A DNA stretch of 64,000 nt, from assembly GCF_000346465.2 (NCBI RefSeq), contig NC_034009.1, forward strand, positions 26,415,643 through 26,479,642. The letters are read 5' to 3'. The position numbers were made by a program, and so were the translations under genes. Below, in pieces: positions 1 through 64,000 of the stretch; positions within the stretch are counted from its first letter, which is position 1, and each line of letters opens with the position of its first letter. The notes under the pieces were generated by a model that saw nothing but the letters and a program-made list of their open reading frames with translations, had not been told where the DNA came from and did no database searches. Source of the DNA: Prunus persica. Its lineage: Eukaryota; Streptophyta; Magnoliopsida; Rosales; Rosaceae.

Positions 1-199
1 TTTACCGACGTGGATTTCTGTAATATACGTCGATCATACCGACGTTGATTTTACAATTTAAACGGCGGTTTGTTTGTAAGGACCGCCGTTGGTTTTAAAA
101 ATTTATTCTATAAATTTGTCGCTTTCATTCATTTTCGGTTTACATTTAAGGTTCCAAGTTCTTCCTCTCTCAGTCTCTCATGTCTCAAAGATAATAATT

Positions 200-610
200 T
201 GGATGTTTTCTCAAAGAGAAATTGAGCTTACTCGCATCAAATATATGTCCACAAGAAGAAGCTTGTCAACTAGCCTTCTCACTTCCTTGATCAAGCCTGA
301 TAGGACACTTAGTGCTTCTGAATACTCCTTGCTTTCCATCAAAAGAGATGCAAGCCTGGCCTCCACTCGCTGTCGAAGGAAAGTTCGCTTCTCAGGGAAA
401 TCTGAAGATCAGATGTGCCTGATCCTCTGCTTGATTTTCTTGCCTAAGAAGATCCGTCGGATTTATTGTGATAGCCTCTTCCTTTATCCGTAGAGCTTCA
501 GAAGAAGAAGATGGGTTTCAAGAATGCGATAAAGAATAGAAATGGCTTCAGATGGCCTCTAAAGCATGAGCAATTGAATCAGTAGTTTCTGGGAGATATG
601 ATGAAGACAT
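200..610 (-). pseudogene. RPN6: captured, broken copy of RPN6 (26S proteasome lid subunit, PSMD11 family)
   Basis: Read on the minus strand from an ATG at 610, the frames give pieces in RPN6 order: MSSSYLPETTDSIAHALEA, then SSSSEALRIKEEAIT with TDLLRQENQAED, then GTSDLQISL, then EKRTFLRQRVEARLASLLM, then SGLIKEVRRLVDKLLLVDI. These match the N-terminal helical repeats of the RPN6 lid subunit. Stops at about 560 and 520, frameshifts, and two internal deletions (after AED and after DLQISL) break it. It is flanked by CACTA subterminal repeats on both sides, so it is transposon-captured host sequence. No intron-like gap interrupts the surviving parts, so capture from a cDNA or from an intronless region is possible. 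An antisense open frame covers it on the plus strand and is not a gene. Confidence 0.85.
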
Positions 611-649
611 TGTCAATGCTTTGAACTACACAAGTCCTGCAGAAAGATA

Positions 650-1690
650 TGTTAAAGAAACTGAAACAACGGCGGTTTTCTGTTCTACCGTCGTCTTTTC
701 TCGTCGTCTATATTAAGTTAAGATGGCGGTAGATTTATAATTACCGACGTAGATTATTTTGTTAAACGTCGTTAAGTGTACTACAACCGACGTGGATTTT
801 AATTTTAAATTATAAATAGAGTTTTTTTTCCCGTATTCTTTCAGTTTTAGTTTTCAATTCCAAAGCGTGATAAATAGATTTTTCTTTCCCGAGGAAATTT
901 AAAATGAGGGAAATTAATGTTCTAGAATTTGTAAACTAACACGACGCAATATTTGCAAATCTGTGTCATCTGTTAAGATTATGATGTGGAACAGAGTTCC
1001 ATCTGGTAAGATTTCGTAACCCTTGGGATCTCAGACAAAACTGATTATGTCGGCGGTGTTCTATATAAACCGTCGTGGTTATTTCAATTCTTGTCATTAA
1101 GTAGATCTACCGACGTAGGATAAGAAAATCAAAGAAAAAAATTGTTAACAAAAATTCTTATTAAGACGACCGTTAAAATTAAAGGTACGACGTATAAAAT
1201 GAATAAATACGACGATAAATTTTATTGTACGATTTAAAGATAACGTAGTAGAACTATACGAGAATGACGTCGATATATTTATATTTTCCGTCGTTGTAAA
1301 TTAATTTAATACGGCGATATTTTGTATTTTAAAGCCGTGGATTTGTTTGTAATTATACGGCGTCTTATACGAAAACCTCGTCGTGTTATTTTATGAGTAA
1401 AAACGGCAGTTTTTATTGAAATCGTCGTCTTTACTTTCTACGTCGGTCGATTCATAACTTCTGCCGTTCTTTGTTGGCATTGATTTTACACTGAGGAAAT
1501 CTGTTTCAAATAGACGTCGGTTGTTTAATTATGTACGTCGTTGTTTTTGAACAGCCATTTGAAACTCCATTTTTTAGTTGTCTAAGGTTGTATTACACGA
1601 CGGTGTTTTTAGAACCGTCGTCTTTTTATAAACCACGACGGTTTTCACTTAGACCGTCGTTGTTTTCTGGTCGTCTTTTTCACTTTTTGT
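650..1690. repeat. CACTA subterminal repeat block (ACGACGG/CCGTCGT family)
   Basis: Dozens of degenerate copies of a 7-12 bp motif recur on both strands, for example at 668-712, 1040-1075, 1430-1450 and 1595-1680. They become densest toward the terminus at 1697. In CACTA elements such motifs bind the TNPA/TNPD-type transposase; that role is inferred from the superfamily. Confidence 0.75.
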
Positions 1691-1697
1691 AGTAGTG

Positions 1698-3655
1698 CTT
1701 GTTCTGTTGTACAACAGCAAAGGTCACGGTAAGATCTCCTCCAACTTTAAAGCTTTATTATTTTATTGCTTGAAGAAGATCATATTAATATTAAAGCTCA
1801 ACTCAATATAACAACCAATTAACATTTTGCAGAGGTAGCTAATTATATATTGACTTGGAACAATTTAGTAATCATAATTAAAACTGGTGCTGTTGCCTTT
1901 CAACTCTTTCACGAGCCAACCAAAACTTTTTGTTACTCAACGTCACTTAAGGCTCGTGTATAAAATGGTTCGGTCACATAATATAACACGAAATAGAGTC
2001 AGATAAATATAAAATGTTTGTTTCTTAATTTATGGCAAGAACAATGCAAACTTTGTATATTTTAATTCTCATCTCGGGGACATGCCGCAACCATAGAAAT
2101 GTTGTCAACTATAATTGAATATATGGACCAATTAAAGTTTTTGCAGTACGATTGGCAATTGCTAGCTAGCACGACTTAGGGTGAAGAAGATGGATTGGAT
2201 CCTGCAAATACCAAGTACCAAGATGGATCTCTAAATTAAGATCCAAGCTTTACCTTTCACTTGTGTCTTGGTCTGCTTAATTATTAGTTATTTAATTAAT
2301 TATTTGCAAATCCCCATATAATTTCATAAACCTAGCTTGAATCTATATTAATTTTGGGTTCCTCTGCTTCTGCCCCGGTTATATCCAACACCGGTGTTGA
2401 CAAGGAACCCACTACCATACCATCCAATCAAACTTGTTTTTTGTTATTAGAGCTGATGCTGCCATAAAATAGTATAGAGGATAGCAAAACTATCCAAAAC
2501 TCAAATGTGAGAGGTCATTCAATGAAACCTTATAAATTGTCTTTTGGTTTGTTTCAAACATTATTATTATTATTTTAATTAGTTCATTTCAACTTTACTT
2601 GTTAATTAATTAATTAATTAATTTGGGTTCATTGAGGCTCTACTGAACTTTTTTTTTTAAGTTTCGAAAGCAACGAATAGAATTTCCATTTGTCCCATAG
2701 ACTTCATTGTGAACAAGTCGGTCCATTTGATTTCAATTTTGACTAGAATTATACAAAAACAACTTGCAAAATGCCTTTTTGCTTTCAAGAAGAATGCATC
2801 ATGAGACCACTTTTTAGAGGTCGAAAATATATTCTTTCGGAAGTTGATGAAGAAGAAGATAATGCTTCATGGAATTTAATCTAAAAATAGACAAAATAAA
2901 AATATAAAAAATTAACTTCCGTTACGCGTGCTGACAATTTCATTTCTAAGTACAGTTCACAGGTAGACGTCACCGTTTTATTAAAAATAGAAGTGCTTCA
3001 ATCACTCACCCTTATCTTATTTCTTTCTTTTTTAAGTCACGCTATCCTACCACCCACCACCCACCACGTGGCGCCTACCCACTCGTAGCCTTTGGTTGAC
3101 TTCCTCATGCCCATACACCCGCGTTCCGCTACCTACATGGGTGCCGTTGTTTAACCTTTTTAACACGCTGTTTTTCTTAAGTCACCCTTTTACCGCGCTA
3201 TTAGTTACGTATCCTCCAGACCACTTGACCCACCCTACCTATTCTACACCCAAACGCACGGCGTCATTACCTACCTAAGACACGGAATTAATATTGAGGA
3301 ATGTTAGTAGACGTGAATTAGGTTAGTTGGTCACGACAGTAAGTTCGTCTCTTTGTATTTAAATTTGAGCTTCCCTCTTGTGTTTCCCTTTTTGTTTTTC
3401 TTATTTAGTTTGTGCTACATATATTTCAACCACACATAAATATGTATAAGATAGCATTCCTCTTTAATATTTCATAGGTTATTTATCAATTAGGAAATTA
3501 CCATGTAGAAAAACAAAAACACATGACTAGTTTCATGTTCATTTCCTAAAATCCTAACGCCGTGCGTAACGTTAATTAATCCAAAAAATAATGGAGGTTT
3601 CCATATAAGTCAAATGTTTTGGATATAACTATAACAAAAGGCAAAGGTGCAATAT
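1698..3655. other. intergenic and distal promoter region of the carbonic anhydrase gene
   Basis: AT-rich sequence with runs of TTAA and AATTAATT (about 2600-2625) and a pyrimidine-rich stretch at 3000-3280. I see no coding region, RNA gene or clear transposon terminus. A small frame at 3096-3278 has no recognisable content. Confidence 0.5.
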
Positions 3656-3663
3656 TATAAATA
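3656..3663 (+). promoter_or_regulatory. TATA box of the carbonic anhydrase gene
   Basis: TATAAATA lies about 30-40 bp before a pyrimidine-rich leader (CCTCCTCTTCC type) that leads to a 5' UTR intron and the ATG at 4039. Position and sequence fit a plant core promoter. Confidence 0.6.
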
Positions 3664-3803
3664 CCAAAAGCACAGTTTACGTGAGTTGTGCTCAACTGGT
3701 GGTCACTGTCCCCTCCTCTTCCTCCTCCCTCCTCCCTCCCTCCTCAAATCCTCATCACCTGCAAAATTCGATTCTCTCCAATTCCCAAACCCCAGCTTCA
3801 CAG

Positions 3804-4029
3804 GTCCGTACACCCTTTTTCTCGATCTCTCTCTTATTTCTGTACGTTGATCTCAACCGATCCTGATCAGATATATAGATTACTAATTTGCGCATGCAAA
3901 TTCTGAAAATAATTCGTCTGTGATTCACATGTTTGATTCTGCAGAATTGTGAAATTGATTTATAATAAAGAATTCTTCTTCTTCTTTTTTTGTATTGAAT
4001 TTGGATTGGTTGATTTTTGGGAATTGCAG
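3804..4029 (+). other. probable intron in the 5' UTR of the carbonic anhydrase gene
   Basis: A GT after CTTCACAG at 3803 and a T-rich tract ending TTGCAG at 4029 frame a plausible leader intron, leaving a 9-base leader (AAGGAAGAC) before the ATG. A second acceptor-like TTCTGCAG near 3944 is possible, so the exact structure is uncertain. Confidence 0.5.
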
Positions 4030-4038
4030 AAGGAAGAC

Positions 4039-6781
4039 ATGGCTAAGGACTCGTACGAGGATGCCATTGCCGGACTTTCGAAGCTCCTGAGGTACTTTTA
4101 ACGACTTTCAAATTACAATTTCGGTATTCTTCTCTCCGTTCTTTCCTCGTCCTGACAAAACTAAACCACCGTCTGTCGTTACGTCCTTTGCTGTGATTAG
4201 CCACAAATAGCTGTCCTTCTCTGTCATTTTACCATTTCCTTTTCCATCGCGACGCGTTAATCCTATCAGGCAGTTGTCGTTGCTGCCACGTGGGCGGCCT
4301 TCCGTAATGGCATTGGATCAGCCGTCTGTCATCTCGGTGGGCCCCTTTTGACCTGGCTTTAATTAACAACTTCGGTTTGATAACTGCAGTGAGAATGCCG
4401 ACCTCGAAGGCGTCGCCGCAGCAAAGATCAAGCAGATAACGGCCGAGTTGGAGTCGGGCGGGCTGGACCCGGTCGAGAAGATCAGAACCGGTTTCCTCCA
4501 TTTCAAGAAGGAGAAATTTGAGTAAGTTCCAAAATTATCCAAAAAAAATTTATAATTATTCTGTTCTTCGAATATGCTGTTCGCTTAATTCCCCACTTTT
4601 TCCCTGATCCAAATCGATTTACCCAAACTACCCTTCTGGTTCTAGGAAAGATGCTGATTTATACGACAAGCTTGCGACAGGGCAAAGCCCCAAGGTCAGT
4701 GATGAACAAATAATATTAGATTAGTTAAGTATCGTTAAGGTGATTAATTAACCTGTAATGTGATTGTTGTCTTTGCAGTTCATGGTTTTTGCATGCTCAG
4801 ACTCCCGAGTTTGCCCCTCGCACATCCTCAATTTTCAACCGGGGGAGGCCTTTGTGGTCAGAAACATCGCTAACATGGTCCCTCCATTTGACCCGGTTCG
4901 CCTAACAAAACCCGATTAAATTAATCTCCACTTGCATTGGATGATTGTTTCTTCTTTGGTGGTTGGAAAAACATCAACATTCATAATTCATTACATGTTT
5001 CCAAACCCTCCAAGAAAATTGCGCGCATTTCATAATGATGGAATCTGCTTTAAGATTATATATATATAAATGAAAAAATGGATCCATCTTTTTTTAAATT
5101 TATAAATAAATATATTTAACGAACATTGAATAATAAATTATAAGTTTGGTTGTCTGTCATTGTATATGTGTACGTTGACTATTGGTTGCTGCAGAAAAAA
5201 TACGCGGGAGTGGGGGCAGCCATTGAATATGCGGTATTGCATCTGAAGGTGAATATAATAGGAAGAGCCACTCTTTTTTTATCTTTTCCATATTCAACTC
5301 TACTTTTTTGTTGTACTGCTCTGACTGGAACCACTATATTCAACTTTTTTTCTCTGGTTTTTTTCTTCTTCAAATTCAATAATGGTCGCCTAGTCATTGG
5401 TTTTGTTCCTTTCCTTACAACAAATAATCATGTTTCCTTGGGGCTCTCACCCTCCGAAATAAAAGGGGCAGAAAGAAAAAGTCTAAAGTTGCAGATATAG
5501 AAAGGAGAAGAAGGAATATTAATTGTTAATTAAGTAGAAATGAAGGTTTCTCACACACACAATCACGAATCATGATGTTATAAGGATTCGAATTTGAGAT
5601 CTCTGATTTATAAGATTAGGAACCATGATTAAAAAAGATAATATGAATTTCAGGTGGAGAATATTATTGTCATTGGACACAGCTGCTGTGGTGGGATCAA
5701 AGGGCTCATGTCAATCCCGGATGATGGGACCACTGCTAGGTAAGCCAGCCTTCATTTCATTTATGAAAACAAGAAGAAGAAGAAGAAGAAGAAGTAGCTT
5801 AAAGCCTTGAAACAGTTTGCGTATTTCTTAATTTGGTTCAAAAGTTGAATAATCTAAGTACATATGCTTGAATTAAGAAGAATAATGAACGTTATTTGCA
5901 GTAAAGAGTTTAAAATGTTGGCCCAATTGGTTGGTTGCTTTCTCCTTCGTCCTTCCCATGTGGTGTTATTGCTAGTTGCTATAATTAGTGTCTTATTATA
6001 ATGTTGATTTGTGTCATGTCCAACTCAATGGGAAGAGAATATGAAGGACTTTATTTTGGGAGTGGTAGTACCATAATTTTTTGGAGGCATCCATAAAGTT
6101 GGATAAAGCAGAAGTTGAAGGACAAAGTTGTTATGACTCATGACAGCCTCAGATTCTCTTCGTTTTTCAATTTTGCTTTGAGATTTGGTCCAACTTTAAG
6201 CATACTTTTTAACACCGTTCCGCAATCTATCAATGTGGTACTGTCCGTGCAGTCAAAATCTCACTACTGTTGTTTTAATTCCTTCCTTAATTATCATGCA
6301 TATGCTGATGCTGCTGCACATATGGCACAAATTTTACTGCACTTTCTGATCCAGTAAATTATGCATTAACAGTGTTTCCATTTGTACATCCCTTGAAATT
6401 TCAGTGACTTCATAGAGGACTGGGTGAAAATCTGTTCGCCGGCTAAGAACAAGATCAAAACAGCATACAGTGGTTTAACTTTCAAAGAGCAGTGCACCAA
6501 CTTGGAGAAGGTAATTTTTCATTTTTTTCATTTGAGTAAACTAAAATCAAAACTGGAAACAGAGCTACCGAATTCGGCTAGCTTTATCCATCTTCTTGTT
6601 TGGGACCCTAATGCAGGAAGCTGTGAATGTGTCACTGGGAAACCTACTGACATATCCATTTGTGAGAGAAGGGGTGGTGAACAAGACACTAAGCCTGAAC
6701 GGCGGATACTACGATTTCGTCAACGGTAGCTTCCAGCTTTGGGATCTTGACTTCAAAATTACACCCCATTTGTCTGTCTGA
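4039..6781 (+). CDS. beta-carbonic anhydrase, cytosolic type (8 coding exons, 253 aa)
   Basis: Zinc enzyme interconverting CO2 and bicarbonate. Coding exons: 4039-4091, 4390-4521, 4646-4694, 4779-4895, 5195-5248, 5654-5739, 6405-6510 and 6617-6781; all have GT/AG borders and the frame stays open for 253 codons. The protein starts [17 protein letters not shown], with no chloroplast transit peptide, unlike the longer plastid isoforms. Exon 4 encodes [14 protein letters not shown], carrying the first zinc Cys and the catalytic Asp-Arg pair. Exon 6 encodes [13 protein letters not shown], carrying the zinc His and second Cys. The C-terminal [14 protein letters not shown] is the usual plant beta-CA tail. 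The gene looks intact and single-copy here; the MULE inserted about 430 bp after its stop. Which paralogue (cytosolic, plasma-membrane or mitochondrial) it is cannot be settled by eye. Confidence 0.95.
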
Positions 6782-7214
6782 GCAGCAAACGTTGTCCAGA
6801 AGCCTTGGTATAATTTCCTATGTTCTGCATTTCCCTTTGGAACAAGTTTTTGCAAAATAATGGCCTTTATGGCTTTGTGTCATAATGAAATAATGTAGTT
6901 TGGTCCATTTCTCTCTCTTTTTGTCGCCGTATGTAAAAAAAAAATACTCCTTTCTAGGCTTCAAACAGTGTTAAAATTTTCTATACAGTGATTGTACTTC
7001 TAGGCAATGCCTTTATTCTGGTTTAAATTTTCATCTTACTACCTTTATGTTAAGCATTTTCTTTTTAATAATTGTGATTCTAAGAATCGCTTTTAGAAAA
7101 GAATCAACGAAAATGCTATAACGAGGAGTTGTGGGACGGGTTTAATCCCAAAGAATCAAAGCCACAAAATCAATTTGGGAAAGACAGCCCAAAACCAATA
7201 CAAGCTGAAACCCT

Positions 7215-7223
7215 GCTTTACAA
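7215..7223. repeat. target site duplication of the large MULE, left copy (GCTTTACAA)
   Basis: A perfect 9-bp direct repeat with 24140-24148. Each copy sits exactly 8 bp outside a conserved inverted-repeat core, as expected for a Mutator-type insertion. Confidence 0.85.
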
Positions 7224-7259
7224 CCCTCTGACTATAATGAGTGGAAAGTTATAAGGGGT
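7224..7259 (+). repeat. left terminal inverted repeat of the MULE
   Basis: The 28-bp core 7232-7259 pairs with 24104-24131 with one mismatch. The block AGTTATAAGGGGT is repeated at once (to about 7272) only on this side. The outer 8 bp do not pair with the right end. Confidence 0.8.
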
Positions 7260-7719
7260 AAGTTATAAGGGGTTCACTTTATAGCCATTAGATCAATCCA
7301 AGGGATAGGGAGAATTGAGATAAAGTTTCACAATTGGGTAGTTGAGGAACCCAAACCCGAATTGAATATCCAGCACGTCCAAAAAGAAGAAGAAGAGGGA
7401 AACACGTCCGAAAAAGAAGAAGAAGAGGCAAGTTCGAAGTTTGAACAGAAAGAACTCTTCTCTCTAAAACCCAGAGGTCTGAGATACCCAATGAAGGCAA
7501 CGGCTAACGACAGTTGAAGGCAACGATTCGCCACTCCGTTCTCCAGACCCTGAAAAAGTATTTATTTGGAGTAGAAGGGGCAAAGGTGTGGATTCCAAAT
7601 CAGTGAAGGGGCCAAGCAGTGGAAGGGGAATGAGAGAAGCTGTATTCGTTGGAAGTGGTAGGTTCCATTTGTGGAGCAAAGAAACAGAAAGACCCCACAC
7701 AGACACCTTGCAATAACAA

Positions 7720-8513
7720 GCATTTGGTGAGTAATTTATGGAATTTGAGTTTAGGGTTAGAGTAATGGTTTTCCCCAATTTGTACCATAAATTTTGTTGG
7801 ATTTGGCATCTCTTCGTTGTGCTTCAGTTGCATGTTAATTTTTGCTTAGGTATATGTTAAAAAAAAGAATGAAAATCAAGTCAATAACAAGTGAATAACA
7901 TCTCAATAATGATATGAATAAGATAATGGTGTTGAATTGGAGGAGGCCCTCAAAACCTTCCACATTTGAAGCAGTGCATAGTGCAGATTAAGAAGAGGCG
8001 TTAGAATATATATATATATATATATTATGAAGTAAATATGATTTCCTTTGTTAATAAATTTGCCTGAGAAACATTTGAACAGATAATAATAAACTCATGA
8101 ATAGAACTGCAAAGCATTTGATGAGTAATGTAAGGAATTTGAGTTTAGGGTTAGAGTAATGGTTTTCCCCAATTTGTACCATCAATGTTGTTGGATTTGG
8201 CATCTCTTATTTGTGCTTCAATTGCATGTTAATTGTTGCTTGGGTATATGTTAAAAAACGAATGAAAATAAAGTCAATCACATGTCAATAACATGTCAAT
8301 AACATGTTAGTAATGATATGAATAAGATAATGGTGTTAAATTGGAGGAGGCGCTCAAAACCTTCCACATTTGAAGCAGTGCAGAGTGAAGAGTACCTCTC
8401 TGGCACTAGAATTTATATATTTTGTGAAATAAATATTATTTCATTTGTTACTAAATTTGCCTATGAGAAATGAGAACAGATAATAATAAACTCATGAATA
8501 AAAGTGCAAAGCA
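7720..8513. repeat. tandem duplication in the MULE left arm (two units of about 394 bp)
   Basis: 7720-8113 and 8114-8513 run parallel, for example GGGTTAGAGTAATGGTTTTC at about 7756 and 8150, and CAAAACCTTCCACATTTGAA at about 7951 and 8357. Both units end with CAGATAATAATAAACTCATG, and the start of a third unit is visible. The segment has no convincing reading frame and may be a subterminal or promoter-type repeat for the cargo genes to its right. Confidence 0.8.
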
Positions 8514-8966
8514 TTTGAAATGAAGGTTGATCTATGACGATTGTGGGTGACTGAAGAAAAAGCTAGAAAGAAATAAGGATGTGGCAATTGCTTAGCAAGC
8601 AGATAGCAGAGTACATGCTTTGCTTTGCTTCCTTCCACTATATTTCTTATTTATTTATTTTGGGTTGTGTATGAGATGACAATAATTGTCATGTGTGTGA
8701 AGTGCAGAACTTGCCTACATTGCACTCACACGAGTATGGATCCATAAATAAAACACGTGAAATTGTTTGTAATTCACATAATCATTGCATTAACAGGTAT
8801 TTGCACAAAAATTGTCATATTGCTTTGATGATGTTAAAGCATGTGATCAGTAATCCCTATGCTCATGTACTTTGTAAAAGTTGTAATGTGCCTCGTTGAC
8901 TAGTTGTGATTGTGCAAATACGTGGTAGTATATGTGTTCACGTTATTTCACGTTGTATTTGAGGAA

Positions 8967-11900
8967 ATGGGATCCAACGTGGAGCTGGTATGGCCAGAGG
9001 CAGAGGTATATTCGTCACGGGTGAACAACTGCTCACATGCAAATTCATCTCTAGCTGCAATTCGAGCGAAGTTGAGTGCGGAACAATTAGAACAATTCAA
9101 GACATCATGCTTTGGCCATCTTCTGAATATAGATAAGATTCAGTTTAGCGGGCAGATTGTGCATGGGGTTGTGTTGCGTAGAGTAGCGGGGCAGGGTGTG
9201 AAAGACTTGGATGGACTGAGTTTCTTATTAGGGTGTGACGTTGCTCAGTTCACTCGTCAGGATTTCTGTTTGATCACAGGGCTTCGTTTTGGGGAAGTGC
9301 CTGAAGTTTCCAGTGGAGAGAGTGATGAAATCAGACTTCAGAAAAGATATTTTATAGACGAAGGAATTACATGCAATGCTTTAGAAGAAGCATTTCTGAG
9401 GTGCACAGAGGAAGATGACATCTACAAGCTAGCTCTTGTTTACTTTGCTGAGTTAGTGGTTTTGGGAAGGGACAAACATTTGAACATCAATCTAAATTAC
9501 CTGACCCTTGTAGAGGACTTGGATGCGTTCAACAGGTATCCGTGGGGTTCGGTGTCCTTTGACAAAACCCAAGACAGTCTATTTTCTGCACCAACAAAGT
9601 ATGTGAAAAGCTTGGAAAATGAAGAGGGAAGAGGGAAGGGGAAAAGTAAGGTAACGGGAACAAGCCAGAGAAATGAGAAGGGCAAGAAGGATAAGCATGG
9701 TGAAGCGCAAAGGAGTGGCTGGAGTTTTAAAGGTTTCACGTATGCTTTCCAGGTACATGGTAATAATGTTCATGTCAGTTATGTTTTGTTTTTCTTTAAA
9801 ACATAAATAATGACTTTTGTCCTGTGAATTGTGTAGATTTGGGTATATGAATTAATTTCTAGAATGGCGGACCTGAATTACTGCAAGGTTGTTGATCCGA
9901 CCGTTGTCCCGCGTATTTTGCGATGGAGAACTACTACGTCTGTTCCAGAGATGAGAAAGTTGAACAATTATTTTTTCCAGAGCAAAGAGGTTTGGTTTGC
10001 AGCCCTTGGAACTATTGATAAGATTGAATGAAATTATGAAGTAGAATGATTTAATATGACTCTTGTCTGTATTCTGAAACAGTCAGTTCAGTTGCGGGCG
10101 CTATGTCCGAGTGAAGAGGAAATGAGACAGCCATATTGGAGTTGGCCACAGGATCGCCCTGCTGTTGTCTCGACAGAGTCAATTCCTTCTTCATGTGGTG
10201 ATCTTGATGAGTTGAACAAGGTGGTAAGCTTGTTGAGGTCCGAGTTGTTTCAAGTAAAGCGGGAAAAAGACGTCCTTCACTTAAAGGTCATACGGATGGA
10301 AAAACTGTTGGACCAATGTTTAGGTCCTCAGTTTGAGCAGGAAGTAAGGAGGGACCTAGCTTTACTGAAACAGAGGACGAATCGTTGTGTCGTCTCACAT
10401 CTATTTAAGGGATATGGGGAAATGGATGACATTCAATGGGATGAAGGGCCAAGTAACAGAAATGAGGGAGAGGAAAAGGAAGAGGAGGGGATTGAAGGGG
10501 GTGAAGGGCCAAGTAATAGAAATGAGGGAGAGGAAAAGGAAGAGGAGGGGATTGAAGGGGGTGAAGTGCAAGGAAAACCAAGTGAGGTAGACGAAGGGCA
10601 AAGGAAAAGAAGTGAAGGAGAGCAAGTGCAAGTAAAAAGTAGCAAAGGAGAGGAAGCCCAAAGACAGAGCAGTGAGGGAGAGGAAGTGAAAAGAAAAAGC
10701 AGTAAGGGAGAGAAACTACAAAGGAAAAAAAGAGAGGGCAAGGAAGTTATGTTGCTTGGGGGTGACATTGGCGAGAGCACGGAGGGGACACTGCTTGAGT
10801 TTACTGTCGGGGACATTGATTTGGATGAACCTACAGCTGTGCTATCTCAGTTGAACGTGTGGTTGAATGATAAGGGTAAAGCTGGGGCACAAGGGGTCCA
10901 ATTACGGAAAAGGAAGAGGATCATTCCTATGTGGAAGATCATTGAAGGCAGTGAATTGGTTCCAAAAATTGGGGCACAGACAACTGGACTGAAGATGTTA
11001 GACCTAATGAAGGCGATTCCGCATGATGATCTGGTAAATTTGCTGAAACTTTGTTGGGAATGGCGCCAGGACCCAAAGTAAGTCCCTTGCAATTATAAGA
11101 TACCTGCATGACTGTATATAATTTTTTATATACAGTGTTCTGAAACTGTTTTATATTCATAGTTTGGTGATGCAATTTGGCAACGTGGAAGCTGAGATTG
11201 AATTCTTCGCTTCCCTCGTGAAAGCTGATGGTTGGCTGAAAGGAGATGTAAGTGTAATTGATTATGCATTTGTTTTAATGTACATAGATTATGAGATTGA
11301 CAAGAAAAATATGTTGCAGCACATTAATTTGGGGTTGTATCTCATCCGGAAGCGACAACAACAGTTGGAGACAGATTCGGTAGAAATAGCGGACTGGACA
11401 ACGACCGATGTTTTTTTTATGGTATGTCATCGGCCTTGACCAAGTGCCGTTAATAATTACACATTTTCCATACACACACTAGTGGAGGTGTTTAACCATT
11501 TATTGTTTTGTATTTCACAGAATCACATTCGTACTTGCTTTGACGATAATAAAAGAAAAAAACAGCAGCTTGGGTGGAAAATCAGAAAAAGTTTACTAAA
11601 CGTTGTAAATGGGAAGGTTCCTCCGTGTGGGTTGGATTGGCAGAACGTCTATAAGGTGTATACCCCATTTATGTTGACGAAGTACAAGCATTGGGTGGCT
11701 GTAATGATTGATCTGGTATTGTGTGAAAGACAAGTGTACGATTCAAAGGTTTCACTAATTCCAGATGACATCGTAAAGGAAGAACTCGCCCCGCTATCAA
11801 TTACGCTTCCAAATCTTCTCAACACCATCGACTTTTATGAAGAAGGTGTTTATGCAAACAATTGCAGCCGAGATTGGTAGTGTCCGTGGCCAATAGAGCG

Positions 11901-12167
11901 TGTGGATGTTCCACAACAATCTAATGAGTAAGCACAACTTGCAATTTAATTTTATTACTTTCAATTGTCAATTACGTTACAATGTCATTAGTTGAATTGA
12001 TCGAGTTCTTGTTTTGCTTCAGAGGCGATTGTGGCATGTTTGTGTTAAAGTACATTGAGCTTTTCAGCGCTGAGCTTCCGTTAGCTACTTGCACCTCGCA
12101 GAACATGCCTTTTTTTCGGTTGAAATTGGCTGCGGAGATAACAAGGGGAGATGCTTACTTTCCATGA
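8967..12167 (+). pseudogene. MULE-borne DUF1985 / Ulp1-like cysteine protease gene, one in-frame stop
   Basis: Six exons can be read: 8967-9752, 9837-9989, 10083-11077, 11163-11421, 11521-11927 and 12023-12167, about 914 codons. Exon 1 carries a DUF1985-type domain (NIDKIQFSGQIVHGVVLRRV, then FTRQDFCLITGLRFGE). Exon 3 has a leucine-rich coiled coil (LNKVVSLLRSELFQVK) and a Glu/Lys-rich tract with a 20-residue tandem repeat. Exons 5-6 are a C48 protease: His in KHWVAVMIDL, Asp in RQVYDSK, oxyanion Gln in PQQSNE and Cys in GDCGMFVLKYIEL. Such proteins resemble SUMO proteases and are known passengers of plant MULEs. A TAG at 11878-11880 sits between the Asp and Cys parts, so the catalytic Cys is lost unless the stop is read through or spliced out. 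ATG 8967 was chosen because the frame upstream of it looks non-coding. Confidence 0.8.
10443..10562 (+). repeat. 60-bp in-frame tandem duplication in the Ulp1-like gene
   Basis: Two near-identical 60-bp units encode EGPSNRNEGEEKEEEGIEGG twice. They belong to a longer acidic/basic low-complexity tract (10441-10740) with looser EG-Q-K-S-EGE repeats. Since 60 is divisible by three, the frame is kept. Confidence 0.9.
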
Positions 12168-12574
12168 TATTGGTTGAAGATGACAAATGGTACATGAGAA
12201 GGTTTTGGGAATGTCCATTCTCAAACTAATGTAAATACACAATAGAGACGTACGGGTCCTTATCGAATTCTACCGCTAACTCCTTCATGACATTTACATG
12301 TTTGATAACCAAACTGCATTGAATTGGAATTTTAAGACTGCATATGTGAATTGGGATTTGAAGATGGCTTTTTAAGTGTATTACATCATTGCGCTGCAAT
12401 ATGTCATTGTTGATGCAAGCCACCATTAATCGCAATGTGTTGCATCATAATAGGTGTCTAAACATGCGAAAGGTTTTCCGCAGCTCGGTAGCATACAAGT
12501 AGAAACAAAGACAATATACACAAAATGAACAACAATTCACAAACGCACCGACAAGCAATACACACACAACAGAC

Positions 12575-12710
12575 AAACAATATACACACAATTGGCCTGC
12601 CATATACAGAGAATAGACATGCAATATACACACAGTAGACATGCAATATACACACAATAGACATGCAATATACACACAATACTCCCTTAACACACACAAT
12701 AGACATGCCC
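12575..12710. repeat. minisatellite, about 22-bp unit (AGACATGCAATATACACACA)
   Basis: The unit AGACATGCAATATACACACA plus two bases recurs about five times with small changes, within a CA-rich stretch (12500-12720) downstream of the Ulp1-like gene. Long minus-strand frames here are repeat-driven (LCVYCMSTVCI-type) and are not genes. Confidence 0.8.
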
Positions 12711-13089
12711 TTGCCCACAATAATGATGCAATATACTTCAGTCCCCAAGTACACCAACCATAGGGAAGTCGTATTCAATAGGATATTAAACTTAACAGTT
12801 GTTCTTCCTACTAAAAGAAAGAATAAGGTCCGTTTCCCCCCTTCATTCTTACTTGAGTGATACTTGTGGCCCCAATAAACATCCAATTTTGGAGCAATGA
12901 TATTCCATATACATGCAGCAAACTATCAATAAACCTTTAATAAACCTTCAATACACATTCATTATCGTTTCTATAACATGCGAAATACATGCAGTTACAA
13001 AATATTACAAAATGGGTTTAGGGTCTCATTGGTGGTGCCTGCAACATGTCTTGTGCGGGAGAACTTTCACAATCTTTTAAACCGTGCAG

Positions 13090-13486
13090 TTAAATGATCA
13101 TTATAAGAACAAATAAAATGACAATTGATAGAACTAATAAAACTAATACCAAGTCCTTAATGGACTTCAGCATGTTCAGCACTCTAGCATCATACGTGTC
13201 ATCTTGATGTTCTGCTTCAGCGGAGGTTACATCAACCCATTCGAATCCATTGCAACTGGTGGCTCCCTAATTGCAGGCATCATATATGGAATATAATTCT
13301 GTCAGAGTTAGACATAGGTTTTTTTTCACCCACATACATAGTCTTTAAATTAAAACTTACATAGGAGGTTAGACACTTCCAGAATGGCTTCCCTCGATTT
13401 TTTTCAGATTTTGAAACCCGAAGCACCATTGTAGCTCCACAATACTGACACCTCTTTGTTTGAGCGGGAGATGAAGACGAAGACAT
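13090..13486 (-). CDS. GRF-type zinc-finger microprotein with C-terminal membrane helix (2 exons, 100 aa)
   Basis: Exon 1 (13361-13486) encodes MSSSSSPAQTKRCQYCGATM and then a basic segment ending NRGKPFWKC. Exon 2 (13090-13266) begins GATSCNGFEWVDV and ends with about 20 hydrophobic residues (LVLVLLVLSIVILFVLIMII) before the stop. The spacing C-x2-C, NxGKPFWKC, C-x2-FEW is the GRF zinc finger, a nucleic-acid-binding motif. Splice sites are TAT|GTAAG and CAATTAG|GG. Small GRF-finger proteins with a coiled coil or membrane tail are common in plant genomes, often in transposon context. Here it sits inside the MULE, on the opposite strand to the Ulp1-like gene. Its role is unknown; tethering a nucleic acid or the transposition complex to a membrane is speculation. 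Confidence 0.72.
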
Positions 13487-14151
13487 GTTGAATCTTCTCA
13501 GTTGTACCTCTTCTCACTCAGATCTTCTCACTGAAACCTCTTCGGACCCATACCTTCTCACTCATAGTTGTCATTCATACCCCTTCACTCATAACCTTAA
13601 ACTTGTCACTCAGCTCTCTCTCATCTCTACCCAAATGGAGTTATATTTCTTTTTTTGGGATCATTTGGTGGGTTGGTCACGATGTCGACACCTGTACCGT
13701 CAGCATTGTGACATCTTTTAGCCCGAAAAGCAATATAAACTACTTCACTACCAAATATATTTTCTGAATAATGACGGGACACTGCTTCAATTTTATGAAT
13801 TTATTTATATTTCATTAAGGCAACTAGTTGGATAAGAATCCGTCATTATTGGTTCCATTTTAATAACATTACTAGGGGTAGTTGGGTGTGGGAAAATGAA
13901 AAAGTATATGATGGGACCTTCTGTCACTAGTCAGTAATTCATCACATTTGTATCAATGAATTTGATAGTGGGATAAACCGAAAAATGGCTATGCAAATAG
14001 CCATTTAATTAACTTTTTGACTGTCTGACTCTGTATGCACCGTTATGACGTTTTCCCTTCTTTTGTCTTAAGTTTTAATTCACTTGGGTTCAGTTTCTTT
14101 CAAAATGGTCAACTTGGAAAAACCCCAACTGGAAACACCTTTTCAAAACAC

Positions 14152-14158
14152 TATAAAC
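14152..14158 (+). promoter_or_regulatory. TATA-like box of the MULE F-box-like gene
   Basis: CTATAAAC lies about 90 bp before the ATG at 14245, after an otherwise non-coding stretch. It supports 14245 as the start rather than the longer open frame from 14035. Confidence 0.45.
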
Positions 14159-14244
14159 AGAGGCTAAAACAAAACGTGTACCCCAAATATTATCATTTAT
14201 CCCCTCTGCCACTCATCAAATCGTTCCATTCCAAAAACTTTTCA

Positions 14245-14994
14245 ATGAATTCGAAACACTTCACTACCGTCGGAGGAAAGAGAAGGAAGCATCTCCATTT
14301 CGATATGCCCGAAGCCTTCATCCCGGAGTCCGCTTGGTTTCAAGTGATGTTATACGTGGCAACCGAATCATCGGAAGATCTCTTCCGTATGGCATCTGTG
14401 TGCTGATTGTTCCAAACTTTGGCAAACAGTCCACAAGTGTGGAACACCATTTCAATGGCAAAGTACCCAGACCATCCTATCTGGTACCGTGCCAGACCCG
14501 CGGTCCAGCATTTCTTGCAACAATGCAGGGCTTGCGATAACCCTGAGTCCATATTTAGAGAAGCATTCGAAGGTTTTTTCACGGACGGTAAGGTGGAAGC
14601 GTTGTATGGGATGCGCATTGCAGCCACGGCAGGCCATATGGAAGCGGCATATGTAGTTGGACTACTTGGTATGTCCGGAATTGGTCAGTCAAAAGAGGAT
14701 GCATTACAATTCTTGTGTTCTTTGAATCAACGTAACAACATTGATATGAAAGGAACCAGGGATGCTTTGACAGGAAGAATTCGCCGAGCATTTGTTGCAA
14801 GACATATCGTAGATATGTTTGACTACGGGAAGATTAAGTTCAATCGGTGCAGCGCTTGTAACAACAATGAATGGTATTTTGTTATTCCAGGCTGGCCTAG
14901 TGAAGACAAGATCAATCCTGCGTTGTGGACTTGTTGCAATCGATGCAAATGGCACCGTGAGTGTATTTTTTGGTGCAAACTGATGCGTGAGTAA
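14245..14994 (+). pseudogene. F-box-like gene (At2g35280/At1g67623 type) inside the MULE, one in-frame TGA
   Basis: From ATG 14245 one frame runs to 14994, interrupted only by TGA at 14404-14406. Before it an F-box-like segment reads IPESAWFQVMLYVATESSED followed by LFRMASVC; after it LFQTLANSPQVWNTISMAKY continues the same fold. Next come Sel1/TPR-like helices (DGKVEALYGMRIAATAGHME, AAYVVGLLGMSG) and a Cys-rich tail (CSACNN, TCCNRCKWHRECIFWC). This order matches the plant family annotated as F-box protein At1g67623/At2g35280-like, substrate adaptors of SCF ubiquitin ligases. The stop replaces the residue after VC in the F-box; a single change from CGA or AGA would suffice. Without it the protein would have 249 residues. 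It may be captured host sequence or a resident MULE gene. Confidence 0.72.
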
Positions 14995-15725
14995 GTTGTG
15001 CGAGGGAATCACGTATTTTTGCATTAGTTTTAGTACGAATTTACGGTGTTGATGCATTGTGGACTTGCTTCTCTTCACTTCTAGGTTGGCTGGCTACGTA
15101 ATACAAATGTTTTGTTTAAATGTTGTTCAAATGTTGGTATTTTGTCATAAACCGTTTTATATATAAATGTATAATATTTATTATATAGCGGAATTATTAC
15201 TTACATCATAGACGGCTAGGAATGACATTTTACTGACACAGATATTTTGCTCACCGACCCCAATCTTCATATTTGGTAAACGAAAAGTCATGCATGGAGT
15301 AAATAGGTGTCTTTTCACCAGTGCTTGGGAATGACATTTTCCCACTTAGCATATCCGAAAGGATTTGGTTCCACGTTTCTTAACCTAGGGGGTTGACCAG
15401 TGAATGACGTAGACTATTTTTTTTGTGTGGAAGGAGTACAATGGATGACTTGTATATTTCCATATTATGTTTCAAAACATCCCTTGAACCTAAAAAATAT
15501 AAAAATGAAAAAATTGAAGAACAGAGAAACCGATGACCACTACAAATGGCCTATTCGCATGGAAAATAAAATTGTTTTCAACAAGTTGGACTAAATATAA
15601 TTAACAAATGGACAGCCTAAAAAGTAATATCATAATAATTATAATAATTGTGGATAAATAATAATAAAATACTAATGTAGCATAACCATTAAACAGGGAA
15701 TGCAGTAAGAAGATGAAATCGCAAT

Positions 15726-17045
15726 AAGTTCGTAGAAATTTTCGGATCGTTTTTCTAATTTTTGTGTATTTAGTTATGAATTTTCAAAGAAAAAAGGTAA
15801 TAAAATAATAATTTAGGGTAAAATGGGAGGATGTGGCCATGTTCGGTAACGTACACTTGTGCAAGTAGTCAAAAGTGATGGGCTGAGATCGCGCCAGGTG
15901 TCATATTCTTGTTAATTTTGGATTCTTTTGTTAAAAAATGTTTGAAACTAGGTAATAAATAGTAGGAAAATCATAAAAATGGCCCAAAAATTACTCCGGC
16001 CTCGTTTTGAGGTCCTAAAACTAGGAGAACCTATAAATCATTCGTCTCGCAATGAAATAATCCAAATTTTTTTACATAACTCACTTTCCTCTTAACCCTA
16101 AGTATTGATGTTTGTTAACTTCAAGTTGAATAACCTACTTCAACAAGCATCTCCCGTTAATGTTGGGAATTAATTTTACAAATGCGTAACAATGAATCGG
16201 AGATTTCAGCAACGGAGATGGAGTGTCAATGAGTTCGTAGCAATTTTCGGAAATAATTTTGAATTTTTCTGTATTTAGTTATGAATTTTCCAAGAAAAAA
16301 GGTAATAAAATAATCATTTAGGGTCAAATGGGAGGATGTGGCCATGTTGACTGACGTACACTTGTGCAAGTAGTGAAAAGTGACGGGCTGAGATCGCGCC
16401 AGGTGTCATCTTCTTTTAAATTTTTGATTCTTTTGTTAAAAATTCTTTGAAACAAGGTAAAAAATAGTAGGAAAATCCTAAAAATGCCCCCAAAATTACT
16501 CCGGCCTACTTGTGACGTCATAAAACTAGGAGAACCTATAAATCATTTGTCTCGCAATGAAATAATCTAAATTGCAAATACATAACTCACTTTCCTCTTA
16601 ACCCTAAGTATTGATGTTTGTTAACTTCAAGTTGAATAACCTACTTCAACAAGCATCTCCCGTTAATGTTGGGAATTAATTTTACAAATGCGTAACAATG
16701 AATCGGATAATTCAGCAACGGAGATGGAGTGTCAATGAGTTCGTAGCAATTTTCGGATAATTTTTTTATTTTGTGTGTAATTAGTTCTGATTTTTGTAAG
16801 GAAAAGTAATAAAATAATAATTTAGGGTAAAATGGGAGGGTGTGGCCATGTTGACTGACGTACACTTGTGCAAGTAGTCATCAGTGACGGGCTCAGATCG
16901 CGCCAGGTGTCCTCTTGCTATTATTTTGGCTTTTTTAGTGCAACAATCTGTGGACATAGGTAATAAATTCTACGAAAATCCAAAACATGCCCGGAAAATG
17001 AGAAAATGAAAATTATTTGTACATAACTCAGTTTCCTCTTAACCC
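15726..17045. repeat. tandem array with a 505-506 bp unit, about 2.6 copies, inside the MULE
   Basis: Units start at 15726, 16231 and 16737 (AGTTCGTAG then CAATTTTCGG). Each has GATCGCGCCAGGTGTC and GGGAGGATGTGGCCATGTT; the first two also share AACCTACTTCAACAAGCATC. The third is shorter and more diverged. No frame is conserved. The size suggests a satellite-like or regulatory repeat private to the element. Confidence 0.85.
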
Positions 17046-17190
17046 AAATTCACGTTAACACGTATATTTCGGATAATATTCGAAATCTAATTTCTAATAA
17101 TACAAAATTTAGTTTCACTATATACAATAATATGTTTTGTTATAATAATGTACATAAATAATAATTGCACATGCTTTGAAGCCATCATTG

Positions 17191-17355
17191 CAACTACGCC
17201 TAGAGCTTTCAAGACGTCAGTTCGTATTCAATAAGTTGTCCACATGCAACTGCACCTAGAGTTTTCAACACGTCAGAGGTATTCAATAAGTTGTCCACAT
17301 GCAACTGCACCTAGAGTTATTAACACGTCACAGGTATTCAATAAGTTGTCCATAT
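17191..17355. repeat. tandem array with a 55-bp unit, three copies
   Basis: CAACTGCACCTAGAG, ACACGTCA and ATTCAATAAGTTGTCCACAT recur at 17191, 17247 and 17302, spaced 55-56 bp. Non-coding. Confidence 0.85.
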
Positions 17356-17955
17356 GACGCCGCATTGGGAATCAGTAATATATTTTCAATCATGTCCAAT
17401 CACATAAATAATGCCCTACTTTTTCTCAATAACCTCACACAAGTGAAGCAATTTTAAAACCCTTAGTGAATATTTGTCCTAGTCTATATGAGTGATTATA
17501 TAATCAGTTGCATAATATTTTTTTCACAGTATATGTTAACTTTGAGAGGGATTCCACAAACATAAAATATAAAGAAAGCAAGAAATAGTAGGAAATGAAC
17601 CAGTACAAAAAAACAATATATAAAGTGTACATAATAATTCCATAACCTTGTCACAAACGCACTCACAAAAGCTTTTCCATAAATCTTGTCCTAACATATA
17701 ATAAATAAAGGCAACATTGCATATGATGCAACCATGTCCAAATCTGATACGTGATCAAAAACAAATGGACATGGCAGCAACATATGACTGAAGTAGATGG
17801 GCTCTTTGCATCTTCTGTTTTCGTAATTAAAGACATCAAAATATTAAGGTTTAAATCTTCCATAGTAGTTAGCATCAAAATAGCTTTGAAGCAGAGTGTA
17901 ACGAAAATTCCAATTCCACTTAGTTGCCTCTGCTCAAACACGAGAACCAAAATGG

Positions 17956-18441
17956 TTACTTCCCTTGCTGAGTATATTTGGTGACGTCGGAAACGGTAAT
18001 AGATGACCAATCAAACCCGGGTACGACGAGTTTTGCATAGGATCGGAAGTAGTCGAATCCAGCTTGCATCACACGCTTCTTTGACTCCACTGCATTAGAT
18101 GAGTTCTTGTATTTTTGAACAGCTACACTCCGAAGTCGTTTGTGTCTACGCTTCATGCGTTGCAACTTCGCCCTATCCAGATTGGCCTGCCTTTTGTCAT
18201 CTTCAATTTGGCCTTCCACAAATTCCAAACGTGCCCTTGCCCTTTGGATTTCATCACCAAGTTGAAGATGCCTCTCCTTCCAAAAAGCAACAACTCTTTC
18301 AGACTCAAAACTTCCAACAAAATGGTCATTCTGTCTAGGAATGTGACATTGCTTGTCTGGTGACTCACTTGCGTGTCGAAGGCGGTCTTTGTTTGGAGGG
18401 GTGTTTATTATGCTCACATCAAACTTGGTTAGTAAATCCAT
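17956..18441 (-). CDS. MULE-borne coiled-coil protein, left member of a divergent pair (161 aa)
   Basis: I do not recognise a named family. The frame is open from 18597, but a TATA-like TATAAAA (18531-18537, minus strand) and an E2F-type site lie inside the first 50 codons, so I place the start at MDLLTKFDVSIINTPP (18441). The protein has a polar N-terminus, a long basic coiled coil (FWKERHLQLGDEIQRARARL, KLQRMKRRHKRLRS) and a C-terminal motif GFDYFRSYAKLVVPGFDW. The plus-strand neighbour ends with a related motif (GFDKFRAFAATTHTSYDW), so the two are paralogues fired outward from one intergenic region. The coiled coil plus GF...F...DW tail loosely resembles Gag-like proteins of plant retroelements. 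A structural or DNA-bridging role is only a guess. Confidence 0.65.
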   Translation of the reverse strand: MDLLTKFDVSIINTPPNKDRLRHASESPDKQCHIPRQNDHFVGSFESERVVAFWKERHLQLGDEIQRARARLEFVEGQIEDDKRQANLDRAKLQRMKRRHKRLRSVAVQKYKNSSNAVESKKRVMQAGFDYFRSYAKLVVPGFDWSSITVSDVTKYTQQGK

Positions 18442-18530
18442 TCTTTGGGGGGAATGAGTTTGTTTGCTTGAGAGAGTATCGGTAGATGGAGACAGATTCG
18501 GTGGAGGAGTGAGTTTTGTGTGGAAGGAGA

Positions 18531-18537
18531 TTTTATA
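18531..18537 (-). promoter_or_regulatory. TATA-like box for the minus-strand coiled-coil gene
   Basis: TATAAAA on the minus strand, about 90 bp upstream of ATG 18441 and about 33 bp downstream of the E2F-type site, in the order expected for a core promoter. Confidence 0.5.
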
Positions 18538-18569
18538 TGAAAGGGGTGATAGTAATACCAAGAAAAGGG

Positions 18570-18580
18570 TTCCCGCCAAA
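18570..18580 (-). promoter_or_regulatory. E2F-type site (TTTGGCGGGAA) upstream of the minus-strand coiled-coil gene
   Basis: Minus-strand TTTGGCGGGAA matches the plant E2F consensus (TTTSGCGSGAA type) that drives S-phase genes. The same 11-mer sits in the facing promoter at 18772-18782. Binding is inferred. Confidence 0.55.
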
Positions 18581-18771
18581 AAATATTTGGTTGACAAAGT
18601 AGAAATTATTTGTTGGTCTGATACAATCTAAGTTTAATCCTAACTAGTTTGGTTTAGTTAACTAAGTACATGTCACTTCCATTGACTTTCTTTCAACCAC
18701 TATCAGTGGTGTAAGGAGAGTGTGAGGTTGACATGCTTGAAAAGCAAAAGCTGACACCTATTTTTAAAAAA

Positions 18772-18782
18772 TTCCCGCCAAA
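18772..18782 (-). promoter_or_regulatory. E2F-type site (TTTGGCGGGAA) upstream of the plus-strand coiled-coil gene
   Basis: Identical 11-mer to 18570-18580, about 45 bp before TATAAA at 18825-18830. Both sites are followed on the plus strand by an AT stretch and TTGAC. I noticed no other copies in the MULE. Confidence 0.55.
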
Positions 18783-18824
18783 AAGTACATATGTTGACTA
18801 CACACAAGCTTTGGTATGTTGGTC

Positions 18825-18830
18825 TATAAA
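18825..18830 (+). promoter_or_regulatory. TATA-like box for the plus-strand coiled-coil gene
   Basis: TATAAA lies 32 bp before ATG 18862 and 74 bp before ATG 18904. With a start site about 30 bp downstream, ATG 18904 may be the true start. Confidence 0.5.
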
Positions 18831-18861
18831 CCTATGTTCCCTTTCTCAAACGAAATTGCAT

Positions 18862-19510
18862 ATGCAATCCTCATCCTCCCAAAACAAAGAGGATTATTCA
18901 AGCATGTCAACCTCTTCAGGCGCCAACAACACAATCGAAGATGACAAATTGGAGTCGCAGGTTCAATTTCCACATTGTACTCGCCGACCCCTTCGTTTTT
19001 CAACATCATTTGGGAGTGAGGGGGACTCTGATGATCCATTAGAGGCAATACATGCAGTCAGTGGCAAGCTGGATTATAATTCCAGACTGATCAATTCATG
19101 GCACGAGAAATGTGTTGAAGACGAGGCAATTTTGGCTGATCTTAACATTAGAGTGAACAAAGCGTTCTCCCAAAAGAACAAGTACTTGAAGCTGAGTCAT
19201 AAAAGGAAGCTGAAAGCTGAGTCATAAAAGGAAGCTGAAAGCTGAGGAGTTGGATACAGTAATGAATGATGAAATGAAAGGTTGTTTGATGAACCATATG
19301 CGATGCGAAGAGCACCATAGTGAACTGGAGTTGGCATTCAACGAAGGATTCGACAAATTCCGAGCATTTGCGGCAACTACTCATACAAGTTATGATTGGA
19401 ACTATGTGTCCCCTGATGCTGTGAGAGAGATACTAGACGATGGGGGTGACATGAATGAGCATAAGCACGTCAAAGCTGTTCGGAAGAAGCCGACCGATAC
19501 GACTAAGTGA
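18862..19510 (+). pseudogene. MULE-borne coiled-coil gene, right member of the divergent pair, broken by a 25-bp duplication
   Basis: The frame from ATG 18862 (MQSSSSQNKEDYSS) stops at 19227 inside the second copy of a 25-bp tandem duplication (19191-19240). Reading resumes in another frame from about 19241 to a stop at 19508-19510. Removing one 25-bp unit joins the two parts into about 207 codons, so this is one gene with a recent lesion. It has an acidic Ser-rich N-terminus, a central helical part (DEAILADLNIRVNKAFSQKN) and the C-terminal motif EGFDKFRAFAATTHTSYDW shared with its minus-strand paralogue. The tail (MNEHKHVKAVRKKPTDTTK) recurs in a decayed copy at 19935-20042. Function unknown. 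Confidence 0.68.
19191..19240 (+). repeat. 25-bp tandem duplication causing a frameshift
   Basis: Two perfect copies of GCTGAGTCATAAAAGGAAGC plus TGAAA, followed by GCTGAGGAG. Since 25 is not divisible by three, it shifts the frame and exposes the TAA at 19225. Confidence 0.95.
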
Positions 19511-19934
19511 TTGCGGCTACCGCTGTTCAGTTGGTTGAGGGTGACCGTGGTATTGCACATATACTCCCTTAATGTCATTATCTAATTTAAAATAACACAA
19601 ATATCAGTTTCATTTGCTTCATATATAATTATTGGGACTATGTATTGCAAGTCATCATGTGTTATAATGTCTAACATTATATTTTGCAAATATGGAAATA
19701 TTATTCAATAAAAAGTCAATATCACAGCAATGCGGGAATCAGTAAATACTCCTTATCATGTCCATTTACATTAAAGAGCTGGCGTACTAATGTGTTAAAA
19801 AAAAAACTGACACGTGAGTCAAAAGTAACATAACATGTGCTATACATTGTTTAGTGAATGGTTTTTGGTTTATTTATATATAATAAAATTTCAAATATTG
19901 CTGAAGATTTATTTCGTCTATATTACTAGGGATA

Positions 19935-20042
19935 TGAGTGGCCATAAGCATGTGACACCTGCTAAGAAGAAGCTGACCAGTACGACCGAGTGATTGTGGC
20001 TACCGTTGTTCAGTTGGTTGGGGAGATCGTGGTATTGCTAAG
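19935..20042 (+). pseudogene. decayed duplicate of the 3' end of the coiled-coil gene
   Basis: GGCCATAAGCATGTGACACC, then AAGAAGAAGCTGACCAGTACGAC and GTTCAGTTGGTTGGGGA, parallels 19455-19555 (coding tail, TGA and 3' flank) with many substitutions. Only the last 25 or so codons and the flank survive. Confidence 0.75.
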
Positions 20043-20889
20043 AGGGAGCACATAATATGTTTTGCAATCAAATGTTCTTTTGTGTGTGGAATTATGAGTA
20101 TTTATGTAAGTTAGTGTACCCTTTAATATTTTTCACCTAAGTATCGAAATGCAGTTTTTGAATGTTATGTTTTTTTTTTAGCTGCAATGTTATTTTTCTT
20201 TTTTACACGCTGCTTTCTATTTGCTCTTTTCCAACCAAGTGCTTCAAGTATCCTTCAGTTACAAAAGTGTACAAAATCGTGCCCCTAATAACCATTCGGA
20301 AAAAGTGGCTACTGCTGGAAATGATTACTGGTAATGGAAACAACAGCTGGCTGCTGGAAATGCTGCATTAGCCTGAGGATTTCAAAAATGAATCTCTGTT
20401 AAAACATAATTCACCCTAAACTGCCCATTTTACAGGGTAAAAGTCATTGCTTCTTCACATAACTACAAATTTCATACTTGATCAACTTCGCCCTATGAAA
20501 ATTTATAAATAGGGAGAAGACGTAAAAGTAACATGTCTCCAAATTTCATGGAAGAATAAAAGCAAGCAAATTTTCATTTCAATTACCAGTGGACATAGTA
20601 AGAGCTCATCGGTGGACATGAACAAAAACACAATAATATTCAAAAACTGAATCTATAAAACTTCACCTGATCATTAATCTTCATAACAACCACATTTCGT
20701 CTAATACAAATATAAATCATTCAATTGGTCCGTGCATCCTATCAAAATCGTCGAATAATGGGTCACTACGATGTATTGGAGTTGATTCGTCATTGTTCGA
20801 CGGTGATGTCCTGCATAAACATCAAACACAAGCACATAAAAATTTTACCTATTCAAATTTTAGATTTTATTACAAATAGTGTTAGCATC
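20043..20889. other. non-coding part of the MULE between cargo and transposase
   Basis: No plausible frame, repeat or RNA gene seen. It includes the 3' flank of the transposase gene. Confidence 0.5.
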
Positions 20890-23037
20890 TTACGGTGTGT
20901 TCAAGGCTGGGCATTGTCTTCTATCATGACCAATGCGTCCACACTCCCGACAGTGTCTAATCCCTCGCTTCATTGCCTTTTCCTTTGCTCCCGTTACTCC
21001 TTTCGACCTTCCTTTGCACCTCACTCTCTTAGGGTCTTTCATATATTGTGTTTGAGAGCTGGACCCTCCAACTTCGTTATTACTTGGTCCATCCTTCAGC
21101 AACTTCAACTTCACCTGCAAACTTTTTAGAGTCTCTGACAGTAGCTCACATCCTTCTTCACTCATTAATGCATCCTCAACCACATCTGAAGCAAGTCGAG
21201 ACATTGTACACCGCTTTATTAGAAGGCCAGGATCTGCACAGTCTTTAATTTCGTTGCCATTTGCCTCTGACACCAATCCAGATTTCGCAGTTTTCTTCCA
21301 CCTCTTCAAAATATATTTATCGGGCATATATTCAATCTGGTCCCTTCTGAACAATGCTAGGATGTGCTTGCAAATAATTCCAACAAATTCAAATCTTTTG
21401 CAGCTACACGATGCGTGGTCAGAATCTTTGACATATACGACTTCTGCCACTCTTGTTTCCCAATTTTTCCTTTCGCTCACGTTAAAGACAACTTTAGAAG
21501 CATCCTCTGTTTTGAACTCTAGGAAACATGCTGTACTTTGTATTAGTTCTTGCTCAAACTTTTGAAACATTGTCCTTGTGTACAAGGTAGCCATTTGTTT
21601 GTTCATTGACATCGGTAGAAGACATTGAACCACTTCAAATGCATCTACGTGATCAGCAACTAACTCTTTTTCACGTTGATGAGAAAGTGCCCTCTCAAAT
21701 CGTATTATGAAATCCATCAACGAATTTCTCCTTGATATGTATTGCTTGAAAAAACCATGAGAACCTTCCGCTCTTTGGCTGCTTGACATTCCAGCGGCAA
21801 AAAATTGTCGTGCGTAGGCTGGAACCCAAGATTCCCTTAAATCAAATATTGAACTTAGCCATGGATGGTCAGTCAAACTAGCCTTTGTAACCACAATATT
21901 CCATTTTGCATCAAACTCATCCTTATTGTCAGTATCCCATATGGCTTTCTGAAATTCACGCCAATACTCCTTATAAGCGTCACGTGGTAACTTAACAGAG
22001 AACTTTGATGTGATGTGCCATATGCAAAGTCGATGAAATGTAGTCGGGAAGGCTATTGAAATCGCTATGGCCATTGCCGCATCTTGATCTGTAATGATCG
22101 TTTTAGGTTCCCCACCTGGCATGGCTTTCTTAAACTCCTCAAACATCCAAACAAACGACTCAGTCGTTTCCTTGCTCAAAAATGCGCATGCTAAGACAAT
22201 TGTCTGACCATGGTTATTAACTCCCAACATTGGTGCAAATGTCAAGTCGTATCGATTCGTGTTGAATGTGGTATCGAATACAACAACATCTCCATAAAAC
22301 CCATATGCCCGTCTAGAAGTTGCATCTGCCCAAAAACATCGACTAAACCTGTCATGCCCATCTCCCTCAATCTTGAAATAAAAAGCCTCATTTTTTTTCT
22401 GTTCAGCCATAAAATACTCGGTCACTAGTTCAACATCGTGGTTCCTCAGCGTCTCATTCACACTACATTCAAGATTGTAGATATCTTTTTTGATAAAACC
22501 GATTTTATCCATTCCTCCGGATTGCACCTCGAAAATACTTACCTTCTGATGAATGGAAATATTAACTGAACCCAACTGTTTTGTGAGTACTTTTGTAGAA
22601 TCTGAAATATGACGGTGTGATCTCAATAAATGCATTCTTTCTGAGGGTGTCATCTTATGATTGTGTCCCTCTGCAAAAAGAGATATGGTATACTTCTTGC
22701 TCCCATTTGTCTTCACAACCACAATCTTAGCTTTGCAATTGCATCTACTTATTCCTCGTTGTCTTTTTCTCTCCCGAGTTTCATCCTTCCTGTATGCACC
22801 TTGTTTGCAACATACAAATTCTTTCCTCAAAATCTCTTTCTTATTTTTCCCCCAAAAGCTAGAATGAAGTTGAATACCAAAGCCAGCAAAGAATGCATAT
22901 CTATTATAGAAATTGTAAACGAGGTCAAGCGAGTCAAACTTCATCCCAACTGCTGGTGTTTCCTCATTTCTTACTTCAGGAATATAAACCCTCTCATTAT
23001 CCCCCGTGCATTCATCACTCTCTGAGCCCCCAGACAT
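20890..23037 (-). CDS. FAR1-type Mutator-like transposase, intact single exon (715 aa)
   Basis: Encodes the DDE transposase expected to move this element. Domains in order: FAR1-type DNA-binding domain at about residues 33-127 (FDSLDLVYNFYNRYAFFAGF, RCNCKAKIVV, GHNH); MULE catalytic domain at about 245-430 with D255 in VVFDTTFNTN, D317 in IITDQDAAM, the C/H pair in HRLCIWH and E424 in SSSQRAEGSHGFF; SWIM zinc finger C544-x-C546-x9-C556-x-H558 (CSCKRFEFVGIICKH); and a C-terminal CCHC knuckle (CRECGRIGHDRRQC). All key residues are present and the frame has no lesion, so the element could be or recently was autonomous. It lies 1.1 kb from the right terminus and is transcribed inward. Domesticated relatives are FHY3/FAR1 and FRS, but position inside intact termini favours a true transposase. 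Confidence 0.93.
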   Translation of the reverse strand: MSGGSESDECTGDNERVYIPEVRNEETPAVGMKFDSLDLVYNFYNRYAFFAGFGIQLHSSFWGKNKKEILRKEFVCCKQGAYRKDETRERKRQRGISRCNCKAKIVVVKTNGSKKYTISLFAEGHNHKMTPSERMHLLRSHRHISDSTKVLTKQLGSVNISIHQKVSIFEVQSGGMDKIGFIKKDIYNLECSVNETLRNHDVELVTEYFMAEQKKNEAFYFKIEGDGHDRFSRCFWADATSRRAYGFYGDVVVFDTTFNTNRYDLTFAPMLGVNNHGQTIVLACAFLSKETTESFVWMFEEFKKAMPGGEPKTIITDQDAAMAIAISIAFPTTFHRLCIWHITSKFSVKLPRDAYKEYWREFQKAIWDTDNKDEFDAKWNIVVTKASLTDHPWLSSIFDLRESWVPAYARQFFAAGMSSSQRAEGSHGFFKQYISRRNSLMDFIIRFERALSHQREKELVADHVDAFEVVQCLLPMSMNKQMATLYTRTMFQKFEQELIQSTACFLEFKTEDASKVVFNVSERKNWETRVAEVVYVKDSDHASCSCKRFEFVGIICKHILALFRRDQIEYMPDKYILKRWKKTAKSGLVSEANGNEIKDCADPGLLIKRCTMSRLASDVVEDALMSEEGCELLSETLKSLQVKLKLLKDGPSNNEVGGSSSQTQYMKDPKRVRCKGRSKGVTGAKEKAMKRGIRHCRECGRIGHDRRQCPALNTP

Positions 23038-24103
23038 TTGATCTACGTATATTATTGATCCACTTCTATATTACTGCATAGCAATTATTCATTCATTAAT
23101 CAGTCATTACTGCATCACAACATATCAATGCATTCCACTTACACAAAACATTGCCCAAATTGACACAAAATACGCATAGCCTAACTTCCGATTACACAAA
23201 ACGCAAGCAAAATTTCATAAAAGTTACGTCATCTCTTGTGAAATAATCTGGTAAAAATAACATTAGAACCAACATGTTCAACTAAGAACACAAATGCAAT
23301 TCAAACCACCAATTACAGAACTTCACCCAATATCCTCTCCAACTGCTTACTCCTAATGTCATTAAGCCTAAGTTTAGGTTATTTTACCTACATTTTATAA
23401 TTTTCCACCCCGACCAACAACAATGAACTAAGTATATTGAATATTCATAAGGAAATGACACATTATTGATTCCAAAAATGAGGCATTATTGATGCCACAA
23501 ATGACGAATTTCCCACCCTCACAAAAAATAAACCTAACCCAATAAAATCATTCCAGCAAGTGAACTTACCTCTCAAAATCAATCGGGAGCTCTGCAGTCA
23601 GTCAGCTTGAAAGAATGTGGTGGACATTAGAGAAGACTCTTTGGTATTTGAGACTCCATATCTACCAAAATCGGGGAACAACTGCTGCTGCGGCTTCTAG
23701 CTACAAAAAGAGATATGCTACTTTGCTTTCATCTGGAATCTTGTCAGCTGAATGAAAAAGAGAAGGGGTTTTCACTTGAGCCATAGAATCAAAACAGGGC
23801 AACAGCTAGGTAAGAGCCATTCTTCGTAATACCCAGGATACCATAGATCGCAGGCCTCCCAACGAGCTAATGACAATCGAGTGACTATAAGGTTCGGGAC
23901 ATTTGGATCCTTCTAATTGTGGGTTTGCTTTACATTCAAAAAGAGAGGATTGTGTTCTTCAGTTTTTCACAGAGAGGGAAAGAGGGGAACAACTGAAGTT
24001 GGGTTTCTAACGGGTTAGATTTCAACCCGATTCTACATGCACCCTCTTTTAAAAAAGTCACCGTTGGATGAAATCCAACGGCTCTTACATACCCCTCAAA
24101 AAC
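23038..24103. other. MULE right arm: probable transposase promoter and subterminal region
   Basis: AT-rich, with no coding frame. It contains short direct repeats (for example GACACATTATTGAT and GAGGCATTATTGAT near 23457-23493). Position suggests the transposase promoter; I see no decisive TATA box. Confidence 0.4.
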
Positions 24104-24139
24104 ACCCCTTATAACTTTCCACTCACTATAGAAGCTCTC
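24104..24139 (-). repeat. right terminal inverted repeat of the MULE
   Basis: Mirror of the left terminus, ending 8 bp beyond the conserved core. Just inside it, 24061-24084 holds a small palindrome (CCGTTGGAT...ATCCAACGG); a related sequence (CCATTAGATCAATCCAAGG) lies just inside the left end at 7286. Confidence 0.8.
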
Positions 24140-24148
24140 GCTTTACAA
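24140..24148. repeat. target site duplication of the large MULE, right copy (GCTTTACAA)
   Basis: Identical to 7215-7223. The symmetric distance of both copies to the inverted-repeat core makes chance identity very unlikely. Confidence 0.85.
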
Positions 24149-24718
24149 TTCAATGTTGGGTTTTGTTTTGCGTATTGTTGTGGCGGCCAGAGGCCCAAAA
24201 AACTAGTAGATGCGGGTCAAGCTACAAGTCGTCCAAAGGTGACAATGTCGTTTTCAAACTTAACACGGCACATGAAAATTTTCAACTCGGCCAAGGAAGG
24301 CACATTAAATGTTGGAAGCAAACATGACATGTGGGTGTGTGGTGTGGACCACCTAGAAGGAAGGAGCTGGCAAATCCAGTCCAAGCAGGACCTTTACGTT
24401 TGGGTCAGTGGCTCACTGTTCCAACAACCAAAATCGACACCAAATAACATATAAATCCTATATTCTATTCTTGTAGTAGTACCAGATTTTGAGGACAGGG
24501 AGTGAGTTTCCAAGACTAAAGCGCAACTAGTGTTTTTCTATGTTATAAAGAATGGGTCCGCTATTAAGATTTTTTGTGATAAAATTTTATATTTATTAGG
24601 CTGTATGTGTGATTAAGATTAGAATAATATCAGTGTTGTTATTACTCGGCCGCAGACATGTCTCTAGAATAATTTATGAGTTAATAAACAATTATTAGTG
24701 ACCATAAACGAAAATTTA

Positions 24719-25795
24719 TTAACTCAACTCAAAATTTTGGTACAAAAGTTCAAGAGGGTGCCCTTGTAGAAATTCCAACATGCCCCAGCTAATCAAATTA
24801 TGACCATCAGAATAAGAAAGCGACTCTGCGCAATGCTCGGTCATCCATTGTATTTCTTCATTTGAATTTGAATCCTCAGCTGCAACAATATCATCCAACA
24901 ATGGGTTTTGGTCATTTTGCAGAGCTTCCATGTCTTTGACAGTGCTGCCGGTGCCGCAGCTGCAAGACTGCTTAGTATTTGAGTCCGGGGCTTTTGGAGT
25001 TTCAGAGGAGGAGGAAGCAAGAGGTTTTGGAGTTTGCTTTTTGAAGCCAAGCTTCTTGCACAAACGAGTGTTCCAGTAGTTCTTGACTTGGTTGTCAGTT
25101 CTTCCTGGTACACGCCCCGCAATCAGAGACCACCTGTACATGTTCATACAAAGTTAATTAAGCTTTGATCAGTGATTAATAATCCGATTTAATTATCAGC
25201 AGCATCCATATACATTAACAAACACGTTGATTATTTTTATATACATAAATATAATGTGATTCCATTTCCAAGTACCAATAGAAATAGCGAGACATGGGGA
25301 TCAAAGTCACCCTGCACACATTACTATCACGGATCTACCCAATTTTTTAAATCAAGTCTTAATTAACAACACTCCAAAACATCCAAATGAGCATCTCAAA
25401 GAAATTAATCCTCCCCCCACAAGAAAAAATATATGAAAAGTGAAAGGTGGAGATAAATTTCAGAAAACCTGTTGCCAAGGAGATTATGAAGTCTGATGAT
25501 GAGGTCCTCTTCTTCCTCAGAAAAATCTCCGCGTTTCACATTTGGGCTCAGATAGTTGAGCCACCTCAATCTGCAGCTCTTTCCATTCCTCTTTAAACCT
25601 ACATATATATATATATATATATCATATAATGAAGATGAAACGAATCAGACAAGTGCATACTGTAGATAAGGTCTTACCGGTGAGCTTAGGAATGCGATTC
25701 CAGCGGCCACTTCCATGTACGGTTACGTAGTCTAGCAGAACCCTATCCTCCTCCTTTGTCCACAGCCCTTTCTTGTACTCATTTTCTGCTTCCAT
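24719..25795 (-). CDS. R2R3-MYB transcription factor, WEREWOLF/GL1-like (3 exons, 220 aa)
   Basis: Exons 25678-25795, 25469-25598 and 24719-25133 (minus strand), with introns at the two classic R2R3-MYB positions. R2: [20 protein letters not shown] ending [22 protein letters not shown]3: [20 protein letters not shown] ending [20 protein letters not shown]. The stretch [20 protein letters not shown] fits the bHLH-interaction signature [DE]Lx2[RK]x3Lx6Lx3R, so it probably works with R/B-like bHLH and WD40 partners in epidermal cell fate or pigment control. NEYKKGLWT and SPNVKRG are typical of the WER/GL1/MYB23 clade (subgroup 15). The start is ATG 25795; the preceding in-frame codons lack an ATG. 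Intron 1 and the promoter hold TA microsatellites (25601-25620, 25866-25886). The gene is intact; the MULE ends 580 bp beyond its stop. Confidence 0.93.
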
Positions 25796-25821
25796 TGTTG
25801 CCTCCCCCTCTACACACAAAG

Positions 25822-28800
25822 AGAGAACGACGGCGGCTTATAGCTAAGAGGGGAAAACCTTGTGTGTATATATATATATATATATATTTGTCAATATAAT
25901 ATATGCAGTAGCTCAGCTGTATATATGGGTGTGAAAAGTTCAAGAGCAGGTCTTTCTTTGCCGTGCTTGGACTTGGATTGTATTCTTTAATTAATTTTAT
26001 TTGTCGGCAATATAACCGGAGAGACCATTCATTTTCATGGATTTTTTATTATTTAATTCATTAATATATAGCATATTTGCAGTGACTCAGTGAGTGACCC
26101 ATGCATGTTATGTTACATCCAAGGGACCAATAAAGACACAGTTAGAAGCTTTATGTACAAACACCAAGGTGCTTCTTCTTCTTCTTCTTCTTTCAAGTTT
26201 CTAACTCCACCCACACCACATCATGTTCTTGTTGACCTGTTAATGATATTGAAATCAAGTGTTTACTTGGATTTTCTAAACCAATAAAAAGTAATGTAAC
26301 CGTAAATTTTATTATTAACTTATCCAGAATCACTTTTAAACGCACTTTTAAAACCCCTCCACAAAGACTTGGAGTTTAATTAAAAGGAGTTGGCACTTGA
26401 CACAAAGAAGCAGGACTAAATAATAGTCATTGATAGAGTTATTGTGAAATCTGTGGCTCAATAGGAGATTTTTGGTTCCATTGAGTAGTAAATAGCAACC
26501 AAAAGTCCCCACCACATGTCATTTCCCCAGAGAGTGCATCTCCTGTTACTTTCCCCCAACGGTCTGGTCAGATCAGATGAGACTCTCTTGACCTATAATA
26601 ATTTCCCATGCATGATGCATGCATGCACATCTTCTTTTTCTGGTCACGGTAAAAGATCCGCCAATAATGTCTGATTCATAGCTTCTTCTTATCTCTTGTT
26701 ACTGTGGCATGTTTTCCATGAACATGGACTTGAGGCTTAATTATTGAGTTCCATCTTCACTTCTTATGACAATTCGATAATTGTACTAACCTGCCGGTCA
26801 ATTTTCTAAGGCTATTATATATTTCACCCGACATCATTTTTCCATAATTCAGACATTTAATAGCCTTCTTTTCATTGTCGATATTATCAAATTTTGTCAC
26901 AATCTTTATTAAAGACGGATTATATATCGATATCAATCAATCTTTTTCCTTCCAAGACTCCCGTGTTTAATAGTCTACCATCCACGCTTAACTTTATTTC
27001 CACAACCTGGAAAGAGAGGAGAGCCCTAGGTAGGCCAAAAATGTCAGAGTCATGGCTCAATCAGCACGCATTTAGCTTACCACAACTCGTTTTGGTAACA
27101 ATCAGCCACGCTTCTTTGCTTGGACATAGACTGGAGATACATATAGGAGGAGGAGAGTGTGTGTGAAGTCATGGTCAGGGAATTAAATTTTGCTATAAGA
27201 AGTAGGTGGAATAAATATATCGCTAGATTAATCATATATATAACCCTACCCTACCCCATTCATATTCACTGTACAATAGCTATGCCTGCTGTCCTCCAGA
27301 TTAAATAGCTGTAAAACATGCATGATGCAGTGAGTGACTGAGGCTTCTGAAAAAGGAAAAGTAAATTTATAATCTGGTAAATTGGGAGGACAGCAGCTTT
27401 GGTTTTTGAGGGTTTCTTTTCAGGGATATTATACTACAAACCAGCTACTGTGTGGTGTAGCTGTGTGTGGAATAATTTATAACTGTTTCAGAGGCTTTCA
27501 GTTATGCTGACTCAATGTCCCGTTTGATTTTTGTATCCCCTTGAATGAATGCTCGTGGTACAACATGCCTTCAAGGCTAAAACGCATATCATTCTACTCG
27601 TTTCGCTTATAAATCTTACTTATTTTTAACGTTAAACAGAAAACAAGAGAGTATTGCATTTGAGGCTCCGACATTGACTTCGTAAGATGAAAGCCTATCA
27701 CAAGAGCTTAAAAAATCTTAGACCTTGCCATACATGACTAAAATTGTCTCCAACTCCCCTTAATTAATCACAAAATTTAACCCCATGATCAACTTCTTTG
27801 CCCCTTCTCTGGGCCACTAATAGGATAAGCAGCCCATTAACCTGGCCCGGAGTTTTTTAAATAAAAAAAACTTAGGCCGTTTGAACTGGGCTTGTGTTGC
27901 CAACCTGTCTATGGCCCAAAAGTGTAATGGCTTGGGTTTATTTATTCAGACCCGTTAAATTGCTGAACATACCCACAACCTTTTTCTCCTAATTTTTTTC
28001 ATAAAGACTATTTTACCCTCTGTCACTAGTGTTGGGAATGCCCAGGCCTAGTGATTAGATTGAAGTTAGGTCTTCCACCATTGCATGTTAGATTTTCTGG
28101 ATTCGTAAAGAGCATCTACTTATTACCGTGTTAGTTAGATTGACTCAGGCCGCTGGTGTGATTTCAAGTATTTGGTAAAATATAAATTAAAAGTACATCC
28201 TCAAATTAACTAAGTAAGTACATCCTAATATTTAAATCAAAATGTAAAATTAACTAAGTACACCTTATTTAACTAAAAAAAATACTACTGATACACCCTA
28301 ATACACTCTATCGCACAATACCAAACCCATTCGAAAACTGACTGCAGTTGTTTTAGAAAAAGGAAGGACCACACTGACGAACTCTGCAATGCTCGGAAAG
28401 TCGAATCCCTCAATCATTTATCCAAGGATGCTAGGTAGAAGGACTTATGTCTCCCATTGCATTCTTATCAATAATGTATGATTAAGAGTCCTGAGACTGA
28501 AAGTCATAGTGAAGCAGTGCGATAACATTGCTTCATCTTCCAATATTGGGTAGTTGAACCCCCAGATCCCTGTTCACTCATTGCAATTCCTTTCAATAAT
28601 ATTTGGTTAATTGAAAATCATAGCATGTACTTGGTTATCAATTATGGACCACATTTTCCTTTTGATGCCTCCAACACCTCTTCGCATTATACTAACCATC
28701 CATTGCTATTACTAATTTGCTATCTTTGTAGGATTTTCACTCGCGTTTGATTAGAGTTGAATATGATAAGTAAGGTGTACTTATTAAAATTACATTTATT

Positions 28801-29042
28801 TCACAATTCAATATATTCTTTTTGGTCATTTTATATTAGGGTTAATTACTAATTCAATAAATAGTTCGATAGTATAGTGTACTCAGTTAATTTTAAGGTT
28901 CGTTTAACAGAACCCAAAAAGAAAGAGCATCTACTTATTTGCCAATATTTATACATGTCACAATTGAGTTAACACAATACATTCAAGTAGCCTACCATTC
29001 ATATTACAAAGAGGGCAGCAACATCATATACACAGCACCTTC
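25822..29042. other. intergenic region: MYB promoter side, no gene seen
   Basis: Contains TA repeats near 25866, a CTT run (26176-26192) and a TGCATGCATGC tract (26612-26626). At 28180-28890 two AT-rich blocks with GTACATCC/GTGTACTT motifs in opposite orientation might be ends of an old transposon, but I could not define termini or a target duplication. No convincing frame. Confidence 0.45.
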
Positions 29043-31400
<2,358 letters not shown>

Positions 31401-32063
31401 GTTTTCTTCTTTAGTCAGATCTTCACTCTTTCCTCTGTCAATCGTAATTGTCTTTGCGCTTCCTCAAAGGTGATTTCTCACTCTAATTTACAAGATCCTT
31501 GTTTCTCTTTTGATAGATTTGGATGCAAATTTGTTCTTTTTTTATAATAAATTTTATCAGTGTCGACTTTTTATATATTGTGGAGTAATTAGGGTTCCGA
31601 TCCGTTGTTTAACATCGATTTTCTCTCTGATCTGCTTTGTAAATCGGAAAGTTACGTTGAAAATTTATGATCAATTTAGCGGTTTACAATGTACGATTAG
31701 TTTATGTTGGAAATTTTTACTTACATTCTGTTACATCTTGGCGAAAAAGCTCGTCTTTTTATCACCATAATTAACATAAATTTGAAATCTTTGTTCTAAT
31801 TTTTTGGCAAAAGAAAAGCTCTGCTCAACCCAGCTAAGGAAATTCCCAATCGATTGAAGTAGGTTTTGTTAATGTCATGTTTGAGTTCTCTGAAATTATG
31901 AAGAAGAAAAAACCAAAGCTTTAAGACTCTATGTTACAATTCTTATGGACCACATTGAGAAAAGAATATAATTGCACGTGCACAACTATGTTTGTTGAAC
32001 TCAGTATGTGTAGTTTTAATGATTGACCGTTCGTGGGTGTGAATTTCGCAAGGTTTAGCTGAA

Positions 32064-33559
32064 ATGGCCGAATCAAAACCAGGATTGAGGAAACCTGTAT
32101 TCACCAAGGTTGCCCAGCTCCGCCCAAGCACCTCAGGGCACACTCTCACGGTAAAGGTTGTTAATACTAAGATGGTATTACAAAAGGGTCGTGCTGATGC
32201 CCCTCAAGTACGCCAAATGCGAATTGCTGAATGCTTGGTTGGCGATGAAACCGGATTGATTATCTTTACAGCTAGAAATGATCAAGGTGTGTATTTCAAG
32301 TTTACTTCGTACTCTCACTGGTGAACACAATCTATGCTTAGCAGTTGCTGGTTCAAAATCCAGTGACTGATAATCAAATCTCGATAAAGTAATCTTCTTT
32401 TCTGAATGATTTCACAGTTGGATTTTCATCTAATGGTTTTAGGCTTGACTTTCTTGTGGTAAAACATAATTACTTATGTTCTGTTGAGCCTGGTATATGT
32501 CTAGAACATGATTACTCAAATTTCCCCTTGTGGTATATGTGGAAGGTTTACAGCCTTTTCTGGTGCTTACTCTTGATAAGATAATGCTAGGGCCTTGGTG
32601 GGAGCTGGTCAATGCTGTTATTTTAATTTTTTTTGGGGATTCTAAACCTTGAGTATAGATATTCATTAGTTTTTAAGGTCTCAGCTCGGTTCCTGGTGAT
32701 TAGATTTCCTGGCCACTGCTTACGTGGGTCTGATTTCCGTTCGCAATTGATGTTTTAATGATGTCATAAAAAACTTTAGATGTCCTGTAGCTGAAATTGA
32801 CGGGTGAGGCAATGCTAGAGTACATTAATTAGTCAAACAAGATGGTATCTAGTGAAACTTTAGATGTCCAGTAGCTGAAGCCTGAAATCAGAGATTTGTT
32901 GAATGCCATAACAAGCCCAGGAATATGGACTCTCATCTGATAGTTATATGCTTAAGATAAGAGGGAGGGAAGGACTGCAGATATGCCAAAGATATGTGAG
33001 CTTGGGAGTGAAGTCTCTATGAGTGGTCATGGGTGATAAATAACATTTAATTAAATGAGACTGGATCAGTTTGTGCCACTTTTTTTCAAGGTTCTCAGTC
33101 TGCCAAACAATTGATAATTTCAGTTTTTCAGATTTTAGCACCCATATTAACCAGTATTTCTGCAAAAGGGGGGATCCACACCAACAGTTTGGGCCTTTTT
33201 AAAAAAAATTATTGTTCAGCCTTTATCTGAAAATCTGTATCTTAATTTTGGTTGTATATTTTGACACTTCATTTTATTTTTTCCAGTTTGCATCACTGTT
33301 TTGGAAGACCACTGCATTGTATGTTATGTAAGTTTCCTTTTACTAATTGTTTTGATATGATGGTTGTGTAGTGGATTTGGTGAAAGAGGGCTCTACCCTA
33401 ACCCTGCGTAATGCCAAAATCGACATGTTCAAAGGATCGATGAGACTTGCTGTGGACAGGTGGGGCCGTGTTGAAGTTGCTGAACCTGCTAGTTTTACAG
33501 TGAAAGAAGATAACAACCTCTCACTCATTGAATATGAACTTGTCAATGTTGAAGAGTGA
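32064..33559 (+). CDS. OB-fold nucleic-acid-binding protein, At4g28440-like (2 coding exons, 136 aa)
   Basis: Exons 32064-32286 and 33372-33559, with the junction inside a Val codon (CAAG|GTGTGT and TGTGTAG|TGGAT). The protein starts MAESKPGLRKPVFTKVAQLR, followed by GHTLTVKVVNTKMVLQKGRA, ECLVGDETGLIIFTARNDQV, MFKGSMRLAVDRWGRVEVAE and FTVKEDNNLSLIEYELVNVE. This is the small single OB-fold family typified by Arabidopsis At4g28440, related to SOSS-B/RPA-like ssDNA-binding folds. Its molecular function is poorly known. The intron is about 1.1 kb. The leader probably has an intron as well: a donor-like CAAAG|GTGATTT lies near 31470, and the bases just before the ATG (TTTCGCAAG|GTTTAGCTGAA) look like an acceptor. 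Intact. Confidence 0.9.
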
Positions 33560-36500
33560 CTTTTCTGGACAGAGTTCAGTTGCGTACCTGTCTTAACCCA
33601 AAAAAATAAAAACAAAATCGAAGAAGTTCTGTTGTTATATGGGGCATCTAATCTCCAAAATGTTCTTGAAAGTTCCAAATTTAGGAAGAAGAAATCTTGA
33701 AGCCGGTACTACCTAAGTCTTCTCTTAACTTTGCAGCCAATCGTGATGGAGCTTTGGTTGGACGGCCAAATAGATGGTGATGGCTGTAAGTTTATCAAGA
33801 TGAGGGAACCGGCTTTCTCTGTTTACTATCTACTTGTTTTTGGAAAGTACATATGGGATTCATGTTATGAAATATGTCTAATACTTTTTCTAACTCAGTA
33901 TGAGTTTCCTACGTTATTTCTTCCATTTTAATTTTCGTTTGATGTCTACTGATAAGTCTAAATATGTGTATCTGGAAATGCTTTGGTATTTTTGAGAAAG
34001 TTCTTGAAGACATCAGTATTTTGTGGACAAGTTAAACAGAGATCAAGGAAGTGGTGATGAGCAAATTCATATTTCTTGCAACAATGAGAGAAAACGTAGC
34101 TTAAAACATGTTCCTTGTCCGTAAAAGTGCCGGTAGCTAACCGCAATTCTTCCCTACCCATTTGCAGGAAGAACCATGCAGAAGATTAACTGCACTTAAA
34201 ATCACTTGCTCTTTTAGAACTTTGTGTTTGGGGAGGGGGAGGCAGGTGAGGCCAACAGCACATGATCAGTATTAAACTAAACAAATAGTTTATGCAATCG
34301 GAAGGAGGTGGATCACGCATTAAACTTGTCATTAGCTTAACATAAGTTTGTTTAAGGTTCTCAGAATAAGAGCTTAAAGGTTCTCAATGCATCCATTGGA
34401 CGACAAAATGAAGCAATAGTTCCAAATGGAAGAAACCAGAGATAGCTTATCCATATTCTGCTTGTGCAGGTGTACCTGCCCCTGCAGAGCCAGTGGTTTA
34501 GTTATACACAAACAGGATTTGGATTACAAATAAGTGGAAATGTGTTGCCCAACTTGGGAGGATAGTCCTACTCACATGTAACCTACACCCATCTTTGTCT
34601 TTTGGCTCAGTGGAATTTTGGCTCCATAGGCCATACGTTTTCTAGTGCCCTTCAAACTAGTGAAAGGACCACTCACATGGCCTTTAAAATGAAAATCAAA
34701 AGCACCAAAGGGAAAACAGAAAAAGAAAACAAATATAAATATAAATTAGAGACTGTATGGCATTACGATTGACTGACGTCACATGCAAATATGTTGAGTT
34801 CTAAAGACGGGACTGAATTTCAATCCAAGAACTGTTTGATACTGATTATGTGTAGAAGATCTGTCCATTTGTTGTCTAATTTCTTTGCTATCCTCACTAT
34901 CGATTCTGATTAAATCGTCTTGTTATGTGTATGAGTGCATTTTCTTCTTATAATCTGACAATATAACATATCAGATATCATATGAAAAAATTGTTATTTA
35001 TTCGATAATAAACCTTATTTCTTGAGAATTTGAGTTGTGCTAACTAGTGCATGTTTAATATAGAAGAATGATTTGAACATCCCTTTTTTTTTCTTTCTCT
35101 TTTTTAAAAATGGATTTTGCATTCCTATTGTGAGTGCTTTTGGATCGAGTACATATAAAATTCACTTCCTACTGGTTAGTGCGCCCATGATTATATAAAT
35201 TCTTCAGATCAAAATCATGGATATAAGTGGGCTTTTAATTTCTCAATGGAATCAAGATCACTCCACTTGGCATTTTGAGCCCACAGAGATCTCTTTTGTC
35301 GTTTATGGATCTTTCTTAAAATCATCATTGTTGTTGAAGACGTTAAAAAGAAACAAAGTCACTCTCAGAAGTTGTTGTTCTGGTCTTTAGCATAACCCGA
35401 AGTTCATGCAAAAACAAGTCTCATTTTAGTCGTTAAAAACTTCTTTCTTACCCCATTTGCATATTCATGTTAGAAACAAGGTTCATAACGCTCGCTTGTT
35501 CACGCACAAAGGAAAAGCTATATTATATATCTGTCTATATTTTGCATCATTATTGTATCTTTTATATATATTTTAATGATGCAGATTTAGTTTTGGGGCA
35601 GTGTGATGTGAAATTTCGCCTACCCTCTCTCTCTCCTTATGCTTGTAAGCATTCCATACAAAGAGTTGTCAATTTTGTTTTCTTTATGAGCAGAAAAATT
35701 TGGCTCTGCTTCTGATATCACTGCATTTGTGGAATCAGATCAATAAGAGAGATAAAGGCTCCATCCTCCATGCATGCAAACTCCATAAACAAGCCTTTGT
35801 GTTTTTTCATGCTCACTCCAAATTGTTGCAAGTTATGGAAATTCATGATCCATTGCCACATGCCTACATATAAAATTCTGAGATTTGCATGATTTGAGCA
35901 CATGCATATATTGCTTCAGGATATTTCTGAGTGGACTTTTCTGACATTTTTGCTTTGACGATCAGTCTGTTAGTGGATTGGATGCAAAACCCTTGCTTAA
36001 GATTGGCATTTGTGAGGATGCTTTTTGTTGACAGTCAAAGAAGAAGAAAAAAAGACAAAAGAAAAAGAAAGTGATTGTCTTTTTGAATATGTACGCTTTA
36101 GTTTTTTTTTTTTAGAAAAGCAGAACAGCTGCTTACTGAGATACTCTGCTTAAAAAAACAATATGATGATTATGTATGTGGGGAAAAGGTATTGAAGTAG
36201 TTGGTACAATCTTACTAAAAATGACTACCAATTTGACTTTAAAAACCCATTACAATGAGTTGGTTTTTTTCTCTGCTGAAAATGACTGTCCATGTGGGAG
36301 CACATGATGATCACATCAGGTTTAAGACTTTGAATTTATTTGAGATCCAAATCAAGAAAACATGGCAAAATAAACATTAAGCATCTTCTTCCTTGTTAGT
36401 TTTTATATTATGCAGCAACAGCAGCTTGAGCAGATTGGTCAGACCAAAACCTGCATGGTAATTTTTATATAATGAGCTATCATCACTTGAAAAGAAACAG

Positions 36501-37272
36501 AGGTCAACCACTTCAATTTAAAAAGGACATTGTGGATCGAAGTAGACAACAAGTATATATGTAGGAGATTAAGAAGAAGTAATTATTTTGCTTTAAAAAA
36601 TGTATAATAATTTTCTGCTCTGGGATTTGAGCAGAACATGTTTCTGCTCCAACCTCTATGTATTTTTCTGACCTCTAGGTTCTGCGGGCACTCTGGCTTT
36701 GGACTTATCAAAACATAGCTGCAGAAATACTGTACTTCTCTTGTTTTTCCACATATGGTTTACAGAACTGACAGAGAAAAATAATGCGGCCACCAGTGAT
36801 TCAAAGCAAAAGCATTCAGCTTGCATTTTCCAAAAGAAAAAAAAGTCATATTCATAGTATGATTATTATTTGGCAATGTGAATGCAAGAATATTAAAGGC
36901 TCCTCCTTTCTCTCACTTTCAAACTAGCTATATTCAGAACAACGAGATAAGAGGGAGCCAGGCATGAGAGAGACACAGAGAGACAGAGGGAGAGAGAGGA
37001 TGTGTGTCTAACAGATAATTAACAAATGAAGATAATATATATTTTCCTGTTAATAATATTTTATCATATTAGTTGGTTTCAAGCTTTGAACTTATATATA
37101 TATAAAACATAAAATCATGAAGTAATTAATCTGCATAGAAAATGGTGTGTACTTTAAGAAAAGCAACAAAAAAACAGGACCATAAATAATTGGAAACGAA
37201 ATGGGGAATATATGTAGCATCTGGTACGTTTGCAAACAAAAGTCATATTAAATTATGCACAAGTGTATATAT

Positions 37273-37318
<46 letters not shown>

Positions 37319-40300
37319 AGTCACACCAGAAATCCAAATATGTAAAATGGATTAAAGTTGGTCCTAAACTATTCTAACAAAGGGTCTGAAATCAGATTTC
37401 AAAACCCATGCATTCCCAAACAATTGACTGCCAAACCATATGCTGCAAAACACAAAACAGGAAAAAGCATTGATGGGCCTGAAAATAAAGGATTAAATTC
37501 GTTTTCATTTCTGTTTTTGTATGCCCAAAATAGCTTGAAAATTTGGGTACATCAAAAAAGAAAAATTAAATATGGACTATGATCAATAATTCATTAATGC
37601 ATGGCTGCAATTAGGTAGAGAATTTGAGGTACTTGGAAAATAACTCGTTTGGGATTGCTTCTTTAGGAAGCACTTATATTCATAAAGGTTTTTAGCAAAA
37701 AAGCTTTTATTATAAAGATGTTGAAATTTTCTTAAGAAATCGAAGTGCTTCTAAACTTTTTTATCAAATATCATCAGAATAGATTTTAGTTGTCAAAAAG
37801 TTTCAAGAGTACTCCCAAACGGGCCAAGATGAGAAATCTGCACAAACAGTATTTACAGTGTAGTGTTTTTCTCTGGTTCTAAAACTTGAATGACAAAGGT
37901 AGGTCATAAAATTAAAAAATTAGGTAGAAAATCGGTGATGGAAGCTGTGCCAACTTGAAATTGCCATTTACGGGTGTCGAAACGACAATAGCATTCTTTA
38001 TATGGGCTGTGCGCATCTGGTCGCAGTCATGATGAAATTTACCGAAGAAAGTTAAAGCCCAGCTGACAAATTAAAGTCATATAAAAAAAAAAAGTAAAAG
38101 TAAAAATCTCTTTAACCAACAAAAGAAAAAGAGTAAAATTTTCTAATAAAGTAACAGTTGCGTACTGTTATCTCCCTCCTCTCTGCCAATCTGAATTGAA
38201 CATATTTCAACTGCAAAATACGGATGTGAACGAATTTCATATCAAGAATGAGGTGGCTGTGGTGTCTGACTAGTTTTGGCACTATGTTCTAATTTCGGTC
38301 TCATTGATAAAGATTTATCCAGTCTTAATTAGATGTGAAATTTCAAGTATGCATGTGGAATAACCATCCTAAAAGCCAAACATATCATCTTCATGCAATC
38401 AAAATCGTTCTACAAATGTCAATCATGGAAACGATATATACCTATGCACAAGCACGGTCACTTGGTCAACTTGGTGTTATCGCTTCATTCATGTTATAGC
38501 ACGTTAATTTATTCATTAATACTAAATTTTAAGCTCATAATACATCAACATTGTCGTCTATTTATACTATGCTATAATATGTGAATTAGTAACTGTTTAA
38601 AAGCGTAATTATAAATGTAGTGATGAATCAAATTGAAGCATACGAGAAAAGGAAAGCGCATGCCTGATTTTGCATTCAGAAATTAAGACATAATCATATA
38701 ATTCGACCAGAGCAGTACAATCATGCATGTTCGACCTATAATAATTAACATAAATGGGGCCATGGCATGCTTTCTCGTCCACTCCCATTCCTACCCCAAC
38801 CAAAAAAAAAAAAAAAAAAAAAAAACCCTAGTCCGCAAGGTCCAGATCGATCAGAGAAAAGTCTTCATTATTTCATACAACAAACATCTCTCATTGACCC
38901 TATCCTGTAAGTTCTTCATTTTTGTTTGTTGGTCATATGAAATATTAATAATTTCAATAAATATGAATTAAAATCACGCCAAAAATTTAAACTCGGATGC
39001 AGAATGAGAATCTCATTGACTAGTCCAACTTAGCTAAGTGCATGTCTATTAAATAATTTTTTTTAAACACAACGAGATTGAAAAAGTGAGAATTCGAACA
39101 CAGAATTCTGAGTGCGTGCTAATTAACTATATATCAAGTTGGAACACTCATATAATTTGATAATCATGTACATTAGTTATTGAAAAGATATATTAATAAC
39201 AAATCAGGGTTACAAATTGATCATAAAATATATTAATCACTGATCACAAAAAACCTAATGGGATTAAGATTTGATATGACTCTGGGTAGGTTAAACATCG
39301 TTATAGATGAGGCCAAACGTACTAAGTGCCAATCATCACCCAATTTAAGCTGATTGATCCAAACATATATAGTTTCAAGTAATAATTGACCCACCCATAT
39401 TCATGTGGTTTTGGATCCGAGGAAGCTAGCTAATTAACTCTCATTCTCATGTATATACATATTGAGTTCCCAAAACTGCCCTCGTACTCTTGCCGGAACT
39501 ACAAAGATTTGCCATTTTCACGAGCTTTGTCACTGTCCATGATATAATGCAGCTCGTGCTATATCACCCTAATAATGCATGGATCACGAAAAGATTCCAG
39601 ATTAGAGAACAAAAACAATAGCGGCTAAACGCGTCAACAATCTATTTTAACAGCGACCCCCCACCAATCCCAGAGAGCCACGTGTGCTGACCAGGGCTGC
39701 CGCTGCTTTCAGTGCACTCACTTTTTATGCTCTTCCTTCCCCTCTTTCTAGTTTCTACTAAAGAGTCAGAGCTCAGTTTGCAGCCTTGGACTCCATCGCC
39801 ATGGACCGATGACATGGCGTTTTTTCATTTGAGATTAATATCAGATTAAATTATTATTTTTTCTTGGATTATTTTTATTTTTGGTTTTTGTGGGGTCGAA
39901 TTTTGTACTCTCGTTCTCGTAGCCTTGTATTTTTCAGTTTTAGACAAAAAAACTTTCCGTGATTCTTTTGAATAAATATTAATATTGTCGACGCGTTGTA
40001 CATGTTATGCAATGACAAAATTCTAGAATGTTTATTGACTGCCGCTGTGATTTAAATCAAATTAAATTGGATATTATTCATTACAGCTAGCTAGATTTCC
40101 TCTTCAAATGAAATTAAATATGTCCTTGTGAATTGCGATATTTTGTTCCATAAATTTCATGGACAATTAATTGTTGAGGACTTCAACTTGGAGTGATGTT
40201 GTAAGATTTGCCATTAAATAAGTTGCATGCTTCCTTTGCATTACAGCAAGATTTCCAGGCATTGCATTTCTGGATTTAGCAGTGCACATCTCAAATGGAC

Positions 40301-40833
40301 AGTAACTTTTTGTGTGTGTGTGTGTGTGAATTCTTCCAATAAAATCAAGGACTAAATTAATGCTAGAATTGCTATGATATTCGGTGCCAACTATTCGATT
40401 TGGGGTACTAATAAGGTCAACTTTAATTATAAAGCATATTGAGAAATATATGCGAAGATGAGATTCAACGCACACGGATGAGAGTTTGATAGAATTTAGT
40501 TAGTCCAATTCTTACAGTGTTTTGTAAATAGTGTTTCTATCGTCAGTTTTAGAAAAAGATCTGAGAGTTGTAAACAATACATTAGAGAGTAATGCATCCG
40601 TCCATTTGCCCTCATCCCCCTCTTTTACACTTTAGAATATGTTTTGTCAAACCCGTAAACATTACGTTCTCTTGTCTAAATCATTCATCATGCAAAACTT
40701 ATGGAGCCACATTCGTATAATTTGCAGGTAGGCCGAGTAATCGAACTTGTAGCACAAAGCAAGAGAGAGGCATCAAAAGCCCATACCCATTGAGTCCCAC
40801 ACACTCACTCACTCACTCCCTCTTCCACGCCAA
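33560..40833. other. long stretch without recognisable genes (7.3 kb)
   Basis: The first 350 bases are probably the 3' UTR of the OB-fold gene. The rest is AT-rich with microsatellites, poly-A (38802-38824) and no frame over about 110 residues with recognisable motifs. The last kilobase is the upstream region of BURP gene 1. A non-coding RNA cannot be excluded: 36900-37010 looks like a GA-rich transcript leader. Confidence 0.45.
37277..37313. repeat. (GA)n microsatellite
   Basis: About 18 uninterrupted AG units; a likely polymorphic marker. Smaller ones lie at 40310-40328 (GT), 55708-55723 (GA), 56883-56920 (TAAA) and 59597-59621 (GA). Confidence 0.95.
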
Positions 40834-40840
40834 TATAAAT
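40834..40840 (+). promoter_or_regulatory. TATA box of BURP gene 1
   Basis: TATAAAT lies 127 bp before the ATG and is followed by a CT-rich leader (40883-40910). BURP gene 2 has the same arrangement. Confidence 0.7.
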
Positions 40841-40960
40841 ACCTGCTTAAAACCCAACAAATCCACCAACATTCTCAACCCTCCTCTCTCTCTCTCTTCT
40901 CTCTCTCACTTAGATCCCCCTCCCCCCAAAATAATTAAATTAAAAAGAAAAAAAACAAAA

Positions 40961-43013
40961 ATGCAGCAGCACACACAACTCAGCCTTGTGACTCATCTCT
41001 CTCTGTTCTTTATCTTGTTCTCATCTCTCAATGTAAGCCATCTAAACTTCTCAACCCAGATAATCTAATGCATTTCTTTATCACACATTTTCTCTGAATA
41101 ATTTGTATTTTTAATTTCCGCACACTCAATGTTTCTGGGTTCCGTCAGTTGTTTTTACCCATTTGTCATTGTTATGCCCAATGCAGGTTGCTCTCACCGC
41201 CACCGGTAGAAACCTCGGCGCAGTGGAGAACCCATTTTCGCCCAAGGCCTACTTGGTTCGTTACTGGAACAAAGAGGTCCGAAACGACGCGGAGAAGCCG
41301 TCGTTTTTGCTGTCAAAGGCCTCCCCATTGACCGCGGTGGACTCGGCGGCGTTTGCGAAGCTCGCCTCCCAGAACGGTCTCTCGAGCAAGCTACCGGAGT
41401 TCTGTGCTTCGGCGAACCTCCTCTGCTTCTCCGATTTGGGTCAGAGCCTCGAAAAGCACGACAAGGACTCGACTTTCACGGGCTACGCGGCCAAAAACTT
41501 CACCAATTACGGTACGGATCGACTCGCCGGAGTCGACTCGTTCAAGAACTACTCGATAGACGAGAATCTCCCAGTCGACTCGTTCAGGCGCTACAGCCAC
41601 GACTCGGTCAACCACAAGGATCAGTTCACCAACTACGCCTCCGGTGGCAACGTCGTGGACCAGAGCTTCAACAGCTACGCCGGCGGAGCAACCAGCGGAG
41701 CCGGCGAGTTCAAGAAGTACGCCGATTCGGTGAACGTTCCCAACCTCCGATTCAACTCGTACTCGGACGATTCCAATGGGCGGGCCCAGTCGTTCACGAG
41801 CTACACTGAGAACGGCAACGCTGGAGACCAATCGTTCACTAGCTACTCCAAAAATGGCAATGGGGCCCCGAACGAGTTCACGGGCTACGGCACCAGCTCC
41901 AATGTCGTCGGGTCCGGGTTCACGGGTTACGGCGAAACAGGAAACGGCGCCAACGACAAGTTCAACAATTACGGAAAAGACATGAACAATCCGGTGAACA
42001 GGTTCAAGAGCTACGGAGATGGGGGCAATGCTGCGGTCGAGACTTTCACCAGCTACAGAGACAAGGCCAATGTGGGCGAAGATTCGTTTCAGTCATACGC
42101 CAAGAACTCCAACGGTGAGAAGATCAATTTCGCGAATTACGGCAAGTCGTTCAATGTCGGGTTCGATAAGTTCACCGGGTACGGTAAGGGAGCCCAGGGA
42201 CAGTCCATTGGGTTCAAGATCTACGGTGTGAACAATTCTTTCTCAGATTATGCAAAGAAGGAGAGCGTATCTTTCAAAAGCTACACCAAGGCCAGCTCTG
42301 GCAAGGGTACAAGAATGGCGGCCAGTGGTAGTCTCGTAAAAAGGTGGGTTGAGCCGGGCAAGTTCTTCCGGGAGTCTATGCTCAAGAAGGGGGTTGTGAT
42401 GCCCATGCCCGACATTCAAGATAAAATGCCCAAAAGGTCGTTTTTGCCCCGGACCATCTCCTCCAAATTACCATTTGCCACTTCCAAAATGGCGGAGCTG
42501 AAGCAAATCTTCCACGCGGATGATAACTCCACGATGGAGAAGATCATTCTGGACGCCTTGCAGGAGTGCGAACGAGCTCCCAGCGCCGGCGAGACAAAAC
42601 GATGCGTTGGGTCCGCCGAGGACATGATCGACTTTGCCACCACAGTCCTCGGCCGGAACGTCGTCGTTCGCAGCACCGAGAACGTGAACGGAGCGAAGCA
42701 CAACGTGATGATCGGATCAGTCAAAGGAATTAACGGCGGCAAGGTCACGCAGTCTGTGTCGTGCCACCAGAGCTTGTTCCCCTACCTACTCTATTACTGC
42801 CACTCTGTTCCTAAAGTCCGGGTTTATGAAGCGGATCTCTTGGATCCGCTTTCGAAGGCCAAGATCAACCACGGTGTTGCCATTTGTCATCTGGACACAT
42901 CTGCTTGGAGCCCGACTCATGGATCTTTCATGGCTCTGGGTTCGGGTCCAGGTCAAATTGAGGTGTGCCACTGGATCTTCCAGAATGATATGACTTGGGC
43001 AATTGCTGATTGA
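40961..43013 (+). CDS. BURP-domain protein 1, polygalacturonase-1 non-catalytic beta subunit type (2 exons, 632 aa)
   Basis: Exon 1 (40961-41032) encodes a signal peptide (MQQHTQLSLVTHLSLFFILF); exon 2 (41187-43013) the rest. A cell-wall protein of the PG1-beta/USP-like BURP family, which binds and modulates polygalacturonase and pectin. After ENPFSPKAYLVRYWNK and LLSKASPLTAVDSAAF comes a long tract of about two dozen F-x-x-Y repeats spaced about 14 residues (FTNYG, FNSYS, FTGYG, FKSYG). The C-terminal BURP domain has the family signature CH-x10-CH-x27-CH-x25-CH-x8-W (CHQSLFPYLLYYCH, AICHLD, EVCHWIFQNDMTW). The domain is normally cleaved from the repeat region. It carries about 10 residues (KGTRMAASG) missing from gene 2. 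Copies of its 3' end lie downstream. Confidence 0.96.
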
Positions 43014-43365
43014 TGAGAAAGGGTTAGTTGTTTGGGTAATTTGGGTTCGAACCTGAGGCCAAAAAAGGTTAGCCTTTGGCTCGAGCTCGAGTTAGTTCAT
43101 TTTTAATTAATCATATTAAGTATGTAATAAGTCTTTTTTTTTTTCTTTTTGCTTTTTCTTTTTTTTACATTTGGAATATCATTAATTATGATATATGATC
43201 CTTAGTAAATGTTTATGTTGCTTCGCCAATAATTAGAAGCCAAAACTAATGGAGCAATGTGTTTAAGCTATATATTATTATTACTGTTATGTTAATTAAT
43301 GTTAAATAATTTAGGGTTTGTTGGTAAGTTTTCTATTTTAATTAGAAATACGATTTGTTCTCCTA

Positions 43366-43992
43366 ATTACTCTACTACTGCCACTATGTTCTTAAAGTCC
43401 GGGTTTACAAAGCGGATCTCTTGGACCCACTTTTGAAGGCCAAGATCAACAACGGTCAGTTACGGAGCCACCTAAGGTCCATGGTGGGCTCATGACCCCT
43501 CTCATATATTTTTTTTTATTAATTTAGATTTTTTACTTATATATGTTGCTTTTTGGACCTCAACCCATTAAAATTTGTTGCCCAATTGATGTCATTGAGC
43601 TTTCTATATATTTTGTACGCTTATTTGTCATTCTATATGTTCACACTTCTATAATAGAAATTTAAAAGAATATTTGTGTGCAAATTAATACAATAACACC
43701 TTCAATTTATCTCCTAGTGTTCTGATTGTATACAAAGTCTATTTCTTTCATGTAGTGTTTTTTCTAAAACTGAATTTTTTTATTTTTTTTTTCATATGGT
43801 CTAACACGCATCCTTTGACATAAATTTATGGCTTCGCCACTAACCACGACGGTGTTGCCATCTATCACTTGGACACGTCTGCTTGGAGTTCGACCCATGG
43901 ATCTTTTATGGCTCTCGGTTCGGGCTCGAGTTAGATCAAGGTGTGCCACTAGATCTTCCAGAATGAAATGACCTGGACTATTACTGACTGAT
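43366..43992 (+). pseudogene. duplicate of the BURP gene 3' end, copy 2 (interrupted by a transposon)
   Basis: TACTGCCAC, AAAGTCCGGGTTTAC and GATCTCTTGGACCC at 43379-43430, then ACGGTGTTGCCATCTATCAC to CTGACTGATGAG (43847-43993), match the last 75 or so codons of BURP gene 1, with substitutions and an in-frame TAG in place of the GQ codons. Its 3' flank (GGGTTAGTTGTTTGGGTAAT) also matches gene 1. A 0.39-kb insertion splits the copy at 43457. Confidence 0.9.
43457..43845. mobile_element. non-autonomous hAT-like insertion in BURP copy 2
   Basis: It begins CAGTTACGGAGCCACC and ends near TGGCTTCGCCACTA, imperfect inverted repeats resembling the CAGTGGCGGAGCCAC termini of many plant hAT relics. 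Flanks ACAACGGT and ACGACGGT could be an aged 8-bp duplication, but that would put the right border a few bases beyond the repeat. The ends are approximate. Confidence 0.6.
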
Positions 43993-44265
43993 GAGAAAGG
44001 GTTAGTTGTTTGGGTAATTTGGGTTTGAACCTGTGGCCAAGAAAGGTTAGCTCATGACTCGAGTTCGAGTTAGTTCATTTTTAATTAATCATATTAAGTA
44101 TGTAATAAGCCTTTTTTTCCCCATACATTTGGAATATTATTAATTATGATATATGACCCTTAGTAAATATTTATGTGTAACATCCCACATCGACCAATGG
44201 AGAGGGGCTGATGTATCTTATATGTACAAGTCCGCCCACTTCCATCTAGCACGAGGCATTTTAGG

Positions 44266-44366
44266 AGCTCACTGGCTTCGGAGTTATGGGAACTACGAAG
44301 TTAAGCGAGTTGGGGCTAGAGCAATCCCAGGATGGATGACCCACTGGAAAATTGTTCGTGAGTTCC
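44266..44366 (+). repeat. 5S rRNA-like promoter segment in Cassandra LTR 1
   Basis: About 100 bp follow the plant 5S rRNA 3' half (GGGAACTACGAAGTTAAGCG, CCAGGATGGATGACCCACTGG) with changes. It is LTR sequence, not a 5S gene: no 5' GGATGCG start and no 3' end are present. Confidence 0.85.
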
Positions 44367-44513
44367 TAGAAATAAAACCGTGAGGGCAGAGAGGGGGGCC
44401 CAAAGCAGATAATATCGTGCTACGACGGAGCCTATCCCGGAATGAGACAATTTGGTATCAGAGTCACTCTGCTGTGTGGTGCGAGTGTGTCGACAAGGAC
44501 GTCAGGCCCCTAA

Positions 44514-44929
44514 GAGCAAGTCCACCCCAAAAGGCTAAGGCAAGGCAAGGGCTATCACTATTCACATGAATAGTGGCAGCCTTGCCTTTTTTTGGTTCCA
44601 CCCCAAATGGCAAAGGCAATGGCAATTACTATTTATTTTAATTTATTATATATTTTTTATACTTAAACCATTAATTTTGGCATGAGAAGTGAAAAATAGG
44701 ATTAGGTATTTATATATATAAAAATTCTGAAAAATTTGTTTTTTTTTTTCGATTTTTTTTAGTTGCTGACATCGTCAATGACGTCAGCAAACCCAGGCAA
44801 GATTTGCCTTTGGGCCTGCCCAAGCTTGTGGCCCCTATCAATTGCCTGGTCTAGCCTTTTTGTGCTGGAGCCAAAAGATGGGCCTAGGCCCCCTGCTGCC
44901 CGGGCAAACCAGCAGCGCTGGACTTGCTC
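44514..44929. mobile_element. Tourist/Harbinger-like MITE nested in Cassandra (416 bp, TAA duplication)
   Basis: Starts GAGCAAGTCCACC and ends GGACTTGCTC, inverted repeats, flanked on both sides by TAA (44511-44513; 44930-44932). TAA duplications mark PIF/Harbinger MITEs. The frames inside it (about 44759-45016) are incidental. Confidence 0.85.
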
Positions 44930-45334
44930 TAAGGGGGGTGGATTGTAATATCTCACATAGACTAACGGAGAGGGGGTGGTGTGCCTTATATATACAAGTC
45001 CACCTCCATCTAGCACGAGGCCTTTTAGGATCTCACTAGATTCAGAGTCATGGGAAGTTCGAAGTTAAGCGAGTTGGGGCTAGAGCAATCTCAGGATGGA
45101 TGACTCACTAGGAAGTTGCTCGTGAGTTCTCAGAAACAAAACCGTGAGGGTAGAGAGGGGAGCCCAAAGCAGACAATATCGTGCTACGACAGAGCCGGGT
45201 TCTTCCAACTGGAAGCTAAAACTAATAAAGCAATGTGTTTAATTTATATATATTATTGTTTATGTTAATTAATGTTAAATAATTTAGGATTTACAGGCGA
45301 GTTGTCCATTTTAATTAGAAATACGACTTGCTTT

Positions 45335-45570
45335 GTTCCCTTACCTACTATGCTAGTGCTACTCTGTTTCTAATGTCAAGGTTTACGAAGAGGATTGATC
45401 CTGCTTTCGAAGGCCAAGATCAACTACAGTGTTGCTATCTGTCACGTTGATACGTCCGCTTGGAGCCCGATCCATAGATCTTTTATGGCTCTGGGTTCGA
45501 GCTCTAATCGAATCAAGGTGTGCCACTAGATCTTTCAGAATGATATGACTTGGACTATTGCTGACTAATG
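45335..45570 (+). pseudogene. duplicate of the BURP gene 3' end, copy 3
   Basis: TTGTTCCCTTACCTACTATG to GACTTGGACTATTGCTGACTAA parallels the BURP C-terminus of gene 1, with frameshifts (for example in the AADLLDP region) and a TAG after GTGTGCCAC. The 3' flank is conserved too and carries a Helitron. Confidence 0.88.
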
Positions 45571-45734
45571 AGAGGAGGCTAGTTGTTTGCGTAATTTGGG
45601 TTTGAACCTCTGGCTAAGAAAGGTTAGCCCATGATTGCAGCTCGAGTTAGTTCATTTTTAATTAATCAAATTAAATATCTAATAATTCATTTTTGTTTAT
45701 TTATTTATTTTTACATTTGGAATATTATTAGTTA

Positions 45735-46021
45735 CTAGCCTCTCTGCACGCGCTTCTGCGCTTGCGAGAGGTTTTTTTAAAAAATAAGTAAATTTATTTT
45801 AGAATTAAAAAAGATAATGGGTAGTTGTGTTCCATAAAAATAGGATCCATTATCTACTTTTTCTTTTTCTTTTAATTTTTTTAAGTATGAAAAAGTGTGA
45901 ATTTACCATATTATCCTCATTTAATTAATAATTTGAATTCTTAATGTTTGCATTAACCAAAGGCATTTTCTAGTATTTTGAATGTTTCACCATTCTCTGC
46001 CTTTTGCTTTATATATATAGA
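45735..46021 (-). mobile_element. small non-autonomous Helitron, copy H1
   Basis: On the minus strand it starts TCTATATATATAAAGC and ends in a GC-rich hairpin (AAGCGCAGAAGCGCGTG) followed by CTAG. Without it the flanks read TTAGTTA|TGATATATGATCC, matching the uninterrupted flank of gene 1 at 43184-43201. So the insertion lies between A and T with no target duplication, the Helitron rule. Confidence 0.88.
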
Positions 46022-46204
46022 TGATATATGATCCTTAGTAAATGTTTATATTGCTTCCCCAATAATTGGATGCCAAAACTAATGGAGCAATGTGTTTAAG
46101 CTAGTTATATATTATTATTATTATTATTGTTTATGTTAATTAATATTAAATAATTTAGGGTTTGTTGGTGAATTGTCCATTTTAATTAGAAATACGACTT
46201 GTTC

Positions 46205-46474
46205 TCCTACCTCCTCTACTACAGCCACTAGAGCTTGTTCCCTTCCCTATTATACCACTGCCACTCTTTTCCTAAAGTCAGTTTTTACAAGGCAAATCTC
46301 TTAGACCCGTTTTCGAAGGCCAAGATCAATTATGGTGTTGCCATCTATCACATGGATACGTTTGCTTGGAGGTCGACTCATAAATTTTTTATGACTCTCG
46401 ATTCGGGCTCAGGTCAGATCGAGGTGTGCCACTTGATATTCCTGAATGATATGACTTGGACTATTGATGATTGA
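46205..46474 (+). pseudogene. duplicate of the BURP gene 3' end, copy 4, frame still open
   Basis: From 46235 a frame of 79 codons reads FPSLLYHCHSFPKVSFYKAN, then LDPFSKAKINYGVAIYHMD and IEVCHLIFLNDMTW, ending on the normal DD-stop. It keeps two of the CH pairs and the final Trp; the third CH has become YH. It lacks all upstream exons and any promoter, so it is most likely a truncated pseudogene. Confidence 0.85.
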
Positions 46475-46564
46475 TGATCGAAGGTTAGTCGTTGAGGTAA
46501 TATGGATTCGAACCTATGGCCAAGAAAGGTTAGCCTATGGCTCGAGCTCGAGTTAGTTCATTTA

Positions 46565-46855
46565 TCTATATATATAAAGCAAAAGGTAAAGAATAGTAAA
46601 ACATTTAAAATACAAGAAAATGTCATTGGTTAATGCAAATATTAAGAATTGAAATTATTAATTAAATGAGGATAATATGGTAAATTCACACTTTTTCATA
46701 TTTAAAAAAATTAAAATTAAAAGAAAAATAAGATAATCGATTCTATTTTTATGGAACACAACTACCCATTATATTCTTTAATTCTAAAATCAATTTAAGT
46801 TTTTTTTAAAAAAAATCCTTTCGTAGGCGCGGAAGCGCGCGTGTAGAGAGACTAG
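46565..46855 (+). mobile_element. small non-autonomous Helitron, copy H2
   Basis: TCTATATATATAAAGCAAAA start; hairpin GGCGCGGAAGCGCGC, then CTAG end followed by T. Same family as H1, opposite orientation, in the flank of BURP copy 4. Confidence 0.88.
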
Positions 46856-47140
46856 TATATATAAAGCAAAAGTCAGAGAATAGTTAAACATTCAAAATAC
46901 CATAAAATGCACTTGGTTAATTCAAACATTAAGAATTAAAATTATTAATTAAATTATGATAATATGGTAAATTCACATTTTTTTCATATAAAAAAATTAA
47001 AATTAAAAAAAAATCAGATGATAGGTCATACTTTTATGGAACATAACTACCTATATTATATTTTCTTAATTCTAAAAATAAAATAAAAAGAAAAAAAGAA
47101 AACCAATTGACACATACGTGAGCGTGTGTCAAGGGACTAG
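46856..47140 (+). mobile_element. small non-autonomous Helitron, copy H3, abutting H2
   Basis: Begins directly after the CTAG of H2 as TATATATAAAGCAAAAG, lacking the first TC, and ends with a weaker hairpin (ACGTGAGCGTGTG) and CTAG. Downstream the native BURP flank (TTTTTAATTAATCATATTAA) resumes. More diverged than H2. Confidence 0.82.
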
Positions 47141-47309
47141 TTTTTAATTAATCATATTAAGTATGTAATAAGCCCTTTTTTTTTTTTGCTTTCTACATTT
47201 GGAATATTATTAATTATGATACATGATCCTTAGTACATGTAACATGTTTATGGTTCTTCCCCAACAATGTGTTTAAGATATATATATATATATATTATTG
47301 TTGTGTTTA

Positions 47310-47584
47310 TCTATATATATAAAGCAAAAGGTCAAGAATGGTGAAACATTCAAAATACCAGAAAATGTCATTGGTTATTCCAAACATTAAGAATTGAAAT
47401 TATTAATTAAATGAGGATAATATTGTAAATTCACACTTTTTCATATTTAAAAAAATTAAAATTAAAAGAAAAAGTAGATAATGGATTCTATTTAAAATAG
47501 AACACAATTACTCATTATCTTTTTTAATTCTAAAATAAATTTAAATTCCTTTCGCAGGTGCAGAAGCGCATGCGGAGATGCTAG
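47310..47584 (+). mobile_element. small non-autonomous Helitron, copy H4
   Basis: Starts TCTATATATATAAAGC and ends GCAGAAGCGCATGCGGAGATG then CTAG. Without it the flanks join as GTTTA|TGTTAAATAATTTAG; the last part matches the gene 1 flank at 43299-43315, again an A|T insertion. Confidence 0.87.
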
Positions 47585-47640
47585 TGTTAAATAATTTAGA
47601 ATTTTTTGGTGAGTTGTCCATTTTAATTAGAAGTACGACT

Positions 47641-49885
47641 AAATTCCGCATGAAAAAACAAAAAAGCAAAAGTATCAGAAACAACATAAAAACGTTGAGA
47701 AAATTTCAAAAATAAAATGTTAATGATCATGGCATATGTGTTCAAATTTCTTCTCCTCCAATATAATTCGTATAATAATCATCTCTAACTCTACGTAGGT
47801 ACATACAAACATAAGGCGATGGGCAATTTGGCAATGTTGCTAAAAGATGAGGTGGTCCAAGGGGCCACACGGTTTCTACGGGTGTTGTGTAATGTGGTGG
47901 GAATTAGAAAATGCCATGACCCATGACTCATGAGGGCCAGCTGTAGTTGGTGTTCTTATTTTTGTTTATGGGAAAAAAAAGAGTCCATATTCCTGGACCT
48001 TCACAATTTAACCCCCAACAATTTACAGGATATGTGGCAAAGTTTTTGGCTTTTCGATGCCACCCAACACAAGGTTTTGTTTTATATAACATATCCTTTT
48101 CATTTTTCGGCCTTGGTAATTATGATTAATGATATTTTTATATATATTATACAAACGATATTGGGAATTTGGGGATTTGGATATATGAGTTATGGCGTAA
48201 ATACAACTGTTCTCAATCACTTGTGTTATAAACCGCTTGCATAATATAATTATGATAAATAATGTATGTTTGAAAATTTTTTTTTAAAAAAAACATACAT
48301 ATATATGACTTGAAATCCAAGCTAACAAAGAAAGCAAACATGATGGTGCCAACTAGGGAAGGCTGCAAACAAACCCAACTTGTGGGCGTGCGTGATTGTA
48401 TGTTTAACTATTCTTTAATGTTTCTTTTTGAACTTTTGGAAGAGGTTCATTACATATTTTGTTTTATGCTTTGTCAGGGTGTTTTGTATAAAATCAATGA
48501 AAGAATAATGAAGATATTATATTGCCTACCATAATAAAGTGATAGGGAAATGAAATGAAATGAAAGCAAGTTTTTTTTCTTCTTTTTCAATCTGGAATTA
48601 TATCTAATTTCTAAACTAAAGGATACAAGGCTAATTATTAGTAATATATTAATTATAGGATGAACCCTTTTGTGTATTGAGTCATTGATCCACTTGAAAT
48701 TAGGTTTGAATATTGGCTTAATGTTGACGTTGATGCACAACAACTATCATGGAAAGCGAAAGTATATGGCAGATACTATGATCAAGGTTTAAATTCAAAC
48801 GCTATTCAGTAAGTAAGTTAATATAATATTAAGCGAATACGCGTATGGATTTATTCCACAAATATCATCTCATGATTAAGATCGTTCATTTTTCAAGTCA
48901 ACATTCAAGAATCAGCCTTGCTTTTCAAGCGTATGACATAGATGGCTCTTCCTACTCTGTACTGATCTTCTCATTGAGGTCAACTTATAATGCTACACTT
49001 GTTACAAATAATGTTAATAATAATTCATAAGTGAAGCTAGTCTATAATTAATGGACCATTCAAAAGGACCTCTTCCTTTTAACTCCTCCACGACAGATAG
49101 ATACAGATTTGTCACACTGCAGGGGAGACATTTGTTTTTATGAAATGTAAATTATAAGAGTACTTTTCTTTCAAGTTTCAACCAAACAAGTACCAATGTC
49201 CTAAATACCAATAATATTTCATCTCGGTCGGCAAGATTGATCTGATAGAAAAGTAATATAACCTAGATTTCACTTGGACATTTTGATTAAGCTTAAACAT
49301 CTTCGTTTTTCTGTATTTCGGATCCATGCGAAAAAATTGCCCTTTTGCTCTCGAGTTCGATTAAGTTAGTTAGATGGGAGCTTTAAAGGAAGAGGTTGGG
49401 ATTTTCTCAACTTCCGAGTTGGATATATAGGAGGACCACAGACCAGACAAACCAAGACCATCCCTAGTTGCCATAAATTTGGTAGCTACGAAACAGAGCA
49501 GCCGTTTAGAAAGCCCCTATGCTTGGGGAAGCTCTACATTTGCTTTCCCAACATATCATTAAACATATGCCCAAATTTTGGACATTGATCAATCAGACCA
49601 ACCACTCTCTGCAATATCATAAATTTCACAAGGCTGAAAAATCCCATTTCACTATTTTTTTCCACTTTTTCCCTCTCTTTTTTATTTGACTTGCTGAATC
49701 TTCCAACTGGTATTATCAATTATGACTCTGTTTTCTTGTGTAGGTCTGCTGAAAAACACAAAAAACAGAGGGAAGTTAATGAAATTCAAGAGTGAGTGAG
49801 ACAAAATATCATAATTCAACCCCTTTAGGGGGTTCTTCTTCTTCTTCTTGTTCTCATTACATATTGTTGTTGTTCTCATTACATA
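47641..49885. other. intergenic, nothing recognised
   Basis: AT-rich sequence. The frames at 47930-48244 and 48474-48743 are short and low-complexity, with no motif. No RNA gene or transposon ends seen. Confidence 0.45.
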
Positions 49886-49894
49886 TTGTATATG

Positions 49895-50295
49895 CAGAGA
49901 GCTTCTATTGAGGGATCCTTCAAATAAGCTTATTTGAGGGACACCGCTTGTAGGCCCCACTCCGGATTGTATTTCACTAATCCAAACCGTCTATTTTGTA
50001 CATACTCATTCAAAGATCATCTCAACAAAAAATCACTTGAATCCGATATTATTTGACCACTCAATTAAGCTATTGAAATTTTAGCATTTTCTTGAAGCAT
50101 CGTATTCATTGATTTTGTAAGACACAATTGGATGTCGAAATGGTTTTCGATTTGTCTAATTTTTTGTAAGGATGATCTATGAATAAAGACCTAAAAAATA
50201 GATGGTTTGGATCATTGGGAAAAAAATTGTAGGGTACCCTAAGGGGCGTCCCTCAAATAAAATTATTTGAAGGATCCCTCAATAGAAGGAGACTG
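49895..50295. mobile_element. Mutator-like MITE (401 bp) with 9-bp duplication TTGTATATG
   Basis: Terminal inverted repeats CAGAGAGCTTCTATTGAGGG and CAGTCTCCTTCTATTGAGGG are followed inward by ATCCTTCAAATAA on both sides. Perfect 9-bp direct repeats TTGTATATG flank it (49886-49894; 50296-50304). No coding capacity. Confidence 0.85.
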
Positions 50296-51092
50296 TTGTA
50301 TATGAGATATATCGATATATCCAACTGAGGATGAAAAGACAAAATTGCCATTGGATAAGAAAAGCAGAACAGCTGGTGAAGGGGCACTGGGGCAGGGTGA
50401 GAGCGAGAGCACAAGTAGTGTAAAGATGGTGGTGGCTAAAGATCATGTTGGTTGCTGCAACAGGGCTGGGCAAAACTGCTTTAATGGTTTTTCATTCTGA
50501 GTTGTTTTCTTAGGTCAATCTCAGCAGATTCCCAGACCCAGAGAGGATTGAATGCAACTGACTGCATGTTATAGATAGACTTCCATAACTCCTGTCTCTC
50601 TGTGGTGGGTGAGTGATGTAACAAATATATGTTAATAAAAATAAAAAATAAATCAAAATTTCTTCATCAATTTCCTTGTTAAATCTTGGTCCATACACGA
50701 GTTCTTGTACTTCTGTTTTAGCTAGTGAATAACCTGCTCAAAGTCAAAGACAGGCCTAAAATGGTGATATCCAGCACAATTTATGTTTCCAAGTCTTTAG
50801 AATGTTAGTTTGATTGGTGATCAAAAGGGTTGCCAAAGCATGTATAATTTGGTCAACTAAATAAGATTATAAAACACCATTTATGATTAAATAAAGTGCA
50901 AATTGTGCACATCTTATCCAAGAAGAATTGGAGATGAGTAGATGAGCATAGAATATTTAAAAAAGAAATTCTTCCAATACTCTGCTGGTTATTATGTCTA
51001 ATATTCCATGTTGTGCATCTCTGTGTTCCCCATTAATGATTACATATATCTTCTTTTTCCCTTTCTTTCTTTTTTAATGTATTAAAGATAAG

Positions 51093-51480
51093 AAAGAATT
51101 ACAAAGTATATGTTATGAAAACATATTGAATGATATCGGGAGGCTCTCATACCATGAAAAAGTCATCATCTAAATGATATTGGGAGGCTCCCCCTTCTGT
51201 ACAAATATGTCTTTATGAATTAAACATAATAAAGAATTACAAAGTATATGTTATGAAAACATCTTGAATGATATCGGGAGGCTCTCATACTATGAAAAAG
51301 TCATCATCTAAATGATATTGGGAGGCTCCCCCTTCTTTACAAATATGTCTTTATGAATTAAACATAATAAAGAATTACAAAGTATATATTATCAAAACAT
51401 CTTGAATGATATCCGGAGCCTCTCATACCATGAAAAAGTTATCATCAAAATGATATTGGGAGGCTCTCTCTTCTTTACAA
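51093..51480. repeat. tandem array with a 138-bp unit, about 2.8 copies
   Basis: AAAGAATTACAAAGTATATG starts units at 51093, 51231 and 51369. Each contains GGGAGGCTC twice, in TGATATCGGGAGGCTCTCAT and TGATATTGGGAGGCTCCCCC, so each unit is itself an internal half-duplication. Confidence 0.9.
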
Positions 51481-52861
51481 ACATGTCATCAGCCCGGTAA
51501 GCACCGACTAGTATGCATGCTATCAAGTTCAAATTCGAAAGGAGAATGAATACCATTTCAACCCCGATTCCAAATAGTTTAGATCCCGTTTGATGCCCCT
51601 TGGTTGATCTACTGCTTCGTTCAATGATTTTGCCCATGGCATGCTCTTCACTTCTGTAATGCTTTACTCTTTATACTTTGAAACTTTTTGGAACAGTTTG
51701 GTCAGGAATCTATACGTTTAACTTAGATTGTTACTGTCTGTTTGGGTATTTGTGGTTGCCATGCATGAAGACAACTTGCATAAAGGGAAAGCAACAAAAT
51801 GAAAAATGAAAAAATGATTGTTATCTTTAAATAAGATTACGAACTTTTAATTGAACTCTGGTGTTAGATTAAGCATTGATTTTAGTCATTTATCAAGTTT
51901 TTTTAAAATATAATATTGTAGGTACGTTGTATGTACAATCATAATGATGCACCTAATCAAAATCAAAATCCAATATATCCACTTGGACTCATTTAAATAA
52001 AACATTATGAAAATCCAAATTCCCGTTATTTTCTCTTGGATCATTACTTAAACTAACGAGTCCGAACAAGCCCATAGTTCGTCGTTTTGCAAGCCCACCT
52101 TTGAGATACGGCCCGTGCTGTCCAGCTCTTAATTGTCTCTGTTTTACACTGTGAAGTTTGAACAAAGCAACAACTATTTTGAGCCTGCAAGGAATCTTGA
52201 GAGAGGAGTCTTTTTTGGGAAATTTTATTGAAGCAAAGAGTACAAAATAGGGAAATCTTTGGACTGTCTTTTCTTTTAATACAAGCGATAGTACAAGGGG
52301 AAGGAGGCTTTCGACACACATTGACACTACTACAGTATTATGAGAATTCATACCTGAGAGCACGAGTCTGCAAATTAATGCCATTTTTTCATTAAACTAG
52401 ACCCTATTGACCTTTGGACTATTTTTATAAATTTGAGGTTCAAAGTAAATACCAAGAGATAAAAAGGTAAGTCGAATTTGTTCATGTGCCAGCATTATTT
52501 TGTGAATCACCCTAAGTGTAGAATTTGAATTTTTGTGCATTATCAATATCTTTATTTGTATATCTAGCTGCAAGATTAACCATTAAATGTCTGAGATTAT
52601 AATCTTAACATTACAGCCAAATGCAAAATTATATTCTTCGTCTCTACAATTTGAGAAATAAATTGTACGCTTACCTTTTGGATCAACCTAAATTATTCAG
52701 GGAGATCTTAAACCATGTACGAAAACTTCCAATAAAATAAAAAAGTGCATTCATGCTTGATTTCCTGTTATTAGTGCTTAGCTTTGATCACAAGCATAAT
52801 ATCAAAATATATAATAAGTATAGAATCTAGTTTCTTCCTGCAAAATTTATCCTCGAAGCCA
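51481..52861. other. intergenic, upstream region of BURP gene 2
   Basis: No gene recognised. The minus-strand frames at 51989-52384 have no recognisable domain. AT-rich near the promoter. Confidence 0.45.
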
Positions 52862-52868
52862 TATAAAT
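52862..52868 (+). promoter_or_regulatory. TATA box of BURP gene 2
   Basis: TATAAAT lies 113 bp before ATG 52975, as in gene 1; both are followed by a similar sequence (AATACAC, CCAAAGAATCCACCAACC). Confidence 0.7.
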
Positions 52869-52974
52869 ACACTCTGAAAACCCCCCAAAGAATCCACCAA
52901 CCTTTTCAACCCTAGCTCTCTCGCTTAGGTTGCCCAGAGCTCAAGAAATATATCAAAAAACAAGAGGGAAAATT

Positions 52975-55137
52975 ATGGAGCAGCACAATCAACAAACCCT
53001 AGTGACTCCTCTAGTCTCTCTGTTCTTCATCTTGTTATCATCTCTAAATGTAAGCCATCTCATATTCTCAATTCAGATAATACTTTTTCTTTTTTGTTGG
53101 TGTTGTTTCTTAGAGAAGATTGGGTTGTTATTCGCATGGTGGGCATGTTCTTTGCACCAAAGTTCGAATTTTCTCTCCGTAGATTAAATTAATTTAAAAT
53201 ACTTTAAAAGGTTTTATTTTTTATTTTTGTATGAATTGTTAATCTTATATTACGCATTTATTTTATTTTATTTTAGTTGTATCATTGAATTCATTCTTTG
53301 ATTCGTATTTTATTCATCCTTTCACAAACAACGTTATGTCCAAATCCAGGTTACTTTCGCGACGGCCAGCTCAGGGGAAAGCCCATTTACGCCCAAGGCC
53401 CATCTGATTCGGTACTGGAACAAAGCGGTCCAAAACGACGCACAGAAACCATCGTTTCTGCTCTCAAAGGCCTCGCCATTGACCGCAGTCGACTCGGCGG
53501 CTTTTGCACAACTCGCAGCTCAGAACGCTCTCTCGACTCGGCTGCAGGAGTTCTGTTCTTCCGCCAACCTCCTCTGCTTCCCTGATGTGGGCCAGAGCCT
53601 CGAAAATCATGACGGCGACACGAACTTCACCGCCTACTCGACCAAGAACTTCACAAACTACGGGACGGCTCGATGGGCAGGAGTCGACTCGTTCAAGAAC
53701 TACTCAGTCGGCGACACTTCGCAAGTCGACTCATTCAGGCGTTACAGCCGCGACTCAGTCAACCACACGGATGATTTCAACAGCTACGGCCCGGAAGCCA
53801 ACCTGGTGGACCAGAGCTTCAACAGCTACGCCACCGGAGCCATAGCAGGAACTGGGGAGTTCAAAAACTACGCCGACTCGGTGAACGTTCCCAACCTCCG
53901 ATTCAACTCGTACTCGGATGATTCCACAGGGCGGGCCCACGCCTTCACTGCCTACAGTGAGAACGCCAACGCCGGCGACCAATCATTTACAAGCTACTCC
54001 AAACACGGAAACGGGGCCCCGAACGAGTTCACAGGCTACGGCACGGACGCAAATTCCGTCGGATCCGGGTTCACGGGTTACAGCGAGGCGGTGAATGGCG
54101 CCGATGACAAGTTCAATAATTACGGAAACGACCAGAACAATCCGCAGAACAAGTTCAAGAGCTATGGCGACAGCAGCAATGCGGCAGTGGAGACTTTCAC
54201 CAGCTACAGAGACAGTGCCAACGTGGGTGACGACTCGTTTCAGTCGTACGCCAAGAACTCCGACGGCGAGAAGGTCAATTTCGTCAATTACGGCAAGTCG
54301 TTCGAAGTCGGGTCGGATAAGTTTACCGGGTACGGTAAGGGTGCCCGTGGAGAGTCTGTCGGGTTCAAGATCTACGGTGTGAACAATTCTTTCTCAGACT
54401 ACGCAAAGAATGAGAGCATAACGTTCAAAGGCTACACAAAACTCAGTGGCAGTTTGGTAAAAAGGAGGGTTGAGCCGGGCAAATTCTTCCGGGAGTCCAT
54501 GCTCAAGAAGGGGATAGTGATGCCCATGCCTAACATCCAAGATAAGATGCCCAAAAGGTCGTTTTTGCCCCAGTTCATTTCTTCAAAATTACCTTTTGCC
54601 ACTTCCAAAATTTACGAGCTCAAGCGAATTTTCCAGGCGCCTGATAACTCCACCATGGAGAAGATCATGCTGGACGCCTTGGAAGAATGCGAGAGAGCTC
54701 CGAGCGCTGGCGAGACAAAACGCTGCGTTGCGTCGGCTGAGGATATGATCGACTTTGCAACCTCAGTTCTAGGCACAAACGTCGTCGTTCGCACCACGGA
54801 CAACGTCAACGGATCAAGCCACGAAGTTTTGATTGGATCGGTCAAAGGAATCAACGGCGGAAATGTCACGAAGTCTGTGTCTTGCCATCAGAGCTTGTTT
54901 CCTTACCTATTGTATTACTGCCACTCTGTTCCTAAAGTTCGGGTTTACGAAGCAGATCTCTTGGACCCGATTTCCAAGGCGAAGATTAATCATGGAGTTG
55001 CCATCTGTCATTTAGACACGTCAGCTTGGAGTCCAACTCATGGGGCTTTTGTTGCTTTGGGTTCAGGTCCCGGTCGGATTGAGGTCTGCCACTGGATTTT
55101 CCAAAATGATATGACTTGGGCTGTGGCTGACAGATGA
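52975..55137 (+). CDS. BURP-domain protein 2, polygalacturonase-1 beta subunit type (2 exons, 620 aa)
   Basis: Exons 52975-53049 and 53350-55137. The signal peptide reads LVTPLVSLFFILLSSLN; the acceptor joins it to VTFATASSGESPFTPKAHLI. Same build as gene 1: FLLSKASPLTAVDSAAFAQL, about two dozen F-x-x-Y repeats (FTNYG, FNSYA, FTGYG, FKNYA), then VEPGKFFRESMLKKGIVMPM and a complete BURP domain (CHQSLFPYLLYYCH ... AICHLD ... EVCHWIFQNDMTW). It differs by a shorter linker before SLVKR and ends AVADR. It is a tandem paralogue of 40961-43013 in the same orientation, 12 kb apart. Both look functional; different promoters suggest separate expression. Confidence 0.96.
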
Positions 55138-55849
55138 TGATGCATGGATGCCTTTTTTTATAGTGATTTTGGGTAGATTTAGGTGATTTAGGTTCGAGCC
55201 TCTGGCTAACCTCCATTTAATTTCATTTTTAATCAATTATTTTTTTAATTAAGCATTAAGTAATCACCATATTGTCATAATGAATTGAGCTGTGAACATT
55301 TGCAATTATCACAAGTGAATGAAATATTGAACACCAATATTCAAGCTGCGGAATTCATGGACACAAAGAGACTGAACTCAAAAGGGTTTTTGCAGAAGAT
55401 GAAGAAAATTGTAGGGTTCGTCTCGCACAGTTAGCCGCCAACCATGTCTATTTTCCTGTTTCCCAAAGCTCAAAGCTTTCTTTGTTCCTTCCTGGACTGG
55501 AAGTCAGGAACCGATTTCCCAGACAAATGAAACTTTGTGGGCTGAGTCTAACAACATATATGGATCAAAAGCCTGTTTTAGCCCAACAAAGAACTGAGAA
55601 ATGGGCTTGTAATGAACCTTCGTAGCTTAAATAATGGCCCAAAATTGGAACTTCAAAACTGCAATGAAACGCAGAATCTTCGTGGAGAAAAAAATTATAT
55701 AAAAAAAGAGAGAGAGAGAGAGATACACAATATAATTTGGATTAAATGAAACTTGTTACAGGTTATGTTATAGGAATTTAACCCAAGACATAGGTTACAA
55801 TGGTAGTGGTTATCCAACTCATGCATTTAATAAAGATAAGTGACGCCAA
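55138..55849. other. 3' flank of BURP gene 2
   Basis: Starts with a weakly conserved version of the gene 1 flank (GGTTCGAGCCTCTGGCTAAC). It then holds a (GA)n at 55708-55723 and AAGACATAGGTTACAATGG at 55786, which recurs at 56924. No coding content seen. Confidence 0.5.
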
Positions 55850-56750
55850 TCAATGGCGGATTCAGGAATTTTTATAGGAGTAGGTTAAAATTTTTTTAAT
55901 TATAGAGGAGATATATTATAAGACTTTTTTCTCTTGAAACAAAAATGTAAATACAATTTTATAAATCAAACAAAGCCACAATACAAGCAAATATAACACA
56001 AAGAAGTACAAAATATAAATAAATACCAAACAATCTCAAAAAAAACGTTCTCGTACAAAACTATCATTATCAACAAATCTTAAAACAATGGTCATTTGCT
56101 CTATACTAGATGCATCTTTTGCTTTATCAACAAGATACAATAAGTTGATTCCCCAAAAATACTAGACGTTAAAAATCATATATGCTAATTAATAATTCAA
56201 GTTGCAAAAATAAAACATATATCAACAATCTCCAAAAGTTTTTACTCAAACCCTAAATCATAAAAACTTAACAACAACAATTAAAATTGAAATTGAATAT
56301 ATATATATATATATTTAAAAACTTACCAATTTTGAGGAGGAGAGCTATTTCCTCTAGGATCTCAAGGTTCAAATATGGCGTTTTGGATGGCTAGAAGAAA
56401 TTTTTTTATGTTTGCTCTATGTGGGCGTAGCACAATATCAGTACGATTAGAATAGCTCAAGTTGATAGAGCCTTAGCGTGAGTTCTGCTTCTAATCAAAT
56501 TTATATATGTTTGGATTGGATTGACGTTTATTATTTCCTATATACTTCAAGAGTGGACTTATTTTAAATAGAGGACTGAGCTATTACTAATTTATTAAAA
56601 AAAGAAAAACAATGCATGTGTGGGCTATATTTATTTGGTGCAATAGGCTAATATTTATTTGAGTAGGAATAAATAATAAGACCATGTTTAATATTTCATA
56701 AATGTTCCCCTAGGCTGGAGCCCACTCCAACCTAGCCTTAGGTCTGCCTT
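55850..56750. mobile_element. non-autonomous DNA transposon (about 0.9 kb) with 9-bp duplication TGACGCCAA
   Basis: Direct repeats TGACGCCAA at 55841-55849 and 56751-56759 flank a block starting TCAATGGCGGATTCAGG and ending CCTTAGGTCTGCCTTT, whose complement AAAGGCAGACCTAAGG is a weak inverted repeat of the start. A 9-bp duplication favours a Mutator-type origin. No coding capacity. Confidence 0.65.
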
Positions 56751-56751
56751 T

Positions 56752-56890
56752 GACGCCAACGGATTTAACCAAGTGGAAAGGGGTTTTAATTTGCATATTA
56801 ATGGTCTCGTATTCAAACCCTCATGACACCTTGGTGTGTGTGTAAAAAACCTCATTCTCCTTATAATTTAGACTATCACTTGTATTTATA

Positions 56891-56921
<31 letters not shown>

Positions 56922-56925
56922 GAGA
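56752..56925 (+). mobile_element. SINE-like element, copy 1
   Basis: GGATTTAACCAAGTGG (box A-like), then GTATTCAAACCCTCATGACA (box B-like), CTTGGTGTGTGTGTAAAAAA and a (TAAA)n tail. A shorter relative lies at 57115-57225. Pol III derivation is inferred. Confidence 0.55.
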
Positions 56926-57114
56926 CATAGGTTACAATGGTTGTGGTTAACTCATGCATTTAAAAAAAAAATTATATTAGCTAATTATCATGTCTCGCGT
57001 GATAATCTATTCTTTGAAATGTTAACCCTAAATTATTAAATAAATTCCAATTAGCACAAAGCATTAACAATAAACCATTAAAGAAGAAGCAATTAGCATG
57101 TCTTGTGGATAGTT

Positions 57115-57225
57115 TAGTATCAAAAGTGCCCTAGTGGACAATGATCTTGACTTGCATATCATGTTCGAACCTCCATGGCACTTTGGTAGTGTGTGTGAAA
57201 AACACATGTTAATATAAACCATTAG
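57115..57225 (+). mobile_element. SINE-like element, copy 2 (partial)
   Basis: GACTTGCATATCATGTTCGAACCTCC, then GGCACTTTGGTAGTGTGTGTG, parallels copy 1 across the box B region and the GTGTGTG block. The tail is truncated. Confidence 0.5.
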
Positions 57226-57382
57226 AAAATTTTAAAATTGTAAGGGATTTGTAGCTCAAATGGTTGAGAGTATTTGAGTATACAATAATGTGTTATGTTC
57301 GATTCCCCCTTCCCCCAATATTGTTAGTATTCATAAATTAAATTAACATGACTTATCCAAATAATAAAAATTTCAAAATTTA

Positions 57383-57671
57383 TCTATCTATATATATATA
57401 TATATAGCAAAAGGCAGAGAATGATGAAACATTCAAAATACCAGAAAATGCCATTGGTTAATGCAAACATTAAGAATTGAAATTATTAATTAAATGAGGA
57501 TAATATGGTAAATTCGCAATTTCATATTTAAAAAAATAAAAATTAAAAGAAAAATAAGATAATTTATTCCATTTTTATGGAACACAACCAACCATTATCT
57601 TTTTTAATTCTAAAATAAATTTTCTTAAAACAAGGCTCTTGTAGGCGTTGAAGCGCGTGCGGAAATGCTAG
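57383..57671 (+). mobile_element. small non-autonomous Helitron, copy H5
   Basis: Starts TCTATCTATATATATATATA then GCAAAAGGCAGAGAATG; ends GTTGAAGCGCGTGCGGAAATG and CTAG. Same family as H1-H4, 10 kb away, so the family has transposed beyond the BURP array. Confidence 0.83.
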
Positions 57672-58514
57672 TATATACTAAAGCGCAATCCAACTAGACA
57701 CTGTTATAATGACAAAAATGTCCGCTTTTCCCTTTTGTTTTCCCAGCCACATAGTGGAAAGTTAGAATTGCCCTCCACTAAACCCTTTCTAACGTTCCTT
57801 TTTTGCCCCTCTCTCTTCGGATCTTAATGCTCCCGACTGTCAGTTGGGAGATCCCACGGTTCTTTTGATCTTCGTCTCGTCCATTTGTCTGTTGGTTGAG
57901 AGATTTGTCATCGTTTCTACAGCCTTCATTTGGCTACGAGTTCTTGCATCGTTTGTCTTCAGGTATGCATCCCGTCACCTTTTTAGCGCATCTTTTCATC
58001 TTCGTCTTATCAAAACAGACATATATTGAGTATTGAAATTCTTTGAGTTTAGCATTGAGTCTGCGTTTTTGGTGGTGTAGGGTTATGAGAGAGAATTTTC
58101 AAATCTTTGATGATAACTACCATGCAAAAGATAGTTCTTTTGGGATTTTGATTGTTTAAGGTGACTTTTGATAAGGTAACTTTTGATTGTTTAGGCAGGT
58201 TAAAATTTTTTTATTTATAAAAAGATTAATATTTGAATTGTTAGTTATATTTATAATAGAAAATTAGTTAAATACTCATTCCTAGACATAAAACTATAAA
58301 AATACTCTATACTATTTAATGTATATAAACACACCCAAAATAAACCCAAAAATCGATAGCTGTATATTTTTTAATTTAATTATTAAGATGAAATACCTTT
58401 ATTACCCTTTTAACATAAAATTGGAATTCTAATCAACACCAGATGAGAACCCAGTTCACGACCTCCAGTCTCTCATCTTCATCTTCAACCCCAATTTTCA
58501 GTTTTTGTTCAACC

Positions 58515-59035
58515 TCATCATTCTAAGCTTTGTTGGAGGGCTCGCCTGGGCTACCGACAATGATGCGCTGGAGAGGGCCTTTTCCCCGTTCGGTGAGATC
58601 ATCAAATCGAAGAGCCGTTTGGTGCATGTTATCTCTCTGCTTCTTGATCTTTTGTTTCTCTATGTTACTTGATCTTTCTCTCCCAAAGATTGAAGATCGA
58701 TCGATTCCTTTCCATTTTTGTTTATTATTGTGTATTTGTTTGATTATACTCCAGCGTTTTTGTTTTGATGGACGAATCTGATTTGATTTGGTTTCTTTTT
58801 GTGTTTCCAGATCATCAACGACCGGGAGGTCCAGGAGCTTCGACTTCGACTTCGTCACCTTCAACAACGAGAAGGTCATTAGGGACGCGATCGAAGGCAT
58901 GAACGACCAGAACCTCGACGGCCGTAACATGACCGTCAACGAGGCCCAGTCTTGTGGAAGCAGCTGTGGTGGTAATGGAGGTTACAGCTGCGGAGGTGGC
59001 AGCAGAGGATATGGTTGCGGGCATTCACTTCACTA
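58515..59035 (+). pseudogene. glycine-rich RNA-binding protein (GR-RBP/GRP7-like) pseudogene
   Basis: First part 58529-58614 reads FVGGLAWATDNDALERAFSP and FGEIIKSK (RNP2 and first half of an RRM). The second part after the acceptor TTTCCAG at 58811 reads IINDRE, then in a shifted frame RSRSFDFDFVTFNNEKVIRD, AIEGMNDQNLDGRNMTVNEA and a Gly/Ser tail. A deletion of about 8 bp after NDRE shifts the frame, the donor after IKSK is not GT, and no start codon joins the RRM. The RNP1 octamer is altered. Intron position is preserved, so it came from a genomic duplicate, not a retrocopy. Confidence 0.82.
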
Positions 59036-60223
59036 ACTGCTCCAGAGTCCAGCTCGCCATGAATCCGATATCATTGCTCAGCTCAGCAGCTCTTTTGTCT
59101 CAACCGTTAGTCAGTAGTCCTCATTCCTTTCTAGTTCCTAGTCATAATTGAGATGCTATTGCCTTGCCTTGTTTTGCCCTTGCTCCTTACTTTATTGATG
59201 ATGACTGATTTTGTCACATTAGCTGAAGCTGAAGTCGTATATGGTGCAAGTATTAACTATTGAATTTCATGCTCTTTGCCTTCTTAATTTCTAACGAATA
59301 TGCATCCTGGTTGATGATTGTCTTAGATTGCTCAATATTTATTAAAAAAATATTGTCATTTCCCCCATTTTGGTTATGCTTTTTGTTTCTCTTTTGCCTT
59401 GCCTTTTTCATGAGAGAAAGAAGAGATTGCTCTCCTAGGGTGATTCAGACTAAGAATATGTATTGGTAGAAAACTTTATATTGAATAGATTCTGCCTGCA
59501 ACAACTTATTTTAAATATTCCTATACAGCACACGGGGACTTGCACCAAACCAAACTTCTTCTCCTTCTGTATAATTATTTATTTGGTTGTTATTGAGAGA
59601 GAGAGAGAGAGAGAGAGAGATAGTTGGGTTGGTGTGCGTACATGTGTATGTGTGGGACTGATCTTTTATACAAATTGAAACACTCTCTGTCTCTCTAGAA
59701 ACTTTTGTTGGATCAGTTAAAAATTGAAAAAGAATCCTCTGAGATTTCTTGAATAAAGTTTCAATAATGTATCACACTACTAGCTTTGCCATGCTACTAT
59801 GTATTATGGTGCCCCATATTAATCTCTACATATTTATCCGTTGACCACATAAAAATGACCTTTAAAGCAACAACTTTAGTATAATTATTGTCATTTAAAC
59901 ATTTATCTATCTCTCTGTGTGCAAACTCATAGAGATTGGTAGGTCCACGGAGGTCCTGAAAAAAGAGATTTTATTTACTTCATTGTGTAACGAGTTAACA
60001 TTACAATATATGTAACCACTTAACATTACAATAACTTTATATTGAAATTTTAACGCGGGGAGTGAATGATTTCATATTATCCCTGTAGTTTGTAGTGAAA
60101 TAGCAGACTATTCAAATTCTATGTACTATTTCACCTTATCAGTTATGCGCTTTGGGCTTATGATTGTTATCTGTGTTGTTCCAATTATTCTATTATGCTT
60201 AATTATTTTGTTGTTATTTCGTA
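59036..60223. other. debris between pseudogenes
   Basis: Possible 3' UTR of the RNA-binding-protein relic to about 59250, then AT-rich sequence and a (GA)n at 59597. No gene recognised. Confidence 0.4.
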
Positions 60224-60373
60224 TTGTTAGATTTGGTGAACAACCTTGGTACCATTGCAAGGTCTGGCACCAAGGAATTTATGGAAGCCTTGGCTACTGG
60301 TGCACATCTTGCTGTAGATAAGGTCATTGCTACCACCAAGCACAATGATGATGAGCAGTATGTGTGGGAGTCG
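60224..60373 (+). pseudogene. HSP90 (cytosolic) gene fragment
   Basis: Reads [20 protein letters not shown], then [20 protein letters not shown] and DDEQYVWES, matching the ATP-binding domain of HSP90. The segment that in HSP90 holds QFGVGFYSAYLV is missing between TGA and VDKV, so part of the nucleotide pocket is deleted. Homology stops at WES; a short unrelated frame follows. A relic only. Confidence 0.85.
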
Positions 60374-60574
60374 CTCCGATTCAATGTTTATGGTATGTGC
60401 AGTGATGAAGGATCAATTAATTATGCAAATGAAATGATGTAATTGATTTTGAGTGGTATGGAGTTCTACACTTTTATCGTACCGATTATGCAAATGAAAT
60501 GATGTAGTTATTAACTTCCAGTAAGTGGTATAAACTGTATAACAACTGTTCATACCCTGCAACTGAGTTGATTT

Positions 60575-61070
60575 CTATGACATAGTATTAACAGTGTACT
60601 TCTATGACATAGTATTAACATATTTTCAGTAACAAAGCATGCTCTATATTTTGCTCTATACATAATTGTGCACTTGAAGTTTATGATATGCTATGATTTT
60701 TACTAGGAAAATAGTTCTAAGACATGGAATTAACAGCGTACTTTTTTTTTCTTCTTGTAGAGGTATTTCCTTTTGCCTTTGTGATTGTATCTGGTGAAAC
60801 TGTAGACAATTGGAGGTGGTTTTTGCAAAGGATATCGGATGTCTTGCTGAGTTTTTTTTATTTTATTTTTTATAATATATGAAATGGTATTAACAATGTT
60901 CTAATTGTATGAAATGGTATTAACAATATATTTTTGTAAGAAATGGTATTAAAAATATATATTTTTTTGGTATGAAATGGTATTAACAATGTTTTTGTAT
61001 GAAATGGTATTAGCAATGTTTTCCTATGAAATGGTATTAACAATTTACTTCTATGACATGGTTTCAGAGG
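60575..61070 (+). repeat. diverged minisatellite built on ATGGTATTAACA
   Basis: About ten copies of TATGACATAGTATTAACA or TATGAAATGGTATTAACAAT with spacers of 5-20 bp at 60576, 60605, 60720, 60880, 60907, 60933, 60973, 61000, 61026 and 61051. The MuDR fragment lies within it. Confidence 0.75.
60761..60850 (+). pseudogene. MuDR-type transposase fragment
   Basis: About 30 codons read VFPFAFVIVSGETVDNWRWF then LQRISDVLL, the conserved MULE transposase stretch after the second catalytic Asp region. It starts right after an acceptor-like TTCTTGTAG. The rest of the gene is not visible. Confidence 0.65.
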
Positions 61071-61079
61071 TTCGATGGA

Positions 61080-62685
61080 GAAGGAAGGGTCGTAGGGGCA
61101 TGCCCTTGGTTTTCATTTTTTTTCAAAAAAAAAAAAATCTGGGCTGGGCTTATTTTGGGTTTTTTTGTGTGTTTTTTGTATTGGGCTTCTTTTAAGTTAG
61201 TTAGTGGCAGTCATGTAATTTATAGGAAATTCAACACTCATTTTGTATGTAGTAAATGGTTTTTGGGTATGTTTCTAAAGTGTATTTCATGTAGGATTTT
61301 TTTAATTATAATTTCAGCCTCTATTTTGGGTACATCACTAAAGCTCCCTATTTATAATTTGTTTTCTCTTTTAATCTTCCTTTTTGATCGTTTTTGTTGA
61401 TTCATATAGTGATCATTTTTTTAAAAAAAGAATTGTTTTGAGTTGTGTTTGATTTATGCTAAACTGAGCAAGATCCTCATCTCGACTTTTGTTTTTTTCT
61501 TTCTGATGGTTTTCCCATGCTTTAATTTTCATCTCTTATTGTTTGAGCCGGGATCATTGCAGTCATGGACACATGACCATTCCACAATTCATAATTACAC
61601 AAAATCTAAAGCATAAATGAAGGACATGGAGTAGTTGTAAACATCATTTGGTTTTGTAGGGGACTTTTCTTCCGGCAGCTGTAAATGGGCTGGGTTGCCG
61701 TAAAGGATAGACTGATGAAATTGTCCCCTTTGTCTGAGCTCGAAAATGAAGCCCCAACATTGCTTCGAAAAGGCAGCAGAGCCTTAGAAAGCACTTTGGT
61801 TACTTTCACCAACTAAAACAACAACTTGCAGGTGATTTCCTAATGCTTATAGATAAACTTTTGAGCTTAGCATGAGAGGTATATGGTATGGAAGCAAAAT
61901 CAACATGAGTTTAGCATTGAGGGGAAGTTTATGCTCTCTTGGGGAAAAAAGAAAGAAAGAAGTGTTAAGGTGAGAAAGGAGAAGTTTCTAGGAGATTTGG
62001 CTAAGAAAGGATAAATAAAGAATAATGCTCTTCCGGTAGCTTGACAGATGCTCTGTCTGCCAGAAAAAAAAATGAAGAAGAAATGTGAATAGTGCACGAG
62101 TTTGCTGGATTTTTGCAGGTAAGAGAGGAAGCTTGCTCTCTGGGTCTGAGTTGGTTTTGTTGGGTGGAAGAGACTTCATTTTATAGCCGCTGGAAACCAT
62201 ACTTTCCAAGAAACCCTAATGGCTCCTACCCATTTTGGCCAAGCTTTTCCCTTCATTTTTCTTCTCTTCTCTTGACTTTTCCTATCTTAGTGAAATTTCC
62301 TCTACCTATTTACACAAAATCAAAAATTTTGTGAGCTCAAGTCTCCTTTCCCGCAACTGCTTTAGTGGGAGACTTCCATCCTTGGCTCTTTTTCTTTTTC
62401 TTTTCTTTCTCATTCTTTGGCTAGATCTGGTGAAGGAAAGCAAATGGATATACATGCTGGTTTGAAGAGTGCTCATTCTCCTAACAGCTTGCGTGCTAAT
62501 ATCCCTTGGTTCCTTACATATTTATTGCTTTGAAACTTGCTCTTCCCATGTGCTGGACCTCCCAGCAGCTTTATTCAATGAACCTTCAAACCTCCCTTTC
62601 ACGGCTTCTGTTCCAGCCAGGTGCTTGGAGCCTTGTGGCTCATTTATGGCAATTGTATGGGCCAAGGTTCACTAAGTAAATGGGC
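61080..62685. other. unassigned sequence, possibly retroelement-derived
   Basis: No frame with recognisable domains. The CT/TTTC-rich stretch at 62240-62420 and the TTATAGCC box at about 62181 could be LTR-like, but I cannot define termini or a primer-binding site. Confidence 0.3.
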
Positions 62686-62689
62686 TATT

Positions 62690-62812
62690 CCTAGTGGCGC
62701 AGTCCTAGCGGCAGAGAATTCCTAGCAGTCGAAGAATTCCTAGCGGCCGAGAATTCCTAGCGGCCGAGAAGTTGTGGAATTTCTAGTTGAGAATTCCTAG
62801 CGGCCGATGTAC
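62690..62812 (+). repeat. short tandem repeats of GAATTCCTAGCGGCCGA
   Basis: Five to six variants of the 17-18 bp unit, carrying an EcoRI-like and an EagI-like core, run from 62693 to 62811. Then GGCCGA or GGCCGGGCA recurs at wider spacing to about 62960. GC-rich and unlike the surroundings. Confidence 0.85.
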
Positions 62813-63062
62813 TTTCTCAAAAAGGTGGCCGAGGTCTTTTCTTCAAAGGCCATGGTGCCTTCTCAAAAATATGGCCGATCACTTCCCTTTGCAAAAGTGG
62901 TTGGGCGTATCCTTGCAAAAGTGGCCGGGCACTTCTCAAAAAGTTGGGCCGGGCACTCCTTAAATACCTTGGTCGGCCACTCCTCTTGCAAAAAGTTGGG
63001 CCGAGGCGGATTTTCTCCTTGTGCACCCAGGCCCCCTCTTCACAACACTTGGGCAAGCAAAG

Positions 63063-63133
63063 TTAGGCCGAGGGAGTTGAAGTTCGGCAGGAGGTATTTC
63101 CTCCGAGGGAGTTGAAGTTCGGCTGGAGGTATG
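63063..63133 (+). repeat. tandem duplication of about 35 bp (GGGAGTTGAAGTTCGGC)
   Basis: GAGGGAGTTGAAGTTCGGCA then GGAGGTATTTCCTCC, followed by GAGGGAGTTGAAGTTCGGCT then GGAGGTATGTCC. Two units. Confidence 0.85.
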
Positions 63134-64000
63134 TCCGTCGAGTTCCCAATATTCGAATATTTTGAGAACTCGAAGATAGTCCAACTTGGGGCCAAGCCCA
63201 ACATTCAAATATTTGGAGTTCCCATACCACCTGCCTTGGCGGATGGTCAACCAACTCTAGAATTCAAAAAACTCAAAGGGCACGAGGTTCCACCAGATGT
63301 CAAGATGGAGAAATTATACAATACTACCGTAGCACCAGATGGCGTTGCTGATTGGTACTATGGTCCAATAAGATTAAAGCTTAGACATGCAATAGAACCA
63401 TAAAGTTTTGCCGTTAATGCCAATGTTTAAAAAACAAAATGAATGCTCTATGATGGAGATGCCCACCCAAAGGCTTAATGTCCTCCCAACGCTGGGTTTG
63501 AGACCATGATCGCGTCAATATTTCAGATCGAAGATTAGATAAACAAATTTCTATGCAATAATATTCTTTGACCAATTGTTGTGCAATGAAATTATTTGAC
63601 ATTGGGTCATTACCCAAAAAGGCGAAGGCTTTGAGCTTGATGTGAGAGGCATAATGGGTCAATTTTAAAGGGGATATTCAACGGCAAGATTTTTAGTGTT
63701 GTAGCCACCGTCACAGTCGTTTTAAAAAATTTCAGCCATAGCTTATGGGAGAAAATGATAAAAATCTCAAAGAAACCTCATCAGAGACAATGGCGGGAGC
63801 ACTGGAACCCAAGAACTGCATCAATTCAGACCCAAAATCAGTAGCAATTAGGGCAAGTGACTTGATAAACTCCCGAGTCTGCGATGGGGATTGGTGAGCA
63901 CTTAATTTTGGCTGCGAGTTTGGGTCAAATTCTCAGGCAGCGAAACCCACAGAGAATTTGGTCTTGGATATTTCTAGTTTGCAGCGATGGTGGTTAAGGG
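63134..64000. other. window end, no gene assigned
   Basis: A plus frame (63131-63403) reading LEFKKLKGHEVPPDVKMEKL then VADWYYGPIRLKLRHAIEP has protein-like composition, but I do not recognise it. A second short frame starts at 63789 (MAGALEPKNCINSDPK). Either may be part of a gene or element continuing past the window. Confidence 0.3.

Follow-up and report, generated by a model that had tools for sequence, protein, structure and literature searches.

What is the 16,916-bp segment at positions 7224–24139 of the 64,000-nucleotide stretch of peach (Prunus persica) DNA that we analysed (the window): a single mobile element travelling with genes of its own, or an assembly of unrelated pieces peculiar to this locus? 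The evidence below leads us to favour, at a probability of roughly 0.6, an autonomous Mutator-like element (MULE) lineage in which a VANC-like gene would counteract silencing and a Prunus-specific protein pair would serve as an accessory.

An element with its own family in the peach genome

The two ends of the segment carry 28-nt terminal inverted repeats (TIRs; 7232–7259 on the plus strand and 24104–24131 on the minus strand) that are 96% complementary, with one mismatch; over the outermost eight bases there is no match between the ends. Perfect 9-bp target-site duplications, GCTTTACAA, flank it at 7215–7223 and 24140–24148, a feature of the Mutator superfamily. The termini and this duplication bear out the original prediction that they define one element, and it is complete. 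Within the window, the terminal core occurs at two sites at full match and at three when up to three mismatches are allowed, against 0.02 expected from shuffles.

The original prediction had proposed searching the genome with the termini and with the cargo, and in peach this search recovers the shared gene set. The terminal core is present at 193 places with up to three mismatches, so that the element is repeated with common termini, another Mutator feature. The 119 distinct core places listed of these 193 give at least 46 TIR pairs; 42 of the 46 listed pairs span 15–21 kb, and all four cargo genes that were checked (DUF1985, GRF, F-box and the minus-strand coiled-coil gene CCm) lie within 34 of those 42. 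We read ten other copies in full, hand-picked from TIR pairs of ~16.8–18.3 kb, with two ~11-kb pairs left out. Gene order was colinear with the window element in all ten, and in none did the termini surround the transposase alone, the arrangement named beforehand as contrary to the prediction. A perfect 9-bp duplication was found in exact register in 15 of the 21 copies whose ends were read (7/11 and 8/10 in two sets), while 90 mismatched pairings within the ten-copy set matched, in the register of the true pairs, at no more than six of nine positions.

The 34 listed pairs with four cargo genes, together with the ten colinear copies, therefore show that the cargo is the family's own and was not picked up at the window locus. 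The standard form of the family is ~17 kb long and has six genes. One encodes the FAR1-type transposase; the others encode a DUF1985-Ulp1 protein, a GRF-finger protein whose tail is hydrophobic, an F-box-like protein and a pair of paralogous coiled-coil proteins in divergent orientation. The segment at 7224–24139 is one worn copy of this mobile DNA element, of which the peach genome has dozens. That unrelated insertions or captures became nested between two MULE ends at the window locus only was first hinted at by the length and mixed gene origins; we found no support for such a local composite, which is refuted by the colinear copies and the recurring cargo and is now scarcely credible.

Six genes and their state in the window copy

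In MULEs of the Jittery/FAR1 type, a single transposase combines a FAR1 DNA-binding domain with a MULE and a SWIM domain. The peach family shares this trio, detected with Pfam (MULE-type transposase domain PF10551, E = 2.3e-29 in the window frames), and differs in its ~17-kb length and five extra genes. As had been claimed, the FAR1-type transposase is intact in the window: its gene (20717–23037, minus strand; exons 20894–23037 and 20717–20810, the second one predicted) is open in the window copy and in one other of the 11 copies. A Pack-MULE, consisting of captured host gene fragments without their own transposase, is ruled out by the presence of this open gene. The transposase would cut at the 28-bp ends and create the 9-bp duplications.

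All five cargo genes listed in the original prediction are present, but three of them (DUF1985-Ulp1, F-box and the plus-strand coiled-coil gene CCp) are broken in the window copy, where the transposase, GRF and CCm genes remain readable; for the remaining functions, this copy would need others. Most copies read are damaged (transposase open in 2/11, DUF1985-Ulp1 in 1/11), and every frame is open in the majority sequences of both subfamilies of the element.

The DUF1985-Ulp1 gene (8967–12167, plus strand) has seven predicted exons (8967–9752, 9837–9989, 10083–11077, 11163–11247, 11320–11421, 11521–11927 and 12023–12167). In the window copy, a premature stop at codon 827 (11878–11880) precedes the exon with the catalytic Cys, the frame being otherwise kept to the end; the single open copy encodes 942 aa, with GT-AG introns in the spliced model. 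Pfam detected both PF09331 (DUF1985, E = 1.1e-16) and Peptidase_C48 in the window frames. The spliced model places the Ulp1 domain in the same gene as DUF1985, and Prunus database proteins likewise bear the two domains together. The Ulp1 region of the open copy aligned with SENP2 through the Gln/Cys stretch (E = 9.8e-8), where SENP2 chain 5aek has Ser at the position of the copy's Cys; the His/Asp stretch also aligns, not significantly by itself. His, Asp, Gln and Cys are the catalytic residues of Ulp1/SENP cysteine proteases, and the open copy retains all four.

Two smaller genes follow. The GRF zinc-ribbon protein (100 aa; 13090–13486, minus strand; exons 13361–13486 and 13090–13266) is open in 10/11 copies, including that in the window, and ends in a C-terminal hydrophobic stretch that we judged by eye to be transmembrane; its zinc ribbon was detected in the majority version of the protein from one subfamily. 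The F-box-like/TPR_27 gene (14245–15027, plus strand) encodes 260 aa in open copies and has stops at codons 54 and 250 in the window copy. Pfam found TPR_27 in the window frames, and the F-box-like domain cleared its threshold in one open copy and fell short of it in another.

The divergent coiled-coil pair was correctly anticipated: CCm (161 aa; 17956–18441, minus strand) and CCp (207 aa in open copies; 18862–19510, plus strand) are each predicted to form one long helix, and profile comparison shows them to be paralogous. CCm is open in 7/11 copies, including the window copy, and CCp in 5/11; in the window, a 25-bp duplication shifts the CCp frame. Among named database matches, the pair appears only in Prunus. 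The two proteins could form a dimer or heterodimer that assists transposition or anti-silencing as an accessory, and might be expressed in S phase if the two E2F-like TCCCGCC motifs between the genes (18571–18779, plus strand) are real E2F sites. The En/Spm protein TnpA, a coiled-coil accessory protein that binds subterminal repeats, offers an analogy only: in both cases a small self-associating protein stands beside a transposase, with short repeats as possible sites, but En/Spm belongs to another superfamily, and the peach arrays are internal and binding to them is putative.

Divergence between the subfamilies

The two subfamilies differ by ~1% in the transposase, the DUF1985 exons and both coiled-coil genes, against 4–11% in most noncoding blocks. 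Differences numbered 5/486 in CCm, 5/624 in CCp, 9/786 in DUF1985 exon 1 and 24/2144 in transposase exon 1; intergenic blocks diverge by 4.0–11.3%, the right end excepted. The coiled-coil pair is among the most conserved cargo of the family. Because the right-end noncoding DNA diverges by only 1.8% and the transposase intron by 3.6%, part of the transposase's low-divergence contrast may reflect regional exchange between the subfamilies.

We simulated amino-acid changes in eight gene parts, with uncorrected P values. At transition weight 2, such changes were deficient in the transposase (P = 0.001), the Ulp1 exons (0.009) and the DUF1985 exons (0.04); at weight 4 the corresponding values were 0.008, 0.03 and 0.06. 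The deficit was not significant in the GRF gene (P = 0.12) or the DUF1985-Ulp1 linker exon 3 (P = 0.13).

These figures bear on a neutral origin of the cargo, in which a founder captured it once and it was then copied along without benefit to the element. In keeping with such hitch-hiking, most copies are broken; the F-box gene, at 42/783 (5.4%) against 6.5–8.0% in its flanks, diverges almost as noncoding DNA does, with no purifying selection seen between subfamilies in the simulation; and among the few changes in the coiled-coil genes (five each), those that alter an amino acid are likewise not depleted (P = 0.34 and 0.73). However, divergence in the exons of CCm, CCp, DUF1985 and GRF is ~2–7 times lower than in adjoining noncoding blocks or introns, the frames are open in both majority sequences, and other families retain relatives at 23–45% identity. 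We consider this explanation unlikely.

The original prediction had also suggested control of host protein modification. In its sharper form, Ulp1 and the F-box protein would act directly on host SUMO and ubiquitin conjugates, for example by deSUMOylating silencing factors, with DUF1985 only targeting the protease. The SENP2 alignment around Gln/Cys and an open copy whose F-box-like domain exceeds the Pfam cut-off sustain part of this idea. Yet differences are more frequent in the Ulp1 exons (41/806) than in the DUF1985 exons (11/939), the F-box gene is unconstrained, and both genes are broken in the window copy, with the stop in one lying ahead of its Cys exon; direct action on host conjugates seems to us quite improbable.

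A recurrent gene module and related elements

The preferred reading, an autonomous lineage with an anti-silencing gene and an accessory pair, draws on the VANDAL elements of Arabidopsis, which carry VANA, VANB and VANC; VANC contains DUF1985, and the KIU form has an Ulp1 domain (PMC5735166, PMC10398659, PMC13317346). Judged by the available excerpts of these reports, the peach family resembles VANDAL/KIU as a large multi-gene element with a transposase, a DUF1985 gene and noncoding tandem repeats, and its DUF1985 is fused to Ulp1, as in KIU. It differs in its 28-bp TIRs with one mismatch, VANDAL TIRs being absent or degenerate, in its FAR1-type transposase, and in having six genes rather than three; the coiled-coil, GRF and F-box genes are not mentioned in those excerpts. 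Absence of TIRs is not a strict VANDAL criterion, because some related elements do have them, according to an excerpt of PMC6446971. What makes kinship to VANC probable is the DUF1985 domain that both contain. By this analogy, the peach DUF1985 protein would bind repeats in the element's noncoding DNA and lift silencing.

In the part of the VANC report consulted, VANC binds tandem noncoding repeats and the VANC6 motif is AGTTGTCC (PMC5735166). The noncoding DNA of the peach element contains an array of CAATA motifs at 11/22-bp spacing (12528–12703, plus strand), three copies of a ~505-bp tandem repeat (15711–16999) and three 55-bp tandem repeats, the third weakly similar (17224–17388, plus strand), each with AGTTGTCC. 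This motif occurs three times in the window element against 0.57 expected (P ~0.02, post hoc and uncorrected, all three in one tandem repeat), twice in the remaining 47 kb of the window and one to three times in each of the other ten copies; none of the 11 copies contains the VANC21 motif. As a link to VANC binding, AGTTGTCC is a weak coincidence and a lead only.

A new observation is that further MULE families of peach also have the coiled-coil pair next to DUF1985 genes. Among 69 distant CCm matches, 47 had a divergent CCp partner within 5 kb, five had a tandem partner and 17 had no listed CCp partner. Of 67 distant DUF1985 matches, 48 had a coiled-coil gene within 15 kb and 38 had both, compared with a mean of 0.42 and a maximum of 3 in 200 trials of random placement. 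One such family combines a MuDR-type transposase with an intronless XRCC3 gene, an identity tested by comparison with solved structures, among which XRCC3 matched best (residues 13–292 of 294). The DUF1985 gene had an Ulp1 domain in the single locus viewed for that part. Since DUF1985 genes and the coiled-coil pair occur together in MULE families with other transposases, they constitute a module not tied to a single type of transposase.

Three phased CAATA motifs are ~70 times commoner than the reversed pattern (2571 vs 36), and of nine clusters counted by eye in the first 100 places of the listing, which all come from the beginning of C1, seven lie in or near matches to these MULE genes. The arrays are candidate sites for the coiled-coil pair; the link is unproven, because arrays also occur at L057, a locus with long inverted repeats, and at L058, each with only one ORF of at least 120 aa that by eye is unlike these MULE genes, and locus L056 has the genes and no arrays in the 10 kb read.

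More speculatively, and in our view rather unlikely as a whole, the DUF1985-Ulp1 gene and an E2F-like-driven coiled-coil heterodimer may form an exchangeable Prunus module serving FAR1- and MuDR-type transposases. In S phase the pair would bind CAATA arrays phased at 11 bp, organising the element or freeing it from silencing, and one branch would have added XRCC3 to steer excision-gap repair. If so, plant MULEs would be modular multi-gene elements rather than transposases with passengers. What was a single odd locus can be treated as a natural experiment run many times over: with dozens of six-gene copies, and with related families in which some of these genes accompany other transposases, it becomes possible to ask whether conserved accessory systems for escape from silencing or completion of transposition are carried by plant DNA transposons. 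The lineage-specific protein pair and the transposon-borne XRCC3 are concrete, testable parts.

Other described elements share single features. The excerpt of PMC2528002 describes grapevine ULP1-bearing MULEs of MuDR-like and Jittery-like kinds, with transduplicated ULP sequence, and cites similar ones in melon; like the peach family they hold Ulp1-like sequence, whereas in peach the DUF1985-Ulp1 gene is spliced and is accompanied by a conserved coiled-coil pair. We rejected the element as autonomous partner of the Prunus MITE FaSt, as there was no strong end match at three peach FaSt loci, located by a published primer with one mismatch each (best local score over 60-base ends 28 of a possible 120, with no control and FaSt ends not delimited). 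As excerpted from PMC12071656 and PMC13359793, FaSt is a non-autonomous Mutator element without genes, and it has in common with the peach element its Prunus host, Mutator type and 9-bp duplications.

Boundaries, genes and copies of the element

The original prediction had placed the ends of this Mutator-like element (MULE) at window 7224-24139, and these coordinates proved exact, with GCTTTACAA flanking the element on both sides. The two ends share, with one mismatch, 28 nt that begin eight bases inside the element. Pfam located the FAR1, MULE and SWIM domains in a minus-strand frame at 20890-23070, DUF1985 at 8910-9806, Peptidase_C48 at 11440-11880 and TPR_27 at 14407-14994. DUF1985 and Ulp1 belong to one gene of seven exons with GT-AG splicing (8967-12167). 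The gene at 13090-13486, small and on the minus strand, codes for a GRF zinc ribbon (scanned on a majority version of the protein) with a hydrophobic stretch after it. Two divergent coiled-coil genes, here called CCm (minus strand) and CCp (plus strand), occupy 17956-18441 and 18862-19510. The 3′ end of CCp has a second copy (80%) at 19931-20023, ~480 bp downstream, likely a partial duplication. The element lies 3′ of a MYB gene, whose last exon is at 24719-25153 on the minus strand and whose stop codon is ~570 bp past the right duplication.

A search of the 227.5-Mb peach genome (192 contigs) with the terminal core, allowing up to three mismatches, returned 193 places; 119 distinct places among the matches listed formed at least 46 plus/minus neighbour pairs. 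Forty-two of the 46 listed pairs span 15-21 kb, two ~11 kb and two 28-29 kb. The DUF1985, GRF, F-box and CCm genes were all matched in at least 34 of the 42 pairs of 15-21 kb, a lower bound given that the gene match lists exclude low-identity and fragmentary matches; in 8 of the 42, one or two of these four cargo genes had no match among the matches listed. Ten other copies were hand-picked from pairs of about 16.8-18.3 kb and read over their full length; apart from indels in repeats, all ten proved colinear with the window element. The association of the cargo with the element, proposed from the window, thus extends to the family, as seen in both the colinear copies and the pairs carrying all four genes. 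Local capture of the cargo is ruled out by the same copies together with the cargo-bearing terminal pairs genome-wide.

The ten copies form two groups, three being ~97% identical to the window element and the remaining seven 91-94%. A perfect duplication of at least 9 bp in exact register flanks 7 of the 11 copies (in one, an AT repeat); it is shifted by one or two bases in two copies, and two have no perfect duplication. Ten further end pairs matched in exact register at 9/9 (eight pairs) or 8/9 (two), compared with a maximum of 6/9 among 90 mismatched control pairings, which reached up to 8/9 when sliding was allowed on both sides. Two outward-facing termini were also observed ~300 bp apart at G000:C8:6291831-6292145, on another contig of the same genome.

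Gene integrity and constraint

Three genes of the window copy have open frames: transposase, GRF and CCm. The DUF1985-Ulp1 gene carries a single stop at codon 827, preceding the Ulp1 cysteine, the F-box gene carries two stops, and CCp a 25-bp duplication. Across the 11 copies, open frames were found for the transposase in two, DUF1985-Ulp1 in one, GRF in ten, F-box in four (with the usual stop missing from a fifth), CCm in seven and CCp in five, with all six genes open in a single copy. The protease part of the open copy aligned with human SENP2 (E = 9.8e-8) via its PQQ and DCG stretches; the HW and DS stretches also aligned, with no significance alone, and chain 5aek has Ser opposite the aligned Cys. 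The SENP2 alignment argues that the Ulp1 active-site set is retained in the family.

Divergence was taken as the difference between the majority sequences of the two copy groups. It was 0.8% for CCp, 1.0% for CCm, 1.1% for DUF1985 exon 1 and transposase exon 1, 2.4-2.8% for the GRF exons, 5.4% for the F-box gene and 3.2-6.8% for the Ulp1 exons. Among intergenic blocks, divergence was 4.0% in the left one, 5.5-5.8% in those flanking the CC genes and as much as 11.3% in the block that follows Ulp1; the right-end noncoding block was an exception (1.8%). Introns differed by 3.6% to 22.6%. Neutral simulation of eight gene parts (P values uncorrected) revealed a deficit of amino-acid changes in the transposase (P = 0.001), Ulp1 exons (0.009) and DUF1985 exons (0.04); when a stronger transition bias was simulated, the values for the same parts were P = 0.008, 0.03 and 0.06, respectively. 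No significant deficit was seen for GRF (P = 0.12) or the linker exon (P = 0.13), nor for the CC genes (P = 0.34 and 0.73), which have five changes each; the F-box gene had no deficit (P = 0.89). From divergence and simulation, we therefore read the transposase and DUF1985 as being under selection, and the CC genes likewise on low divergence only; GRF is probably maintained by selection, the results point weakly to the same for Ulp1, and they give no sign of it for the F-box gene.

Coiled-coil and DUF1985 genes in other peach MULE families

AlphaFold2, run on shallow alignments (7 and 13 sequences), predicted a single helix in each of the two CC proteins, 96 and 107 residues in length (pLDDT mostly >85 within the helices; pTM = 0.36 each). 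Because their profiles match (probability 97.7, E = 2e-12, 111 columns), we take CCm and CCp to be paralogues. The protein database gave 17 matches for CCm, 15 of them named, and 69 for a four-family CCp profile, 60 of them named; every named match was from Prunus.

CCm has 69 further genome matches at about 22-32% identity. A CCp-like partner lies within 5 kb of at least 47 of them in divergent orientation and of at least five in tandem; 17 had no CCp partner among the matches listed. Among 67 distant DUF1985 matches (mostly 37-45% identity), 48 lie within 15 kb of a CC gene and 38 of both, with random placement giving a mean of 0.42 and a maximum of 3. Four other-family loci, L053-L056, recognised by genes rather than termini, were read. 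L053 has a CC pair and an intronless RAD51-family gene together with an 830-aa transposase, whose domains are of the MuDR-type DNA-binding, MULE and SWIM kinds; a DUF1985 match lies ~6 kb past the CCp gene of this locus. A CC pair is present at L054 and at L055, the latter of which additionally encodes an Ulp1 domain; each of the two loci is adjoined by a relative of the L053 transposase (52-53%) with one internal stop. At L056 the CC pair is in tandem and is accompanied by an F-box-like/TPR_27 gene; a piece of a MULE transposase there also matches ZSWIM1-3_RNaseH-like, as the window transposase does and that of L053 does not. The gene content of the four loci thus indicates that two transposase kinds are accompanied by DUF1985 genes and the CC pair.

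The RAD51-family gene (L053:5852-6736; G000:C1:4372351-4373232) best matches XRCC3, almost over its full length. At 94-100% identity, 31 matches cover at least 288 of its 294 residues, and 23 of these 31 lack internal stops. On the opposite strand, the MuDR-type transposase lies no more than 5 kb away in 27; a CCm-like match is found within 3 kb in 29, and both accompany 25. We read this XRCC3-like gene as belonging to the MuDR-type MULE family of L053.

Candidate sites and a proposed VANC-like role

TCCCGCC, which we take to be an E2F-like site (putative here), has just two occurrences in the window element (0.45 expected), at 18571 and 18773, both in the gap separating the CC genes; 9 of 11 copies retain at least one there. 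All occurrences at L053 (6), L054 (3) and L055 (3) lie upstream of the CCm homologue, with clusters upstream of the CC genes at L053 4592-4679 and L055 4957-5009; L056 has none. CAATA arrays with 11-bp spacing are found in the element family (window 12528-12703), at L053 (1843-2023 and 9514-9606), L054 and L055, and elsewhere, and three phased motifs occur at 2571 genome places versus 36 for the reversed pattern. One such place, L057 (G000:C1:219500-225500), combines CAATA arrays with inverted repeats whose long arms measure several hundred bp (95% for the longest) and has no recognisable cargo gene. Both motifs are proposed as functional sites only as candidates.

ULP1 in MULEs, DUF1985/VANC and KIU are already in print. 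DUF1985-carrying VANC proteins of Arabidopsis VANDAL MULEs are reported to bind short motifs in noncoding tandem repeats of their own elements and to cause methylation loss (PMC5735166, PMC10398659), KIU forms to add Ulp1 (PMC13317346), and grapevine MuDR-like and Jittery-like MULEs to carry ULP1 (PMC2528002). Among the open-licence papers listed (Repbase and queries for coiled-coil or GRF lay outside the scope), judged by title and abstract opening, no description was found of the six-gene set, the CC pair or a MULE-borne XRCC3. Because the peach element likewise has a DUF1985 gene and several noncoding tandem repeats, our leading inference is that this gene is VANC-like in role: its protein would act as VANC proteins do. 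The CC pair may have an accessory role. The published VANC6 motif, AGTTGTCC, is present within 55-bp tandem repeats at window 17224-17388, with weak statistics. A possible diverged remnant of the Prunus Mutator MITE FaSt lies at window 61206-61227 (minus strand), a primer-site variant with three mismatches; the published FaSt primer has 295 genome sites at up to two mismatches.
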